Below are positions 1 to 64,000 of a DNA stretch of 64,000 nucleotides, piece by piece. Both the position numbers and the translations under genes were made by a program. Source of the DNA: Sphaerolaimus hirsutus (lineage: Eukaryota > Nematoda > Chromadorea > Monhysterida > Sphaerolaimidae); NCBI GenBank assembly GCA_964036195.1, contig OZ038451.1:18376747-18440746 (forward strand), given 5' to 3'. Below the pieces are notes generated by a model, which saw only the letters and a program-made list of their open reading frames with translations, searched no databases and had not been told where the DNA came from. The first letter of the stretch is position 1, and every line of letters starts with the position of its first letter.

Positions 1-1142
1 AGTGCAGGTCGACGGCCGTCTGTCGGGCCACGATATTGTCCGCCGCGCCGCCGTAGAGCTGTTGCATCTGGGGTCGAACGCGATTTTCGTTTATCACGTG
101 ATAAGTAATGTGTCAAGTGGTGAAAAGTCAAGTGAAAAAATTCTATGTTGGTGCGGTCGCCTATACTTTTCTCTACCACAATGCAACTCCACTTTTTCTC
201 AACCTATCTCTCCCCATCCGACTTATCACAAGCAAACTATCACCGCGGGGCAGCCCCGAGCCCTGTAAAGTCAAGTGTCAAATGTCATGTAAAATGTCAA
301 TAAAAAAACATTTTATTACTGAATTTTAGACACTTTGCATGACAATTGACAAATTTGTATATAATTTTAAATACATTTTACACCTGACTTTACACTTTAC
401 AGGGCTCGGGACTGCCCCCAGTGATCCTTGACCAGTGTCACCTGGGTACGCTGATTCTGCGCGTGTCTCCAGGTGTCGGCGGGCTTGTGCGTCCGCCCGG
501 CCAGGCCTTCGACCCGCCCAACGGCCGTGTCGTCCACGTACAGCACGGAGCCGGGCTCGCCGCCGGTGCCCGACCCGGACGCCCGCTGCTCCTCCTCCCG
601 CTGCCGCTCCTTCGCGCGTTGCTCGTCGCCTAACGTAACAGTTTAATTTTTTATTTTTTCTTATAACTACACATGTTTACGAGTTCGCCGACCCTGTGAT
701 CAAGCCCATTCAGTGCCACGACCAGACTGCGTGACATTGCCCTATAAAATGTAAAATGTCAAGCAAAGTGTCAAAAGTAATGTAAAATGTTCTATGACTT
801 TTCATTCTACCTGTTTGCCATTTTTTGACCTTTTTCATCACTTTTAAGATAGATTTTAGTGGGTTTGGGCGTGGCCTCATGTACCAATTCCGCGAGTAGA
901 TGACAAGTGACAAGAAAAGTGGCACGGGTTTACATGAGACTTCACAACTTTACTTACTGCTTACCACACTTTGTCAATCAAAAAAGAACCCTCCAAATGA
1001 CCCCAACCAACGTTGTCTGCGGTGGGCGATCGTGGCGCGCACAAACTGCAGGTAATCCGCGTCGATGTTGCCGTCGGCCGCTGGCTTGTCCAGTTCTGGA
1101 GCACACTCGTTTTCGCTGTCCGCCCGCGATTCGTAACCACCC
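1..1142 (-). CDS. Unrecognised gene, three exons, cut by the window edge
   Basis: Exons read on the minus strand: 1142-1012, 629-442 and 67-1 (runs off the window). Each starts after an AG (TGCAG, GTTAG, CCCCAG); the second ends at a GTGACA donor and the first at a weaker GTTGGT. Phases agree across all joins and third codon positions are GC-rich, as in the other exons here. The first exon is acidic and ends DADYLQFVRATIAHRRQ. The second opens with a charged, probably helical stretch (DEQRAKERQREEEQR), then a Gly/Ser linker, then VLYVDDTAVGRVEGLAG. The third begins MQQLYGGADNIVARQTAVDL. I do not recognise the family and propose no function. The start exon is not identified and the C-terminus lies outside the window. 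It sits downstream of TRMT10 on the same strand. Confidence 0.6.
251..414. repeat. MITE with CAGYCCCGAGCCCTGTAAA ends
   Basis: A 164-bp element with inverted ends (CAGCCCCGAGCCCTGTAAAG at the left; its complement CTTTACAGGGCTCGGGACTG at the right). The AT-rich interior is built of AAATGTCA / TGACATTT units. It lies between two exons of the unrecognised gene. It belongs to the family also seen at 2868, 5139, 15697, 20139 and 36698. Confidence 0.7.
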
Positions 1143-1572
1143 CTGCAGAAATTGTAACAGAAGTACTGAGGAACTTATTGATTGACCAATTTGAGATAGA
1201 GCTATGTGTAGTGATAGAATGGCGCTCTGGTGCTTTTTAAGGCGCCTAGTGATTGACAATTTGTGGGGACATGTTTTCGCAAAAAATGAACTTTTACAGA
1301 GCTTGTATCGGCAGTTCACAGGAAATGGTGCATATAATTTGAAGGTTTCTACGGGCAGCGATGACATCGTACATATAAATGTGATTTTGTCAAAGAAAGT
1401 CAGTCACTTTTCCATCATTCATACGCAGTGTTACATTTGCACAAAATGTACGATTTTACAATTTGTATTTCATCAATTCCTATTTTTGTGTGAAAATACA
1501 TGCCCGGCGGTGCTCCGTTCTAGATTGCACTACCCAATCGCAAGTACCACTGCAAAACCGACAAAGCGAAAT

Positions 1573-1749
1573 ACAGGACGTTACTACAAGATCACGCACT
1601 CATTGCGGTGGGCGGATCTTTGTCGTGGTTGTCCATCCCCGTGGTGCTGTTCGACATGACGAACGTGCGGTCGCGACTGGGGCGGCACGACCAGAGCGGG
1701 GGCCAGGCCGCACTGCTGCAACCACTGGTTGCACAGCTGCTGGCATTGC
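1573..1749 (+). CDS. Isolated exon candidate, strand uncertain
   Basis: An open segment between ATACAG at 1572 and a strong GTAAGT donor near 1749 encodes a hydrophobic stretch (LSIPVVLFDMTNVRSRLG) followed by LLQPLVAQLLALPE. Third codon positions are about 70% G or C. The minus strand is also open and GC3-rich here, but has no good donor and turns His/Gln-rich, so plus is preferred. I found no neighbouring exons in phase and do not recognise the protein. Confidence 0.3.
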
Positions 1750-1946
1750 CAGAAGTAAGTGAATGTGTCGGTGTCGAAACTGGTCGACATGGTTGAAAGT
1801 CGATCAATGTCCAGCGAAGAGGTTTTTTGGCTGGAGTTTTTTTCCAATTGAAAAACGGTTTGTTGAAAAACTGTTTCGAAACGCTGGCAAAAATAGCCAC
1901 GAAGGCAGGCAGCAAAATATCTCACCGCTTTCACCATACCACACCA

Positions 1947-2203
1947 AGTATACTCGGCGTACGTAATACTCTGCCCTCGCACTGATTTATGTCTCGTGTT
2001 GGAACTGTGCCAATGATTATTAAATCATGCGATTTCCGTAAAAATATGAAAAAAATTCATCGATGTGAATGTGTTAATGAATAACATTATAACAACAATC
2101 AATTTTGTCATCTTTTTATGAAACTCGGACGCGTTAACCATCGTTGGCACACTTCCAGCGGGAACCACGCGTGCAGGGTGTAAAGTAACCGGAGTATACT
2201 CAG
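1947..2203. repeat. Short element, second copy at about 45773
   Basis: About 257 bp bounded by TATACTCGGCG and CCGGAGTATA, imperfect inverted ends. An inverted copy occurs at about 45773-46018, matching along most of its length (shared: GATGGTTAAYGCGTCCGAGT, TGACAAAATTGATTGTTGTT). The two copies show it is a dispersed element; the class is unclear, with a possible TA target duplication. Confidence 0.6.
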
Positions 2204-2305
2204 ATTGACAAAACAGATAGGTATTGGTTTCATTATAAATACTAAATATCTGGCACACGCTGTGAGAAAACAATTGAAAACATTTTCAAACTTGAAAAAT
2301 CACTA

Positions 2306-5300
2306 TTAATCAACGGCTTCAGCCGAAGGATCCGGTGGCGGCTGTAATTTTGGCTCGAATCCAAATCGAGGGGGCAGAACGGCAAGCAGCGAGTCCGTCC
2401 AGTTGGCCGTGCACGCGAACAAAACCAACGCCTCGAACACCTGAAAGAAATGTGACATAAAAATGGAAGATTGTCAGACATCACAGTGTACTGGGGCAAT
2501 CCTGAGCGGCAGTGCACTATTCCGCATGTAAACCCATCCCGCATGTTGACCCGGAACACATTTAATTATACCTGGCATGTTGAAAATAGGTAACAAAACA
2601 CATGACCTAGTTAATTTGAAGGTGAAAATCTATAAGAAGTATGAAAATTAGGGAATTTTGGTGAAAATTAGGGTAAAATTGCTCAAAAGCGCTCCAGATA
2701 GCTAGATAGCTAGGCAATTTGCAGGTGGGGGGGGGGTGTTCAGGGGAATGTAGCCAACAAAATGCGCCAGGGATAGATTAATAGCTGGGCGGTTTGGGGT
2801 GGTGTTACCCACCCCCCTTTCTTACCCCTGCAGGCATAATGTGTCTACATGCGGAATGGGCTCTAGCCATCCCGAGCCCTGTTAAGTGTAAAGTCAAGTG
2901 TCAAATGTCAATCAAAAAATTTATTAGTGAAATTTTGACAATTTGCATGACAATTGACAAATTTGAATAATATTTTACAGGACATTTGGCACCTGACTTT
3001 ACACAGTACAGGGCTCGGGACTGGCACCTGGTCACTTTGACAACATTTGACACTTTTCAGGGAATTCGAAACTGTCCGCAATTTGTCACTTAAAAGAGCA
3101 CTTGACAAGAAATATACAAGAGTACAAGAGTGACAAGTAAAATAAAATACAAAAGTTTATACCTGATTTACAGTGAGCGTGGTGGCGCCGGTTCCCCTGC
3201 GGTCGGCGGCGCGCTGCATGTGCTCTGCGATAGGCAGGCGGCACTTGGCAGCGGAGACGCGGTCATAGCTGAAATCGGGGGTAGCATTTTAGGGGGGGGG
3301 TCTAACCTGCCGGCACGTGTTTATATCTCGGGAACCGCTGGGCGAAAATTGTTGATATTTGAGTATAATAAGGTTTCAGGTCGGGGCTAACATGAAAATC
3401 GAAGGCGTCTTCCTACGACACCCCTGACCGGAGATAAGGTGGGTCTGAAAAAAAGTAAATTTTTTGATTTTTTTGGGTGTCGCCCAGAACACGTAAACTT
3501 TGCACGTCAATAATTTGACTATTTGTGAAGCGATTTTAGTCATTTAACTTTTAAAATGATCACAAATGACTGGAGAATTCATTTCTGAGGTCAAATAGGC
3601 GATACCAAATTGTGTATATATCGATTTGGCCGGATTTCGAAATGCAAAATTTAAATAAAATTTATTTTTTTGAACATGCTATCTTATACTCCTGATCGAG
3701 AGAAACACCATATCGAAAAAATGAGATCGATATCTCTCTCCGATCAAAAGTTATAGCACTTCAAACTTTCGCCTGCCATCCACGTAAATAACCACATGGA
3801 GATCAATGCGTTGAAATTCAAAACTGCATATCTCGACTATTTCTCAGCCGATTTTTACCAATAAACACTTAAAATGATCAGAATAACCTGAAGATACCAT
3901 TTGTATGCTCAGCTTATCTGTATCCTAACTTAAATTTCCCACAGAAGAAAATAATGCAAACTCTTGTATGAAATTATCATTTTGAAAGAGCATATTGACA
4001 ATTTGAATATACAACTGGACTCTTCAGGTTATTCTGATCATTTAAAGTATTCATTGGTAAAAATCGGCTGAGAAATGGTCGAGATATGGAGTTTTGAATT
4101 TGAACGCATTGACCTCCATGCGGTTAATTACGTGGATGGGAGGCGAAAGTTTGAAGTGCTATAACTTTTGATCGGAGAGAGATATCGATCTCATTCTTTC
4201 GATATGGTGTTTCTCTCGATCAGGAGTATAAGATAGCATGTTCAAAAAGAAAAATTTTCCGGAAATTTAGCATTTAGAAATCGGGCCAAATCGGTATATA
4301 CACAAATGTATATCACCGATTTGACCCCAGAAATGAACTCTCCAGTCATTTGTGATCATTTTAAAATTTAAATGACTAAAATCGCTTCACAAATAGTCGA
4401 ATTATTGACGTGCAAAGTTTACGTGTTCTGGGCGCCCAAAAAAAATCAAAAAATTTACTTTTTTTCAGACCCACCTTATCTCCGGTCAGGGGGGTCGTAG
4501 GAAGACGCCTTTGATTTTCATGTTAGCCCCGACCTGAAACCTTATTATACTCAAATATCAACAATTTTCGCCCAGCGGTTCCCGAGATATAAACACGTGC
4601 CGGCAGGTTAGACCCCCCCCCCCTAAAATGCTACCCCCGATTTCAGCTATGCTTGGGACTGCCCCCAGACAGAGTTGGAAAAACGTATTTACGTTCACCC
4701 GAAATACCCGGTTATTCGGGTATTTATACTTACGTTTACGTTTACGTTTTCCAAAAATACCATTACGTTTTGTTACGTTTTCCTGACCAAAATACCCGGG
4801 TACTAGGGAAAACGTAAAAAAAATTGTGATCGTTAACACGTGCACATTTTCAAATGGGCCGCACCACCTTGCAGCCAACAATATCCTTGTGTTTTTGCAT
4901 AGACGTAATATGTATACATACAAAAAGCGGTGTATGAAAAAAGTGACTGCACGCTTGCACTCACACATGGAACATATTGATAAATATGTTCAAATGCTGA
5001 ACACAGAAACCTTTTGTTTGTTTATGTAGCCTTGCGTTGATAAACCTTTGTGATGAATTCCGACGACGGCACTTGCAACAACTGTGAGCTGAGCAGCACA
5101 CATTTTGAAACTGGCAGGGCGAGTTCAAGCTCTGTTGCCAATCCCAGACTCTGTAGGATGCCCTGTAAAATGTCATGCAAGTGTCAAAACTCATGTAAAA
5201 TTCCCAACAAAATGGCAAAGATTTCCCACCTTCCAGGACATTTTGTATGACTTTAGACACTTTGCATGCCATTTGACATTTTACAAGGCATTTTACAGGG

Positions 5301-8035
5301 TCTGGGACTCCCCCAGGATCAGCAGCATACCGGTAGTTGGATCCACAATTACAATAGAAAGTGGTGCAGATGGAGCGATTGACCCATCTAAAGGTGAAAA
5401 TAATGCTATTTTCCAAAGCACAATGGCAAATAGGTACTGTGTGTAAAAATTTTACGTTTACGTTTTGTTTTACGTATTCCTTGGTATTTTAAAAATACCT
5501 TACGTTTTAGTATTTATACTTTTGATTTGGAAAAGGTATTTACGTTTACGTTTACGTTTTCCAAAAATACCAGTATTTGCACAACTCTGCCCCCAGAGAC
5601 GAGTGACTAGCAAGTGGCAAGTGAAGTTAAGGGTCAGTCGAGTGGTAATTAATCTTACGCGACAGGCAAGTATTGTATGCATGAATAAGCTTGTCACTTG
5701 TAAGTTTATTGATCACTTAACTCGCAACTAGCCACCTTTCTTGTCACTTGCCGCCGCTCCAGCGGCATCGCTAAAACGACCCCCCCTCACACTGCAAAAA
5801 TACTTTTGTGAAGTGTCTTCCGCACAATTCACCTAGCCTCATGACGACCAAGATTCGTGATGTGCACTTCACGAATCCTTTGCTTGGTTCGTGAAGTGCC
5901 GTGATGCATCTGGGATACAGTAAAATGTCTTCACGCTGACATTGCGCGTCTGCGTGAAGGCACTTCAGGGCACTTCACCGCGCATCACACACCCATTTTT
6001 TGCTGTGTCAGCTACCGGTCGTCACGGCGCGGCAGGCGGCGCATGGCCGGCGGCGGCGATGACCCCTTCGAACAGGGGGGCGCCGTACACCGGGCCCACG
6101 CGATACAGGTGGCCATGCAGAAGTTGTTCAGGGGGTGATTTGGGGGTTTCGTGATTTGTGAATGGAGGGTGCGGTGCAGAGCTNNNNNNNNNNNNNNNNN
6201 NNNNNNNNNNNNNNNNNNNNNNNNNNNNNNNNNNNNNNNNNNNNNNNNNNNNNNNNNNNNNNNNNNNNNNNNNNNNNNNNNNNNNNNNNNNNNNNNNNNN
6301 NNNNNNNNNNNNNNNNNNNNNNNNNNNNNNNNNNNNNNNNNNNNNNNNNNNNNNNNNNNNNNNNNNNNNNNNNNNNNNNNNNNGGTGCGCCCTGGCGGCG
6401 GTGGCGCCGCTCTGACGACACTCGTCCACCAGACCGCCGATCACGTACACCTGCGATGAAAAGAACGCTTCGGAACATATTGGGAGGTCGCAAAACGTAG
6501 AAATGTAGGTACCCAAAATTCAGAAGAAAAATTCGAAAATGAAATAATTTAATGGAAATAAAATTCCAAAATTCGAAAGGTATTGCAAAAAGATCAGAAA
6601 ATTCGAAATTATTGCAAAAAGATCAGAAAATTCGAAATTATTGCAAAAAGATCAGAAAATTAGAAATTATTGCAAAAAGATCAGAAAATCCGAAAAATAT
6701 TTTTGGGGAAAAAATCCGAAAAATTATTTTTTAGAGAAAACAAATAAAAATGTTTTTAAACAGCAGTAACACACCTTATCAAGCTGTATAGACTCTAGCG
6801 GAGGCGCGTCAGCATCGGGACACAGGTAGACGAGTTCTTGGGGCGCGAACAACTGCTCTAGCCGCTCGGCACTCACGTTCCACTTGTAGCGCTCGAAGCC
6901 GTCGTGCCGCTCGCAGCACTCAGAGTAGAAATCACCGGCTGCGCGGGCGACTTACACACTCAGGGGAAGAGAAGGTAAAACGCTGTTTTTGTTTGAAAAC
7001 CCCGTTGAAATAAAGTTTTTTTAAATAAAAAGCGCTGGTTCTTAATAAAACGGGGTTTTTTCTTCAAAATTTCCCTTGTTTAGTATTTTTATGGGAAAAT
7101 GATATGATTTCTTCAAGATTTCTTTATTTTAGCAACAAAAGGTTGCGATTTGAAGTTTCTGAAATACACTTTCTGTACGCGTGTACTTTTCAAAAGTACG
7201 GGTACAGGTGATTACAGGTACTTTTTAAAATATATGTAAATGTATTTACCCAGTACTCGAGTATATGTATTTTTTGAGTAAATGTAAATACATGCTTACG
7301 ATTGTGATAGCTTCCCCCACGGCACCCACCAGTGTCCAGTGCAGTGAGATGCACCTGCGCGGGCCTGTGTGCCTTCTTCTGCACGGCCCAGCACCGCTTC
7401 AGCTGGTTAGCCAGCCTGGCCCGCTCCTTGGCGCTCATGGAGTCCGTGTAGGACAGGTCGACGGCGATGCGCACGCTGTGGCCCGACCCGCTGCACGCCG
7501 CCTCATGGGGCAACAGTGGGCAAGTTAGAACATTGAAGGGTGGGTACTGGTGTTGGAATTTTCTTAAATTGCACTCACAAAATTGGGGGGGGGGGTGTTC
7601 GTGGGAGGGAATTGTTCATGGTAGACTTAATCGTCGAAATTCAAGCCGTGGTAGCCATTCTACTGTAATGTCTGCTGTGGTCATATAATCACTGTGAAGC
7701 CACGGAATTCCGTGAACACGAGCGATTTTCACTTGAATCTAATTCCCTTGCCAAAACCTGGTGTAACACAAAAATTCCATAATAATTTTTCAAAATAAAA
7801 AAACATCAAAAGCCAAGTCGCCACCATAACACCTGCTCACCTGCAGCACGTGCTCATCGGGCTTCTGCGGGCGACACCCGTCAGCCCGTTGCCGCTGCCG
7901 TCTGCGCTGCCTCTCCAGCGGCCGCAGCTGCCGCCGCTTGGCTCTGATAGCCTCGTAGCGCTGCAGCTTTCTCTGCGCTTTTCTGCCGCTTGAGAAGGGA
8001 GCTGCCGGCGCGGCGCAAATTTCTGCCGCGTCCAT
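2306..8035 (-). CDS. TRMT10: TRMT10-family tRNA (guanine-9-N1)-methyltransferase
   Basis: A SPOUT-fold enzyme family that methylates N1 of purine 9 in tRNA using S-adenosylmethionine. Coding exons: 8035-7841, 7501-7330, 6938-6775, 6450 into the N gap at 6384 (missing part), 3268-3163 and 2440-2306 (TAA stop). All visible joins agree in phase. Exon 1 starts ATGGACGCG in a good context and carries the basic helix (KLQRYEAIRAKRRQLRPLERQ) typical of the N-terminus. Exon 2 has the IAVDLSYTDSMS strand and NQLKRCWAVQKKA. Exon 3 leads into VYVIGGLVDE, the family motif with the proposed catalytic Asp. The last two exons encode CRLPIAEHM and TVNQVFEALVLFACTANWTDSLLAVLPPRFGF, matching the C-terminal SAM-site region. 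The exon(s) after IGGLVDE are lost in the gap. The A, B and C paralogues cannot be separated safely; the short tail and lack of a mitochondrial leader favour an A/B-like enzyme. Confidence 0.9.
2868..3023. repeat. MITE, same family as 251-414
   Basis: Ends CATCCCGAGCCCTG and CAGGGCTCGGGACTG flank an AT-rich core of AAATGTCA units and inverted TTGACAATTTG units. It lies in the last TRMT10 intron. The right end is followed by GCACCTGG, so on the minus strand it reads CAG|GTGC, a potential 5' splice site at the tip of the element. Confidence 0.7.
3264..4651. repeat. Foldback element with arms of about 690 bp
   Basis: The left half (CATAGCTGAAATCGGGGGTAG onward) is repeated as its reverse complement in the right half (ending CTACCCCCGATTTCAGCTATG). 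The arms match closely across nearly their whole length; examples are TGCCGGCACGTGTTTATATC and CACCTTATCTCCGGTCAGG. The spacer around 3985 is short. No ORF is supported and no clear target duplication is seen. Its left tip overlaps the 3' splice site of the penultimate TRMT10 exon. Confidence 0.85.
4670..5589. mobile_element. Non-autonomous hAT element, CAGAGTTG ends
   Basis: Target duplication CCCCCAGA at 4662-4669 and 5590-5597, perfect over 8 bp. The tips are CAGAGTTG and CAACTCTG. Both ends carry arrays of TACGTTTACGTTT-like subterminal repeats. The interior carries a nested MITE at 5139-5309. An 8-bp duplication with CA-starting inverted ends is typical of the hAT superfamily. It encodes no transposase and shares tips with the larger element at 42587-46064. 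Confidence 0.85.
5139..5309. repeat. MITE nested in the hAT at 4670-5589
   Basis: Ends CAATCCCAGACTCTG and CAGGGTCTGGGACT, core of TGTCATGCAAGTGTCAAA units facing their complements. A member of the CAGTCCCAGACC family. Confidence 0.6.
6042..6107 (+). CDS. Possible first exon, strand ambiguous
   Basis: An ATG in GC-rich sequence starts MAGGGDDPFEQGGAVHRAHA and ends at an ACAG|GTGGCC donor. The opposite strand is also open (HLYRVGPVYGAPLFEGVIAA, then a stop) and equally GC-rich at third positions. The segment lies beside the N gap inside a TRMT10 intron, so it may be a nested gene exon or a mis-scaffolded fragment. The protein is not recognised. Confidence 0.2.
6184..6383. other. Assembly gap (200 N)
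   Basis: Exactly 200 unknown bases, a conventional placeholder, so the real length is unknown. It removes the TRMT10 sequence directly after the IGGLVDE motif. Confidence 0.99.
6582..6700. repeat. Short tandem repeat, about 29-bp unit, four copies
   Basis: The unit ATTGCAAAAAGATCAGAAAA plus TTCGAAATT repeats about four times with few changes in a TRMT10 intron. It stays open over 60 codons only because of the repeat. Confidence 0.85.
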
Positions 8036-9130
8036 GTTTGGTGGATTTTATTCTGTGAATTAATGGCCTGCGAGTGATTGGGAAGAAATGCTTGAAACCG
8101 GGGCCAATTTCGCACTTTATACAAATGACAGTGAAGTTTTTTGTAAGCTGTATATTGTTATACGTTGTAGATAGTAGGTTCAACAGACAAGCAAATGTTG
8201 AAATGCGTTTGTAACATGACTGAACACATGGGGAAAGGGGAATTATTTTTTCAACACCACGTCTAACGGGGTAATTTTTCAAAGGAGGATTCTTCAAGTG
8301 GGGGAAGTATTCGAGTAACTACGTTGCTTATCACAAGTATTTACAACTTTATTGTGTTTTGAGAAGTTGTCGAATTGGAACAAGGACCAATTTTCTGATT
8401 GCTCTAATAGGTAACCACGATTCTCAGAAAACTAATCCTCCGATGAATGTATATATGAATGTAACCACGTTGTATGCACAGATACCAATGGATATTCAAC
8501 CTTTTTAGTTTTTGCTCAAAGTGGCTGAGTGATCCATAATATTTTTTCATTAGGATGTTTATATTCTTATAAACCGCGATCACATTTATGTATAGCAAAT
8601 AAAGCAGTCCCAGTATCACCAACTTTTTTATCAGAAATCAACCAATAAACGACTAATCAACAATAAACAAAAGTAAATTCATAATGTTTGAACAACAACA
8701 ATAATCATGGAAATATCCAGTAAAGGATCTGTGAGGCTCTGCACTAAACATTTTTCCGCTCAGTATATTTACATCGAGCCCTCAAAAATAGTTTTGGATA
8801 CATCCCTGACAATGATCACCATAGAATCTAACCCGTCAGATGTGAGCCATAAATTCGACTAAGCCAATAAAACAATAACGCCTGCATTGGGGCAAAAAGG
8901 TGCTCTAATACGGAACCTAGGTCAATTCAGCAAGTGGAGGGTAAAGCAAAAGTGACACGGTTAAGTTAAGTGACAAGTAAACTTACCAATTGACAACTCA
9001 CTTCATGGAGAATAAAGCTAAGTAGCTTATAAGTTCATCACTGTTCACTGACTTCTGTTTTCAACTTACACTTGTACACTTGCGGAATTGGCCCCAGTTC
9101 ACTGCCTGTTTCCACCATCGAAATGCAAGA
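8036..9130. other. Intergenic stretch between TRMT10 start and ASCC3 stop
   Basis: AT-rich. It should hold the TRMT10 promoter and the ASCC3 3' end. A TTTATT (AATAAA on the minus strand) lies at about 8348, and no nearer poly(A) signal was recognised. At about 8922-9095 there is a diverged inverted-repeat element with GGTCAATTCAGCAAGTG and CACTTGCGGAATTGGCCC ends and several AAGTGACAAGT units. No coding sequence is supported. Confidence 0.5.
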
Positions 9131-12100
9131 TCACAATTCACTCTCCTTGATGTACTCGACCTCGGTGTTCAATTGACACTCGATATCGGGCTCGATCATC
9201 TGCAAAGAGAAATTTTTTTTAACATTGGTAAAAATAGCCTACCAAAGTCTTTAGCATGAAATCAGTTAATGAAAGGGTCATGCATAAAAAGCTGTCATTT
9301 CCTAAATACTATGTGGCTTTTAGGTGGGTGTGTAAATCCTACAAGTACAAATACGCTTTCACGACCAAAAAATGAAAAGAATGATTTACAAGCACACATA
9401 TTTTACATATTTCATTTTTGCAGAATTGCATCCAAAGCTGTTTTTATTTACATTTCCAAAACAATCTTATTTTTCCAAAAATATTACTTTACACATCGTG
9501 TCCCCAGCCGAAACAGTGCATACACATTTCCAAACGATATCACTCACCTGTATGCCCATGGCGGCCTGCGTGTCGATGCCCAAGTACGCGTCGCTCATCA
9601 CGTAAAGCACGAGCAGGGCGCGGCCCATCTCCTTGGGCGTGCGCAGGTCCAACTGCACGCCGAACGTCTTGTTTGGGCGCAGCAGCGGCGGCACGCGACG
9701 CACGGCCAGCAGGGCGCCGGCGGCCGGCACGCCCAGTACCAGCACCCAGCCCGCGTCTTTGTGCTTGGGGAAGCGGGGAGCGTGGGCACGCGCGCCGCCC
9801 GGCTGCGGTGGAATACTCATTGATATGTTCAGAAAATTTTAACTTGTCAGCTAATTTATACCTATTTATTTGCGGTGATTTTTCTACTACGCCAGAATTC
9901 TAAACCTATAAGCACACGCTCCAGCAACCCGCCAAGTTACAATCCCCCATGGCACGGTCCCAAAACAGAGAAATGCACACACCTGGGCGTTAGGGGAGCG
10001 CAATTCAACACTGATCACGTAATCTTGATCAGCGTGCAGTTGCGTCCACTGCTCGCTCAGAGTTGAATCTGCGACGAAATCATGAACATCGTAAATACAT
10101 CTAAATCCAAATACATATTAACATTAAAAAATTAAAAACAACACAATGTGACCGGAATATAACCAGAATCACCAGGTTCAGAAAACCACCAGACAATTTA
10201 AAAATAGATAAAATCGAACAAAAATATTGTAACAGAACTAATTTGTGTGGCAAATTCAAGCTGCACTGAATCATCACACATATAAACTCCCGCCCACCAA
10301 CCCCCTTCAGCCCTGACCGCCATGGGTCTGGAAGTCTGCACACACTTGGCATCGCGCCAGCAGCCCCTGGCGAGCACGCGGTGCACGTGGACGCGCGGCA
10401 TGGCCTGCAGCACGGCGGCCAATCTGTGCACCTTGTCCGGCTCCAGCACGCCCGCCGTGCGCTCGATCAAGAAGTCCGTGCCCAGACCGCAACTGCGCTG
10501 GCCCTGGGTGAGGGGTAAGGTGACGAAAGTGGCTGTTGGTTTGGAAAGGTGATACTAATTTAAACCGATAGTCAATTTTCCAAACTTTCCGATCGTCTAT
10601 GGCTATCAGATCCTGTCATTCTAAATTTGAAAATAGAAAAATAAATCTAAACTCTAAAATATCACCAACTGAACACCAACCTTGTGAGAACCTCCAAACA
10701 CCGCCGCATAGAGCTGCGGCAACGTGTCGTAGGGTTTGAATAGGCGCGCCGTGTGCGGCTCCATGTGGGGCAGCGTGCTCAAAGGGGGATCCGTGGGCCA
10801 GCGCGCCTGCGAAGGCACAACGGTTTATGTGAATGCACAGAGATTGTCAATGTAAATGATAAATGGAAAAGAGGGAAAGTTGGCGAGAAATTTGAAATAT
10901 AATGGGAAATTTGCAGTTTTTCGAAAAATATTATGTTGAACTTTTGAATGGATCGGAAAGAGTTTGACATGCGGTAAATATCTTGCCAACGACTGCAAAC
11001 GCCCTGTCATGCCTAAGATTTTAGGCGAAATTTCAACTTCCCTAATAGATTACATGTAAACTACAAATCGACATAAAGATCTTACAAGCAATGTTCGGCA
11101 TGACCAGAAAGCTGGAAACCCAATCAACACGATAGGCACTCACCTGTACTACAGCCTGCATAAGATTGACAGCGTGCAGCGCGACGGGCAGGTAGCCCAG
11201 CTCGGCGCACGCGTCCAGCATGGCCTGCACGATGCGGATGCACTGGTCCAGCACCGACTTGGTGTCGGTCGCGTAGTCGGCCGACGGAAGCGTCGCGCGG
11301 CTGATGTGCGCCTGCGCGCCGAAATTCGGGCACGGTGACAGTTTCGAATGTCCGCCAGCCACAAATACAAATAGTTAACAAAATATAAATTTTTCACAAA
11401 AGAAATCAACAAAAAAACAAACAAACAAGTTATTTATGTAATGAAGGTATAACGTTTCTTTTTTGGTTTGTTTCAAATTGGGACTGGGCCGAGAGTGAAA
11501 AATACCACAAACTGGTGACTTGTTTCTATTTTGAAAGATGTGCCCCGTGAACCATTTCAAAATACGTTCAACAATTTTTATTTAAATGAAAACAACGCGC
11601 TGTGAAAAAATAGCAAGTTTCCAGGAGAGCACGACTACCTCAAAATTTTCCCAACGCATTCCGAACACCTCGTTACCACAGGTGCCACTGACTGCACACA
11701 TCTTTTGGCACCGTGCCAGCACCGACCTGATACAGCAGGTGTGCCTTGGTGTGCGGACTGTCCATGGTGGCCGCGTCGAGCTTGATGGGCAGTTTGCGTT
11801 GCAGCTCCGCGTTGATCAACTCCTCGTTGTGCCGCACCGGGATCTCCGCGTACTCGGGCACATCCTAAGGGGTAAAAGTGAAATGTGTGAAAAATATAGT
11901 GTAAATTTCTAAAAAGTGGAAAATAGGTTTACAGTTTGGCTAAAATTGCATTTTTTCCTGTTTATTTTTTATAGTTATATTTAATATTTTCCAGTAAATA
12001 CTGATATTCCAAATCAATGGAAACATTACGCAGAAATGTTCCTTGAAACAAAATTTTTAATTTCATCGCTTTTTCTCTTTGTTTGCTTTTGTTGCATCAC

Positions 12101-15100
12101 TTTTCATCACTTCACTCCCCAACAAAGATTCTGATCAATTCATAGCATTTAAAAAAATAGCCACGCGCAAACCACAAAATAAAAATAAAAAATACCGCAG
12201 TACAGTAAAAGGACACGTACGCATAACAGCTTGAGCAGGTCGCCGAAATGCGACTGGGGCGTGATGCGCTCGCGGAACATGTGCACCGTGCCGTGCGACA
12301 GGTAGTAGTACGACGCGATTCTGCCCAGTGGACGCGATATCAACGTGCGCCCGTCCCTCGCGTCAATCTGACATGTGTTGTCAGTTTTCTAGATGGTTTT
12401 CTGCACTTTTTTGTCACTTGACTTTCTTGTCAAATGAAATGACCTTTGGTCGAAATTTACTATTCGATTTTGAACTTGAAAAATTACTTATTCCCCGAAA
12501 CGGAATGCAAAGTGTTCTGCTCCGTCATCCCGTTGGAATCAGGAAATTTGAAACTATCTGGAACTCAATAAAATTCCGAACCGCCACTTGACACGAAATT
12601 CTAAATTGGATTTGTACCTGGACACAGTCGGCGTGCTGGAGCATGGCTAGTTGTTGGTCGATCAGCCTCGACAGGAACACGTTCACGTTGTCTTGCTCCA
12701 CCGACGCCAGGCCGTAGTACCTGCCAGTGCGGTGTGTGTTTATGTGTACATTTGACACTTTATTTACACTTTAAAGGGCTTGGGATTGCCACCTGGGCGA
12801 TGATCGTGAACCCTGTCATCGGCCTTCAGTGACAAAAAGTTTCAAATTGCCGGTATTATATCAACAAGGAATGTGGAACTTTGGCGTCGATTCGCAGGGT
12901 TAGGCAATTTTCCGGATAGTTTAACTCCCCCAATTTCCGCCCCCTCCCCAACCCCACTCTTTACTACCCACGAATAAAATTGATCAAGTATCATCTTAAA
13001 TGTTAGATACCCGGTAAAATTCGAAAGAACACTTTTCCGAGAATATTATATTTCACCGGTCAGTCGACAAACTCATCCCACATTTCACACATTACATGAC
13101 GGACTCCAGGCTCCAGGACGCCCCTCCCAACAAAAATACCCCCCCCAAACCCTCACGTGGGATTCTTCAACAGCCTCCTAAAGTAGTAGGTCCAAGTGAG
13201 ATAAGTCACAGCGTCGGGTCTGGACTTGACGCTGCCGCCGGCGACCTCAGCGTTCAGGTGGTCGGCCAGGGCCGCGCCCAGGTGCGACTCCACCGGGAAC
13301 GGCTCGTACAGGAACTTCTTGTAGAAGGCCTTTTTGACGTCCTGTAGTTGGGAGAAAGTGGTTTAGGTGTTTTAGGGATGGGAACGGTTGGGTAAATGTT
13401 CAATGGTGATTAACCGGTTATCACCGGCAGGGACGTATCCAGGATGTTTGAGCGGGGGGGCTGCTTGTTTACGGAGCCCGGCGAGGGGGGGGGCTCAGCC
13501 CCCCCCCCCTAAAATTTTAGCTACATAGTGGCGGAATGGCGCCATGGCGCTGGCGCCATAGTAGGCGCCACGCCATGGCGCCATTGGCGTTGGCGTCAGC
13601 GCCATGGAACGCTGTATATTTATGTATGTAAATATACATACAAAACAGCAAAAAGCACAACATTTTTAATGATTTGCGGCCACATGGAGCAAATCTGATG
13701 ATAATACCTTATATCTGGTGAAGAATGCGCGCTTGCGCGCAAAATTTTTTACGCTGACGTTGAAATAGTCGCATTTTCTGGTCACTTTCTGGTCTCGCCC
13801 CGGGAGGGGGGGGGGGCTGCAGCCCCCCCGCCCTCCCTGGGTACTGCCCTGATCACCGGTACAGAACGGTGAATTCACTTAACTCCTTGGATTCGTGATA
13901 GTTTTTTACCCCGACTGATTTTGATGTGGTGTTAATACATAACAGTTTGAGAAAAGAAGGGCAATGGTATGAAGTTATGTAGTAGTACTCAAAAACTTAA
14001 CCATTATGGCCAGGCGCGGGAACATTTCAACAGATGCCACATATCCCAGCCCAAAAATATTCAATTTCAAAATCCCACTCCCCAATCAAAATCTACCACA
14101 CCAGTCCCCCCCCCTCACTCACATGTACGAAAACGCAGGCTACCCCATGATCATCAAACTGGGGCCGCCCTGCTCGCCCGACCATCTGCAGCACGTCGGT
14201 GACGGGCATGTCCACGTAGCGCCGCACCTTGCCGTCGTAGTACTCGGTGCCCTTGACCACGACCAGGTGCGCAGGGAAGTTGACCCCCCACGCCAGGGTC
14301 GCCGTGGTCACCAGGACCTGTTAGGGGGTGCTGGGTTGATTTACGTCAAAGTACGCGAGTACAGAAAACGTATTTTAGGGGGCATTTTCAGCGCAATGTG
14401 GGTTTCAGAAAAATCAATGAAGGTCATAGAAAGTGACCGATATTTGCCTAATAAATACTTGGCATAAGAAAAAAGAACATTTTTGATTTATTCCAGAGCA
14501 AAAATTGGAAAACAAAGCTCAGTTTTACGTTGTCCCCGAAAGAATAGTAATTTACTAACCTTATACGTGAAACCTTGGTGTAATAGTAAAGAATTTATTT
14601 TACGTTTTCTGTACTTAGTGTTGAGCCAAAAAAATACTTCACGTCTAAAGAAAAGTTCAGTACTTTGAACAACTCCCATTGGCACTCACCTGTATCTTTG
14701 CTTTGGCGAACAATTTCTCGACCACGTTGCGGTCGGTCTCGCACAGGCCGGCGTGGTGCACACCGATGCCGAAGCTCAGCGCCAACTTGAGTTTGTGGTC
14801 GCGCACCGTGCTCACCGCTATCTCCAGTTCCTGGCCATTGGGAATTGGTATGGAGGGGGTGGAGTTTGATGATCGTAGTTGATTTGTTCACGAGTTTTGA
14901 TCAATTTTAGTAAAACCAACATAATGTTTTATTTGACTTTTTATATCAAGTTTCAGCGTCACAGTTGAAAAATGGGAGTGCTATCACAATTATATTGCGT
15001 TATGGTTTTTCTCATTTCACTTCACTGTGAAAATTTTCAAAAAATTGCTATCCCCTAAAATATGCGAGTTATGCAGTTGACAATAACAGTAAATTGCAAT

Positions 15101-18100
15101 CTATAAATGGTAAGTCATGAAACAAAACTATTTGAACCCCCAAAACAGACCTCCGGCTCGCAATGCACCCAAGCGCGCTGCAGATTGTCGGCGACCAGCA
15201 GCGACATGAGGTCGACGGCGGTCAAGTGCGTCTGCCGCCGCGACGACACGAACACCAGCGCCGGCCGCTCGGCGGAGTGCTCGCGCACCGCTGGGACACA
15301 CGAAGCGTTTTTTACATGTCCCACTTTACAGCGTTTTGTGTCTTGTGCGACACAAAACACGATTTCGATATCGACCATATCTGATACCGGTTATTGTTTT
15401 TTAAGGTCATTGTTTATCGACACCAAAGCGAAAAAAGGTATCCGAACCGAGCAAAAAAAGATTGTCGAGTCACATCGACAGTCAATGTATTTATTACATC
15501 ATCCCAACCCCACTACCGCCCCAAGCTTTGCACACGCACCCAAATAAGCGGGTTTGTTCATGGTTGCCATTCGGGGGCAGTAGTGCTTGCCGGCGAAGCC
15601 CTGGATGTGCACCTCGGTGGGCACGGGACGCACGGACGGACGGAAGTTGTACAGACCCATCTGACAGAGGAACGCACATTTATTAGCGGGTGCCACCACT
15701 CCCAGGCACTGTAAAGTGTCCTGTAAAATGTAAAATGTCATGCATGTCAAAAGTCATGTAAAATTACATCTTTAAATTTCACTGACTTTTGACTATTTGC
15801 ATTTTACAGGGTTATTGAAGTAAAGTGTCAAATGTCATACAAGTTTGTCAATTGTCATGCAAAATGTCAGAAGTTCAATAATAAAATATTCTCTTTTTTA
15901 TTTTAATTGACATTTTCATGTAACTTGTAACTTAACAGGGCGCGGGACTGCACTTACAAGCGTCCGACAAAACCCACCCAATCAACCCCCCCTCACCTCC
16001 TCAATGCCCAGCCAAGCAGCCATGTCATCAGCATTAGCCAGCGCAGTGGACAAGCCCAATATCCTGACTCTACTGCCGGTGCGGCCAGCCATGTAATTCA
16101 TGCGGGCCACTAGCACTTCCAGGGCGGCGCCCCGTTCAGAGCCGAGCAGGTGGATCTCGTCCACGATCAGGACACGCACCCGGCGCACGTAGTCGCGTGA
16201 CTGCCACGAACGGGACACCTGCGGGGAGACGGCAGGGTTTTGTAGGGGGGGTTGAGGGGGGAGGGGGTTACTCCCTCAAATCCGCCAGCTATCTATCTAT
16301 CCCGGAGGCAAAATTTTGAGCTACTATTGGCTTCTGTACCGGAGCAATTTACTATCTACACGACCCCCCCCCCTTCGAAATCTACAAAATCCCTAGAGGG
16401 GCAGTGGGGGATTTTGGGCGGCAGTTATCATTTTAGGAATAGATTTTGTTGAGCTAGTGTTGAGCCGATACTGCAACTTGTTTGAGCTATTACTTTTTCG
16501 AATCCATTTTACGATCAGGGTCTAGTATGAAGGGCTGTAGACACTGATGAAACCCAGCTAAGATGCGCTAGGCTAGCAATATGGGTCGAAACTAGCGCTG
16601 TGTCTAAACCCCACAGTGCTCCGTATCTACAAAACCCGGCTTGAAACTTTCACAGGCATCGTATACATCAAAACATGGTCACTGCACAGGATCAATCTCT
16701 AATAGTTACAATTTTGTAATTGCGATTCACGCTTTACACATTTATACAAAGACATACCTACATGGAATACCGCAAAATGGTCCATAATGGGAAGAAGCAA
16801 TGGCAAACTAACACCGTCCCACTTTTCAGGCGTGGTTACAATGAGAGCCGATTGTTTGAGCGCCTGTATGTCAGGGCTCACATCTCCCGTCATTTCCACA
16901 AGAGGTCGACCTGCGTGTAGGATTGCAAGCGTATTGACAGCATACACACACTAGTTGACACACACTTGTCAACTGGTCTGTGTCAACTAGTGTGCGGACC
17001 GCAATTGAGGCGTTTGGTTCCGTAACTCGATAACAACCAAAGTGAAAAAAATTGAGTTAGGTGTGGATCTCATATAAGCGTACATATTTGTATATGATAG
17101 TAAAAAATCAGCTCAATATATAACACCATTCCCGAGATAGACACCGATTTTTGAAAAAAATGTAAATTTTCATCCGAAACTCGATATCTCCACCATCAAA
17201 TGGTGAATTTTCACTCGAAACTCGATAACTCCAAAAATATTTATCATACTTTTCACTCGAAACTCGATATCTCCACTGAAAAAACTTTGCATCCGAAACT
17301 CGTTATAAATTTAAACGGGGATTGCTGAATGAAGTTTGCATCCGAAACTCGTTATAAAATTTTGTTCGTTAAATTTGTTGCCGTAATGACCTAACTTTCA
17401 AATGGACCTAACTCTAGCCATATTTTCCGGCCAGAAGATTGTGAATATGGAAACGGTAGATAAATTCGTTGGCTTTCAAAAAGTATTGGGCAAGGGTTGT
17501 CACTCAAAGTGTGCCCGCTCAGGCCACTTTCAAATTTTCAAATGCAATTTTCAAAAAACTGAAAAACATGGAGTTATCGAGTTTCGGAAGCAAACTCCTC
17601 AATTATTGTACTTTAGAATGCGGATATAAAAATATATATATCAAAACAGTGTCAAACTTTCTTCGGTATTGGGAATAATTACGATTGGTTTAATTTAATT
17701 TATATGTAAATATTATCTGGCTAATTATTGGAGAGTACTTCATTGGCGCTCCACACGGTGGTTGACGCTACTTTTTAGAAGTCGATTGAGTCAACTCAGA
17801 GTCAACTGTTTTAAGTATAACTATTTTTAATTTTTTACCTGTGTTGATTAAGAAATATTGAGAAGTCGATTGATGTAGAATGAAAGAAGGGGATTTTTTG
17901 GATACATATTGTAAATGGCTCAGAGTCAATTGAATTTTTGACCAGTTGACTCTGAGTTGACGCTAATTTTGGCGTCAACTAGCGTGTGTGGGACCATTAT
18001 TCCTTTCACCAAATTTTTGTCTACTTATCACCCGTTTTTACAACGCATACAACCATACAAATTTACGGGTTTTACTTTCACCAATTCCCAAAGCAAAACA

Positions 18101-21100
18101 TTCCAGCGGCACCCACCAATGAGCGGCTGCAATCTGCGCCGCCAGTCGTTCATCCGCTCGCGCACGAGCGCCTTCATGGGCGCGATGTAGACGCACTTGG
18201 CGGTGTCGTCGGCGGCGAGCGCGCGCAGGATGGCCAACTCGGCCGCCACCGTCTTGCCGCTGCCCGTCGGCGCGCACACCAAAGCGTTGCTGCAGGGGGG
18301 GGGGCGGAGTTTGTGAATGGAAATCACCACTTACAAAGGTATTCAATGGTTGCACAGCCATTGTATGACTACAGTATTTCCTCGAAATACCCCCAGGGGG
18401 TTTATTTTTTCAGAAACTACAAATTTTGAGGGGGCTTATTCGAGGGAGGGGCGTTTATTATTTCCTCATCTCGCTCAGACAGGGGGTATTTCAAATGGGT
18501 ATTTAGAGGGGGTAATTCACGGGGGCATTCAGAGGATTCATAATAATACTGTAAATAACGGCAGTCAATTCTGCCTGGCGTACCGGTCAGTGTGATACAG
18601 ACAGTGGAATATCTGCGTCTGCACCGCGTTGAAATACTCGAAGTTGTACAGTTGGGCGAGCTTGGGGTCGCCCAACGCGGTGGCGATGTGCAGCGGGCGC
18701 AGATTGAGCAAGTCTGCGTGGGGTGAAAATAAGAATAGCCTACATTTTCTGGCGACTAAAATGTGCAAGAACCCGAAATTGGCGATTTAAGATTCTGGCT
18801 AATACTACCAGTCTCTGCTGAGAATACCATCTAACCAGGGATCAAACTCTACCAAATGTACAATTATAAATTACACTTTTCATGTCTTTGCACAACTACT
18901 GGTATTGAAAAAATTGAGTTTTGTGTGCCATGACTGGCAACATGCCAACTACAGTGGAAACAGCCCAAAGGCACTGACCGGTGTGCCTGGAGTGCTGCTC
19001 TGGCAGGTGCATCTCGTGGAAGCTGACCGGCTCGCGTGTGTCGCACCCAAGCCACCTGCGTGCCAATCGCGTTTTTGTTATTGTGTTGTTTTAATAAAAA
19101 TAAAAGAAAAACAAAATGAGATCAGGAATATCAGGCAATTTATACCGGGTAAAATGCAAACGAAAGTATTATCGGAAATTTTCCATTTGACACTTTACAT
19201 GACATTTGAAGAGTGGTGTCTGACGTCTGGCATTATCTTTTCCAGGGTACCTGCCTACAGGGCACGTACAATTTAAGGTGCGCATCACCCGACATCGCGT
19301 AAACCCCGCCCATGCAAATAAAAAAATGTACAACCGTACCAAAACAAAACAAAAAACCCAACCTCTCAGCGAGCACAGCCACAATATACTGACTGGGCAG
19401 GTGTTTCTCACTAATGGGAATGGTGAACTGGAGATGCTGGGGCTCCCTCCTGTCCACCTGGCGCTTGAACATGGCGAAGTACTCGTGGTGGTAGATGTAG
19501 TTGTCGTCGGGGTTCTCCACCCAGATGTACCACGGCTCAACCGCTGATTTGCCCAGGAAGCGAGAATCCCATTGGTAGTCCGCGCTGGATAGATTGGTAA
19601 AGAGTTTTTTGAAAATCGATTTTTATGCTGCACGATTTTTTTAAATGAGAATCGACTTTTTTCAAAATTGCACATATTTTTCTGTGAAATCATCTCGAAG
19701 ATGAATACAGATAAATACTTCACGCCATGATAAGTAATAGCTATTGAACTACCATGTCTGCCGTGGTCGTATAATAATCGTACAGTAACGGAATAGGACA
19801 AAATGGGCTATTTTCGCTTTTTATAAATTCATGAATATTTGACAATTTTGTCGGTGAAAACCAAACCTTCCTCTTGAAAAAAGAGAACTATCACACATCG
19901 ATATCGAAGAAATTATCGTTCCAACCCTACAACAGCATCGACACGGCACACGGTAAACTCACGTGATGGTCAGGTTCACTTGCAGTATGGTGCGCGTGAT
20001 CGGCCGAACGGACACGTCCAACTTCAAACGCGGCATGTGTCGCGCGGCCGTTATCACCGCGCGCCCATCCACCCTGCGTGCAGTGTGGCGCTGTGTGCGA
20101 CCGACCAGTGTAGCAGTTGCAGTGTTTCACCACGGGAACAGTCCTTGGCCGTGTAAAATGCCAAATGTCATGCAAAGTGTAAAAAGTCATATAGTAAAAT
20201 TCCCGGTAAAATATCAAACGCGTTTGCCATTTTACCGGGAATTTTACAGGACATTTTACACTTTGCAGACATTTTACAGGACATTTTGCAGGGTCTAGGA
20301 TTGACATCACAGTAGTACCTGAGCGCGTGCGACACGTCTGCGGCGTCCATGTCGAGCAGCTTGTCGATGCTCCAGCGGATGGCGTTGCTGCCCGCCAGCA
20401 TGTCCAGTTTGTGCAGCGTGGACAGGGGCACGCAACGCTCCGCCAACTGGCTGCAGGTTGGGACAAAGATGGGTAACTTGTGTGGGGGCAGCGAAATTGT
20501 TTATGAAACAAAATTTATAAAAATTTTTTTCTCCTTGTGTTGTAAACGATACATATCCTCAAGTTGTAGTCTTCCAAATTGAAATATTTTCAAAATAAAT
20601 TTTTACAAATTCAAATTTTTATCTAGACCGTCGTTTCAAAACTTTCGAACTTTCTCAAACCAGTCACTATAAAACTCCCTCCTCCCGGACCCAACCCAAA
20701 TAACAACCATCTCACTTGAAGGGGTGTCTGTGGGGCCAGCACTGGCGCTCCAGCGCGCGGCACAGAGTCAGCAGCGCTGCGGCGGCCTCCGCGTACGAGT
20801 GAACCAGCGCCATTTCGAACAAACCGCGAGCGATTCGGCCGGCGTTCTGCGTGTTTTTTTTGTGTTTATTTTACCTGGGTCCAATTTTACAAGTTTAAAA
20901 TTATAGTTGATTGTCAGTGAACGAAATTCACTCATGTATCAATTCAGCAAGCGACAAGTATCACGCAACAAGATTAGTGGCAAAAGTGAAAAACGCAAAA
21001 TTATTTTGATGAAAAACAAAATGTCATTCATCCAGTGAGATAACCACATGGCCACAGCTTTAAATCACGCAAAATCCACTCTCCTCAACCCACCTGCACC

Positions 21101-24100
21101 ACATAAGCCTGGTCGGAAATGAGCGAGAAGGCCTGCGGCTGTCTGCGGCTGATGTGCGACTGCAGCAGGATGTTCACCTTGCCCTGGACGTTCTCGCTGC
21201 CGCCCGCCACCGGCATGGGGCACGCGTCCGCCGCCAGCGCGTCCAGCTCGTTCAGCTCGTCGTCGCGCACCTTGAGAATGTAAAAAGGGGATGAAAAACA
21301 GCGTACAAGCGGTTTTTATTCGGGGTTGGTAGGGGGCACAAACGAGCAAATTTACCGTATATCCTTGAATAAGACCCCCCCTCGAATAATACCCCCCTTG
21401 AATAACACCCCCCTGTTGGCCATGTGAGGAAAAAATAACGCCCCCCCCCTTGAATAACTCCCCCCTCTTGAATAAGTCCCCCCTCTGGGTAAAACGATCG
21501 ATGAGCAACACACGAAAATGAAAACGAGACAAACAGAAAAATAAAGCTATGTCTGGGCTGATTCATCGAATGCAAATGGGGTTTGGTGTGTGAAACGAAA
21601 AATAGAAAAGAATGTTAGCCGACGGCCAACAGATACATTTTGTGTACGCAGCGTATGCATACCTACACGCCGATGAACACTAATTTTAGGATGGATACGT
21701 TGTTTTTGTTCTTGTTGAACTGGTCATTTTCTGCATTAGATGTGTTGACGGAATGCATACAAACAATGAAAAAAGTGAAAGTTTTCCTGGAAGTTCTGAG
21801 GAAAAAATAACTCCCCCCCTTGAATAGTACCCCCCTTGAATAACTCCCCCCTCCAAAACCTCTGACGAAATAATAACGCCCCTGGGGTCTTATTCAAGGA
21901 TATACGGTAACCCTGAATTTAGATCAGTTTTACTTTTTATGGCTACTATTTTGTTCACCAATTACATCACTTTTTACGCACTTTTATACGCCCTTGCCTT
22001 TTCACGTGTTTACTAGCACGAGCACTTTGAAGCACCTATACGAAGAACAGAAATTCTCCAGCCATCAACACAATACACCCTCACCCCCGAAAGCAAAATC
22101 CTGGAGACCCCCAGTGACCCTGCACCTAGGGATGGCAAGCGCTTTTTTTAAGCGCTTTTTTTTAAAAAAACGCCGCTTTTTTTTAAAAAAAAGCGCAAGG
22201 GTCCCCGCGCTTTTTTAAAAAAAAAAGCGCTGGCAAAAATTTTATTACTCATGCACTAGGTATTTTGCAAAAAATTTTGCGCGCAAGCGCATAAGTTCAC
22301 ATGCAAATTGCCATTGGTGGTTGTTTTCATTGGTTTTGTAGCATTTTAGTGGCATTGCTTCTATTCCTGCATGGTATCATGTAATAATAAGTTGAGGAGA
22401 TATGTCAGTGTAGTAAATAATATCCAGCCAATGTGCTTCCACTTTTCTACAGTGTGAAACATCACTGTCATGTATTAGCCATATTTTATAGCCAAATTTA
22501 AACACTATTCCATGCCTAACTTTACTTGCAGTCAAGAAACATTCAAAAACAGCGATATACATAATTAGTCGACATAAAATTGGATTTTTTTGGCAGAAAT
22601 CAGCACTTTTAATGCCATCAGATGATTACATAGAGATTCTATGGTTATATATCATCACAAGTACTGCTACTTGTCTGATATACCTGTATATATTGACTCA
22701 GGACCATATTTGGGAGCTTTTTAGGTAACGTCTTGACAATTTTTGAAAAAAAGCGAAAAAAGCGCGTTTTTTTAAAAAAAAGCGCTTTTTTAAAAAAAAA
22801 AGCGGGGCCGTTAAAAAAAGCGCTTTTTTCCATCCCTACCTGCACCAATCCCCACAAAACCCACCTTCAAATCAGCGAACTCGCTGGCGGCGCACACCAA
22901 CTCGACGCCGTGTCTGAGCGTCATGTGCTCGCGCAGTCGGGCGCCCGTAGTCGCAGCGCTGGGACCACCCAAGGCGGCCGACGCGGCGCTGTCCAGGCCG
23001 GCGCCCGCGCCGCTCGAACCCCCGCCCCCGCTGCCGTGCACGATCACCTGCGGATCAGTGATGGCATGCTCGATTGATTGTGGTTGTGGAGTTTATTGGC
23101 CCCACACACAGTAGTTGACGTCGACAGTCTACACCAAATGTCAACTGACACCAATCCTAATTTCAAGCTTGCATCCGAACGTCGTCCGTTAGCTCGTCAG
23201 CAAGACTTGAATTGGGATCGGAACCAGTTGACATTTGGGTGTCAATGTCAACTAGTGTGTGTGTGGAGCCAATGACCGTGTGGCAAAAGACATTCACTGG
23301 AAAAAATCGCATTGTGCTGTAAACTCTTCAAACCTGGTAAAATTTAATATAATTAAAATTCTGGGCAGGTGCCAGTTCCAGACCCTGTAAAGTCTCAGGT
23401 GTATCCAAATTTTTTTGTATCGTACACAAATATTATGTTTTTGTATCCAAATCTTAACAATCCAAGCGTGACATTTGGATACAAAAACAAAAAATTTGGA
23501 TACAATACAAAAACATTTGGATACAACATGGCACTTGACACTATGACGGTTTTTTATCTACATGCTGGAATATGTGCCTGAAACCTACCGCTACACCCAA
23601 TTTTATTAAAAAAGAAAATAGGGGGTGGTGTTGAGCATCCCCCCAAATAGTCCCCCAGTCACCTCAACAGTATCCGTCTTGATGTAGTAATGGCTGGCGA
23701 TGCGGCCCAGATCGGTGGACCTGAACGTGCCCGTGCTCTCGTTGTAGCGGATCAGCCGCAGCCTGTCCAGAACCGCGGCTGTTGACTGCACCAATTTGGT
23801 GCGGAAGTCGAATAGTAGAGGGTCCGTTCTGCACGATGGTGGTGAGATTTGAATATGTTAATTTGGTTTTGTTGAGCAGCCTAATTAGGGGGGAGACACT
23901 GATAAACCGGCCACACACATACATATTTATCACACTTTTTACAGCCGTAATTTCGGAAAATTGATGGAACTGTTTCAAATAGATCGAAATCTAATATTTT
24001 ACAGTTTTACAAATATTTTACAATTAATCGCGCTACCCAAAAAATCCAATCAATAAAAACCGGCACCTGGTGGCGTTGTAAGGCAGCCCGTACGCCATTG

Positions 24101-27100
24101 GATTCAACTGAGCGCGCACAAAAAGATAAGTGTAATTCAGCCAGCGCACTGCCTCCTCCACGTTGGTCACGGTACCGAGCACGATCTCGGCGTTCATGTT
24201 GTCCGCCAGCTGCCGCATCAGCTGCGACTCGATTGGCGCCTGCTCGTGCGTAGAACATTTCGCGACATTTTGTAGAAAAAAGCAGAACATTTACTTTTGT
24301 AAGTGAGATTTTTTCCTACATTTTTTTTGTGTGGATACCTAATTGATACAGATTTATGAAAAACCAACCCAATATAAAATATTCGATAAAATACAAATAA
24401 CCAGCACTCTACCTGTCTGGTGAGCAGCGACAAGTATCGATAAAGTCTGTCGTGGCCAGTGATAATCACCCCCTCGCCGGTAGTGTCGTATTGTGGCCTG
24501 CCGGCGCGGCCGAAAATCTGTGACAGAATTTAACTAATTGCACAGGATTTTTGGGCAACCTGATCATTTTACACACGCTGAATATTTAGAGTTGTGTCTG
24601 ATTTCAAACAAAACGAATAATTACAGACGGAAACAGTACGGAATCGGTTTGCCCGAAAAACCAATCGAAGTGACAATAAATGTGGTAAAATGTAAAAAAT
24701 AAAGGTGTAAGTAGTAATTTAAGTGGTGAGTAAAGTGACAGGTAAACTTATAAGTGACAAATAAATTACTAAACGAAAATTTGAAACTTAAGTTATTTGT
24801 AAATTATACGTCCACCAGGTCAGTCTATAATTTCACTTGTCAAGGACCCACCACAAGTTTACTTATCACTTACCACTTCTCATCACACATCCACATACAG
24901 AATCACCCCCACCCACCTGCTGCACATCCAATATGCCCAAATCGACCATAGCCCCATGCTTGGAGTCATACACATCAGTGCCGCGTATGATAACCGCATG
25001 GGCGGGCAAGTTGACGCCCCAGGCGAGCGTGGCCGTGCAGCACAGCAGGCGGATGTGGCCGTCGGCGAAGAGCCGCTCGGACAGGAGGCGGTCGGCGCGC
25101 AGCATGCCCGCGTGGTGCACCCCCAGGCCCGAGGGGAACAGTTCCTGGCATGTGGGTAGCGGGGTGGTTTTTGATGGGTGTGATTGCGTGCGATTATTTC
25201 TTTTTCGAATGTTTTTTAATTCTCGAATTTTTGTCTGTCATTGATTATAAATTGAAAATCATGACAGTTTTGTCACTTCGCTGGCAGGGACGTAGCCAGG
25301 ATTTTTGAGCGGGGGGGGGGGCGGATTGTATACGGAGCTCGGCGAACGGGCCCCCCCCCCAAAAAAAAAATTTGACCCCTGTGGTAAAGGAATGGCGCCT
25401 TGGCGCCAGCGCCATTCGTAGGCGCGACGCCATGGCGCCATTGGCGCCAAATAGTGCTGTACTTGTATGTATTTTACATACATATACAGCGACGGGGGCG
25501 AATTTTCAGTGCTTTTTTGGTCCTAAACCACAGGTATAAGTAAAATATACTGTGCGGCGCTGAAATGCGCGCTTGCGCGCAAAATTTTTCCGGACTGGCG
25601 ACAAAATCGCTTTACGGAAGCACCATTTCGGGTATATTTTCTTGTCCGACCCGTGAAGGGGGGGGGGCCGCCCCCCGCCCCCCCCCCTGGCTACGTCCTT
25701 GTTCTGGTAATTCAGAAGCTGGAGAAAGTGCACCACCTCTAACTACAAAAAACAACCCCCCAAAAAACCACTCGCTGTCAAATACCCCCAACCCCCCCCC
25801 CTCCCCCAACCTGCAGCAATCGATTCCTCGACCTAGAAACGGCTTTCTTGGCAATGTGCAGCGAGTCGGTCTCCGCGGGCCGGAACACATCCGCCTCGCC
25901 GCGGTTGAGCGCCGCCTGCGCCAGCCACTGCGCCAGGCGTCCGGTAGCGTTGCGCGCGTGCACGAACACTAGCACCTGGGGGATTATTATGGAAGGGGGT
26001 GAGAGGGGGTGAATGGAACTGTGCGTGGATGTGAACGGCGAGCGCCCGAATACAAAAAGTTTCAGGCGCCTTGTGTGTTGATCAAGTTTGGCCAGATACC
26101 AACTGAAAAATATCACCCAATGTTGCACGGCACACTCAAATTTTCAATTGCAGTTCGAACACTTTTTCAAGGGCGGAATTCAAAAGGGTAGAATTAAAAA
26201 TGGGGGCAGAATCCAAAAACGTTCGAACTGCCCTCGATTTCAATTCCGCACATGAAACGTTCGAACACTTTGCACGATGGCGGAATTGCCCCGGTTGTGC
26301 ATGGGCGGAATTATTTCAGACAGGTAGGAAAGTGCAAAATGTCTGAACCGCCCTTGGAATTCCGCCTTGGCGGAACTCAAAAACGTCCGAACCGCCCTTG
26401 ACAATTTTGAGTGTGCAGTGCGCCATCTAGGCCAGAAAACATTGGGACACGTTCTAGAGGGTGGAATTCAGTTGATGTTTACACAAATATGCCATACGGT
26501 GAACTTCAATATCTTTAAAACAAGTTGATATTATAAAAAAAATTCTCTATTCATTTTTGAAGACAAAGCCTAGATCTACCTATAAAATTTTTTTCACAAA
26601 TGTGTTTGGTGACTTCAGCTCCATGTATACGTCCCTACCACATAATATTGTTATGAACAGTGTCATAAAACTTATAGAGCTGTGTATGACCAACTCTAAA
26701 AAACGTTATTTGAAAATATCCGGTAATTTCTGTACATACACAGACATCATCACAGACGGCAATATTTATCTTGACAAACACACTGCAATTGATCTTATCT
26801 ATACCATTTTAAATGAATCGTATGTAAATTTTGCAGGTTTCGTATTTCGACAACAAAAGGGGATACCTATGGGCGGAGCCTGTAGCCCCCTCTTATGTGA
26901 CATTACAATGTTGATGATTGAACGCGAGTTTGTTCGAAATGGTAAAAATAGACATTTAACATGTAAAATGGGACCGTTCGTTAGATATATAGATGACTTA
27001 CTAGGCTTTGTTACACCCAGCGTTGATAGTCTTGGGCTAATACGTGACATTTACCCAGCTGAACTACCCATAAATCCCACCCACAAAAATGATCACACAT

Positions 27101-30100
27101 GTGATTTTCTAGACCTAAGTATCAGCCTTAGACCGTTCATCCATTTTGAAGTTTACAACAAAGTAGATGCGTTTCCGATGAAGGTAATTCGCTTTACTTA
27201 TTTTGGAGGTAACCAATCCTCCAGATTGGGTTACAGTACCCTGTACAGTCAATTAGTCCGCATAGTTCGCTTATCAGCTAATTACAACTGTTTTTACATG
27301 CGTAAAATTCAGCTACTGAGACTTTTTCTAGATCAAGGATATGATAAATTGACACTACTAGAAACTTGTCTTAAATTTATGGTGAACTATGAGAACCTAT
27401 TGGCTGCACTGGGAGGACCTGATAGTGATGTTCAAATAGTTAGCATAAAAAATGAATTATGGCGCTGATCTATAAAAACTTTTAAATGACCATCTGGGTG
27501 GTTTTCTTACTCATTTTCTCCGGAAAATGGGTACGAAAGTTACCTTGGCGCCCCGCCAACTAATACTCGAAAATTTGAAAAAGTTGGCAAAAAGAAAATT
27601 CATTTTTCGATTTTATCACGTCTTACTAAATAATGTTGTTGCTATGTAAATATCTATAATACAGATTTTTAACGGTCACACACCATGCCGGGCGCGAACA
27701 GCAACGAGGCCAACAAGCGCACGAACAAGCGCAAGAACGGCGAGCGCGGCAACAACGCGGCCAACAAGAAAAGCAGAATCGACCAGCGTATCAACAGAGA
27801 ATTCGTTGACTTGCTGTATGACGAGCTGGACAAGCGTAAGGCGCGGCAAAATTTCAACGATCGACATGTGGTTAGCTAGCATTTTTCTAGTGTCGCTGGA
27901 CTATTTTGAGTGTCCCCTGGTGTCAGCTTTTTGACACAACTCGATGAGAGAATAGTGGTTTCAACAATATATTGACCTGTTGAGTAATGACACAAAAAAC
28001 CCCTTTCTACAGTTTGGAACCCTTTTACTCGACCCTGACTGCCTGCCAGTTGTAGTACTACCCGCCTCCATAGCCTGGTACACGCAACTGGCACAGTAAC
28101 TGACCTGCACCCCGCCAATGCTGCGACCTAGCATTTGGTATAGTTTGAGTCTGATATGAGTTTTCAGGTGGTCGTTCAGGGTGGGGCGGGGGGTTGTGAA
28201 TAGTATCGAGTTGACATTTACCAAGTGGAAATATGGTTTTTTTAAAAATATTATTAAATAAGACTTTTTCAGAATATTTTATTACATTAATATGCAGTAT
28301 AATCTGTGATATTTATTTGGTAAGATAAATAAGTGTTTATCATAACAACCTTCTCTAAAGGGCGTATCTCTTAAGTCCCATGGTGGAATTTTGTTTTTGT
28401 GTCCCAATGTTTTTGAAACGTTTTGTTATGATATGCAAATGGACTGTGAATTGTGATGGATATGTGAATTCATCCGGATTCGTGTGAATTTCATCCGAAT
28501 GTCGTAAAAATGCCACATTTTTCCGAAATAAAAATGTTCGAACCGCCCTTGGAGTTCTGCCTTGGCGGAACTCAAAAACGTTCGAACCGCCCTTGAAAAT
28601 TTTGAGTGTGCGGTGCGCCAATATGCATGAGCACCATGTGAAAAGACCATAACAAGTTCCAAATGTCCCAACAAACAATCAAGCTACAAGAAGAATTCTG
28701 ACTACTCAAAACAATTTATGGGAAATTGGGAAACCCTCACCAACTTGGTGGCCATCACGGACATACTTTAGAGCTTTCTCAAACGTCACTTCGTCCATGT
28801 TGGCTATCTGCTGGCCAGAGCCGCCCTTCACACCGATAAAACTGCCAAATAATAGTAATATTAAAAGACAAAAAAGTGCAAAAAGAAACTTGGCCCCGGC
28901 AGGGGTCGAACCTGCGACCTTGGGCTTATTAGACCCACGCTCTAACCGACTGAGCTACGAGGCCGGTGAGGAAACGCGCACACATTTGCGGCTACATTCA
29001 TCAGTACAGAATTGTAGTGAAACAGACGACAGTGAACCAACCTTCGAAATGAAATTTGTGAGAGAATTTGTGAAATGAAATTTGTAAGTTCAAATTTTTC
29101 TTTCGAAAATTATTCCCATACGAAATCCTATATTAGAACCAAACTATATTTAGAAAATTTTAGAAAAATTTGGTTTGTTACAAAGTCAAAAAATTCTAAC
29201 AGATTACCAATTGGCAGGGAGGGAAAAATTTACCGTAGTGTATCGCAATTACCGGTAATTGTTACAGTGAAAAATAAAAATCCAGAAAGAGATTACCGCC
29301 AATTTCATACCAGTACCAATAAAAAATCACCGGTAACAAATCGGTCAACTTTACCGCGCGTATAGTGTTTCGAATGGGGGGGGGGGTGGGCGGAGTCACA
29401 GAACGTCTACGGCACTCACGTCTGCGTAAGCGGCACGGGTCTGAAACGACCGTCGAAGAAGAACAGGCCCGAGTGCGGGCTGACGCGCAGAAAGTCGGCA
29501 ACGTTGAAGTAGTTGGGCAGCGTGGCAGACAGACCCACGATGCGGATGTACGACTGCTTCATTTCCGACTGCAATATGGTTTAGAAAATGTGACTGTGGA
29601 TAGTGCCAGATGGACATCCAAAAGTGCCCAGATTGCAATTTCTTCTATCATCTTGAGAAAAACTATAAATACCTAATTAAAAATGAAACCTAACTTAAGA
29701 AAATCGTCAATTACAAAAACACAAAATGTGCGGAAAAATTTGCTATCTATTTGTTACCATTATAATTCAGCCACTTTTGGAAAAACAACCTAGCATGTAA
29801 ATACATGGACCAAATTAAGGGGACGGCCCAGTTCCAACTTGTGACAAACAAAAATACAAAACAAAAAATATGTTAACAAATACTAACATTAAAACAACGA
29901 AAAGAACTTAGGTATTTAAATACATCACAATTCACAATATGCATGTATGAATTCATGTCTGTTGGAATTATTTTTGTGAAGATCAACAATCATTCACCCA
30001 ACCGTAACAAAACCCAAACCCCCCTACCTGTCTAAGCGTGCGGGCGACCAGCACCTCAATCACCGCGCCCCGATCGTCGTGCAGCAGGTGCACCTCGTCG

Positions 30101-33100
30101 ATGATCAGCAGCCGCACCAGGTGCGCCAGGGCCACGTCCCCGGTGGCCTTGCGCGTGACCACGTCCCACTTCTCGGGCGTGACGATCAGCATCTGCGTGT
30201 CCTGGATCTCCCGTCGAGTCAGCTGCATGTCGCCCGTCAGCTCGCGCACGGCCACGCCCAGGGGCGCCAGGCGCCGGCCGAAATTGGCGGCCATTTCGGC
30301 GGCGAGTGCTTTCATCGGTGCTAGGTAGACGATCTGTAGGTAGAAACGGTGATTGGGGGTCTCGAGAGGGGGGGGGGTACCCACAAAGCCGCCCAGCTAT
30401 TTGTCTATCCTGATTACCGAAGGTAAATATTTTTGCCTACTATCAGCCTGTAACCCCATGCACCCCCCAAATTTGCCCAACATTTAGCTAATTATCTGGA
30501 GCGGTCTTTGGGACATTTTACCCCAATTTTCGCTCAAAATCACTAATTTTCATAGCTTTTTCTAGATTTTCACTTTCAAAATCACTAGTTTATGTGTTTC
30601 ATTGCCAATTTCCAGCTATTTTTGTACTATATGTACCTATATACCTAGTTTTAGCTGTTCAACAACGTTTAGCGATTTTCCACCGTTTTTTTTCCTTCTA
30701 AACTTTGAAAAAGCATATCTATTCAACCCCTGAGAATCCCCGAAAATTTTCAATTCTTCACTCAGATAGGATTTGGTAGATTTCGCTGCAACATACGCAG
30801 CCGGTAAACTATAGCCAATGGCTATACTGATGGAATGGCGCCATTTGAGAGCGCCAAAGTACGCAGCATCCAGCAACATGGTGCTTTTTCACTATTTACT
30901 TTTGTTACTTGTGCACCGGGTGAACTTGTGCACCGGCCCGGCACAGGGCCTAGCCAACCTCACCTTAATATCGTGTTTCTGAATGACCCCGTCGACGCTG
31001 TACTCCCTGAGCGCCTGCAGCACGGCCAACATGGCGATGTTGGTCTTGCCGGCGCCGGTGGGCGCGCAGATCAGCAGGTTCTCCTTGCTCTTGTACGCCG
31101 CGTCGAATACGATCGACTGGATTCGATTGAGGCTTTTGATGCCGCTGAACGCTTTCCGGCCCATCTGCGTTGAAGGAAGTCGATAATGTCGATTTATTAT
31201 TTGAAAAGGTGGCGCATTTGGCGTGGTTACGGAATACAATTGGGATGCTATTTTGTGGGAAGGATGAGTAGAGTGAACGAATGTAGAGTCACAACGAAAG
31301 TCACAACAATATGGATATTCCACCGGGGGGTTCCTCAATAGTTTCTTCAAATAAGCAATTTTTTAAATGTGTCAATTAGAAGTGGTCCTTGAAACATCAA
31401 CCCTGTCGATCAAAAAGCTCTTATCATTATTCTGCTCACAACAACAAAACATCGAATTCAACCCAACCTGGTCGAGCTCGGATATGAGAATGGGGTCGCG
31501 CACGTGCGGCGGGTTGGCCGTCTGCGCGGGGATGCAGATCTCCTCGTACATGCGCCGGTCCGTGCGCACGGTGCTCTCGGGCAGCATCAACTTGGACGCG
31601 CCCAGCGTGAACGCGTGCACCTGTGTGGGGGTGTTATTTTGAGCTGAGGGGGTCCTAGGATTTGGTTCTAAAATAGTGAATCGGGTATAAAAAATTTGGG
31701 GGGTTCCTCTGGTATGGACTTAAGATCATGTTGCCGTGTGTAACAAGGAGATGGGTAAGTAAAAAGCGAAAAAAATTTGGCGAAATGATTTGCACTGAAA
31801 ATCAAGTTCATGTGGAACTCACAGAAATTAAACTGTAAATATACGGTGCAGAGACAGCTAATTGAATGATGGGTTCAGTCGAACAGTGATAGATACCTGA
31901 TCACCCCCCCCCCTCACCCCCAATGCAAACCACAAACCTGCGCCTCGGAAGAGTACGGGCTGAGCGGGTCGAAGATATACGGGTACTTGTGCATGTGTTT
32001 CCTGGCCTCTGTCCACGCGTCGGTCACCTCAGCGGCCATGTCGCTCGTGGCACCCGGCTGCTGCAGCTCCCTGCGTGAGCGGCATGAGGGGGTCGATTTT
32101 GCAGGTGGACAAATTACAAGTGACAACTGAGTTGACAGATGACAAGAATTTCGTCTAGGAAATTACTCTTCACACACATGGTGATTTGTCAGTTGACATC
32201 CCACCAGAAACTTTACTCACAGCCTGCCTACGGGGTTACTTTCGCAATTGGCCTCATTTTTCAAAGACAAAGATGCATGTACAAAACACGCCTACAACGG
32301 CGCGGCGGCACAAACTCACATTTGCCTCTCATCCTCCACATCAGTAAACAGAGCGTCACCCTTGCCGCCGGCCGCGTGCCGCCTGGCCAGCTTCCTTTCC
32401 TCGCGGCGTATAGCCTTGGCGATGGCCACCTCGTGCTCCGACTGCACGCTGAACTGCGAGTTGGGCGCGGCGGCGGCCATAGCGGCCGGGTCGCGCAGCA
32501 TCACCGCGCCCTGCGATCGGATAAATTGACACTTTCGCGATCCCGGAGCTGAAAAAACAATCCCGATCCAGAAAAGTCTATCAGTTTGAAAGTGGAAGTT
32601 TGATTTTGGAAGTGTGAAGTTATATAATTCTGCCAAGATTCTGCAAGTTTGTTTAACACAGAAACACGGAAACTCAACAATTTTGAAAAACACGGAAACT
32701 CAAATGAGTTCTTTTTCGGAGAACACGGAAACACGGAAACACAGAAAATATGGAAATGTTTTTTGAGTTTTTTATACAAGCAATTGAAGGCACAAGTTTG
32801 GACTGAACAATGTGTGTATGTGCATACATAATGTATGCATGTATGTATAGTGTGTAAATATGTGCATAGTATCCAAGTTTAACGATGAAATAAGTATCCA
32901 AAAAAATAACAGTGTCCACAGCTCCTGGTGGTTTCGACAATATTATGGACTGTGATCAAAGTGTTGAGGAGTGTCCATCGGGGTCTGCTAGTTCACACAA
33001 TTGAGCTGAAGGCTCCTCACCTCCCAAGCTGTCAAAGGTATTGGTCACCCATTTGGAACTACCTCCAGTGAACTAACGAAAATTTTCCAATCCATAACAA

Positions 33101-36100
33101 AACGTATGCAAAACCAATATTTGATAAGAAAACCACTGTTTCAACAGTAAAATGCTGTAAAATGCAACTTTTTGTAAAACAATTCGAGTTTTTACCAACA
33201 AAAACTTGAGTTTTTACTAAAAAAACTCGAGTTTTTACCAAAAAACTCGTTTTTTTTCTTCAAAAAACACAAATAAAACACAGAAGTCGAGTTTTTTGTG
33301 AAAAAAACCCTCAAAACACAGATATCCATTTTTGAAAAACTCAAAATACAGAAAGTGTTTTTATTTTGAGAACTCACCCATCGTTGTCCGTGACCGCAAT
33401 GCATAGTTATTAAAAGAGCCGAACTTTTACATTTGACACTTGCACATTACAGAACGATGGACTGCCACCACAAACACACTAAATCGGTCAACACAATGCC
33501 ACAATTCCAACACAAAAATCCACCTACCCAAAAACACCATCTCTGAACTCAAACCCCACACCTGATGCGGTACATTTGAAGCGCGGTTGGCAGCGGCAGC
33601 GGCGGGCGGCTGCGCGGCAGATCGGCGCGACCGCCACTCGGACACGAGCTCGTTGCGCTGGTTCAGGATCTCGGCGAGCAGGTCGAACTTGTCCACGCCG
33701 AGCAAGTCGATCAGCTGCGTGGCGGATAAGGGTTGGTGGGGGGGTTATGAATAGTAAGATTAGGGATCGAGTGTGAAATAAAGAAATTTAGAATGTCTAG
33801 ACATTTTTTGGGGGAAAAGCAAAAAATCGCTTTTATTAATAAAAAAAACGTTTTTTTATTTTTCATGTGAGGCCGTTGAAAAAAGCGCTTTTTCCACCAC
33901 TATAAGAGATGAATGTTTTTGTGAGAATACACTAGCTACGGAGCAGTGGGAAAACCCCGAAGCTATTTCTGCTGACCATAAAAACACAAAAGTTGTCATA
34001 AGATGCTATAAAAACGGTTGTTATCTTTCAAAAAAAAATCTGATTTTTTCCATAGTCACACCCCACCCAGTCACCTCCATCTGCAGCTGGTCAGTGGTTC
34101 GGGAGGAAGCGAGGGCTGCGAACAACTGGCTGCACAGGGCGTCCACCTCCTCGTAGCACTTGCCCAGCTCCTCCACCACGCCTGCGCGCGAACAACGTGC
34201 CGTTTGGACATAAATTTGCAACGGGCACGAATTTACAGCGTGAAAATGAATTTGCAAATGAAAAGGGCATTTAAAAAACAACGATTTGTGCCCATGGTAT
34301 TGAGATTCAGGAGTCGCCAGGATTTGGATCCTTGCGAGTGTTCGGGTAGATCAGGGCCGTATCCAGAGGGGGGGCGGGGGGGGCTGCAGCCCGGGGGTGC
34401 ACTGATACGCACACGTGCCCGATACGCACATATGCCCGTTTTTTTCACTTGACACTTTTTCAAGTGATTTTCAGATATGAGTAAAGTGAAAAAAAGTTGC
34501 GCAATGACATTAGTAAACTTTTTTCACTTCACTCATATCTGAAAATCACTTGAAAATGTGTCAAATGAAAAACAGTGAAAAATGGCTATTTTTCACTGTT
34601 TTTTTTAACTTGACACATTTTCAAGTGATTTTCAGATATGAGTGAAGTGAAAAAAGTTCACTAATGTCATTGCGCAACTTTTTTTCACTTTACTCATATC
34701 TGAAAATCACTTGAAAAAGTGTTAAGTGAAAAAAACGGGCATATGTGCGTATCGGGCACGTGTGCGTATCAGGCCTGCCCCCTGCAGCCCCCCCCCCTTC
34801 CCGGGGCGAGACCCGAAAGTGACCGGAAAATGTGACTTTTTGAACTTCAGCGTAAAAAATTTTGCGCGCGAGCGCGCATTCTTCACCAGACATAAGGTAT
34901 TATCACCAGATTTGCTCCATGTGGCCGCAAATCGTTATAACTACACTCAATTTTGTACTTTTTTCTGTTTTGTATGTATATTTACATACATATACAGCGT
35001 TCCATGGCGCTGGCGCCAACGTCAATGGCGCCATTGCGTGGCGCCTACTAATGGCGCCAGCGCCATGGCGCCATTCCGCCACTATGTAGCTAAAATTTTA
35101 GGGGGGGCCCCCCCCCTCGCCGAGCTCCGTAAACAAGCAGCCCCCCCCCCGCTCAAAAATCCTGGATACGTCCCTGGGGTAGATAGTAATTCGGCAAATA
35201 GACATATTTATTTATCTACAGAAAAGGTACAAAATGTTGTTGCCTTCGCCGGGACTCGAACCCGGGACCTTTCACTAAGCGTGTGAATGCTCTGACCGAC
35301 TGAGCTACGAGGAGGCCACATTTTGTACCTTTTCTGGTGCCGCGACCGTGGACTGTGGTTCAAGCTACACTACACCTTGCTGGTATGCGACGTCAGCACC
35401 GTGAGGGCTATCTATATTTTCAGTTGAAAATAGTCGAAAATCCGCCATAAAGTATCAGAATTAGGTATTTTAGGGATAATAAAGCACAAGAAAACAGACC
35501 AACGAATGTGAGTTTCCACCGTTTGCCCGTTTGGCGACTGGCGTGTCTGTGGTCGTCGGCGCCCGCCGATGCCGACGCGGCCATCAATCTGTATCAAATA
35601 GTACATGTAAATACTTCGCGCCGCGCCATAAATGTCAGTGATCAGCTGGAATCATTTCAGGCATTCCTGAGTCTAATTTATAAAATAAGGATTCCAAAAA
35701 AACAAATCGCAAATGTTTTTAAGTGGTTTCGGATGTTTATTTATTATTTGTTTCACACTCGTATTTGTACCCGTTTATTAAGAGCTGAAGCTAGGTAGGC
35801 CATGGGATTTTACGCGAATGCCACATTTTTAAAACTAGCTGCTGCATCGTAACGGGTAATTTTTCCTCTTATGTGAACAAATCACATTATATCAGAAATA
35901 CCTCAATAAATAAAAAGCGCTTTCAAATAAATATCTATAAATAAAAACGTTTTCGTATTTACGTTATATTTGTGCCCCCTTTGTATCCCCTTAATGTTTG
36001 TATCCCCCCAATCCCCACCACCCTACAAAACCGCATCCACATACCAAACACAGAACCTCAAACACGCCTGAAATTATCATCTCGCTGATCTGCCGTGGGC

Positions 36101-39100
36101 GCAGTCGCACTGCTGCTCTGCGCGACCGGCGGCACGGCTGGAGCGGCCGGCGCGGCATGGTGGCGTTGCTGCCGCGCCGCCAGCTCGTTCAGCAAGTGCA
36201 CCGGCGTGGCGCGGCTGTCCAACGCTCGGAAGTCCAGTCTGCGACGGTGAAATTGAATGTGTGTTAAAAATGAAACTTGAAACTAAACTAAGCATTAAAA
36301 TGGGTGACAATTAACTTCAACAAAACTAATACAGCATACTAATATCTTTTTAAATTGCATACCTAGATCCAATGACATGCATCTAATTACAGCTACAAAA
36401 TACTAGTTTCAAACAGGACACAATTTTCAAACAGGACTCCATCCAAACTACCGTATTTCCTCGAAATACCCTCAGGGGGTTGATTATTTCGTCAGAAAAT
36501 TTGGAGGAGGGTCATTCAAGGAAATACGGTAGCACACGCCACTCACACTTGACTCTGCGTGGGCAATTCAATCTTCAACAAATCCCCAAACATTCTCTCG
36601 TTCAACTGCACGCCGCACTGGCTGCCCGGCTGCGCGTCGGCTGTGCGCTTTTGTCGCCTCGCCGCGGCGGCGTCCGCTTTGGGCTTGGGCCAGGGGACAA
36701 TCCCAGACCATGTAAAAGCCCTGTAAAACCCATGTCATGCAAAGTGTCAAAAGTCGTGTAAAATGCCCTGCAAAATAGCAAACGTACGTTTGCCATTTTG
36801 CAGGGCATTTTACACGACTTTTTACACTTTACATGACATTTGACATTTTACAGGACTTTTTACAAGGTCTGGGACTGGCACCTGAGCGACACGTCGCCGA
36901 GCATGGACGGCGTGGCGGAGAGCGCCTCCTTGAAGTACAGGGTGCCGGCAGTGTAGCGCACCTGGCACACGGCTTGCATGGCGCGTCGGTGAAGGGCAGA
37001 TGAACCGGTCACTGCGGGAATGATGGGGTTTTCAGTTTAGAATGAGTCGAGTTTAGGTGAACGGAGAATGGAAGGAGTGGAGTTTATGATGGAAGAATTT
37101 ACACTCCTTTAGTTTTAATGGGAAAGGTGAAATGTAGTTGTGAAAATGTGGCTGCTTTAATAAAGATAAACGCAAAAACGGAGAAACTTTTATATTTCTC
37201 TTTTTTTTTTTCTCACACTTTATTTCTCACTTTTATATTTCTCATTTTATTACTATGTTTTAAAATGATTTTTTTCTCAGAAGAACAATTTTTAATAGTT
37301 GAAAACACATGGAAACATATGGAACGACCCGGCAGGTGATTTTGTCACGAGAAACGAGAATGTTGGTTTTTGATTTTTTAATCATATTTGATGACACTAG
37401 ATTTTTAAAACAGGATTAAATGGGGACTTTCATTCCAAAAGTTAACATATCCAGATTTTTCGATTTTTCAAAATCGCATTTTAAAGTTTGGCGCTGGCCC
37501 GGCAGCGCCATGTTTGGGCGACAAAGCTTGCCCTGCACTTTTCAGATATCTCGGACATTTGTCTACAATTTTTGTGTCCCTAAATTTTGTCGGCTGGTAA
37601 ATTTTTTTTGGAGTTATGTCATATTTTGTAAACCACCCAAAATAAGGAGTAAATTTGAAAATTTGAACCTGAAATGTAAATAACTTCCTAACGGTGCATC
37701 GCAGGGCAAAACCAATTACACCACCGAGAAGCACTTTTCCAGAAGTACACAAACCTAAATTTTCAGATCTATATTCATACCCGTACTCGATTTATAGACC
37801 AAAATAAATTTGGAAATTCACGTATGCACATTTGGAAATGAAACTTCATTTTGTATGGGAAATCCGGCCGGCTCTTCGCGAGCGATCCGGAGCACGCGTG
37901 CACTTTTGGAAATGAAACTATTTTTTGGATATGTGCACTTATGAAATGAAACTCTGGTGGCCCGCCATAAATATGTGCACTTACGAATAGGGTTCAAACG
38001 GGACCAGTTTTTCGGACCGGGACCGGGACCGGGACCAGAAATTTTCTAATGTCGGGACCGGGACCGGGACCGGGACTGGGGGGTCGGGACCGGGTCCGGG
38101 ACCGGGACTGGCTTTTTTCAATTGTCGGGACCGGGACCGGGACCGGGACTGGGGGGTCGGTCCCGGGACTGGGATTTGCCGGACCATGTACCGGGACCAC
38201 AGTCTCGTTTGAACCTATTTGTACATAATATCCGGCCAATGTTGTTCCACACACCTCCACTGTGTGAAGAACCACGCTCAATATGTATTAGCCCTTTCTT
38301 GGAACATTATTCAAGTAATGCCCCCCCCCCTCAATTTTGGCCCTATAGTTAAGAAATAGAGCCATTTGTAGGCGCCAACGCCATGGCAGTATTGGCGCTG
38401 GCATTGGCGCCAATGTCTACTATCTAGGTATCTTTATATACCTATAAATATTTCATACTAGAATCGTGTTGGGGACCTTTCTAACGCTGTTTTATTACAG
38501 AAAAATACATGTAATCATTGGGTGGGTTATTGCGCGCTCGCGCACAAATTTTTTTAGATGTGCCTCCATAATCTTTAGAAAAGTGGCATTTCTGGCAAAT
38601 TTTTTGAAAAGGTCATTAAAAATACATTTTTCTTCATCCCTTGTCGGGACCACTACAAAATGCCCGGACCGGGACCGGGACCGGGACTGGGTGGTCCGGA
38701 CCGGGACCGGGACCGGGACTGGCTTTTTTGAATTGTTGGGACCGGGACCGGGACCGGGACTGGGGTGTCGGGACCGGGACCGGGACCGGGACCGCCCCAG
38801 TCCCGACTTTTTGCCGAACCATGTACCGGGACCGCGGTCCCGTTTGAACCCTACTTACGAAATGAAAGTCCTGTTTTTCATAGGGGATCTGAGATGGATA
38901 TGTGCACTTTCCATATGAAAATTGTGATTTTTCTGAAAAACGGTACCACTGTATCTCGGGAACGAAATGGACTATAACACTGATTTTTTTACCAAAATGG
39001 GCAGAATGATACGTGGATGTCGAATCCACAGCTAACTCGATTTTTCTGGATTTGGCGCTTGTGAACTTTTGGAACGGAAGTCCCCAAATCAGTTTAAAGA

Positions 39101-40840
39101 CAAGCTTCTCAGATTTTTTATGCAAATTAAAAGTGACCAAAAAGGTACATTTTCGACACCTTTCTCATAATTAGCAAATTTTGTGTTATTTCCCAAAACA
39201 CACTTTTAGCTAAACTAGAGTACACCTGTGGGTCCAAAAGTTGCGTGCAGCTGTTTGGCGGCGGCCGTGGGCACCGAGTTGAAGTTTGGGTCGTCGAGCG
39301 ACTGGAAAATCTGCATGAGCGCCAGCGTGGCGTTTGCAGCCACGTCGTCCAGACACCCGCCGCCCGTCGCATCGTCGGGTGCGGTCAGCGACACTGCATT
39401 GTTGTTTTTTGGTTACATTTTGATCTTCAGAAGGAAATTACACTACTTTTCTGCTACACTGACTTGAAATGGCCGGAGTTAAAAAATAAACTTTACAATG
39501 TAAGCATCGAAAACCTTTCTTATATTTTAACATATACGCGGCGGACAGCACACTTAGTAGGGGTGGAAAAAAAGCGCTTTTTTAACGGCCCCGCTTTTTT
39601 AAAAAAAAAATAAAAAATAAATAAATTTAATAAAAAAAACGCGCTTTTTTCGCTTTTTTTCTAAAATTGTTAAGACGTTGCCTAAAAAGCTCCCAAATAT
39701 GGTCCTGAGTCAATATATACAGGTATATCAGACAAGTGGCAGTACTTGTGATGATATATAACCATAGAATGGCTATGTAATCATCTGATGGCATTATAAC
39801 TGCTGATTTCTGCCAAAAAAAATCCAATTTTATGTTGACTAATTATGTATATCGCCGTTTTTAAATGTTTCTTGACTGCAAGTGAAGTTAGGCATGGAAT
39901 AGTGCTTAAATTTGGCTATAAAAGATGGCTAATACATGACAGTGATGTTTCACACTGTAGAAAAGTGGAAGCACATTGGCTGGATATTATTTACTACACT
40001 GACATATCTCCTCAACTAATTATTACATGATACTATGCAGGAATAGAAGCAATGCCACTAAAATGCTACAAAACCAATGAAAACAACCACCAATGGCAAT
40101 TTGCATGTGAAATTATGCGCTTGCGCGCAAAATTTTTTTCAAAATACCTTGTGCATGAGTACTAAAAATTTTGCCAGCGCTTTTTTTTTAAAAAAAGCGC
40201 TGGGGCCCTTGCGCTTTTTTTTTAAAAAAAGCGGCGTTTTTTTTAAAAAAAGCGCTTGAAAAAAAGCGCTTGCCATCCCTAACACTTAGTATGAAAATCT
40301 ACCATAACCCATCTGAATAATGAACCAAAAATTATACAGTTTTTCATCATAATTTCGTTTTTACTATGGAATAATTAATTACGAAATTTATCACAAGATT
40401 TCATTCATTAAATTAAGGTAGGTTTTCAGACTAGGTGTGCTGTCCGCCGAGTATACTAAACATACGTTTTTTTATATTTTGAAATATTCAATACACATTA
40501 ACTGTGAATTTTGCGATTTTTACGCGCAAGCTTTAACGTTTTTCGATAGACATTTATTACAAATTTGCATTTTTCAGCTGTTGCTTTCATTTATTCTCCC
40601 AAGCGACTCCCCAAATCAGAAACAGAACAGGGCCCCGAAACTACTAAACCCCACACCCAAACTCAACCCACCATACTCCCTGGCGATATGCTCGAGCATG
40701 CGGCAGTGCCTGAGCAGTAGCTGCCTGCGCGCCGGCTCGCACTTGTCGCACAGGGCACGTTTGAGTTTCTCGTAGGCGTGCTCCGATCTCAGCGGCGCCC
40801 GGCGCACGGCCGCGCCCCCGCCCGCAGCCGTGCACGACCA
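9131..40840 (-). CDS. ASCC3: ASCC3, activating signal cointegrator 1 complex helicase (5' end missing)
   Basis: A Ski2-like tandem helicase of the ASCC complex, acting 3'-5' in alkylation-damage repair and in splitting collided ribosomes. The 44 coding exons run 40840-40672, 39393-39226, 37011-36882, 36720-36547, 36238-36066, 34181-34075, 33714-33562, 32510-32320, 32070-31938, 31620-31468, 31164-30964, 30333-30028, 29568-29420, 28841-28745, 25975-25811, 25144-24917, 24517-24413, 24239-24067, 23828-23663, 23047-22865, 21270-21094, 20846-20716, 20450-20319, 20073-19963, 19584-19363, 19055-18979, 18713-18584, 18289-18117, 16910-16813, 16218-15997, 15660-15540, 15290-15151, 14830-14690, 14317-14123, 13341-13157, 12720-12618, 12367-12221, 11864-11727, 11311-11144, 10806-10681, 10503-10344, 10068-9983, 9802-9548, 9199-9131. 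All joins keep frame. The product is about 2,280 residues, close to the roughly 2,200 of the human protein. Both helicase cassettes have intact ATPase motifs. The C-terminus ([13 protein letters not shown], then a short tail with [10 protein letters not shown]) favours ASCC3 over the relative BRR2. Only the start exon(s) are unplaced. Splice sites are inferred from homology and phase. Confidence 0.93.
13428..13851. mobile_element. Non-autonomous hAT element, CAGGGACGTATCCAGGAT end
   Basis: Target duplication ATCACCGG at 13420-13427 and 13852-13859. The left tip is CAGGGACGTATCCAGG; the right tip, GGGTACTGCCCTG, is imperfect. Inside are poly-G/C tracts, GGCGCCATGGCGC repeats and the shared near-palindrome TGCGCGCTTGCGCGC with AAAATTTTTT (13726-13750). 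It lies in an ASCC3 intron and does not encode a transposase. Confidence 0.85.
15697..15950. repeat. MITE of the CAGTCCCAGACC family in an ASCC3 intron
   Basis: Ends CACTCCCAGGCACTGTAAAG and CAGGGCGCGGGACTG. The core is TGTAAAATGTCATGCA units with internal inverted copies, possibly two elements fused. It fills most of the 336-bp intron between exons 16218-15997 and 15660-15540. Confidence 0.6.
16943..17992. repeat. Element with ACACACTAGTTGAC ends and CGAAACTCGATA repeats
   Basis: The left CACACACTAGTTGACACAC faces the right GTCAACTAGCGTGTGTGGG. The interior (about 17030-17360) repeats CATCCGAAACTCGATATCTCC or CACTCGAAACTCGATAACTCC at least six times, with inverted copies near 17570. The related shorter element at 23101-23266 has the same ends. 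It lies in the ASCC3 intron between exons 18289-18117 and 16910-16813. Confidence 0.5.
18371..18553. repeat. CAGTATTTCCTCGAAATACCCCC repeat element
   Basis: A short element with inverted tips (TACAGTATTTCCTCG; AATAATACTGTA) and GGGGGTTTATT-type units. Same family as 21356-21907, 36452-36529 and 56272-56543, whose tips read CCGTATNTCCTTGAATA between TA dinucleotides. Confidence 0.5.
20139..20303. repeat. MITE of the CAGTCCCAGACC family in an ASCC3 intron
   Basis: Ends CAGTCCTTGGCCGTGTAAAA and TGCAGGGTCTAGGATTG, nearly palindromic body with AAACGCGTTTGCCATTTTAC near the centre. It makes up most of the 245-bp intron between exons 20450-20319 and 20073-19963, starting 15 bases from the donor. 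Confidence 0.7.
21356..21907. repeat. CCGTATATCCTTGAATAAG inverted-end element
   Basis: Left tip TTTACCGTATATCCTTGAAT and right tip TTCAAGGATATACGGTAA, flanked by TA. The interior has GAATAACNCCCCCCTTG units in both orientations. A TA duplication with these tips would fit a Tc1/mariner-type MITE. No transposase is seen. Confidence 0.7.
22127..22838. mobile_element. Non-autonomous hAT element, TAGGGATGG / AAAGCGC type
   Basis: Target duplication CCTGCACC at 22119-22126 and 22839-22846. Tips TAGGGATGGCAAGCGC and CATCCCTA. Subterminal arrays of AAAAAAGCGCTTTTTT flank a body shared with 39558-40281. It carries the near-palindrome GCGCGCAAGCGCA with AAAATTTT (22271-22291) and a 61-codon ORF (22377-22562, minus) also kept in the other copy. 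Confidence 0.9.
23101..23266. repeat. Short element with CCACACACAGTAGTTGAC ends
   Basis: CCACACACAGTAGTTGAC faces GTCAACTAGTGTGTGTGTGG, with a second inner pair (CCAAATGTCAACTG / CAGTTGACATTTGG). It is AT-rich, carries no ORF and sits in an ASCC3 intron. Confidence 0.6.
23396..23531. repeat. Hairpin of GTATCCAAAT repeats
   Basis: Several GTATCCAAATTTTTTTGTAT units are followed by their complements (ATTTGGATACAAAAAC, TTTGGATACAATAC), giving a strong intronic hairpin. It follows a fragment of the CAGTTCCAGACCCTGTAAAG MITE family at about 23370. Confidence 0.6.
25285..25700. mobile_element. hAT-like element, CAGGGACGTAGCCAGGAT ends
   Basis: Tips CAGGGACGTAGCCAGG and CTGGCTACGTCCTTG. The interior has long G and C runs, GGCGCCATTGGCGCC units and the near-palindrome TGCGCGCTTGCGCGC with AAAATTTTT (25566-25589). 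Flanks TTCGCTGG and TTCTGGTA match only partly, so the target duplication has decayed or was deleted. Confidence 0.7.
26340..26440. repeat. Direct repeat copy 1 flanking the RT region
   Basis: GAACCGCCCTTGGAATTCCGC, GGCGGAACTCAAAAACGT and TTTTGAGTGTGC(A/G)GTGCGCCA recur at 28529-28622 in the same orientation with few differences. The preceding 26110-26340 holds further TTCGAAC and GGCGGAATT units in both orientations. Confidence 0.7.
26557..27468 (+). CDS. Reverse-transcriptase-like ORF (retroelement fragment)
   Basis: A 303-codon ORF in the ASCC3 intron 25976-28744, on the opposite strand. RT motifs visible: [14 protein letters not shown] (motif A region, about residues 16-29), [17 protein letters not shown] (about 104-120, motif B-like), and [11 protein letters not shown] (about 142-152), the catalytic YxDD box, intact. 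Later parts ([25 protein letters not shown]) recall a diverged RT family that is widespread in animal genomes. No endonuclease, RNase H or integrase was recognised. The start Met is near motif A, so the N-terminal fingers are probably missing or frameshifted. Third positions are AT-rich, unlike host exons, consistent with a transposon origin. Two similar direct repeats of about 100 bp (about 26340 and 28529) lie outside it. Confidence 0.75.
   Translation: MKTKPRSTYKIFFTNVFGDFSSMYTSLPHNIVMNSVIKLIELCMTNSKKRYLKISGNFCTYTDIITDGNIYLDKHTAIDLIYTILNESYVNFAGFVFRQQKGIPMGGACSPLLCDITMLMIEREFVRNGKNRHLTCKMGPFVRYIDDLLGFVTPSVDSLGLIRDIYPAELPINPTHKNDHTCDFLDLSISLRPFIHFEVYNKVDAFPMKVIRFTYFGGNQSSRLGYSTLYSQLVRIVRLSANYNCFYMRKIQLLRLFLDQGYDKLTLLETCLKFMVNYENLLAALGGPDSDVQIVSIKNELWR
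27685..27879 (+). CDS. Small basic ORF, 64 codons, unknown
   Basis: ATG in context CACACCATGCC begins [19 protein letters not shown], continues with lysine/arginine clusters, then a probable helix [20 protein letters not shown], and ends at TAG. The codons are GC-rich at third positions, unlike the neighbouring RT ORF, suggesting recent host-like or selected coding sequence. It may be a complete short protein, a first exon (a weak GTTAGC donor lies near the stop), or an element cargo gene. It lies between the RT ORF and the second direct repeat. Confidence 0.35.
   Translation: MPGANSNEANKRTNKRKNGERGNNAANKKSRIDQRINREFVDLLYDELDKRKARQNFNDRHVVS
28108..28224 (-). CDS. Possible exon before a GTCAGT donor
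   Basis: The minus-strand frame reads [20 protein letters not shown] and IGGVQ up to a good CAG|GTCAGT donor. It has helical character but no match to ASCC3. It lies inside the region bracketed by the two direct repeats and could belong to the retroelement. I could not find a partner exon. Confidence 0.2.
28529..28622. repeat. Direct repeat copy 2 flanking the RT region
   Basis: Second copy of the 26340-26440 unit, about 2.2 kb away in the same orientation. The pair brackets the RT ORF and a small basic ORF, so the whole may be one element. It is too short and lacks the tRNA-priming and polypurine features needed to call it an LTR. Confidence 0.65.
28891..28964 (-). tRNA. tRNA-Ile (anticodon AAU)
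   Basis: Folds as a standard 74-nt tRNA without CCA. Acceptor GGCCTCG pairs with CGGGGCC, D arm GCTC/GAGC, anticodon stem TGGGT/GCCCA with loop CTAATAA (anticodon AAT), T arm GCAGG-TTCGACC-CCTGC. No intron. B-box GGTTCGACCCC is intact. It is in an ASCC3 intron, same strand as ASCC3, 50 bp upstream of exon 28841-28745. Confidence 0.93.
34352..35176. mobile_element. Non-autonomous hAT element with a palindromic insert
   Basis: Target duplication GGGTAGAT at 34344-34351 and 35177-35184. Tips CAGGGCCGTATCCAG and CTGGATACGTCCCTG. The body is homologous, inverted, to 13428-13851: shared TTTGCTCCATGTGGCCGCAAATC and the near-palindrome AAAATTTTGCGCGCGAGCGCGCA (34854-34879). A palindrome at 34403-34771 interrupts it. 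Confidence 0.9.
34403..34771. repeat. 369-bp palindromic insertion inside the hAT element
   Basis: TGATACGCACACGTGCCCGA at the left mirrors TCGGGCACGTGTGCGTATCA at the right, with nested inverted TTTTCACTTGACAC and CAAGTGATTTTCAGATATGA units through the centre. The related element at 13428-13851 lacks it. No clear target duplication. Confidence 0.75.
35241..35314 (-). pseudogene. tRNA-like sequence, probable tRNA pseudogene
   Basis: D arm GCTC/GAGC, a five-pair anticodon stem TTCAC/GTGAA and a perfect T arm CCGGG-TTCGAGT-CCCGG. However, the loop ACGCTTA has C instead of U at position 33, and the acceptor CTCCTCG/CGAAGGC has two mismatches. Anticodon GCU would mean serine, yet there is no long variable arm. 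It is flanked by a perfect inverted repeat (35221-35237 and 35318-35334). Confidence 0.65.
36452..36529. repeat. CCGTATTTCCTCGAAATACCC mini-element
   Basis: Seventy-eight bases between TA dinucleotides: tip CCGTATTTCCTCG and mirror CAAGGAAATACGG. Smallest copy of the family at 18371 and 21356. Confidence 0.75.
36698..36877. repeat. MITE forming an ASCC3 intron (introner-like)
   Basis: A 180-bp element with ends CAATCCCAGACCATGTAAAA and TTACAAGGTCTGGGACTG and a near-perfect palindromic centre (GCAAACGTACGTTTGC). The predicted ASCC3 intron 36721-36881 lies almost wholly inside it. On the minus strand the GT donor is 3 bp outside one tip, and the AG acceptor lies 23 bp inside the other tip. Confidence 0.8.
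37988..38853. mobile_element. Non-autonomous hAT element, GGGACC type
   Basis: Target duplication CTTACGAA at 37980-37987 and 38854-38861. Tips TAGGGTTCAAACGGGACC and GTTTGAACCCTA. Both ends have long (GGGACC)n arrays. The centre has GGCGCC units and TGCGCGCTCGCGCA with AAATTTTTT (38531-38554). It lies in an ASCC3 intron. Confidence 0.92.
39558..40281. mobile_element. Non-autonomous hAT element, AAAGCGC type, inverted copy of 22127
   Basis: Target duplication ACACTTAG at 39550-39557 and 40282-40289. Tips TAGGGGTGGAAAAAAAGCGC and GCTTGCCATCCCTA. The body matches 22127-22838 in inverted orientation, including the 61-codon ORF (39845-40030, plus) and the near-palindrome TGCGCTTGCGCGC (40116-40137). 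Located in the first ASCC3 intron found. Confidence 0.92.
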
Positions 40841-42586
40841 CTGAGGGGTGAGGTGTGTTGGGTGGAGTATGTTGTATGGTGCCTCAATTCATCGGCATTA
40901 TCTTTACGATTCTTTGATAAAAAGCCAAAAATTCGATTTGGATTCTCTTCGTATTTTTTTTTTGGATACGGTTTGTACTTTGCATACACATACTTTACAT
41001 ACAAATTTATGATATTTTGACAATATTTTAGGCTCTGCTTGGGCTTAGGTCTGAGTGTTTTGGCGACACGCTCATTCTCTGGAAGGAGGTAAGAGTGTGA
41101 CTTGGACCTAAGCCAATTAGTAAACAGAACACTGACAACTTGTTTGCCTGTTGTATGTTTGATTTACGCGGGTAAAAGACTATATAAGGGTATAAGATTC
41201 GGCGCCAGGGGCCAGTCCCGCACACTGTAAAATGTACTGTGAAGTGTAAAATGTCGCACTAATATGCTGAGTGCCTTGAAAATGTATACCTAGTCGGAAT
41301 AAAAACGTTTTTCCCTTTTTGCAAAATTTTATGCGGTGCGGAAATAGTCTCAGATGCTCTACTTCCGGTACACTCGGTATACATCTACACTTCTAAAAAG
41401 GTCACTTCCGGTCAATGTTGCATGTTAATTCCCGAATTGCATTCCATTCTCTCTCTCTATCTTAAGCTCTCTCTTAGCTACTTGTCTCTGATAAGTATTT
41501 TTAAATTTCCAACCGCTATCCCACAAGCCACAAACATAACAGCAAAACTACGCCGTTGGCACTATTCCAAGTGCGCCAAAAATACATGCAAACGGACAAC
41601 CGCGGAAGCGCAGCTTTTGCCTACCTCTGTATTCCGCCTGCGTTCTGCCAACAAACGTTGTACAGCTTCGCTAAATCTCACTGGCGGCTGGTACTGTGAG
41701 CCTGCCATCGTTTATGTTTATACAACAGTACGAGGGTCGCGCAATATTTTTCTTTTTTAATACATTTCGTAACTTGGCGAAGTGCCATGTGAGTAAACGG
41801 TATCTGGATACCGAGTGATGAGATGAGTTTTGAATTATTACATATTTGGGTTTTTCTGCGCTGCTCATTTTCTCTGGTTCTTTGACTGATTTCGACGCAA
41901 TATTTTACATTTGAAATTGATTGTCGTTTTGTAAATGTTGCGAAGAGACCTCAGGCATGTAAAATGAAAATCACTATTAAGCTGGAAGACGATGATAAAT
42001 AAATAGTATTCAAATATCATGAGAGTTTCTTGTCACTTCTATATATACATGCTGAATTGGCCCCTCCCCAAAATTTCATTAGAATATGAAGTGCTTGAAA
42101 CATGAACAACCTCTTTTCTTAAGACAAATGTCGTTGAGCACCTCATCAATGAAGAATGTTGCAAAAACAAAGGTCAAATTAGATTTATCAAAGAACTGAC
42201 TGCTCACTTCTTTATCCAAGAGTGAAGTCTGCCGCTGGACAAGTGACGAGACAAAATGGTCAATTCAAAGTGAAGTTGTAAGTGGAACATACTTGTCACT
42301 TGACTTTCCATGTATAGCTTCACTCATGCTTATTTGCCACTTGCCCACATGCGGAATTGGCACCGGAGAAAATACTTTTGTTACTTTAATTTGTGCCATT
42401 GAATTTTCATTTAACAGCTGTTGCTATTGATGCGTGTTATTGTTTTATTCAAGGGGAGGACATATTCGAGGCTATCCTGTAGTTTAGCACAGAATTGATC
42501 ACATCAACTAATGTTTTCTTGGGTTGTTGTATTTTCATGTGTTTGATGTGAGAAGTGAAATGAGAATTGAAAAAAGAAGTAAATAC
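40841..42586. other. No gene found; repeats only
   Basis: The missing ASCC3 start exon is expected upstream of 40841 but none is convincing here. At about 41212 there is a fragment of the CAGTCCC MITE family. At about 42030-42360 are AAGTGACAAG units with TGCTGAATTGGCCCC and TGCGGAATTGGCACC motifs, shared with 46134 and 9083. Nothing else stands out. Confidence 0.5.
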
Positions 42587-43291
42587 CAGAGTTGTTAAAA
42601 TACTGGTATTTTTGGAAAGTGAAAGTGTAAGTGTAAGCGTAAATACACTTTCCAAATTTTAAGTATGGATACTAAAAGTGTAAGGTATTTTGAAATACCC
42701 AGGAAAGTGTAAAAAAGTGTAAGTGTAAAAAATTTTTTAGAAAGAGCTCTCACTGTTGAGCATTAGAACACCACTGCTTTCACATTTAGATCAATTTATC
42801 TTTCATTTTCATTCATTATTTCACATTTTACTGCTAATTATGAAACATTTCAGACTGTAACAAATGTCGTGGTATGAAGTTGCCTAATAATGGCACTTTT
42901 TCAGTGTTGATAATTTACTGATTAAGCAATGCAATACACTGTTTAAATGCAAGAATGTACATGCAGCAAATATCAATGCAAAAGCCAGTCGACTTTGTGT
43001 CCAGCTGCTGAATTTCAATTGATTTTGTCCTTTTTACAAAAGTATGATGAAACTGTAGAATAGTTACCATGAGTACTGTTCAAAGGTATATTTCAAAGGT
43101 ATTCAAAGGCACATATGCCATATTTTCTACATTCAATGCATAACTGCGTGGAGTGTGGTCATTATGACATGTTGTGTACTTTAACATGTTGTGGAATATA
43201 ACATGCCATCATGGGAATATTACATGTTGTGGAAAGTGACATGCCAAAAGGTGAAAGTAACATGTCAAGCGTGAAAGTAACATGCCACAGC

Positions 43292-44153
43292 TAGGGTTCA
43301 AACGGGACCAGTTTTTCGGACCGGGACCGGGACCAGAAATTTTCTAATGTCGGGACCGGGACCGGGACTAGGGGGTCGGGACCGGGACCGGGACTGGCTT
43401 TTTTCAATTGTCGGGACCGGGACCGGGACTGGGGGGTCCGGACCGGGACTGGGATTTGCCGAACCAGGTACCGGCACCGCTATATTGTTTGAACCTTATT
43501 GGTATGTAATATCCAGCCAATGTTGTTCCACACACCTCCACTGTGTGAAGGACCACTCTCAATGTATTAGCCTTTTCTCGTAACATTATTCAAGCAGTAT
43601 TCCATTGCCATCTTCACTTGAACTTGTGAATATATGATGAAACGCAATGTACGCAGGATTTTTTTGGGGAGGGGGGGCGGCGCCAGTTGTAGGCGCCAAC
43701 GCCATGCCAGTATTGGCGCTGGCGTTGGCGCCAACATCTATAATATAGGTATCTATATATACCTATATTTCGTACTAGAATCATGTTGGGGACCATTCTA
43801 ACGTTGTCACATTATGGAGAAAATACATAGTAATTATTGGCTGGGTATTTGCGCGCTTGCGCGCAAAAATTTTTCAGATGTTCCTGCAAAATCGCTTTAG
43901 AAAAGTGTCAAATCTGGCAAATTTTTTTTGAAAGATACGTTTTTTTCCATCCCTGGTCGGGACCGCTATAAAATTCCGGGACCGGGACCGGGACCGGGAC
44001 TGGGTGGTCGGGACCGGGACCGGGACTGGCTTTTTTAATTGTCGGGACCGGGACCGGGACTGGGGTGTCGGGACCGGGACCGGGACCGGGACCGCCCCAG
44101 TCCCGACTTTTTGCCGAACCATGTACCGGGACCGCGGTCCCGTTTGAACCCTA
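43292..44153. mobile_element. hAT element, GGGACC type, innermost of the nest
   Basis: Target duplication GCCACAGC at 43284-43291 and 44154-44161. Tips TAGGGTTCAAACGGGACC and GGTCCCGTTTGAACCCTA. The body is closely similar to 37988-38853 in the same orientation, including GGCGCC units and TGCGCGCTTGCGCGC with AAAAATTTTT (about 43849-43875). Confidence 0.92.
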
Positions 44154-44799
44154 GCCACAGCCCAAAGGTGAATGTAACATGCAAAGCGTGAAAGTAACAT
44201 GTCATGCACATGCGGTCACAAGTTGTAACTCATGCATGTGAAAAAGTTATCAGTGATTGATCATTATCATCATGTTTGTCAAGGTGTGAATTCTATGCAC
44301 GTTCACGTGCGCAAATCAAACCCACACCATGTCGATAAATAGACCACAAATTGTTAATCGATACAATCTGTTGTTTTTTAGTTTGGCAAATGGTTTTTAG
44401 CTTTATCCTTGTGACGCTGTTAAAATGATAAGGATTATAGCTTGTTAATATTATTCATCAATATAAAAATATATCTTTCTCTAGACAGCACAGCACACAC
44501 AAGTTTGTAAATATATTAGTACACATGACTAAGAAGATAAGAAAAATAGCAACAAACATTCACAATACATTCAATGTAAACTTCAAAGCAAAATATGCAA
44601 GTAACAAGTAAATTTTAACAAAAAAGCAAGCTGTGCAAAAAATTTCCATCATAACAAAAAATACTTCGTATTTTCCAAAATGACATTTCACGAAATTTTT
44701 GATTTTAGAATTTTTCTAGAAAAAATTGGATGTTTTTCTAGGAGTTAAATAAAAAGTCTGAAAGCAAAATAAAATTTTGAAATTAGCCATCGTAAATGC

Positions 44800-45173
44800 T
44801 ACCAGAACTCACTAATTACCGTATTTGCTTGAATAAATCCCCTTGAATAATTCCTCCCCTTGAATAATTCCCTGTCAAATATGACATGATAAAAATAATT
44901 CCCATGCAGAAACATTTCTAGCGAATTCAGTAAAATAAAACCAAATAAATTTGACCAATGTTAGGCACATTTTGTGGCTGCTGCAGTGCTTGCAATTGCT
45001 GCAAAGCGGCAGCCAACTGCGCCTGAAGAAATTGATTTTGTACTTGCACATCAAAAACGTGTGCCATAGGTCCAGCCAGCGGTACCAATACCTGCCCAGC
45101 GTCACTTATGACAAAAAAATCAATGTCAAAAACTACAATATTTGTCCAAACTCACCGTACCGCTATCAGCCAT
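44800..45173 (-). CDS. Two-exon ORF inside the Mutator-like element
   Basis: ATG at 45173 encodes MADSGT and meets a consensus GTGAGT donor after 45156. A short intron ends in GGGCAG at 45092. The second part (from 45091) continues in frame: VLVPLAGPMAHVFDVQVQNQ, then a Gln/Ala/Leu-rich helix (FLQAQLAAALQQLQALQQPQ), and runs to a stop near 44800 through repeat-derived sequence. No transposase similarity. It may be a captured host gene fragment or an element-specific protein; the last part is probably not native. Confidence 0.4.
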
Positions 45174-46072
45174 GACTTCCAAGTTAACCCATTCGACAAA
45201 AAAAACGACAACAGATTGTATCAGATGATTAAAAAACAACAGATTGTATCGATTAACAATTTGGCCTATTTATCGACATGGTGTGGGTTTGATTTGCGCG
45301 CGTGAACGTGCATAGAATTCACACCTTGACAAACATGATGATAATGATCAATCACTGATAACTTTTTCACACACATGAGTTACAACTTGCGACCGCATGT
45401 GCATGACATGTTACTTTCACGCTTTGCATGTTACATTCACCTTTGGGCTGTGGCATGTTACTTTCACGCTTGACATGTTACTTTCACCTTTTGGCATGTC
45501 ACTTTCCACAACATGTAATATTCCCATGATGGCATGTTAGATTCCACAACATGTTAAAGTACACAACATGTCAAAGTGGATTGACCCAACTGCGTGCACT
45601 GTGTACATTTTTGTACATGAACTTGTTTTAAGATTTCTCAAGAGCATAAAACGGCCATCTGAAAGAAAAAAATATACTTTCTGTACACGGGTATTTTGCC
45701 CAGGAAAGTGTAAAAAAGTGTACGGGTATTTTATGAAAGTGTAAGTGTACGTGTAAATATAAATACCCATTTATACTCCGGTTACTTTACACCCTGCACG
45801 CGTGTTTCCCGCTGGAAGTGTGCCAACGATGGTTAATGCGTCCGAGTTTCATAAAAAGATGACAAAATTGATTGTTGTTATAATGTTATTCATTAACATA
45901 TTCACATCGATGAATGTTTTTCATATTTTTACGGAAATCGCATGATTTCATAATCATTGGCACGCTTCCAACACGAGACATAAATCAGTGCGAGGGCAGA
46001 GTATCACGTACGCCGAGTATACCCGGGTATTTCGGGTAAGTGTAAATACACTTTCGCAACTCTGGTAAATAC

Positions 46073-47500
46073 CTAGGTCAAAATCAAGTAAAATGAGAAG
46101 TGAGAAGTGAAATGAGAAGTGAAAAGTTAACTTGCGGAATTGGCACCAGGTAAAAGAACAACAATAGTGTCCAAACTTTTGTGTTCCCGGCAAAACAACA
46201 ATATACACAATTGCAAATCAAGTATCGATGCACCTTTAAGTCAAATTTTGCACAATCATAAATCAAATGTTATTTTTAGTAAAGTTGTTCAACTCATTTT
46301 CACAAACGTTTTGCAGCGGTGCAAAACAAACCAATAAACGGAATCACAAAATTGGTCTAGGGACTGGAATGACTGGCTGCTTGCCGATTTGCGCAAACAA
46401 TTATTGCGCCCATTTCAGCCGTTCCTAAACGATCGCCGCCGTAATTAGCTGCGTGAGATGAGATGAGCACCGGGCCATGAAGTGGGCGGAGTCTAGCCGC
46501 GCGTCCATTGGCTGCCGCCGCGTCGAAGGCCGTCGTGCAGCCGCCGCACTGCTCATCTATTTTACATCTATTTAGACCCATTTTGCATGACTTTAGTTAT
46601 GTTTTTGCAGGCAATTTCTCCATTACGCGTGTAGGTTCCATGCAAGATAGTGGAAAAAAGCGCCGCGGTACATGGCTATTTAACACGGAACATGCAAATA
46701 ATGTATTTGTAGTTGCCGCCGTCGCGTCCGCTGCGCGACGGCCTCCAAAATCATGTTCTCAAATTAATCAGCGCGCTCAGTTGTTCCCGGTGCAGATTTT
46801 AATTGGACCGATGATTTTTTCGGGTTGCCCGAAACGTTCGATGCGGAATTTTACTGTCCCAGATTCAATACGCTGTTGATCAAACAACCTATTTAGCGCA
46901 GTGTCTCCCTCTAAATCAAGTTAATTTGCCCTACAAACTTTATCGGGCAGCCCGAAAAAGTGTCGGGCAAATAAAATTTCGGCAACAGCGCCGTGCCTTT
47001 GATATGGCCAAAGTGTCGCGGGTGCATGTATTTTACATACATTCGCGATTTTCCACAGTTCCCAGTTCAGTTTATCTCGCAAAGAGATCATGAATTAACT
47101 CCGACTGCAATCGGATACCTTGCAGTAACTCTGATCATTTTACATGATGCCCATCAAAAAGTATGTCTACATAATATGTTCGCGAATAAACACACGCGCG
47201 CGACACCTTATGGCCGTCTAGAAAGTTGTCGCTGCGGGCATGAAAAATGATGGAACAGTTTTTGTAGGTCGAGCGCCACTCGCCGCCCAGCGACATCAAA
47301 GAAATTTGCAATGATGTGCATAAGATCGTGTTTTTCCTTTGAACGCCGCCACTCGTTTGCTGATATTTCTGATAAGCAAATTGGCAAAGTAAACTCACGT
47401 TGACTAATTGCCGCGTCGGTTTTTTCTTCATTTGTCCATTTCATTTTCGCGCACCGACCCACACGCAGCGCAGAACTCCTGAATCATTGTTTTACACATC
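46073..47500. other. Upstream region of engrailed
   Basis: No exon is firmly supported. A short element end (TGCGGAATTGGCACC) lies at 46134-46148. From about 46360 the DNA becomes CpG-rich and repeat-poor, as expected for a promoter region of a developmental gene. A minus-strand ATG (47444) reads MKWTNEEKTDAAISQ to a GTGAGT donor; it does not fit the phase of the first ASCC3 exon found, so it is not assigned. Confidence 0.4.
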
Positions 47501-50500
47501 ATGCGCACCGGCGACAGCTGCGGCATGAACGACACCGACACTTCGCACAGCAAGGGAACGTTGGATCTGCGGCGGCACAAGACACCCCCGCTGCAGCAGG
47601 ATACATGTGAGTGCGCTGCGCATCTGCTGGATGGGAAGCTGATTTGGGGTAGCCTTATATCCGGAATGTGTATTGCCTTATTTAATGTGGTTCACTCCGA
47701 ATGGCAAAGGCTGAGCGTGTCGAACTAAGTAGATTTTTCCTGATCCAATTCCCCATACACTGGTCTCATCACTGTACAGCCGGCGGCGGCGACGCGTGGC
47801 TGTCAGGCGGCTCGCTGTCCACATCGCTGAGCTCGACGTCGACAAACGCGCCGGGCAGCTCGCCGCCCAATAAAAACAGCAGCTGCAGCGCCGGCTCGGA
47901 GCACATATCCGCACTTCATGGATTACTGGACAACTTGGGTTGGTTTTCAAATTTAACACTACTTTTACTGTGCTTCAGCGGTGTTACTTATTACTTGTGG
48001 TGGTGCCAGTCCCAGACCCTGTAAAATGCCCTGTAAAATGTCAAAGTGTCAAAAGTCATGGAAAATGCCAGTTACTCCACTGTCACGTATTCCACTACAT
48101 TCTCACAGCGGCTGCGGCGGCGCAACGGCACCGGCTTTCCAAGTGCAGTCCGGCTCGGGCCCCGAGCGCCGCCACGACCGGGCGGCAGCAGCAGCACAGC
48201 CCGCGCGACGCGCCGCGGCACGGCAACGTGGATGGCGGCGCCGCGGTCGCACCGAAGTTCTCCATCGCGCACATTCTCAGCGCCGATTGTGGGCTGAATG
48301 TGAGTTAATTGACACTGTATAGTGCGTTTCGAACCAGGCTTGTGGTAGAAAAATATGTTTATGTAATTGAAAGCATTGTTACCGCAACCACTAGTTTACT
48401 AATGAAATTTTAAAAATTTAGCTGACACATAAATTTTTCAAAACGCATTTGAGTTAACTGCAATGATTTATTTTTATGCTTCATCTACTGTCTTTGACAA
48501 ACCCCTTTTTTCCAGTGAACTCAAATGCCATTCAAAGTTGACTTTGAGTTCACCATATTTTTTTACTGGCAGGTAAACTAGTGTGTGCATGCAGCGTCAT
48601 TTCATCGCACCCAATACATTCCCATCGCAGCCAACAACCGGCCGTTCAGCCGACAACTCGCCCAACAGCATGCCGCCCTCGCCGTGGCCCACCAAGCCGA
48701 CGGCAGTGTGCAGCGGCGCTTCCCCCTCGTCGAGCCAGCCGTCGCCGCTCAAGTCGCCGCCGCTGGGCCCCCCGCCGCCGGCCGGCCTGGCGCTGGCGCT
48801 CGCGCTGCACAACCACGGCACCCAGGCGCTCTTTGCCGCCGCGGCGGCAGCGCAGCACCAGCAACAGTTGCAGCAGCAGCAGCAACAGAATCAGCTGCAG
48901 CAACAGCAACAGCAGAATCAGCTGCAACAGCAGCAGCAGCAGCAGTTGCAGCAGCAGCAGCAACAACAACAACAACAACAACAACAACAGCAAAAGCCAG
49001 CGCCAACTTCGGGAGGTGGCGCATCGAACTCCATGTTCCCCGGAGCGTGGATTTTCTGCACCCGCTATTCGGACAGACCTAGCTCTGGTCGGTTTGGGTT
49101 GCCTTTATATTTATTTTCCCATTTAACCCCACCATTTCTGTGTGTGATTTTACTTTTCTTAAATTTTTCAACCTCAATTTGCCTCGCGATTTTATAATTC
49201 AGTCATCGATGTGGCGATTTTGATACTATTAAAATTAGGGAAGAAAACATGTAAATATTTAGATGGCTGCGCTGCGCTCAGTCGATGTATTGGGTGGGTA
49301 TTTTTTTCTGCGCCAAAATTAACAGACGACAGTCTGATATATTCGCGGTTATTTTTGCTCACACTATAGTCCATGCGTATAGAGTAGTCAGGCAAAATTA
49401 GTAGATTTTACTGAATTTGTGCACTTGTTTTGCCGCCGAATTTACACGCGTCGCCGCCGTGAATTACTTGCGTTTTTATGCGTTTACATTTTACTGTAGT
49501 TGAAGTGTGGCCCCTCCGCCAATTTCAAAGGAATTGAAACGCTGATATCTATCTTCATCAATGATTTAATTGTAAATATAATTGCTGACAACTGAATTCA
49601 TCCAACGAAATGATTATTTTTTAGATGGAAATCGTGCCATGCTGCACAGAGTGGTTAAAGTTACCTATTGTTGGAGATTTCTATTAAAAAAGATGAGTAG
49701 TTGCTGTATCACAAATCGTTATAGTATAAAGGTGTACCTTTTTCACGTTTTTGATCACTATCCGGCTGGTGAGACTATATTTTCGACATGGTGTTAGACA
49801 AATGTTACATTTGTTACTATAAACACTATTTTTTGCTAAACTGTCAAGATATGATAACAGACTTTTTCAATTACCTAGATACCCAGACCCCTAGATACCA
49901 TTTTTATACAATACCCACAAAAAGATTATCGACATGGTTAAGCGGCGTTTACACTGCATTTTGTGCCGACAAAAAAAGAAGACAAAAAGTTTCATAATTC
50001 CACAATAAAGTTCCATATCTGCAAGACAAAGCAGTGAAGTATACTCACTAGTTGAGTGTACATACATGCCAATTTGCAGATAATTCGGGCATGTCGTTCA
50101 AGACTTAAAAACAAATTACACTTGTCGGTTCGGTTTTCGTTTTGAAACCGAACCGACAAGTGTAATTTGCTTTTAAGTCTTGAACGACAGGCGCAAATTA
50201 TCTGCAAATTGGCACGTGTGTACACTTAACTAGTGAGTATACTTCGGTGCTTTTCTTTGCAGATATGGAACTTTATTACAGAATTATGGAACTTTTCCAC
50301 TCGTTTTTTTGTCGGCACACGAAACCGTGTAAACGCCGCTTTAGCCAAATTTTCCTATGGATACCTCAACCAAAGGTATCAATACACCTACCTAAAATAT
50401 TAAAAATATCAGTCGTAATTCTAAACATGGGCCACACTGTAATTTTCGCTATAATACAGCACTAAAACTGCGATCAAGTGAATTATGGTAAGGGACAAAA

Positions 50501-53500
50501 TGTTCGTTTGGTGGAACAGTGGCGCATGAGTTATGTTCATGCATAGATACTTACAAACGATGAACTTGTAAATTGTGTGAGATGTTTATCTACGCGTTTG
50601 GCGATTGTCGCAGATCGCAGTGACTGAGCATATATTTCAATATTTTAGTTCAATTTCGCACCGATTTGACGTGAAAACGGAAGTCAATTAATCGAAATTT
50701 CAAAGATGAATTACAATGCGTCTTTGTTGTAAACTTTTATTAAATAAAGTCGTGTCGGGAAATTTTGTCGCTTTCTCACGGTGTTTGCCGAAATTGTGCC
50801 AGATGTGCCCAAATTTTTGAGCCGCGTTAAATTGCTTCACAGAACATTCACTCGTAAAGTTTCACTTAGGTATGCATTTAATTTCCTAATATTCCCACGA
50901 CATAATTAATTGATGTCAAACTTCGGATATGCCGAAAAATTCAGTAATGCCCATTTCGCAACACCATGAACTCTGTGTCAATTTCTCATCATTGCATTGC
51001 GTCACTGGCCGCCGTAATACCCGCCCACACCCAGCGGGTATCGGGTATCGGACGGGTATCGCGCGCGCCCCGAAAATAAGTTGCATAATGCTGGAAATAT
51101 TAGAAAAACTGCCTGTCTGATTCATGCATGTTGATGCATGGATCACACCTGATTGGTGCCGGTTGTAAACGCTCTCTAATCGAATTTTTGGCCGCCGTAA
51201 ATTCAGTGGATCAAGGGCGAATGCATGGATAAATTACATGCCTCCAGCTATTTATACCATGTCAGCGCACACAATCAGATTGTGCTCGAGCGTGACCTCT
51301 GCGCGCCCTGTGCAAATCACTGTTTGCAAAATGATAAGCCTGAATGAGTAGCATGAAGAATGACGATTTTTCGAAGTACGGTAAAGAACGGTTACCGGTT
51401 GAAAATTTTCACATTCTCTATCAAGTGGAAGGTGATGTCAAATTAGATGTTTAGTGACTAGGGTTCAAACGATATATCGTATCGAATATCGAATATCGGA
51501 TATCGACCATTTTTTAATATCGAATATCGAATATCGATATCGAAAATTTTGAAAAAATATCGAATATCGAATATCGATATCGAAAAGTCATATCGTTTGA
51601 ACCCTATTAGTAGTGATGGAAAAAGCGCCAGGCTTTTAGCGCCAAGCGCCAAAAGCGCCATGGCGCTTTTCCTACCCACAGCGCCAAGCGCCAATGGCGC
51701 CAGAGCAAAATAGCGCCAAGCGCCAAAAGCGCCATGGCGCTTTTCTGGAAGTCAGCGCCAAGCGCCAATGGCGCCATATGGTAATGGCGCCAAGCGCCAA
51801 TAGCGCCAGCGCCAAAAATTTTTTCTTGAATTTGTTTGTAGAATAATGAATGCATAGCTGTGACGTACCGCTGATGTCCATGTAGTCGATTTCACTTTTG
51901 CCATAAAAGTTTAAACGACCATGTTCAAACAGTCCAATGTTCCTCACACAGCTGATATTTAGGTGGACTTTTTTAAGCGACGTTTATTTGTTCCTTATTT
52001 GGCTAACAGTTGGAGTGATTGTAGGGCTTATTCAAGAATTTATGGTATTTTTGTTGGTATACAGAGCAATTTATTGTATTCATAATAGTTAAAATGTATT
52101 TACATTTACTGGAAAAAAATACATATACATACTCGCATACAGAGTAAATACTGTATTTGCTCAAATCATTCCCCTGGTGAATTATTTTTTCATTTGACCG
52201 TTGTGAAGGGGGAAACCATTCAGGAAGGGAAAGTGTTCGAGGCGATTAGAAAACATAAAAATCCATTTCCTTGAAATCAACTCTTAGTTATGCAATGTTA
52301 ATCATTTGAGGCTTAAAATGAAAAAAAGGTGGATGAATACAATACCAGTACATTTTTTGAGCAAACAAAAGTATTTGCTCCACTTCCAAATATGAGGACC
52401 TTTTGAGTAAAAAGTAAACACATTTAAACACCTATGCTTGTGTACTTTGTATATAATAATTTTGTCTCCTAATATTTATCAATATTTAACCACTATTAAT
52501 GTCTCATAACACGCTTACACAAATCAATATTTATTCAATTGCTTTCAAAATTGAGCAACTGGAGTGTCGATTTCACAATATTATAGCAATTTTAATAATC
52601 ATGGTTGGCGCTTTTTTGGCGCCATTTAAAATGCCGGCGCCAGGCGCCAATAGCGCCACCAGAAAATGGCGCCAAGCGCCAAAAGCGCCATGGCGCTTTC
52701 TCAGACCCTGGCGCCAAGCGCCAATGGCGCCAGAGCGTTTTAGCGCCAAGCGCCAAAAGCGCCATGGCGCTTTTTGCTTTGGCGCTAGCGCCAGGCGCCA
52801 GCGCCATGGCGCTTTTCCATCACTACCTATTAGTGACTAACACTCATCGAATAGACGACACTCTTTAATGACAACAAAACGGTGCAAATTTAAAAATTTG
52901 ATTGTCACTTCACAGTGTATGTGAAAATATGTCTCAAACGTGTCACTTCACTTCAACCACTTCGCTACCATTTCTATCGAACTCTTGTTTGTTAAATGGT
53001 AAAAAAAAATCGTTTGGCTTTTGTCCAAATCGCATTTGTCCTAGCCGATAAATGTAAATTGGCACCTGTGCAACGCCATAGCACTGGCGTTTGAATGGCG
53101 CTGCCGCCATTCCATTCCCACCCAGACGACACTAATTGCCCCGCTGTCAGCACGAAAGCGACATGACACGCGTGTGAACCTTGTTCCCACATTGCACCGG
53201 CCTTGGAACAATCTGATAAAATAATATTTCGTGCCCAATCTCGCGGCCACTATCGACGGCGATGCAAGTGTGAAAGTGGATATTTTACGCCAATTTTTCA
53301 GCGTGAAGACGTGACGCTCGGTTGTAAAACGTGCAGACAGCTTTTTATTTCTATTTTGGGCAGGTAATCAAACGCGTGGCATTGAGACGCGTACCCGACG
53401 GATACCCGGAATTTTACGAGTGTGTGAAAGTGAAAATGAAAATAAAATCCCGATCTAAATGGTTTACAACGGGTATAAAGTTTGCACCCACCACCATAAG

Positions 53501-56500
53501 TACCTGTTTATATCTGCTGTAACTGTATTTGCGCGCGTGTAAACCGACTGCAAATTCACCTGCAAATTACCTCGCCGCATCGCGAGATGAGAGATGTTTA
53601 TCACTATAATTCCAGGCAGAAACACGCATATTTGCCACTTGATAGGGATCTGGCCAATTTCGCACTTTTAGATGGGCATGTCAGCCGCCCTGCCGGTGGC
53701 ACTAATGCGATCGGACAGGCCGGGGCGCTATCAATTTCTGCCGCGCCGCGCGGCCGAATTACACGCTTGTTTAGTGTCGCCGCGCTGGCGAAGTTGTCCG
53801 GACTTGGGATTGAAGTTGTTTGGCCCCATAAAGGGCTTTTTCGGGCTGCCCGACTGATTACTAGTTCACGGAAATGACGTGAATTACCCGATCCCGATGT
53901 AGATTTCGAACACTGACTGCGAGGGTGCGAGCTACCAATCAGATTTCCGAAATAATTTATCAGTTTGCTTGAATAAAACTAGTTGGGCTAATTAAAAATC
54001 GTCCCCGCCTATGCGCATTGTAAAGTGGGATAGACCCGCCGCACTGCCGACTTGTTGCCGCGCCGTTTTACAAGCGCCCGCCGTTAAGGTCGCGCATGTC
54101 GCGCCGCGCCGCCGCCACCTAATCAAATGTCGTTAAACTTTGAACGAGATATTTATATATTACATATTTACCTGGCCGATACACAAATGAATGACGGTTT
54201 GCAAGCGTTCATTCCGTTAGGTTACGGTAGCGGCTGGGAAATGGCCCTATGGCGCCGAGAACAAAAGGCGCTGCGTTAAGTTGCATTGGCGCGTAACTTT
54301 GAGGTGCATTGCAACACTGGGCTATTCAGGCACCCTGTAAAGTGCCACAAAAAGTGACAGATTTCAGACACAGGTTCAAGTTCCCAATAAAAATTAGGTG
54401 AACAGCTTGAGAGGTCATGTCGAGTGAAAATGAGAAGTTCAGATCAATAAGGAACAGTTCGTAGGGAATTCAAAAAGCTCTAGCAATTTTTCACTTTACG
54501 GGGCACCTCCCAGTCTTTCAAATCTTCAATCTCCTTAATCATTTCCAGCTTAGTTGACTTTTCCGCCGATTCGTCAACAAAAAGCACATTCAGACCTCAT
54601 GGCGCCGGAGATTCCCACAGCAAACAAATAGAAATATCGCTTTTGGTGCAGCAGAACAGGGGCCCATTAAATGTGCAGTTTAAGCGGCAGCTAATTTATT
54701 GCCGGCAGCGTGTCAGCTTACAAAGAATTTCAGCCGCGCCGCGGCGGCAGCTGCGGCACAATTTGTCACACAAACTGCGATAATTGCCGTATTTATTCGG
54801 AGTTACCTATTTGTCCGAATTTGATAATGACAACATTTGGTGGGCAGAGTGAAGATGTGGATACTATGCCCAAATGAAAAAAAAGTTTTGATGCGAGAAA
54901 CTTTAAATCTTCATTAAGATTTTATCGCATATTGAGCCGTTTTCATTTGACAGAACTGAACGATTCGGGGTTTAACAGCAATTTGTCGTCCCGACGACAC
55001 TTAGCTGAGGCTTCTAGAGAAAAAGTTTTTTTTATGTATCCAACATACCCAGGTATTTATAGCTATTTAAACTTTAATTTACGGCTATGTTTTTTTTGTA
55101 AATGACCCTACATTTTGTCATGTTTTTGCTGGAACTATGCGGATGTTTCAAAAACGAGAAAAATTGTTGAATTTTTAAAAAAATTGGCATGACAAGCGTA
55201 TGCTTTGCATAAATATATTCATATTTTCCTATTCCTATTTTCATTAAAAAACATTTTTGCAATGAAAAATAGACCTCCAATTCTTTGTCCAAATCAGTAA
55301 TCCATACAAAAGTAAATATTTGCAAATTCGAAAAAGTAAAAATTATCAATACCCTCAAAGGTATTTTAACTACCCTAGCCGAGTCTGCCACATCCAGGCA
55401 GCTCTATTGTGCGAAAATATAAAACAAAACATCTTTCTTAACCGAGTGTCAGCTGGCGCGCGTCCATCAAAAGACAGTCGCTAAACTGCGAAACCAATTT
55501 GCACCCACAATTTGCACACCCGACAATTTGCTAAACCGCTTCATTGTGTCTCGAATTTGACAGGCGGACAGTTTGAGACTTCAGAATGGGGGTCGGCTGT
55601 CTTGGGGATTTGACAATTTTATTTAATTTTTTTGAATGGGGAATTGTGAGGACGAATTTTTTGGATATTTTTTGGAGAGTTGGGATTTTGATTGTAGGAA
55701 ATGTTGACCTGTTTCATTGATATTATCCAGTTTGTGAGAATTAATTGTCTGGACACTAAAGTTATCGTGTAATACATTCGTATCACCTGAAGGAGCTGTT
55801 TTAAACAGAATTTTCAGTTTTTAAAACGAATGTTGTAAAGAAACGTTTGAAGTGTACCTACTTATAATGTTATTAATTCTGGGAAAACTTTTGCAATGAA
55901 AATCACTGAGAGCGAACAATTGTTCGCATACTTTACCTGTGTACCCTATTTTTGAGCTTCGGTCATAATTCAAACAGGTTTATGGTTGTGTGCAATTGGT
56001 TCCTCTGAAGTCATTTGCACATATTTCGCCCAATTAGCACACGTGAATAAATTGTACGCGGCGCCATTTTATTACTTTCACACTTTCTCATATAGCCATA
56101 ATGCGCTATTATGGCTAATGATATTTCATTTTGAGGAATATTTTATTTGCAATGAGCAACTGTTTTCGGGTGTGAAATGACCGTAGCAGATTCCATTAGT
56201 TTCGCATGTACCGCCGCCCACAATCACAAAACGTCTGTGCCTGCCAGATAAAAAAGTGAGAGGAAAATATACCGTAATTGCTTGAATTATTGAGGGGGGA
56301 GTATTCGAGGAGAGGGATTATTATTTCGTCAAAATATTCAGGCATGTTTCTATCCACTAAATATGCTTTATTAATACAAACAAATGCCATTTTTGTTCAA
56401 ATTGGGCAGAACAAATTGATCATATCTATTGATCTTAAAAGGGGATGTATTCAAGGGGGAATTGTTTTTTCCTCACTCGTCTTACAGGGGGGGGATATCC

Positions 56501-59500
56501 AAAGGGGGGTATTCAAGAGGGAATTATTCTAGCAGATACGGTAGATGTAGAAAACAAATTACCATAAAAATTTCTGCCACAAAAGGCAGTGCTTTGCACG
56601 CAGAGTGCAGTGCTCAGCACCTAGATACACACTGAATAAATATAAATAACCGCACCACGCCACTCAGTCAACTGAAGTGAAGGGGGTGTCACCGGCCACT
56701 TGGCAATCGATCAAGCGTGAAATCGAATCAAATAATAATCGCAATTATTTCAAGCCGACTTTGGCAGGGGTTGGGCTAGGGTGATCGATCTCATGTGAGC
56801 AGTTTGTGCTAGATTTCAAGCTACGGTTTGAAAAGATGTTTCTCAATGATACTGGGTTTAAGAAAATTAGTTTTAAAACACATGACAGTAAACAATTTTT
56901 GACAATTATTGTCAAATTTGTCAATGAATGACTGATGAAAGGAATTGATTTTGTGTGAGATTTAAAAATCAGATACGGCTGATGAAAATGCTACATCCAT
57001 CTATTAATTGCATCTATGCAAGCATGTAACAAATTTTACACAAAATACCTTATGAGAATCAAATTTACTTTTACTGCAGACACTTCCACTTTTTTTTTAA
57101 AAACAACATTTTTTCAAACAGCAGTTGAAAAACCCAATTTCCAACGCTAATAGACGCTAGTAAGCGAATAGACACCCCCAACGCCCACAAGCTAATAGGC
57201 GCCTAATAAGCTGCCACTGTGATGGCCAGGTGTCAATAAGCTGTCAAGTGAGCAGCGAGCTTTATTTGACCCCTGCCATCTTGTCACACAAAACGTCAAT
57301 TCAATAGTGCCACACCTCTCGTTTGTTTTGCACCATTTCCAATGGTTAATATGTAAATGCGTATTTGTACCCACCTACCTACCTTTTTACATATCTGACA
57401 ATTGGTCAGTTCATTTCAGGGAAGGTATATTTATTTCAAGTTTATTCTGCAGGGGTGTCTGGTGTCAAAATATTTTGGTCGACCCGTAAACATGTCAGAG
57501 TATCGACTTGCAAAATTAGATAACTATTTAGCATCATAAACATCGCAATGCCGGAGGGGGGTCAAACATCGCAATGTTTTGACGTGTGCCACTTTTTTCT
57601 ACGATGAATGCATTAAATAGGACGAACTCAGTTTTACTCAGTTTTCTAAGTCGCACAAACGTCAACAATTTCTTATGCTGACAAATTTCAAGTAAAATGA
57701 ATAGTTGACAAGTTTCAAAACACGACAACGATTTTGTAAGCTTCAAAAACGTGTAAAGAAAACATAACTTTTCTTCTACTCGAGTTTTCCCACTTTATGC
57801 GTTGCACTGCAGTAAATTTTGTCGTGCGATGCATTCGTTTCCCACATGAAACATTAATCAAATTCCATCCTTGGAATTGGTCCCGTCACGCAAGTAATCA
57901 ACAATCAACTTTGATGTAATTCAAATATGTCACTATCATTGGAAGGGATGGCTCAACATCCAGTAGATTACAGTAAAACCGAAATGAGTTCCAATACACT
58001 GTCACTTTGTGAACAACGTGGACCAGACGTAGTCAGACATGCCACCCAGGGTTGGCGAAATTTGTCTTTTTTGTAAATTTTTATGGTAAAAATAAAATGC
58101 GCTACTTAGGTGCATATTTAAATAAATATGTTGCACTGCAGGAAATTTTGTCATGCGATGCATTCCTGCTCCACATGAAACATTAATCAAATTCATTCAA
58201 CATTCTCATTTCAATAAAATTATCTTTCCTAAGATTTTTATACCCAGTAAATTGGTGGTGGGGGTTTATCATATATGCTTTTCCAAAGTATAAAACTGCA
58301 ACCCCCCTGTGTAACCTCCCACCCCCCGCCGTGGACATCCCCTGTGCGCTGTGCACTGCAGCCGAACAATTTGCAGTGCCGCGCAGTTTGATTGGCGGCA
58401 GTAATTGCCGCCGGTCATCCACGCGCGGCGACAACTCGATCTCGCCGCGGCGTGTCAACTCGCTTCGTGAATTATTGACCGTCAACTCAGAGACGGGAGG
58501 ATGTATCCGCGTCATTATGTAGTTTGCAGCTGCGCGTAATCAGGGGCAATTTCGCAATTGCGCTGACAGCGTGATGCATCGGCGACGCGGCCCCAATCTT
58601 CCGTGTTTACAATTGGCTTCCGCTGAGCATGCTACATTTCGAATGATCGCGGTGGAAAGCTAAAATACGTACATTTGCACGTACATAATTGCACGCGTGC
58701 CCGTTGTCGGGCAGAATCGGGCAAATTTGGGCTCCCAATCATATACTCCCAAAGTCGTTACGTTTCGCAGTGCACTGCTTCGTGAATGAAGCACATAAGA
58801 TCAGATTTAGGTGTGCAAAGTAAATGCACGCACCGCAAGGGGAAGGGGGGGCGGCCGCGCGGCGCACAAAGGCACCCAATCCTACTGGGCAGCCCATCAT
58901 GCGGCTAATTCCCAATTCAATTAACATGGAAAGGAGGCTAAAGCGATAGCGTATTAGCATCCACTGGCCGGGACCGATTTGCGGCGTTCGTTGGACCGGC
59001 GCTATCTAACCGCCGCCGTTCCCCGCGGGCTTAATGCCGCCTTTGAAATTCATTTCGCTTCAATTATTTACTCGAAACTGCGTTGATTTCTGCCTTCGCC
59101 CGCCCGCCTAATAAGCGCTTCCCTTGAGCGGATACAAGCGGTTGCGCATGTTTACATGCGGCCGGTTACGGTGTGGCCCAACGTATTGAAACAAATGTGT
59201 GGTGATGTGCGAGTGAACACTGGACATATTTTACGTCTGCTGCCAATGTCGCAAGCGGTAAGTGGTTGTGAAATGTTGAAAATGACAAGTCAAGTTACAA
59301 GTAGTAACCAAATGACAAGTCAACTTAAGGTGACAAATGTTTCCACGGTGACAAATGACAAACGTCATTTAGACGTTTCCTTGTGGGCATAAATACATAA
59401 ACATTCCAATCCACTGTTCCATCTGAACCACCCTGTACTGCGGCAGCGGACAGCCGGGCCAATTGCCCAGTGATAATAGCCGGCCGGCCGGTTAATGACG

Positions 59501-61707
59501 CGTCGCCGCAGTTAGCCGCTTTGATTGGCCACAATGACCGCGCGGCCATCAAAGCAGCCCCCCCCCCCCGAAGATTGCCGCGCGTGGGTGCAAAGTGGTT
59601 CGCCGCTGCCGCCGCGCTACGGTAGCGCGGCAGCATGCAGTATCTATTTGTGCAGTGGGGCGAGCGCCAATTGGGCAGACTGTACGTAATTGAATCAGTG
59701 GTAGCTTTGTTCGTGCCGCGCTGCGGAACTGTTGATGTGGGGGCTCGTTTTGCAAAGGGTGGTGAAATGCGGGTGAAATTGAGTTTATGTGAAATTGGTG
59801 GGAATTCAATTTGTATGATATGTGACCAAAAATAATGAAAATTTATTGGGTTCGGGCCAAACAATTTCGGGTAGCTAAAATATGTAAACATTTTTGGCTG
59901 GCTCTATCAAGCTACAACAGAAAAAATTCACAACAGCAAAATCAAACAGCAAATGTCATAAAACGGCCACAAATAGACATATACAGTAACTGAGTTGTAT
60001 TTAGCTGTAAATTTGCAATACCTGTGTTCCTCTTTTGTCGAATTTGTAATATTTTGTTTAGAACGACGTTTCAAGCTGTTATTTGGCCCATGTTATTATC
60101 ACACATCACACAACTGATGAAGTGATGATACCATTCATTTCTCATTTACGCGGGAATTGCCGCCATATTAGAATTTCGGTGGTAAACTTCTTTGATGTAA
60201 CGTTTGCACGGGGACAAACGATTCAATCATTCAATTTTCTGCGCAACAACTGCAAATAGCCGCGACGCGACGTTTCTAGTGTGTAAAACCCAAATTTTCC
60301 AACTTGAGATAAACATCGAAATTGAGCCGAAACTGATAGCGATCTACTGCGCTACGAATTTTGGCGGCGCGGTAAAAAAGCGAAAATATGTCGTCATTTT
60401 CCATGGGTAAATAGATGCCGCGTTTAAACTGTCGGCGGCGCAATTCATGTTTTCTAAATTTGTTCAAAGGCGGCAAATGCAAATTGATGTATGTAACTGT
60501 ATAATGAGAAACGACTTTGACAAAAGTTTCACTGCACATTAGTGGTTGAATTGAATGTTTTTAGCAAACTTAATGTGATGTGGACGTTGTGTGGAAATTG
60601 AAAAGTGAACTTTCCCATGAACATGTATTTATTTACCATTAGTGTAATATAGGTATTCACTTCTTGTAACGATGAATGGGGTTCTCTCTCGCTTTATCAG
60701 AATGAATACCTATAATTAATTAGGAGGAAGACAAACTATGCAGACCCCGCTAAATATATAGAATGACTATAAAAACCCAATGATATTGTAAATATGTTCG
60801 ATTTCTCATAAAAACAATGTTACAATTCCGTCAGCGGCACAATTTAATTTTACCTCAATCCGCTGATATGGAAAGCTGCAACAAACATGTATCACCACTT
60901 GTTGGGCAAAAAAATCATCACACCCCTCCACCCCCAGGACCCCGTTGCCGTCGCGTGAAGCGCAAACGGCACGAGTCCACGTCGAGCGGCGCCGCGTCGC
61001 AGTGCAACAACGCGCAGCCGACCGCCGCGCCCGTCGCCAGTCCCGCTGCGAGCGCGACGGCGGCCGACTGCGGCGGCATGGGATTGCTGTCGCGCGGCGA
61101 CGAGAAGCGGCCGCGCACCGCCTTCACCGCCGAGCAGTTGGGCCGGCTCAAGTCCGAGTTTGACCAGCACAGGTGATTGTGTTTTGAGAGGTTGATGTTT
61201 TGTGAATTCAGGTTTATGCGATCGATTGATTAAATCGATATGAAGCGATCATGTTTAAAAAATTTATTTTAAAATTATTTCTCATGTTTACAGGTACCTC
61301 ACCGAGAAACGCAGGCAGGAACTCGCACACGAGCTGGGGCTAAATGAGAGTCAGATCAAAATTTGGTTTCAGGTGAGAGTGCATTTTTGGGAGAAGCGTT
61401 CTGTTATGGTTACACCTATTTTTTGATGCAAAATATTCTCCAACAAAAAATCCCGTGGGTCATTCTTCATCCCACATTGTAAGGAGTTATCAAATCAAGA
61501 GTTTTTCCATCAGAATTTCCATGGAAATTCGCTGCCATTCTACATATAAATCACATTTTATCAACTAAAAATTCAAATCATCAATTCTACCCGCAGAACA
61601 AGCGGGCAAAGATAAAAAAGCAGAGTGGACAAAGGAATCCCCTGGCGCTGTCGCTCATGGCCCAGGGCCTGTACAACCACGCCACCATACCCGTCGAGGC
61701 TGAATGA
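47501..61707 (+). CDS. en: Engrailed-class homeodomain transcription factor
   Basis: Nuclear repressor that sets segment polarity and neuronal identity. Seven coding exons in phase: 47501-47606, 47780-47938, 48109-48299, 48631-49087, 60938-61172, 61294-61372, 61597-61707 (TGA), giving 445 residues. Exon 3 ends with [12 protein letters not shown], the EH1 Groucho-binding motif. Exon 4 has Ser/Pro-rich sequence, a long glutamine tract and [15 protein letters not shown] (EH2, Exd/Pbx contact), completed by exon 5. Exon 5 leads into EKRPRTAF, the start of the homeodomain. Exons 6-7 carry helices 2-3 with [15 protein letters not shown] (Gln50, Asn51) and EH5 ([15 protein letters not shown]). The start is the first in-frame ATG, with a second Met nine codons on. 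The two homeodomain introns interrupt Arg24 and fall between Gln50 and Asn51. The tail after EH5 is short (ATIPVEAE). Confidence 0.94.
48864..48994 (+). repeat. en: CAG/CAA repeat coding polyglutamine in engrailed
   Basis: About 44 codons, almost all CAG or CAA, broken by Leu and two Asn-Gln-Leu units, encode the glutamine tract ahead of EH2. The end is a run of CAA. The mixed codons reduce slippage, but length polymorphism is likely. Confidence 0.9.
49941..50340. mobile_element. 400-bp foldback element with TTA duplication
   Basis: Inverted arms of nearly 200 bp (AGCGGCGTTTACACTGC outermost; AGTGTAAACGCCGCT-like mirror), meeting at a tight loop near 50128 (GAACCGACAAGTG / CACTTGTCGGTTC). 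Flanked by TTA at 49938-49940 and 50341-50343, in keeping with a PIF/Harbinger-type MITE. Lies in engrailed intron 4. Confidence 0.75.
51459..51606. mobile_element. 148-bp hAT MITE, TATCGAATATCG type
   Basis: Tips TAGGGTTCAAACG and CGTTTGAACCCTA, identical to the GGGACC type, but the body is an array of ATCGAATATCG units. Target duplication TTAGTGAC at 51451-51458; the other copy is split by the next element and resumes at 52830-52837. Confidence 0.9.
51611..52825. mobile_element. hAT element, GCGCCA type
   Basis: Target duplication CCTATTAG at 51603-51610 and 52826-52833. Tips TAGTGATGGAAAAAGCGCC and GGCGCTTTTCCATCACTA, with arrays of AGCGCCAAGCGCCAAAAGCGCC at both ends. No transposase ORF. 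It inserted across the boundary between the preceding MITE and its target duplication. Confidence 0.92.
56272..56543. repeat. CCGTAATTGCTTGAATTATTG inverted-end element
   Basis: Left tip TACCGTAATTGCTTGAAT, right tip ATTATTCTAGCAGATACGGTA, flanked by TA, with GGGGGGAATTATT units inside. Same family as 21356-21907; located in engrailed intron 4. Confidence 0.6.
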
Positions 61708-63690
61708 ACCCCTATGGCCACAAATTCAATTTGAAAGTAAGGCACTGGCGTCCATACAAATCAAAGTATTTGAATCTGGCCCCCGCGGGGCTGCACGCAC
61801 TTAGAAATGACTCATTCCACGCTTAGAATTCTATGAATGTGATTGTGACAAATTGAGTGAACATAAAATACATAGAAATAATGGATAAGATGTTTTCGTT
61901 GAATGTTGGGGCTAGTGTCACATTTTAGATAAATACCTATATGAATTTCTTCCATCACAATTTTCCAGGTAAATAAAATACCATGAATTTTTTAAACAGT
62001 TTGTTGTGCTGTAGTGATTTGTCCTTTTTAAACCTTAATACTTGAACTCCATTTTGTTTTAGATATATCGAAGATTTATCCATTGTGTCATTCATGTCTG
62101 ATTGCATTGTCAATTTGTATGGTAACATTCTGTTGGTTGTGATATGTGGCATCTTCCAAATGTTTTTTTTGTCTGCAACATTTGGCTATTCAGTTTTCTT
62201 CCATTTGAGTTATTCACCTATTTTCTAGGGGTATTAGCAAATGCACATTTTATCGTCTCAAAAAAGATCTTTTATGTTAATACAGCCATAGAGGCAGTTT
62301 GATGGCCGAAGTTGACATGTGCCATTTCTACTTTTATGTTGTCATATATTTATAAGTACACACCTATAGGTAATCATCATGTGTTTTTGTGAAGTCTTTT
62401 TTTCAACTTAGCTTTGCTTCTGTCACAGTATGTATTTTGTGTTATTTACTGAACAACTTATCAATGACATTTACCACCCTTGTGGGTATTACAGATTCTC
62501 ATTTCTGGTGTTATCACATATTTTGATTGAATTGCTTCCCATATCACTTCGCATGCTGAGATTATGTCCAGGAAACCATCCTATATTGTATCAAGTGCCC
62601 TGTCAAATGACAAATTTCCAATTTTAGAGGCCATTTCTATTTATATAGATGAAAATTGAATGCCAAGTTCGATGTCTTCTCTAAGATTTGTCACTTGACA
62701 TATTTAGCATTTAATTAAGCAGGATTGGAACTTTATTATAACGCGACACTGTCTACTCTTCATTTTTCAATGTAGGCAAATTGTGACTGTATTTTGCCGT
62801 TGTTTTATGGATTGACTACTTTGTTGTACAAATAAACGTGCATAAAATAAACACTGTATCAAATTACATTTTATAAACAAGGATATCTTAACATTGATAC
62901 ATCAAGATATCTTATAAAGTGCTTGAATTCTGCTATAATGTGCCTACTGCTTTGTCAACTGTAGTTGACGAGCAACTCATTCCGGTAAACTCGAATGTCG
63001 TTGAAATCTGATTCATGTCATGACTTCACCAAAACGTACCTAGTTTACCGGTCGTAAACAAGTGTGCGTTGAACCAATAGAACATGTTGAAAAAACGAAT
63101 TTCATGATAAATGAAACGGAATTAAACTTCAATTTAGATTAAAAAAGCGATCAACAGGGTATGGCTAAAAATTGAAAAATGCATGAAACAGGATGTTGTC
63201 CATTTGTAGTCTTCTATGTCTACCTTTTTATCAGGGTAAATACCGTAACACATGCTTAAATATGTGTCCAAAAGCGACAAGCGGAAAATATGGTGTTAAT
63301 TTTCTGATTGAACAAACACAAGTTTAGGATACCTCGTATCATTTGAACAGGGTAAATGTAAGGTGTTGCCATAGAAACAAGCAAAATTGAGAGAGAGCGA
63401 GGTATTACCCATTATAGGCCCACCAAGTGCACCGTAGAGCAATGTTCTCCGTTGAACCTGGCATCGCAGTCAAGTGCTCTGGAAAGTGACGAATTTCAGA
63501 CCAGCGAAGTTGCGATGTCAAGTGCCAAGTGACACAGCCCAAATTCAAGTTCCCGGTAGTGTATTTGATTTATTACCACTTGGATTGACCTCTCAGTTCT
63601 ACAACTTAGCTTCAGATGACACTTGAACTTTGAAATCATTTTGTCACTTAAAACTGCACTCCATAGCGCGAGGGGTCTCCACCAAAAGCT
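61708..63690. other. Downstream of engrailed; no gene found
   Basis: AT-rich. It holds the 3' UTR and a short element at about 62958-63072 with GTAGTTGACGAGC and TTTACCGGTCGTAAAC motifs. No open frame with coding character. Confidence 0.5.
61972..61977 (+). terminator. en: Candidate poly(A) signal of engrailed
   Basis: AATAAA lies about 265 bases after the TGA stop. Further AATAAA copies lie near 62830, so the 3' UTR may extend. Confidence 0.35.
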
Positions 63691-63828
63691 ATGTCCGAAC
63701 CGAGGGGAGACCAATCCCAATGGACTGACGCGTTGTACACTCTGCCGCCGGCCGCGTACATCGCCGCCGCCATGCTGTTGTACCTGCTCGCCATCGGCTT
63801 GCTCATGTTCATCAGATACTTGCTTATG
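63691..63828 (+). CDS. Possible first exon of a small membrane protein, partial
   Basis: ATG begins MSEPRGDQSQWTDALYTLPP, then a strongly hydrophobic stretch (AAYIAAAMLLYLLAIGLLMF) ending IRYLLM, one transmembrane helix with a soluble N-terminus. Codons are GC-rich at third positions. A GTTGGT donor follows at 63829; that donor type is used by several ASCC3 exons. If unspliced it stops three codons on. Later exons are outside the window; family not recognised. Confidence 0.5.
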
Positions 63829-63836
63829 GTTGGTTT

Positions 63837-63955
63837 ATAGCTATGGAACCTCCGGTAGTTCCCGTGGGGAACTAATTTTGCGTCAGAACTTTTTGAGGGG
63901 GGCTATTTAAGGGAGGGTTTTTTCCAGGGAGAACTATATTACGTCAATTCGTGAA
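63837..63955. repeat. GGAACCTCCGGTAGTTCCC repeat at the window edge
   Basis: GGGGAACTAATTTTGCGTCAG and a mirrored GGGAGAACTATATTACGTCA resemble the interior of the 18371 and 36452 elements. Too near the edge to define. Confidence 0.3.
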
Positions 63956-64000
63956 TTTTCACTCACATTTTTATCGGTTCATTGTATTGTAAATGTGAAC

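Follow-up and report, generated by a model that had tools for sequence, protein, structure and literature searches.

The ASCC3 locus and its foldback element

The 64,000-nucleotide window, which is the whole stretch of DNA analysed, carries ASCC3 on its minus strand. Exons of this gene are recognisable by similarity to human ASCC3, and exons at about 34.2-33.6 kb match the N-terminal part of the human protein (E 9e-8). Upstream of these exons, an open exon is interrupted by a foldback MITE. The features are as follows, where | marks a splice junction.

9494-32465, minus strand: ASCC3 exons identified in a tblastn search with the human protein
36882-37011, minus strand: upstream half of the interrupted exon, including the 5' duplication, with the acceptor TTCCCGCAG| just before it
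36882-36884, minus strand: 5' target-site duplication, CAG, on the exon side of the predicted donor
36694-36881, minus strand: foldback MITE of 188 bp, its ends set by 39 distinct complete copies; the T end GTGCCAGTCCC is at 36881 and the G end ...GATTGTCCC at 36694
36721-36881, minus strand: predicted intron of 161 nt, CAG|GTGCCA...GGGTTTTACAG|, from frame and translation
36694-36720, minus strand: part of the element predicted to be coding, 27 bases; with the CTG duplication it gives ten added codons
36691-36693, minus strand: 3' target-site duplication, CTG, which differs from the 5' copy at W
36549-36690, minus strand: downstream exon half, beyond the 3' duplication and ahead of GTGTGAGT
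5139-5309, strand not given: element relative, 79% identical
20148-20306, strand not given: diverged element relative between two ASCC3 exons
48002-48069, plus strand: half element with an intact tip GGTGCCAGTCCC; an inverted partner was looked for and not found

On the minus strand, the layout reads ...GTGTCGCT[CAG]|GTGCCAGTCCCAGACC...GGTTTTACAG|GGCTTTTACATGGTCTGGGATTGTCCC[CTG]GCCCAAGCCC..., in which the bracketed triplets are the target duplication. Zero bases are left over between either duplication and the open coding sequence. When the two halves are joined without the element, they form one open 272-bp exon with GC1, GC2 and GC3 values of 0.60, 0.52 and 0.80 (p about 1e-4 by shuffling). 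The first-pass annotation placed the element inside ASCC3, and a split open exon is what was found there. The exon halves flanking the element had no detectable similarity to ASCC3 and no match in Pfam or PDB, so their identity as ASCC3 comes from their position upstream of the matching exons and from the frame. Searched against the genome, the ASCC3 peptide matches only in two halves, one on each side of the element, and the matches listed include no copy free of the element.

The element was initially described as an inverted repeat of 180 bp. Its inverted arms are real, as the element and its duplications fold into a single RNA hairpin that runs from duplication to duplication with an energy of -135.8 kcal/mol, compared with -46.9 ± 4.1 kcal/mol for 200 shuffled controls (z -21.7), but its size is 188 bp. 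This extent also changes the relationship between the element and the predicted intron. The two do overlap, but the intron does not protrude by four bases and lies wholly within 36694-36881. Similarly, the portion predicted to be coding is not 23 bases of the element but 27, which together with the 3-base duplication make 30 bases in frame.

The reading frame was also held to force both splice sites. This is correct for the acceptor, because the AG at 36721 (...TTTTACAG|) is the sole AG within the element that keeps the frame without a stop. It is not correct for the donor, because the GTs at offsets 0, 6 and 18 of the tip all keep the frame at this element; the donor at ASCC3 is therefore preferred for its CAG| context and is not forced by phase. 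The predicted donor is without the usual +4 to +6 bases. In the ASCC3 copy, the distance from TTTTACAG| to the end is 30 nt instead of the usual 31, with one base missing between its repeats, and it is because of this missing base, relative to the canonical element, that TTTTACAG| is usable in frame. The ASCC3 copy has CTG as its 3' duplication and would use the internal AG, giving a predicted product with 30 additional nt. Several ordinary ASCC3 acceptors in the window are also C-rich.

Other features lie near the element or elsewhere in the window. The next intron contains an inverted repeat at 36448-36532 (CTACCGTATTTCCTCGAAATACCCTC), whose arms are 88% complementary and which is apparently unrelated to the MITE family. 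An open frame of 321 amino acids at 26503-27468 (plus strand), located between ASCC3 exons, has the look of a Penelope-type reverse transcriptase, and another at 60784-61176 (plus strand) ends in the start of an engrailed-type homeodomain, both as judged by eye. Simple repeats of the GGGACC/GGTCCC type read as open frames at 38050-38850 and 43280-44215. A tRNA-like stretch at 35240-35330 (minus strand; GTAGCTCAGTCGG...GGTTCGAGTCCC), also recognised by eye, could be a tRNA-derived repeat.

The family in the genome and its target site

The tip GGTGCCAGTCCC occurs 3745 times (1882 + 1863) in the 348-Mb genome, compared with 13 occurrences (7 + 6) of the reversed word. In the window, five matches with at most one mismatch were found against 0.09 expected. 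Both counts greatly exceed what chance would give and bear out the earlier observation that the tip is common to relatives of the element. A genome search with the ASCC3 element gave 3842 first-look candidates, 40 of which were scored to yield 80 match rows; among these listed matches, the copies other than the query are 84-89% identical. The majority sequence built from 46 copies measures 192 nt, and the identity of copies to it has a median of 0.931 and a lowest value of 0.615. The end words of the family are GGTGCCAGTCCC and GGGGGCAGTCCC, flanked by CWG. In the terminal repeat, the T end starts with GT, while the G end starts with GG (GGGGCAGTCCC) and reads ...CTGCCCC.

The base to the left of the element equals the base to its right in 85% of the 39 distinct complete copies. 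A C stands before the W base in 37 of the 39 copies and a G after it in 37 of the 39, which gives a duplication of CWG. This duplication was read from the copies before the literature on CWG was searched. A target duplication of 8 or 9 bp, of the hAT or Mutator type, was rejected because the base-match matrix shows CWG alone. At ASCC3, the two duplications are unequal at W (CAG and CTG).

A CWG target duplication characterises NuwaI, a group of PHIS-superfamily transposons known from animals (Han et al. 2015, PMC4482050). NuwaI terminal repeats are 12-61 bp long and usually start with GGG, and most of the autonomous candidates have a DDE transposase and a Myb/SANT protein (PMC4482050). The family described here resembles NuwaI in its 5'-CWG-3' duplication, the G-rich start of one end of its terminal repeat and its animal host. 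Its G end starts with GGGGCAGTCCC and its T end with GTGCCAGTCCC. The duplication and the G-rich end suggest that the family consists of non-autonomous, NuwaI-like (PHIS) foldback transposons. There are 163 DDE_Tnp_4 matches in the genome. No autonomous partner with the family ends was found at the three DDE_Tnp_4 loci examined, and the sole tip-like word at these three loci was one match with two mismatches (in L111), which is not a convincing tip. The DDE_Tnp_4 transposases are present in high copy, with many near-equal scores and stops inside the match, and one copy (L109) is without MITE tips.

Copies inside coding sequence

Seven NNS triplets precede 368 T tips, compared with 26 T tips preceded by NNW triplets (14:1). 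Likewise, seven NNS triplets follow 296 G ends, compared with 79 for NNW (3.7:1). The expected ratio of NNS to NNW at a GC content of 0.435 is about 0.16:1. GC-rich non-coding flanks can also raise this ratio, and therefore periodicity and homology were tested too.

Three samples of copies were used. Sample A comprises 39 copies taken without regard to their flanks: 13 complete copies from the first 28 tip loci of contig 1, and the copies from 26 of the 30 loci most similar to the ASCC3 copy, with the ASCC3 copy included. Sample B (L059-L088) comprises 27 complete copies out of 30 T tips with a coding-like upstream flank. Sample C comprises 18 complete copies, obtained from 20 G tips that looked coding-like by eye among the 100 listed of 232 G-tip matches; many of the 232 belong to another repeat (CCACTTGYGGAACC...), so this count is not used. 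One place is present in both A and B (L011 is L059), and the 84 rows are therefore 83 places. In sample B, which was selected by its left flank, the unselected right flank is GC3-periodic in the same frame (S 0.58/0.51/0.75).

For the Pfam scan, the joined flanks of each copy were read in the frame with the best periodicity, one for each direction, provided that the peptide was long enough. This gave 45 and 45 peptides in B and C together, and in A 37 peptides with a 5' T end and 33 with a 5' G end. A Pfam domain match running across the joined junction was found in 17 of the 83 copies. With the T end 5', sample B gave six such matches (OSCP1, Cyclin_N, Xan_ur_permease, Cation_ATPase_C twice and Fer4_ETF_QO) and an additional G-patch match just beside the junction, while sample C gave three (tRNA-synt_1d, Adaptin_N and tRNA_anti-codon). 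Sample A gave seven (Neur_chan_LBD twice, Glyco_transf_92, FLYWCH, COMM, Zip and Vinculin), and the COMM, Zip and Vinculin matches are below Pfam's curated cut-off. FLYWCH domains are also found in transposon-derived genes. When the gene enters at the G end, junction matches number 0 out of 45 in B and C and 1 out of 33 in A (E1_dh).

Protein alignments run through the junction in the same way. The Na,K-ATPase peptide is gapless through ...SLAYEQ|AESDIMKR... (E 5e-37), and the arginyl-tRNA synthetase (RARS) peptide is gapless through ...YDTSDL|AAVRHR... (E 9e-27). A VMAT peptide is aligned across ...MGYL|VDLRHV... (E 2e-25). A GBF1-like peptide had no match when PDB was searched. In the genome, the RARS peptide is matched solely as two halves around its element, and the GBF1-like peptide has one match, over its right part; no element-free copy is listed for either. 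RARS is an essential gene, and because it is split by the element, the element is very probably removed from the mRNA.

In two cases, a pair of family members splits the same region. One pair splits a single nicotinic-receptor ligand-binding domain (L034). The other pair (L073 and L074), less than 1 kb apart on contig 1, splits a Cation_ATPase_C region.

Among the 11 junction matches in samples A and C, which were unselected for orientation, 10 have the T end on the 5' side of the gene (two-sided p 0.012). The ratio of T end 5' to G end 5' is 7:1 in A and 3:0 in the G-tip sample C. Sample B was chosen by an upstream codon pattern that favours the T end 5', and it was therefore excluded from this test. 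With only the matches above Pfam cut-offs, the ratio is 7:1, which is not significant alone. The orientation bias points to the GT of the T end as the donor. The tip was earlier credited with a ready-made 5' splice site, an idea that calls for refinement: the transposon itself opens with GT, and the CAG or CTG before it is duplicated target and not element.

The composition of the duplications bears on the other splice site. Where the flanks are codon-like, CAG makes up 60 of the 3' duplications and CTG 33, compared with 41 and 50 for the 5' duplication (p 0.012; first 100 of the 296 and first 100 of the 368, respectively). Beside AT-rich flanks, the corresponding counts are 29:35 and 15:10 (p 0.24). 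Duplicated flanks were dropped before counting (7/100 and 9/100 codon-like, 1/79 and 1/26 AT-rich), as was a 14-copy repeat in the 79-row G-end list, and the AT-rich lists were counted by hand. Because both duplications are identical at the start, the 3' excess of CAG suggests selection for AG at this place. Such an excess beside codons is also what is expected if CCCCCAG| serves as an acceptor. A 3' duplication of the CAG type (CCCCCAG|) can be an acceptor that leaves the codons unchanged. Out of 37 copies labelled as coding (some by eye), 23 have a CAG 3' duplication and 14 a CTG. A net-zero GT-AG solution exists in all 23 CAG copies; it is given by the layout and does not count as independent evidence. 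Copies with a CAG 3' end include L069, L073, L074, L101 and L103, and those with a CTG 3' end include L060, L071, L080, L090, L102 and L107. The sequence fits splice-site supply by CWG|GT and CCCCCAG|, as do the orientation and 3' CAG biases, but the copies with 3' CTG are without an AG at that place.

The CTG copies fit less well. In three of the 14 (L080, L102 and L105), the element offers no GT-AG pair that is in frame. In RARS (L090), which is of the CTG type, the sole in-frame GT-AG options add 81 or 99 nt, in VMAT (L107), also CTG, the smallest addition is 54 nt, and in the remaining CTG copies it is 9 to 66 nt. The TTTTACAG| site, 19 or 31 nt from the end, was rejected as a general acceptor because it shifts the frame with the tip GTs at 0, 6 and 18 in the canonical element. 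The sites at 19 and 31 nt compete with the acceptor at the duplication, and by eye, without a statistic, no difference in the intactness of their AG was seen between CAG and CTG copies. In canonical CTG copies, use of a GC-AG pair (GT|GCCAGT with TTTTACAG|) would, by hand calculation, add 21 nt. Possible answers for the CTG copies are a GT...TG intron, this GC-AG intron and a hairpin-directed route. It is conceivable, if rather doubtful, that CTG copies in conserved genes such as RARS are exactly spliced through a non-AG 3' site (GT...CCCCCTG|) with the aid of the hairpin. If this were true, the difference between CAG and CTG would be a natural genome-wide experiment in which canonical 3' splice sites evolve from a target duplication. 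One clear copy has its G end 5' to the gene (L057, dehydrogenase E1, E1_dh), and the GT-AG pairs that keep its frame would add 6, 18 or more nt.

Proposed intron formation by the family and comparison with known systems

The NuwaI-like foldback family very probably acts as an introner. This role was initially proposed from the single ASCC3 locus, and the sequence of the wider family supports it: 17 of 83 copies split a Pfam domain, the T end is 5' in 10 of 11, RARS and ASCC3 are matched only as halves, and the 3' duplication is biased to CAG beside codons. The introner claim is stronger for the family than for the exact splice sites of ASCC3. By landing within the coding exons of various genes, this small hairpin-shaped transposon may recently have supplied the genome with new introns.

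In the proposed mechanism, the element would insert at CWG and duplicate these three bases. The upstream duplication and the first two bases of the element would form the donor (CWG|GTGCCAGT). When W is A, the other end and the downstream duplication would form a C-rich acceptor (CTGCCCCCAG|), and splicing would take out the element and one duplication, which would exactly restore the mRNA that existed before insertion. When W is T, another 3' site would have to serve; in ASCC3, where W is T, the spacing that is shorter by one base would put TTTTACAG| in frame and add ten transposon codons. The long hairpin would bring the splice sites together, and insertions that are in the wrong orientation or are not removed would be lost by selection.

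Partial exonisation through internal sites, such as CAT|GTAAAA at +68 with TTTTACAG|, would yield proteins with 20-30 extra residues, and in-frame, stop-free solutions of this kind exist in several copies (for example L060, L062, L081 and L084). It is nevertheless unlikely, as the pre-insertion frames of RARS and Na,K-ATPase are gapless across the junction and have no natural loop there. In addition, an in-frame stop occurs within the first 66 nt in 21 of 41 copies labelled as coding (partly by eye), which rules out the +68 donor for those copies.

Transposons may also be removed from RNA by an excising process known as SOS splicing. Hairpin-directed excision of a similar kind, which would ignore splice sites and bypass the ordinary spliceosome, would suit the near-perfect end-to-end hairpin, the CTG copies without an in-frame GT-AG pair and the E1 dehydrogenase copy with its G end 5'. 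Such excision should be indifferent to orientation and to W, yet the T end is 5' in nearly all junction matches of samples A and C, and the enrichment of CAG at the 3' duplication is confined to codon-like flanks. It is therefore judged quite improbable; a literature search for hairpin-directed excision of transposons found nothing.

It is also most unlikely that the MITE merely inserted into an ASCC3 intron that was already there. Insertions of that kind do no harm, and relatives do sit between exons (for example at 20148-20306), but at ASCC3 there is no leftover sequence beside the duplications and the halves join as one GC3-periodic frame. The flush layout also recurs in the 17 Pfam-supported copies, which would hardly result from chance landing at intron edges. 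Equally remote is the idea that these are null copies of the genes without splicing, haplotype-specific insertions or pseudogenes, since, although some flanking sequences are duplicated in the assembly, the RARS and ASCC3 queries match only as halves around the element, the GBF1-like query has a single match, and the biases in orientation and in 3' CAG call for selection on function.

The introner reading of the family matters because the origin of introns has long been debated and reports of transposons that make introns cover few animals (PMC9860276). With its thousands of tips, its CWG target and its split donor, and with 3' ends of both an adapted (CAG) and an unadapted (CTG) kind, such a family would allow the insertion, splicing and adaptation of new introns to be measured in one animal genome. 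It would also tie intron gain to the PHIS/NuwaI group of transposons. A search of the introner literature, which partly covered subscription journals and preprints, recognised no description of this family among the papers listed, and a prior description is possible.

Foldback MITEs generally have long inverted arms, internal sub-repeats and no coding capacity, and the family described here is like them in all three respects. Ordinary MITEs are not known to be concentrated in coding exons, and in this the present family is unlike them. The NuwaI passages of Han et al. make no mention of intron-making (PMC4482050), the role proposed for the family described here.

Introners derived from DNA transposons are short, and many possess inverted ends together with short duplications of the target (Gozashti et al. 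2022, PMC9860276). They are enriched in genes and at GC-rich motifs, they supply or recruit splice sites, and some add codons, as in Aureococcus, where an introner adds 12 bp (PMC9860276). The present family matches them in the features that can be tested from sequence. In contrast to those introners, its donor is split between the CWG duplication and the first two bases of the element, and the addition predicted for its ASCC3 copy is 30 bases. In that survey, splicing itself was measured (PMC9860276); in the present family, it is predicted from sequence. In the animal part of the 2022 survey, introners appear in only two groups (PMC9860276). For Fritillaria tunicates, another animal lineage, which has non-canonical introns, introner transposons with weak splice sites have been discussed as a cause of splice-site divergence (PMC13326754). 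In contrast to Fritillaria, the 5' GT appears to matter in the present family, and only its CTG copies hint at a non-AG 3' site.
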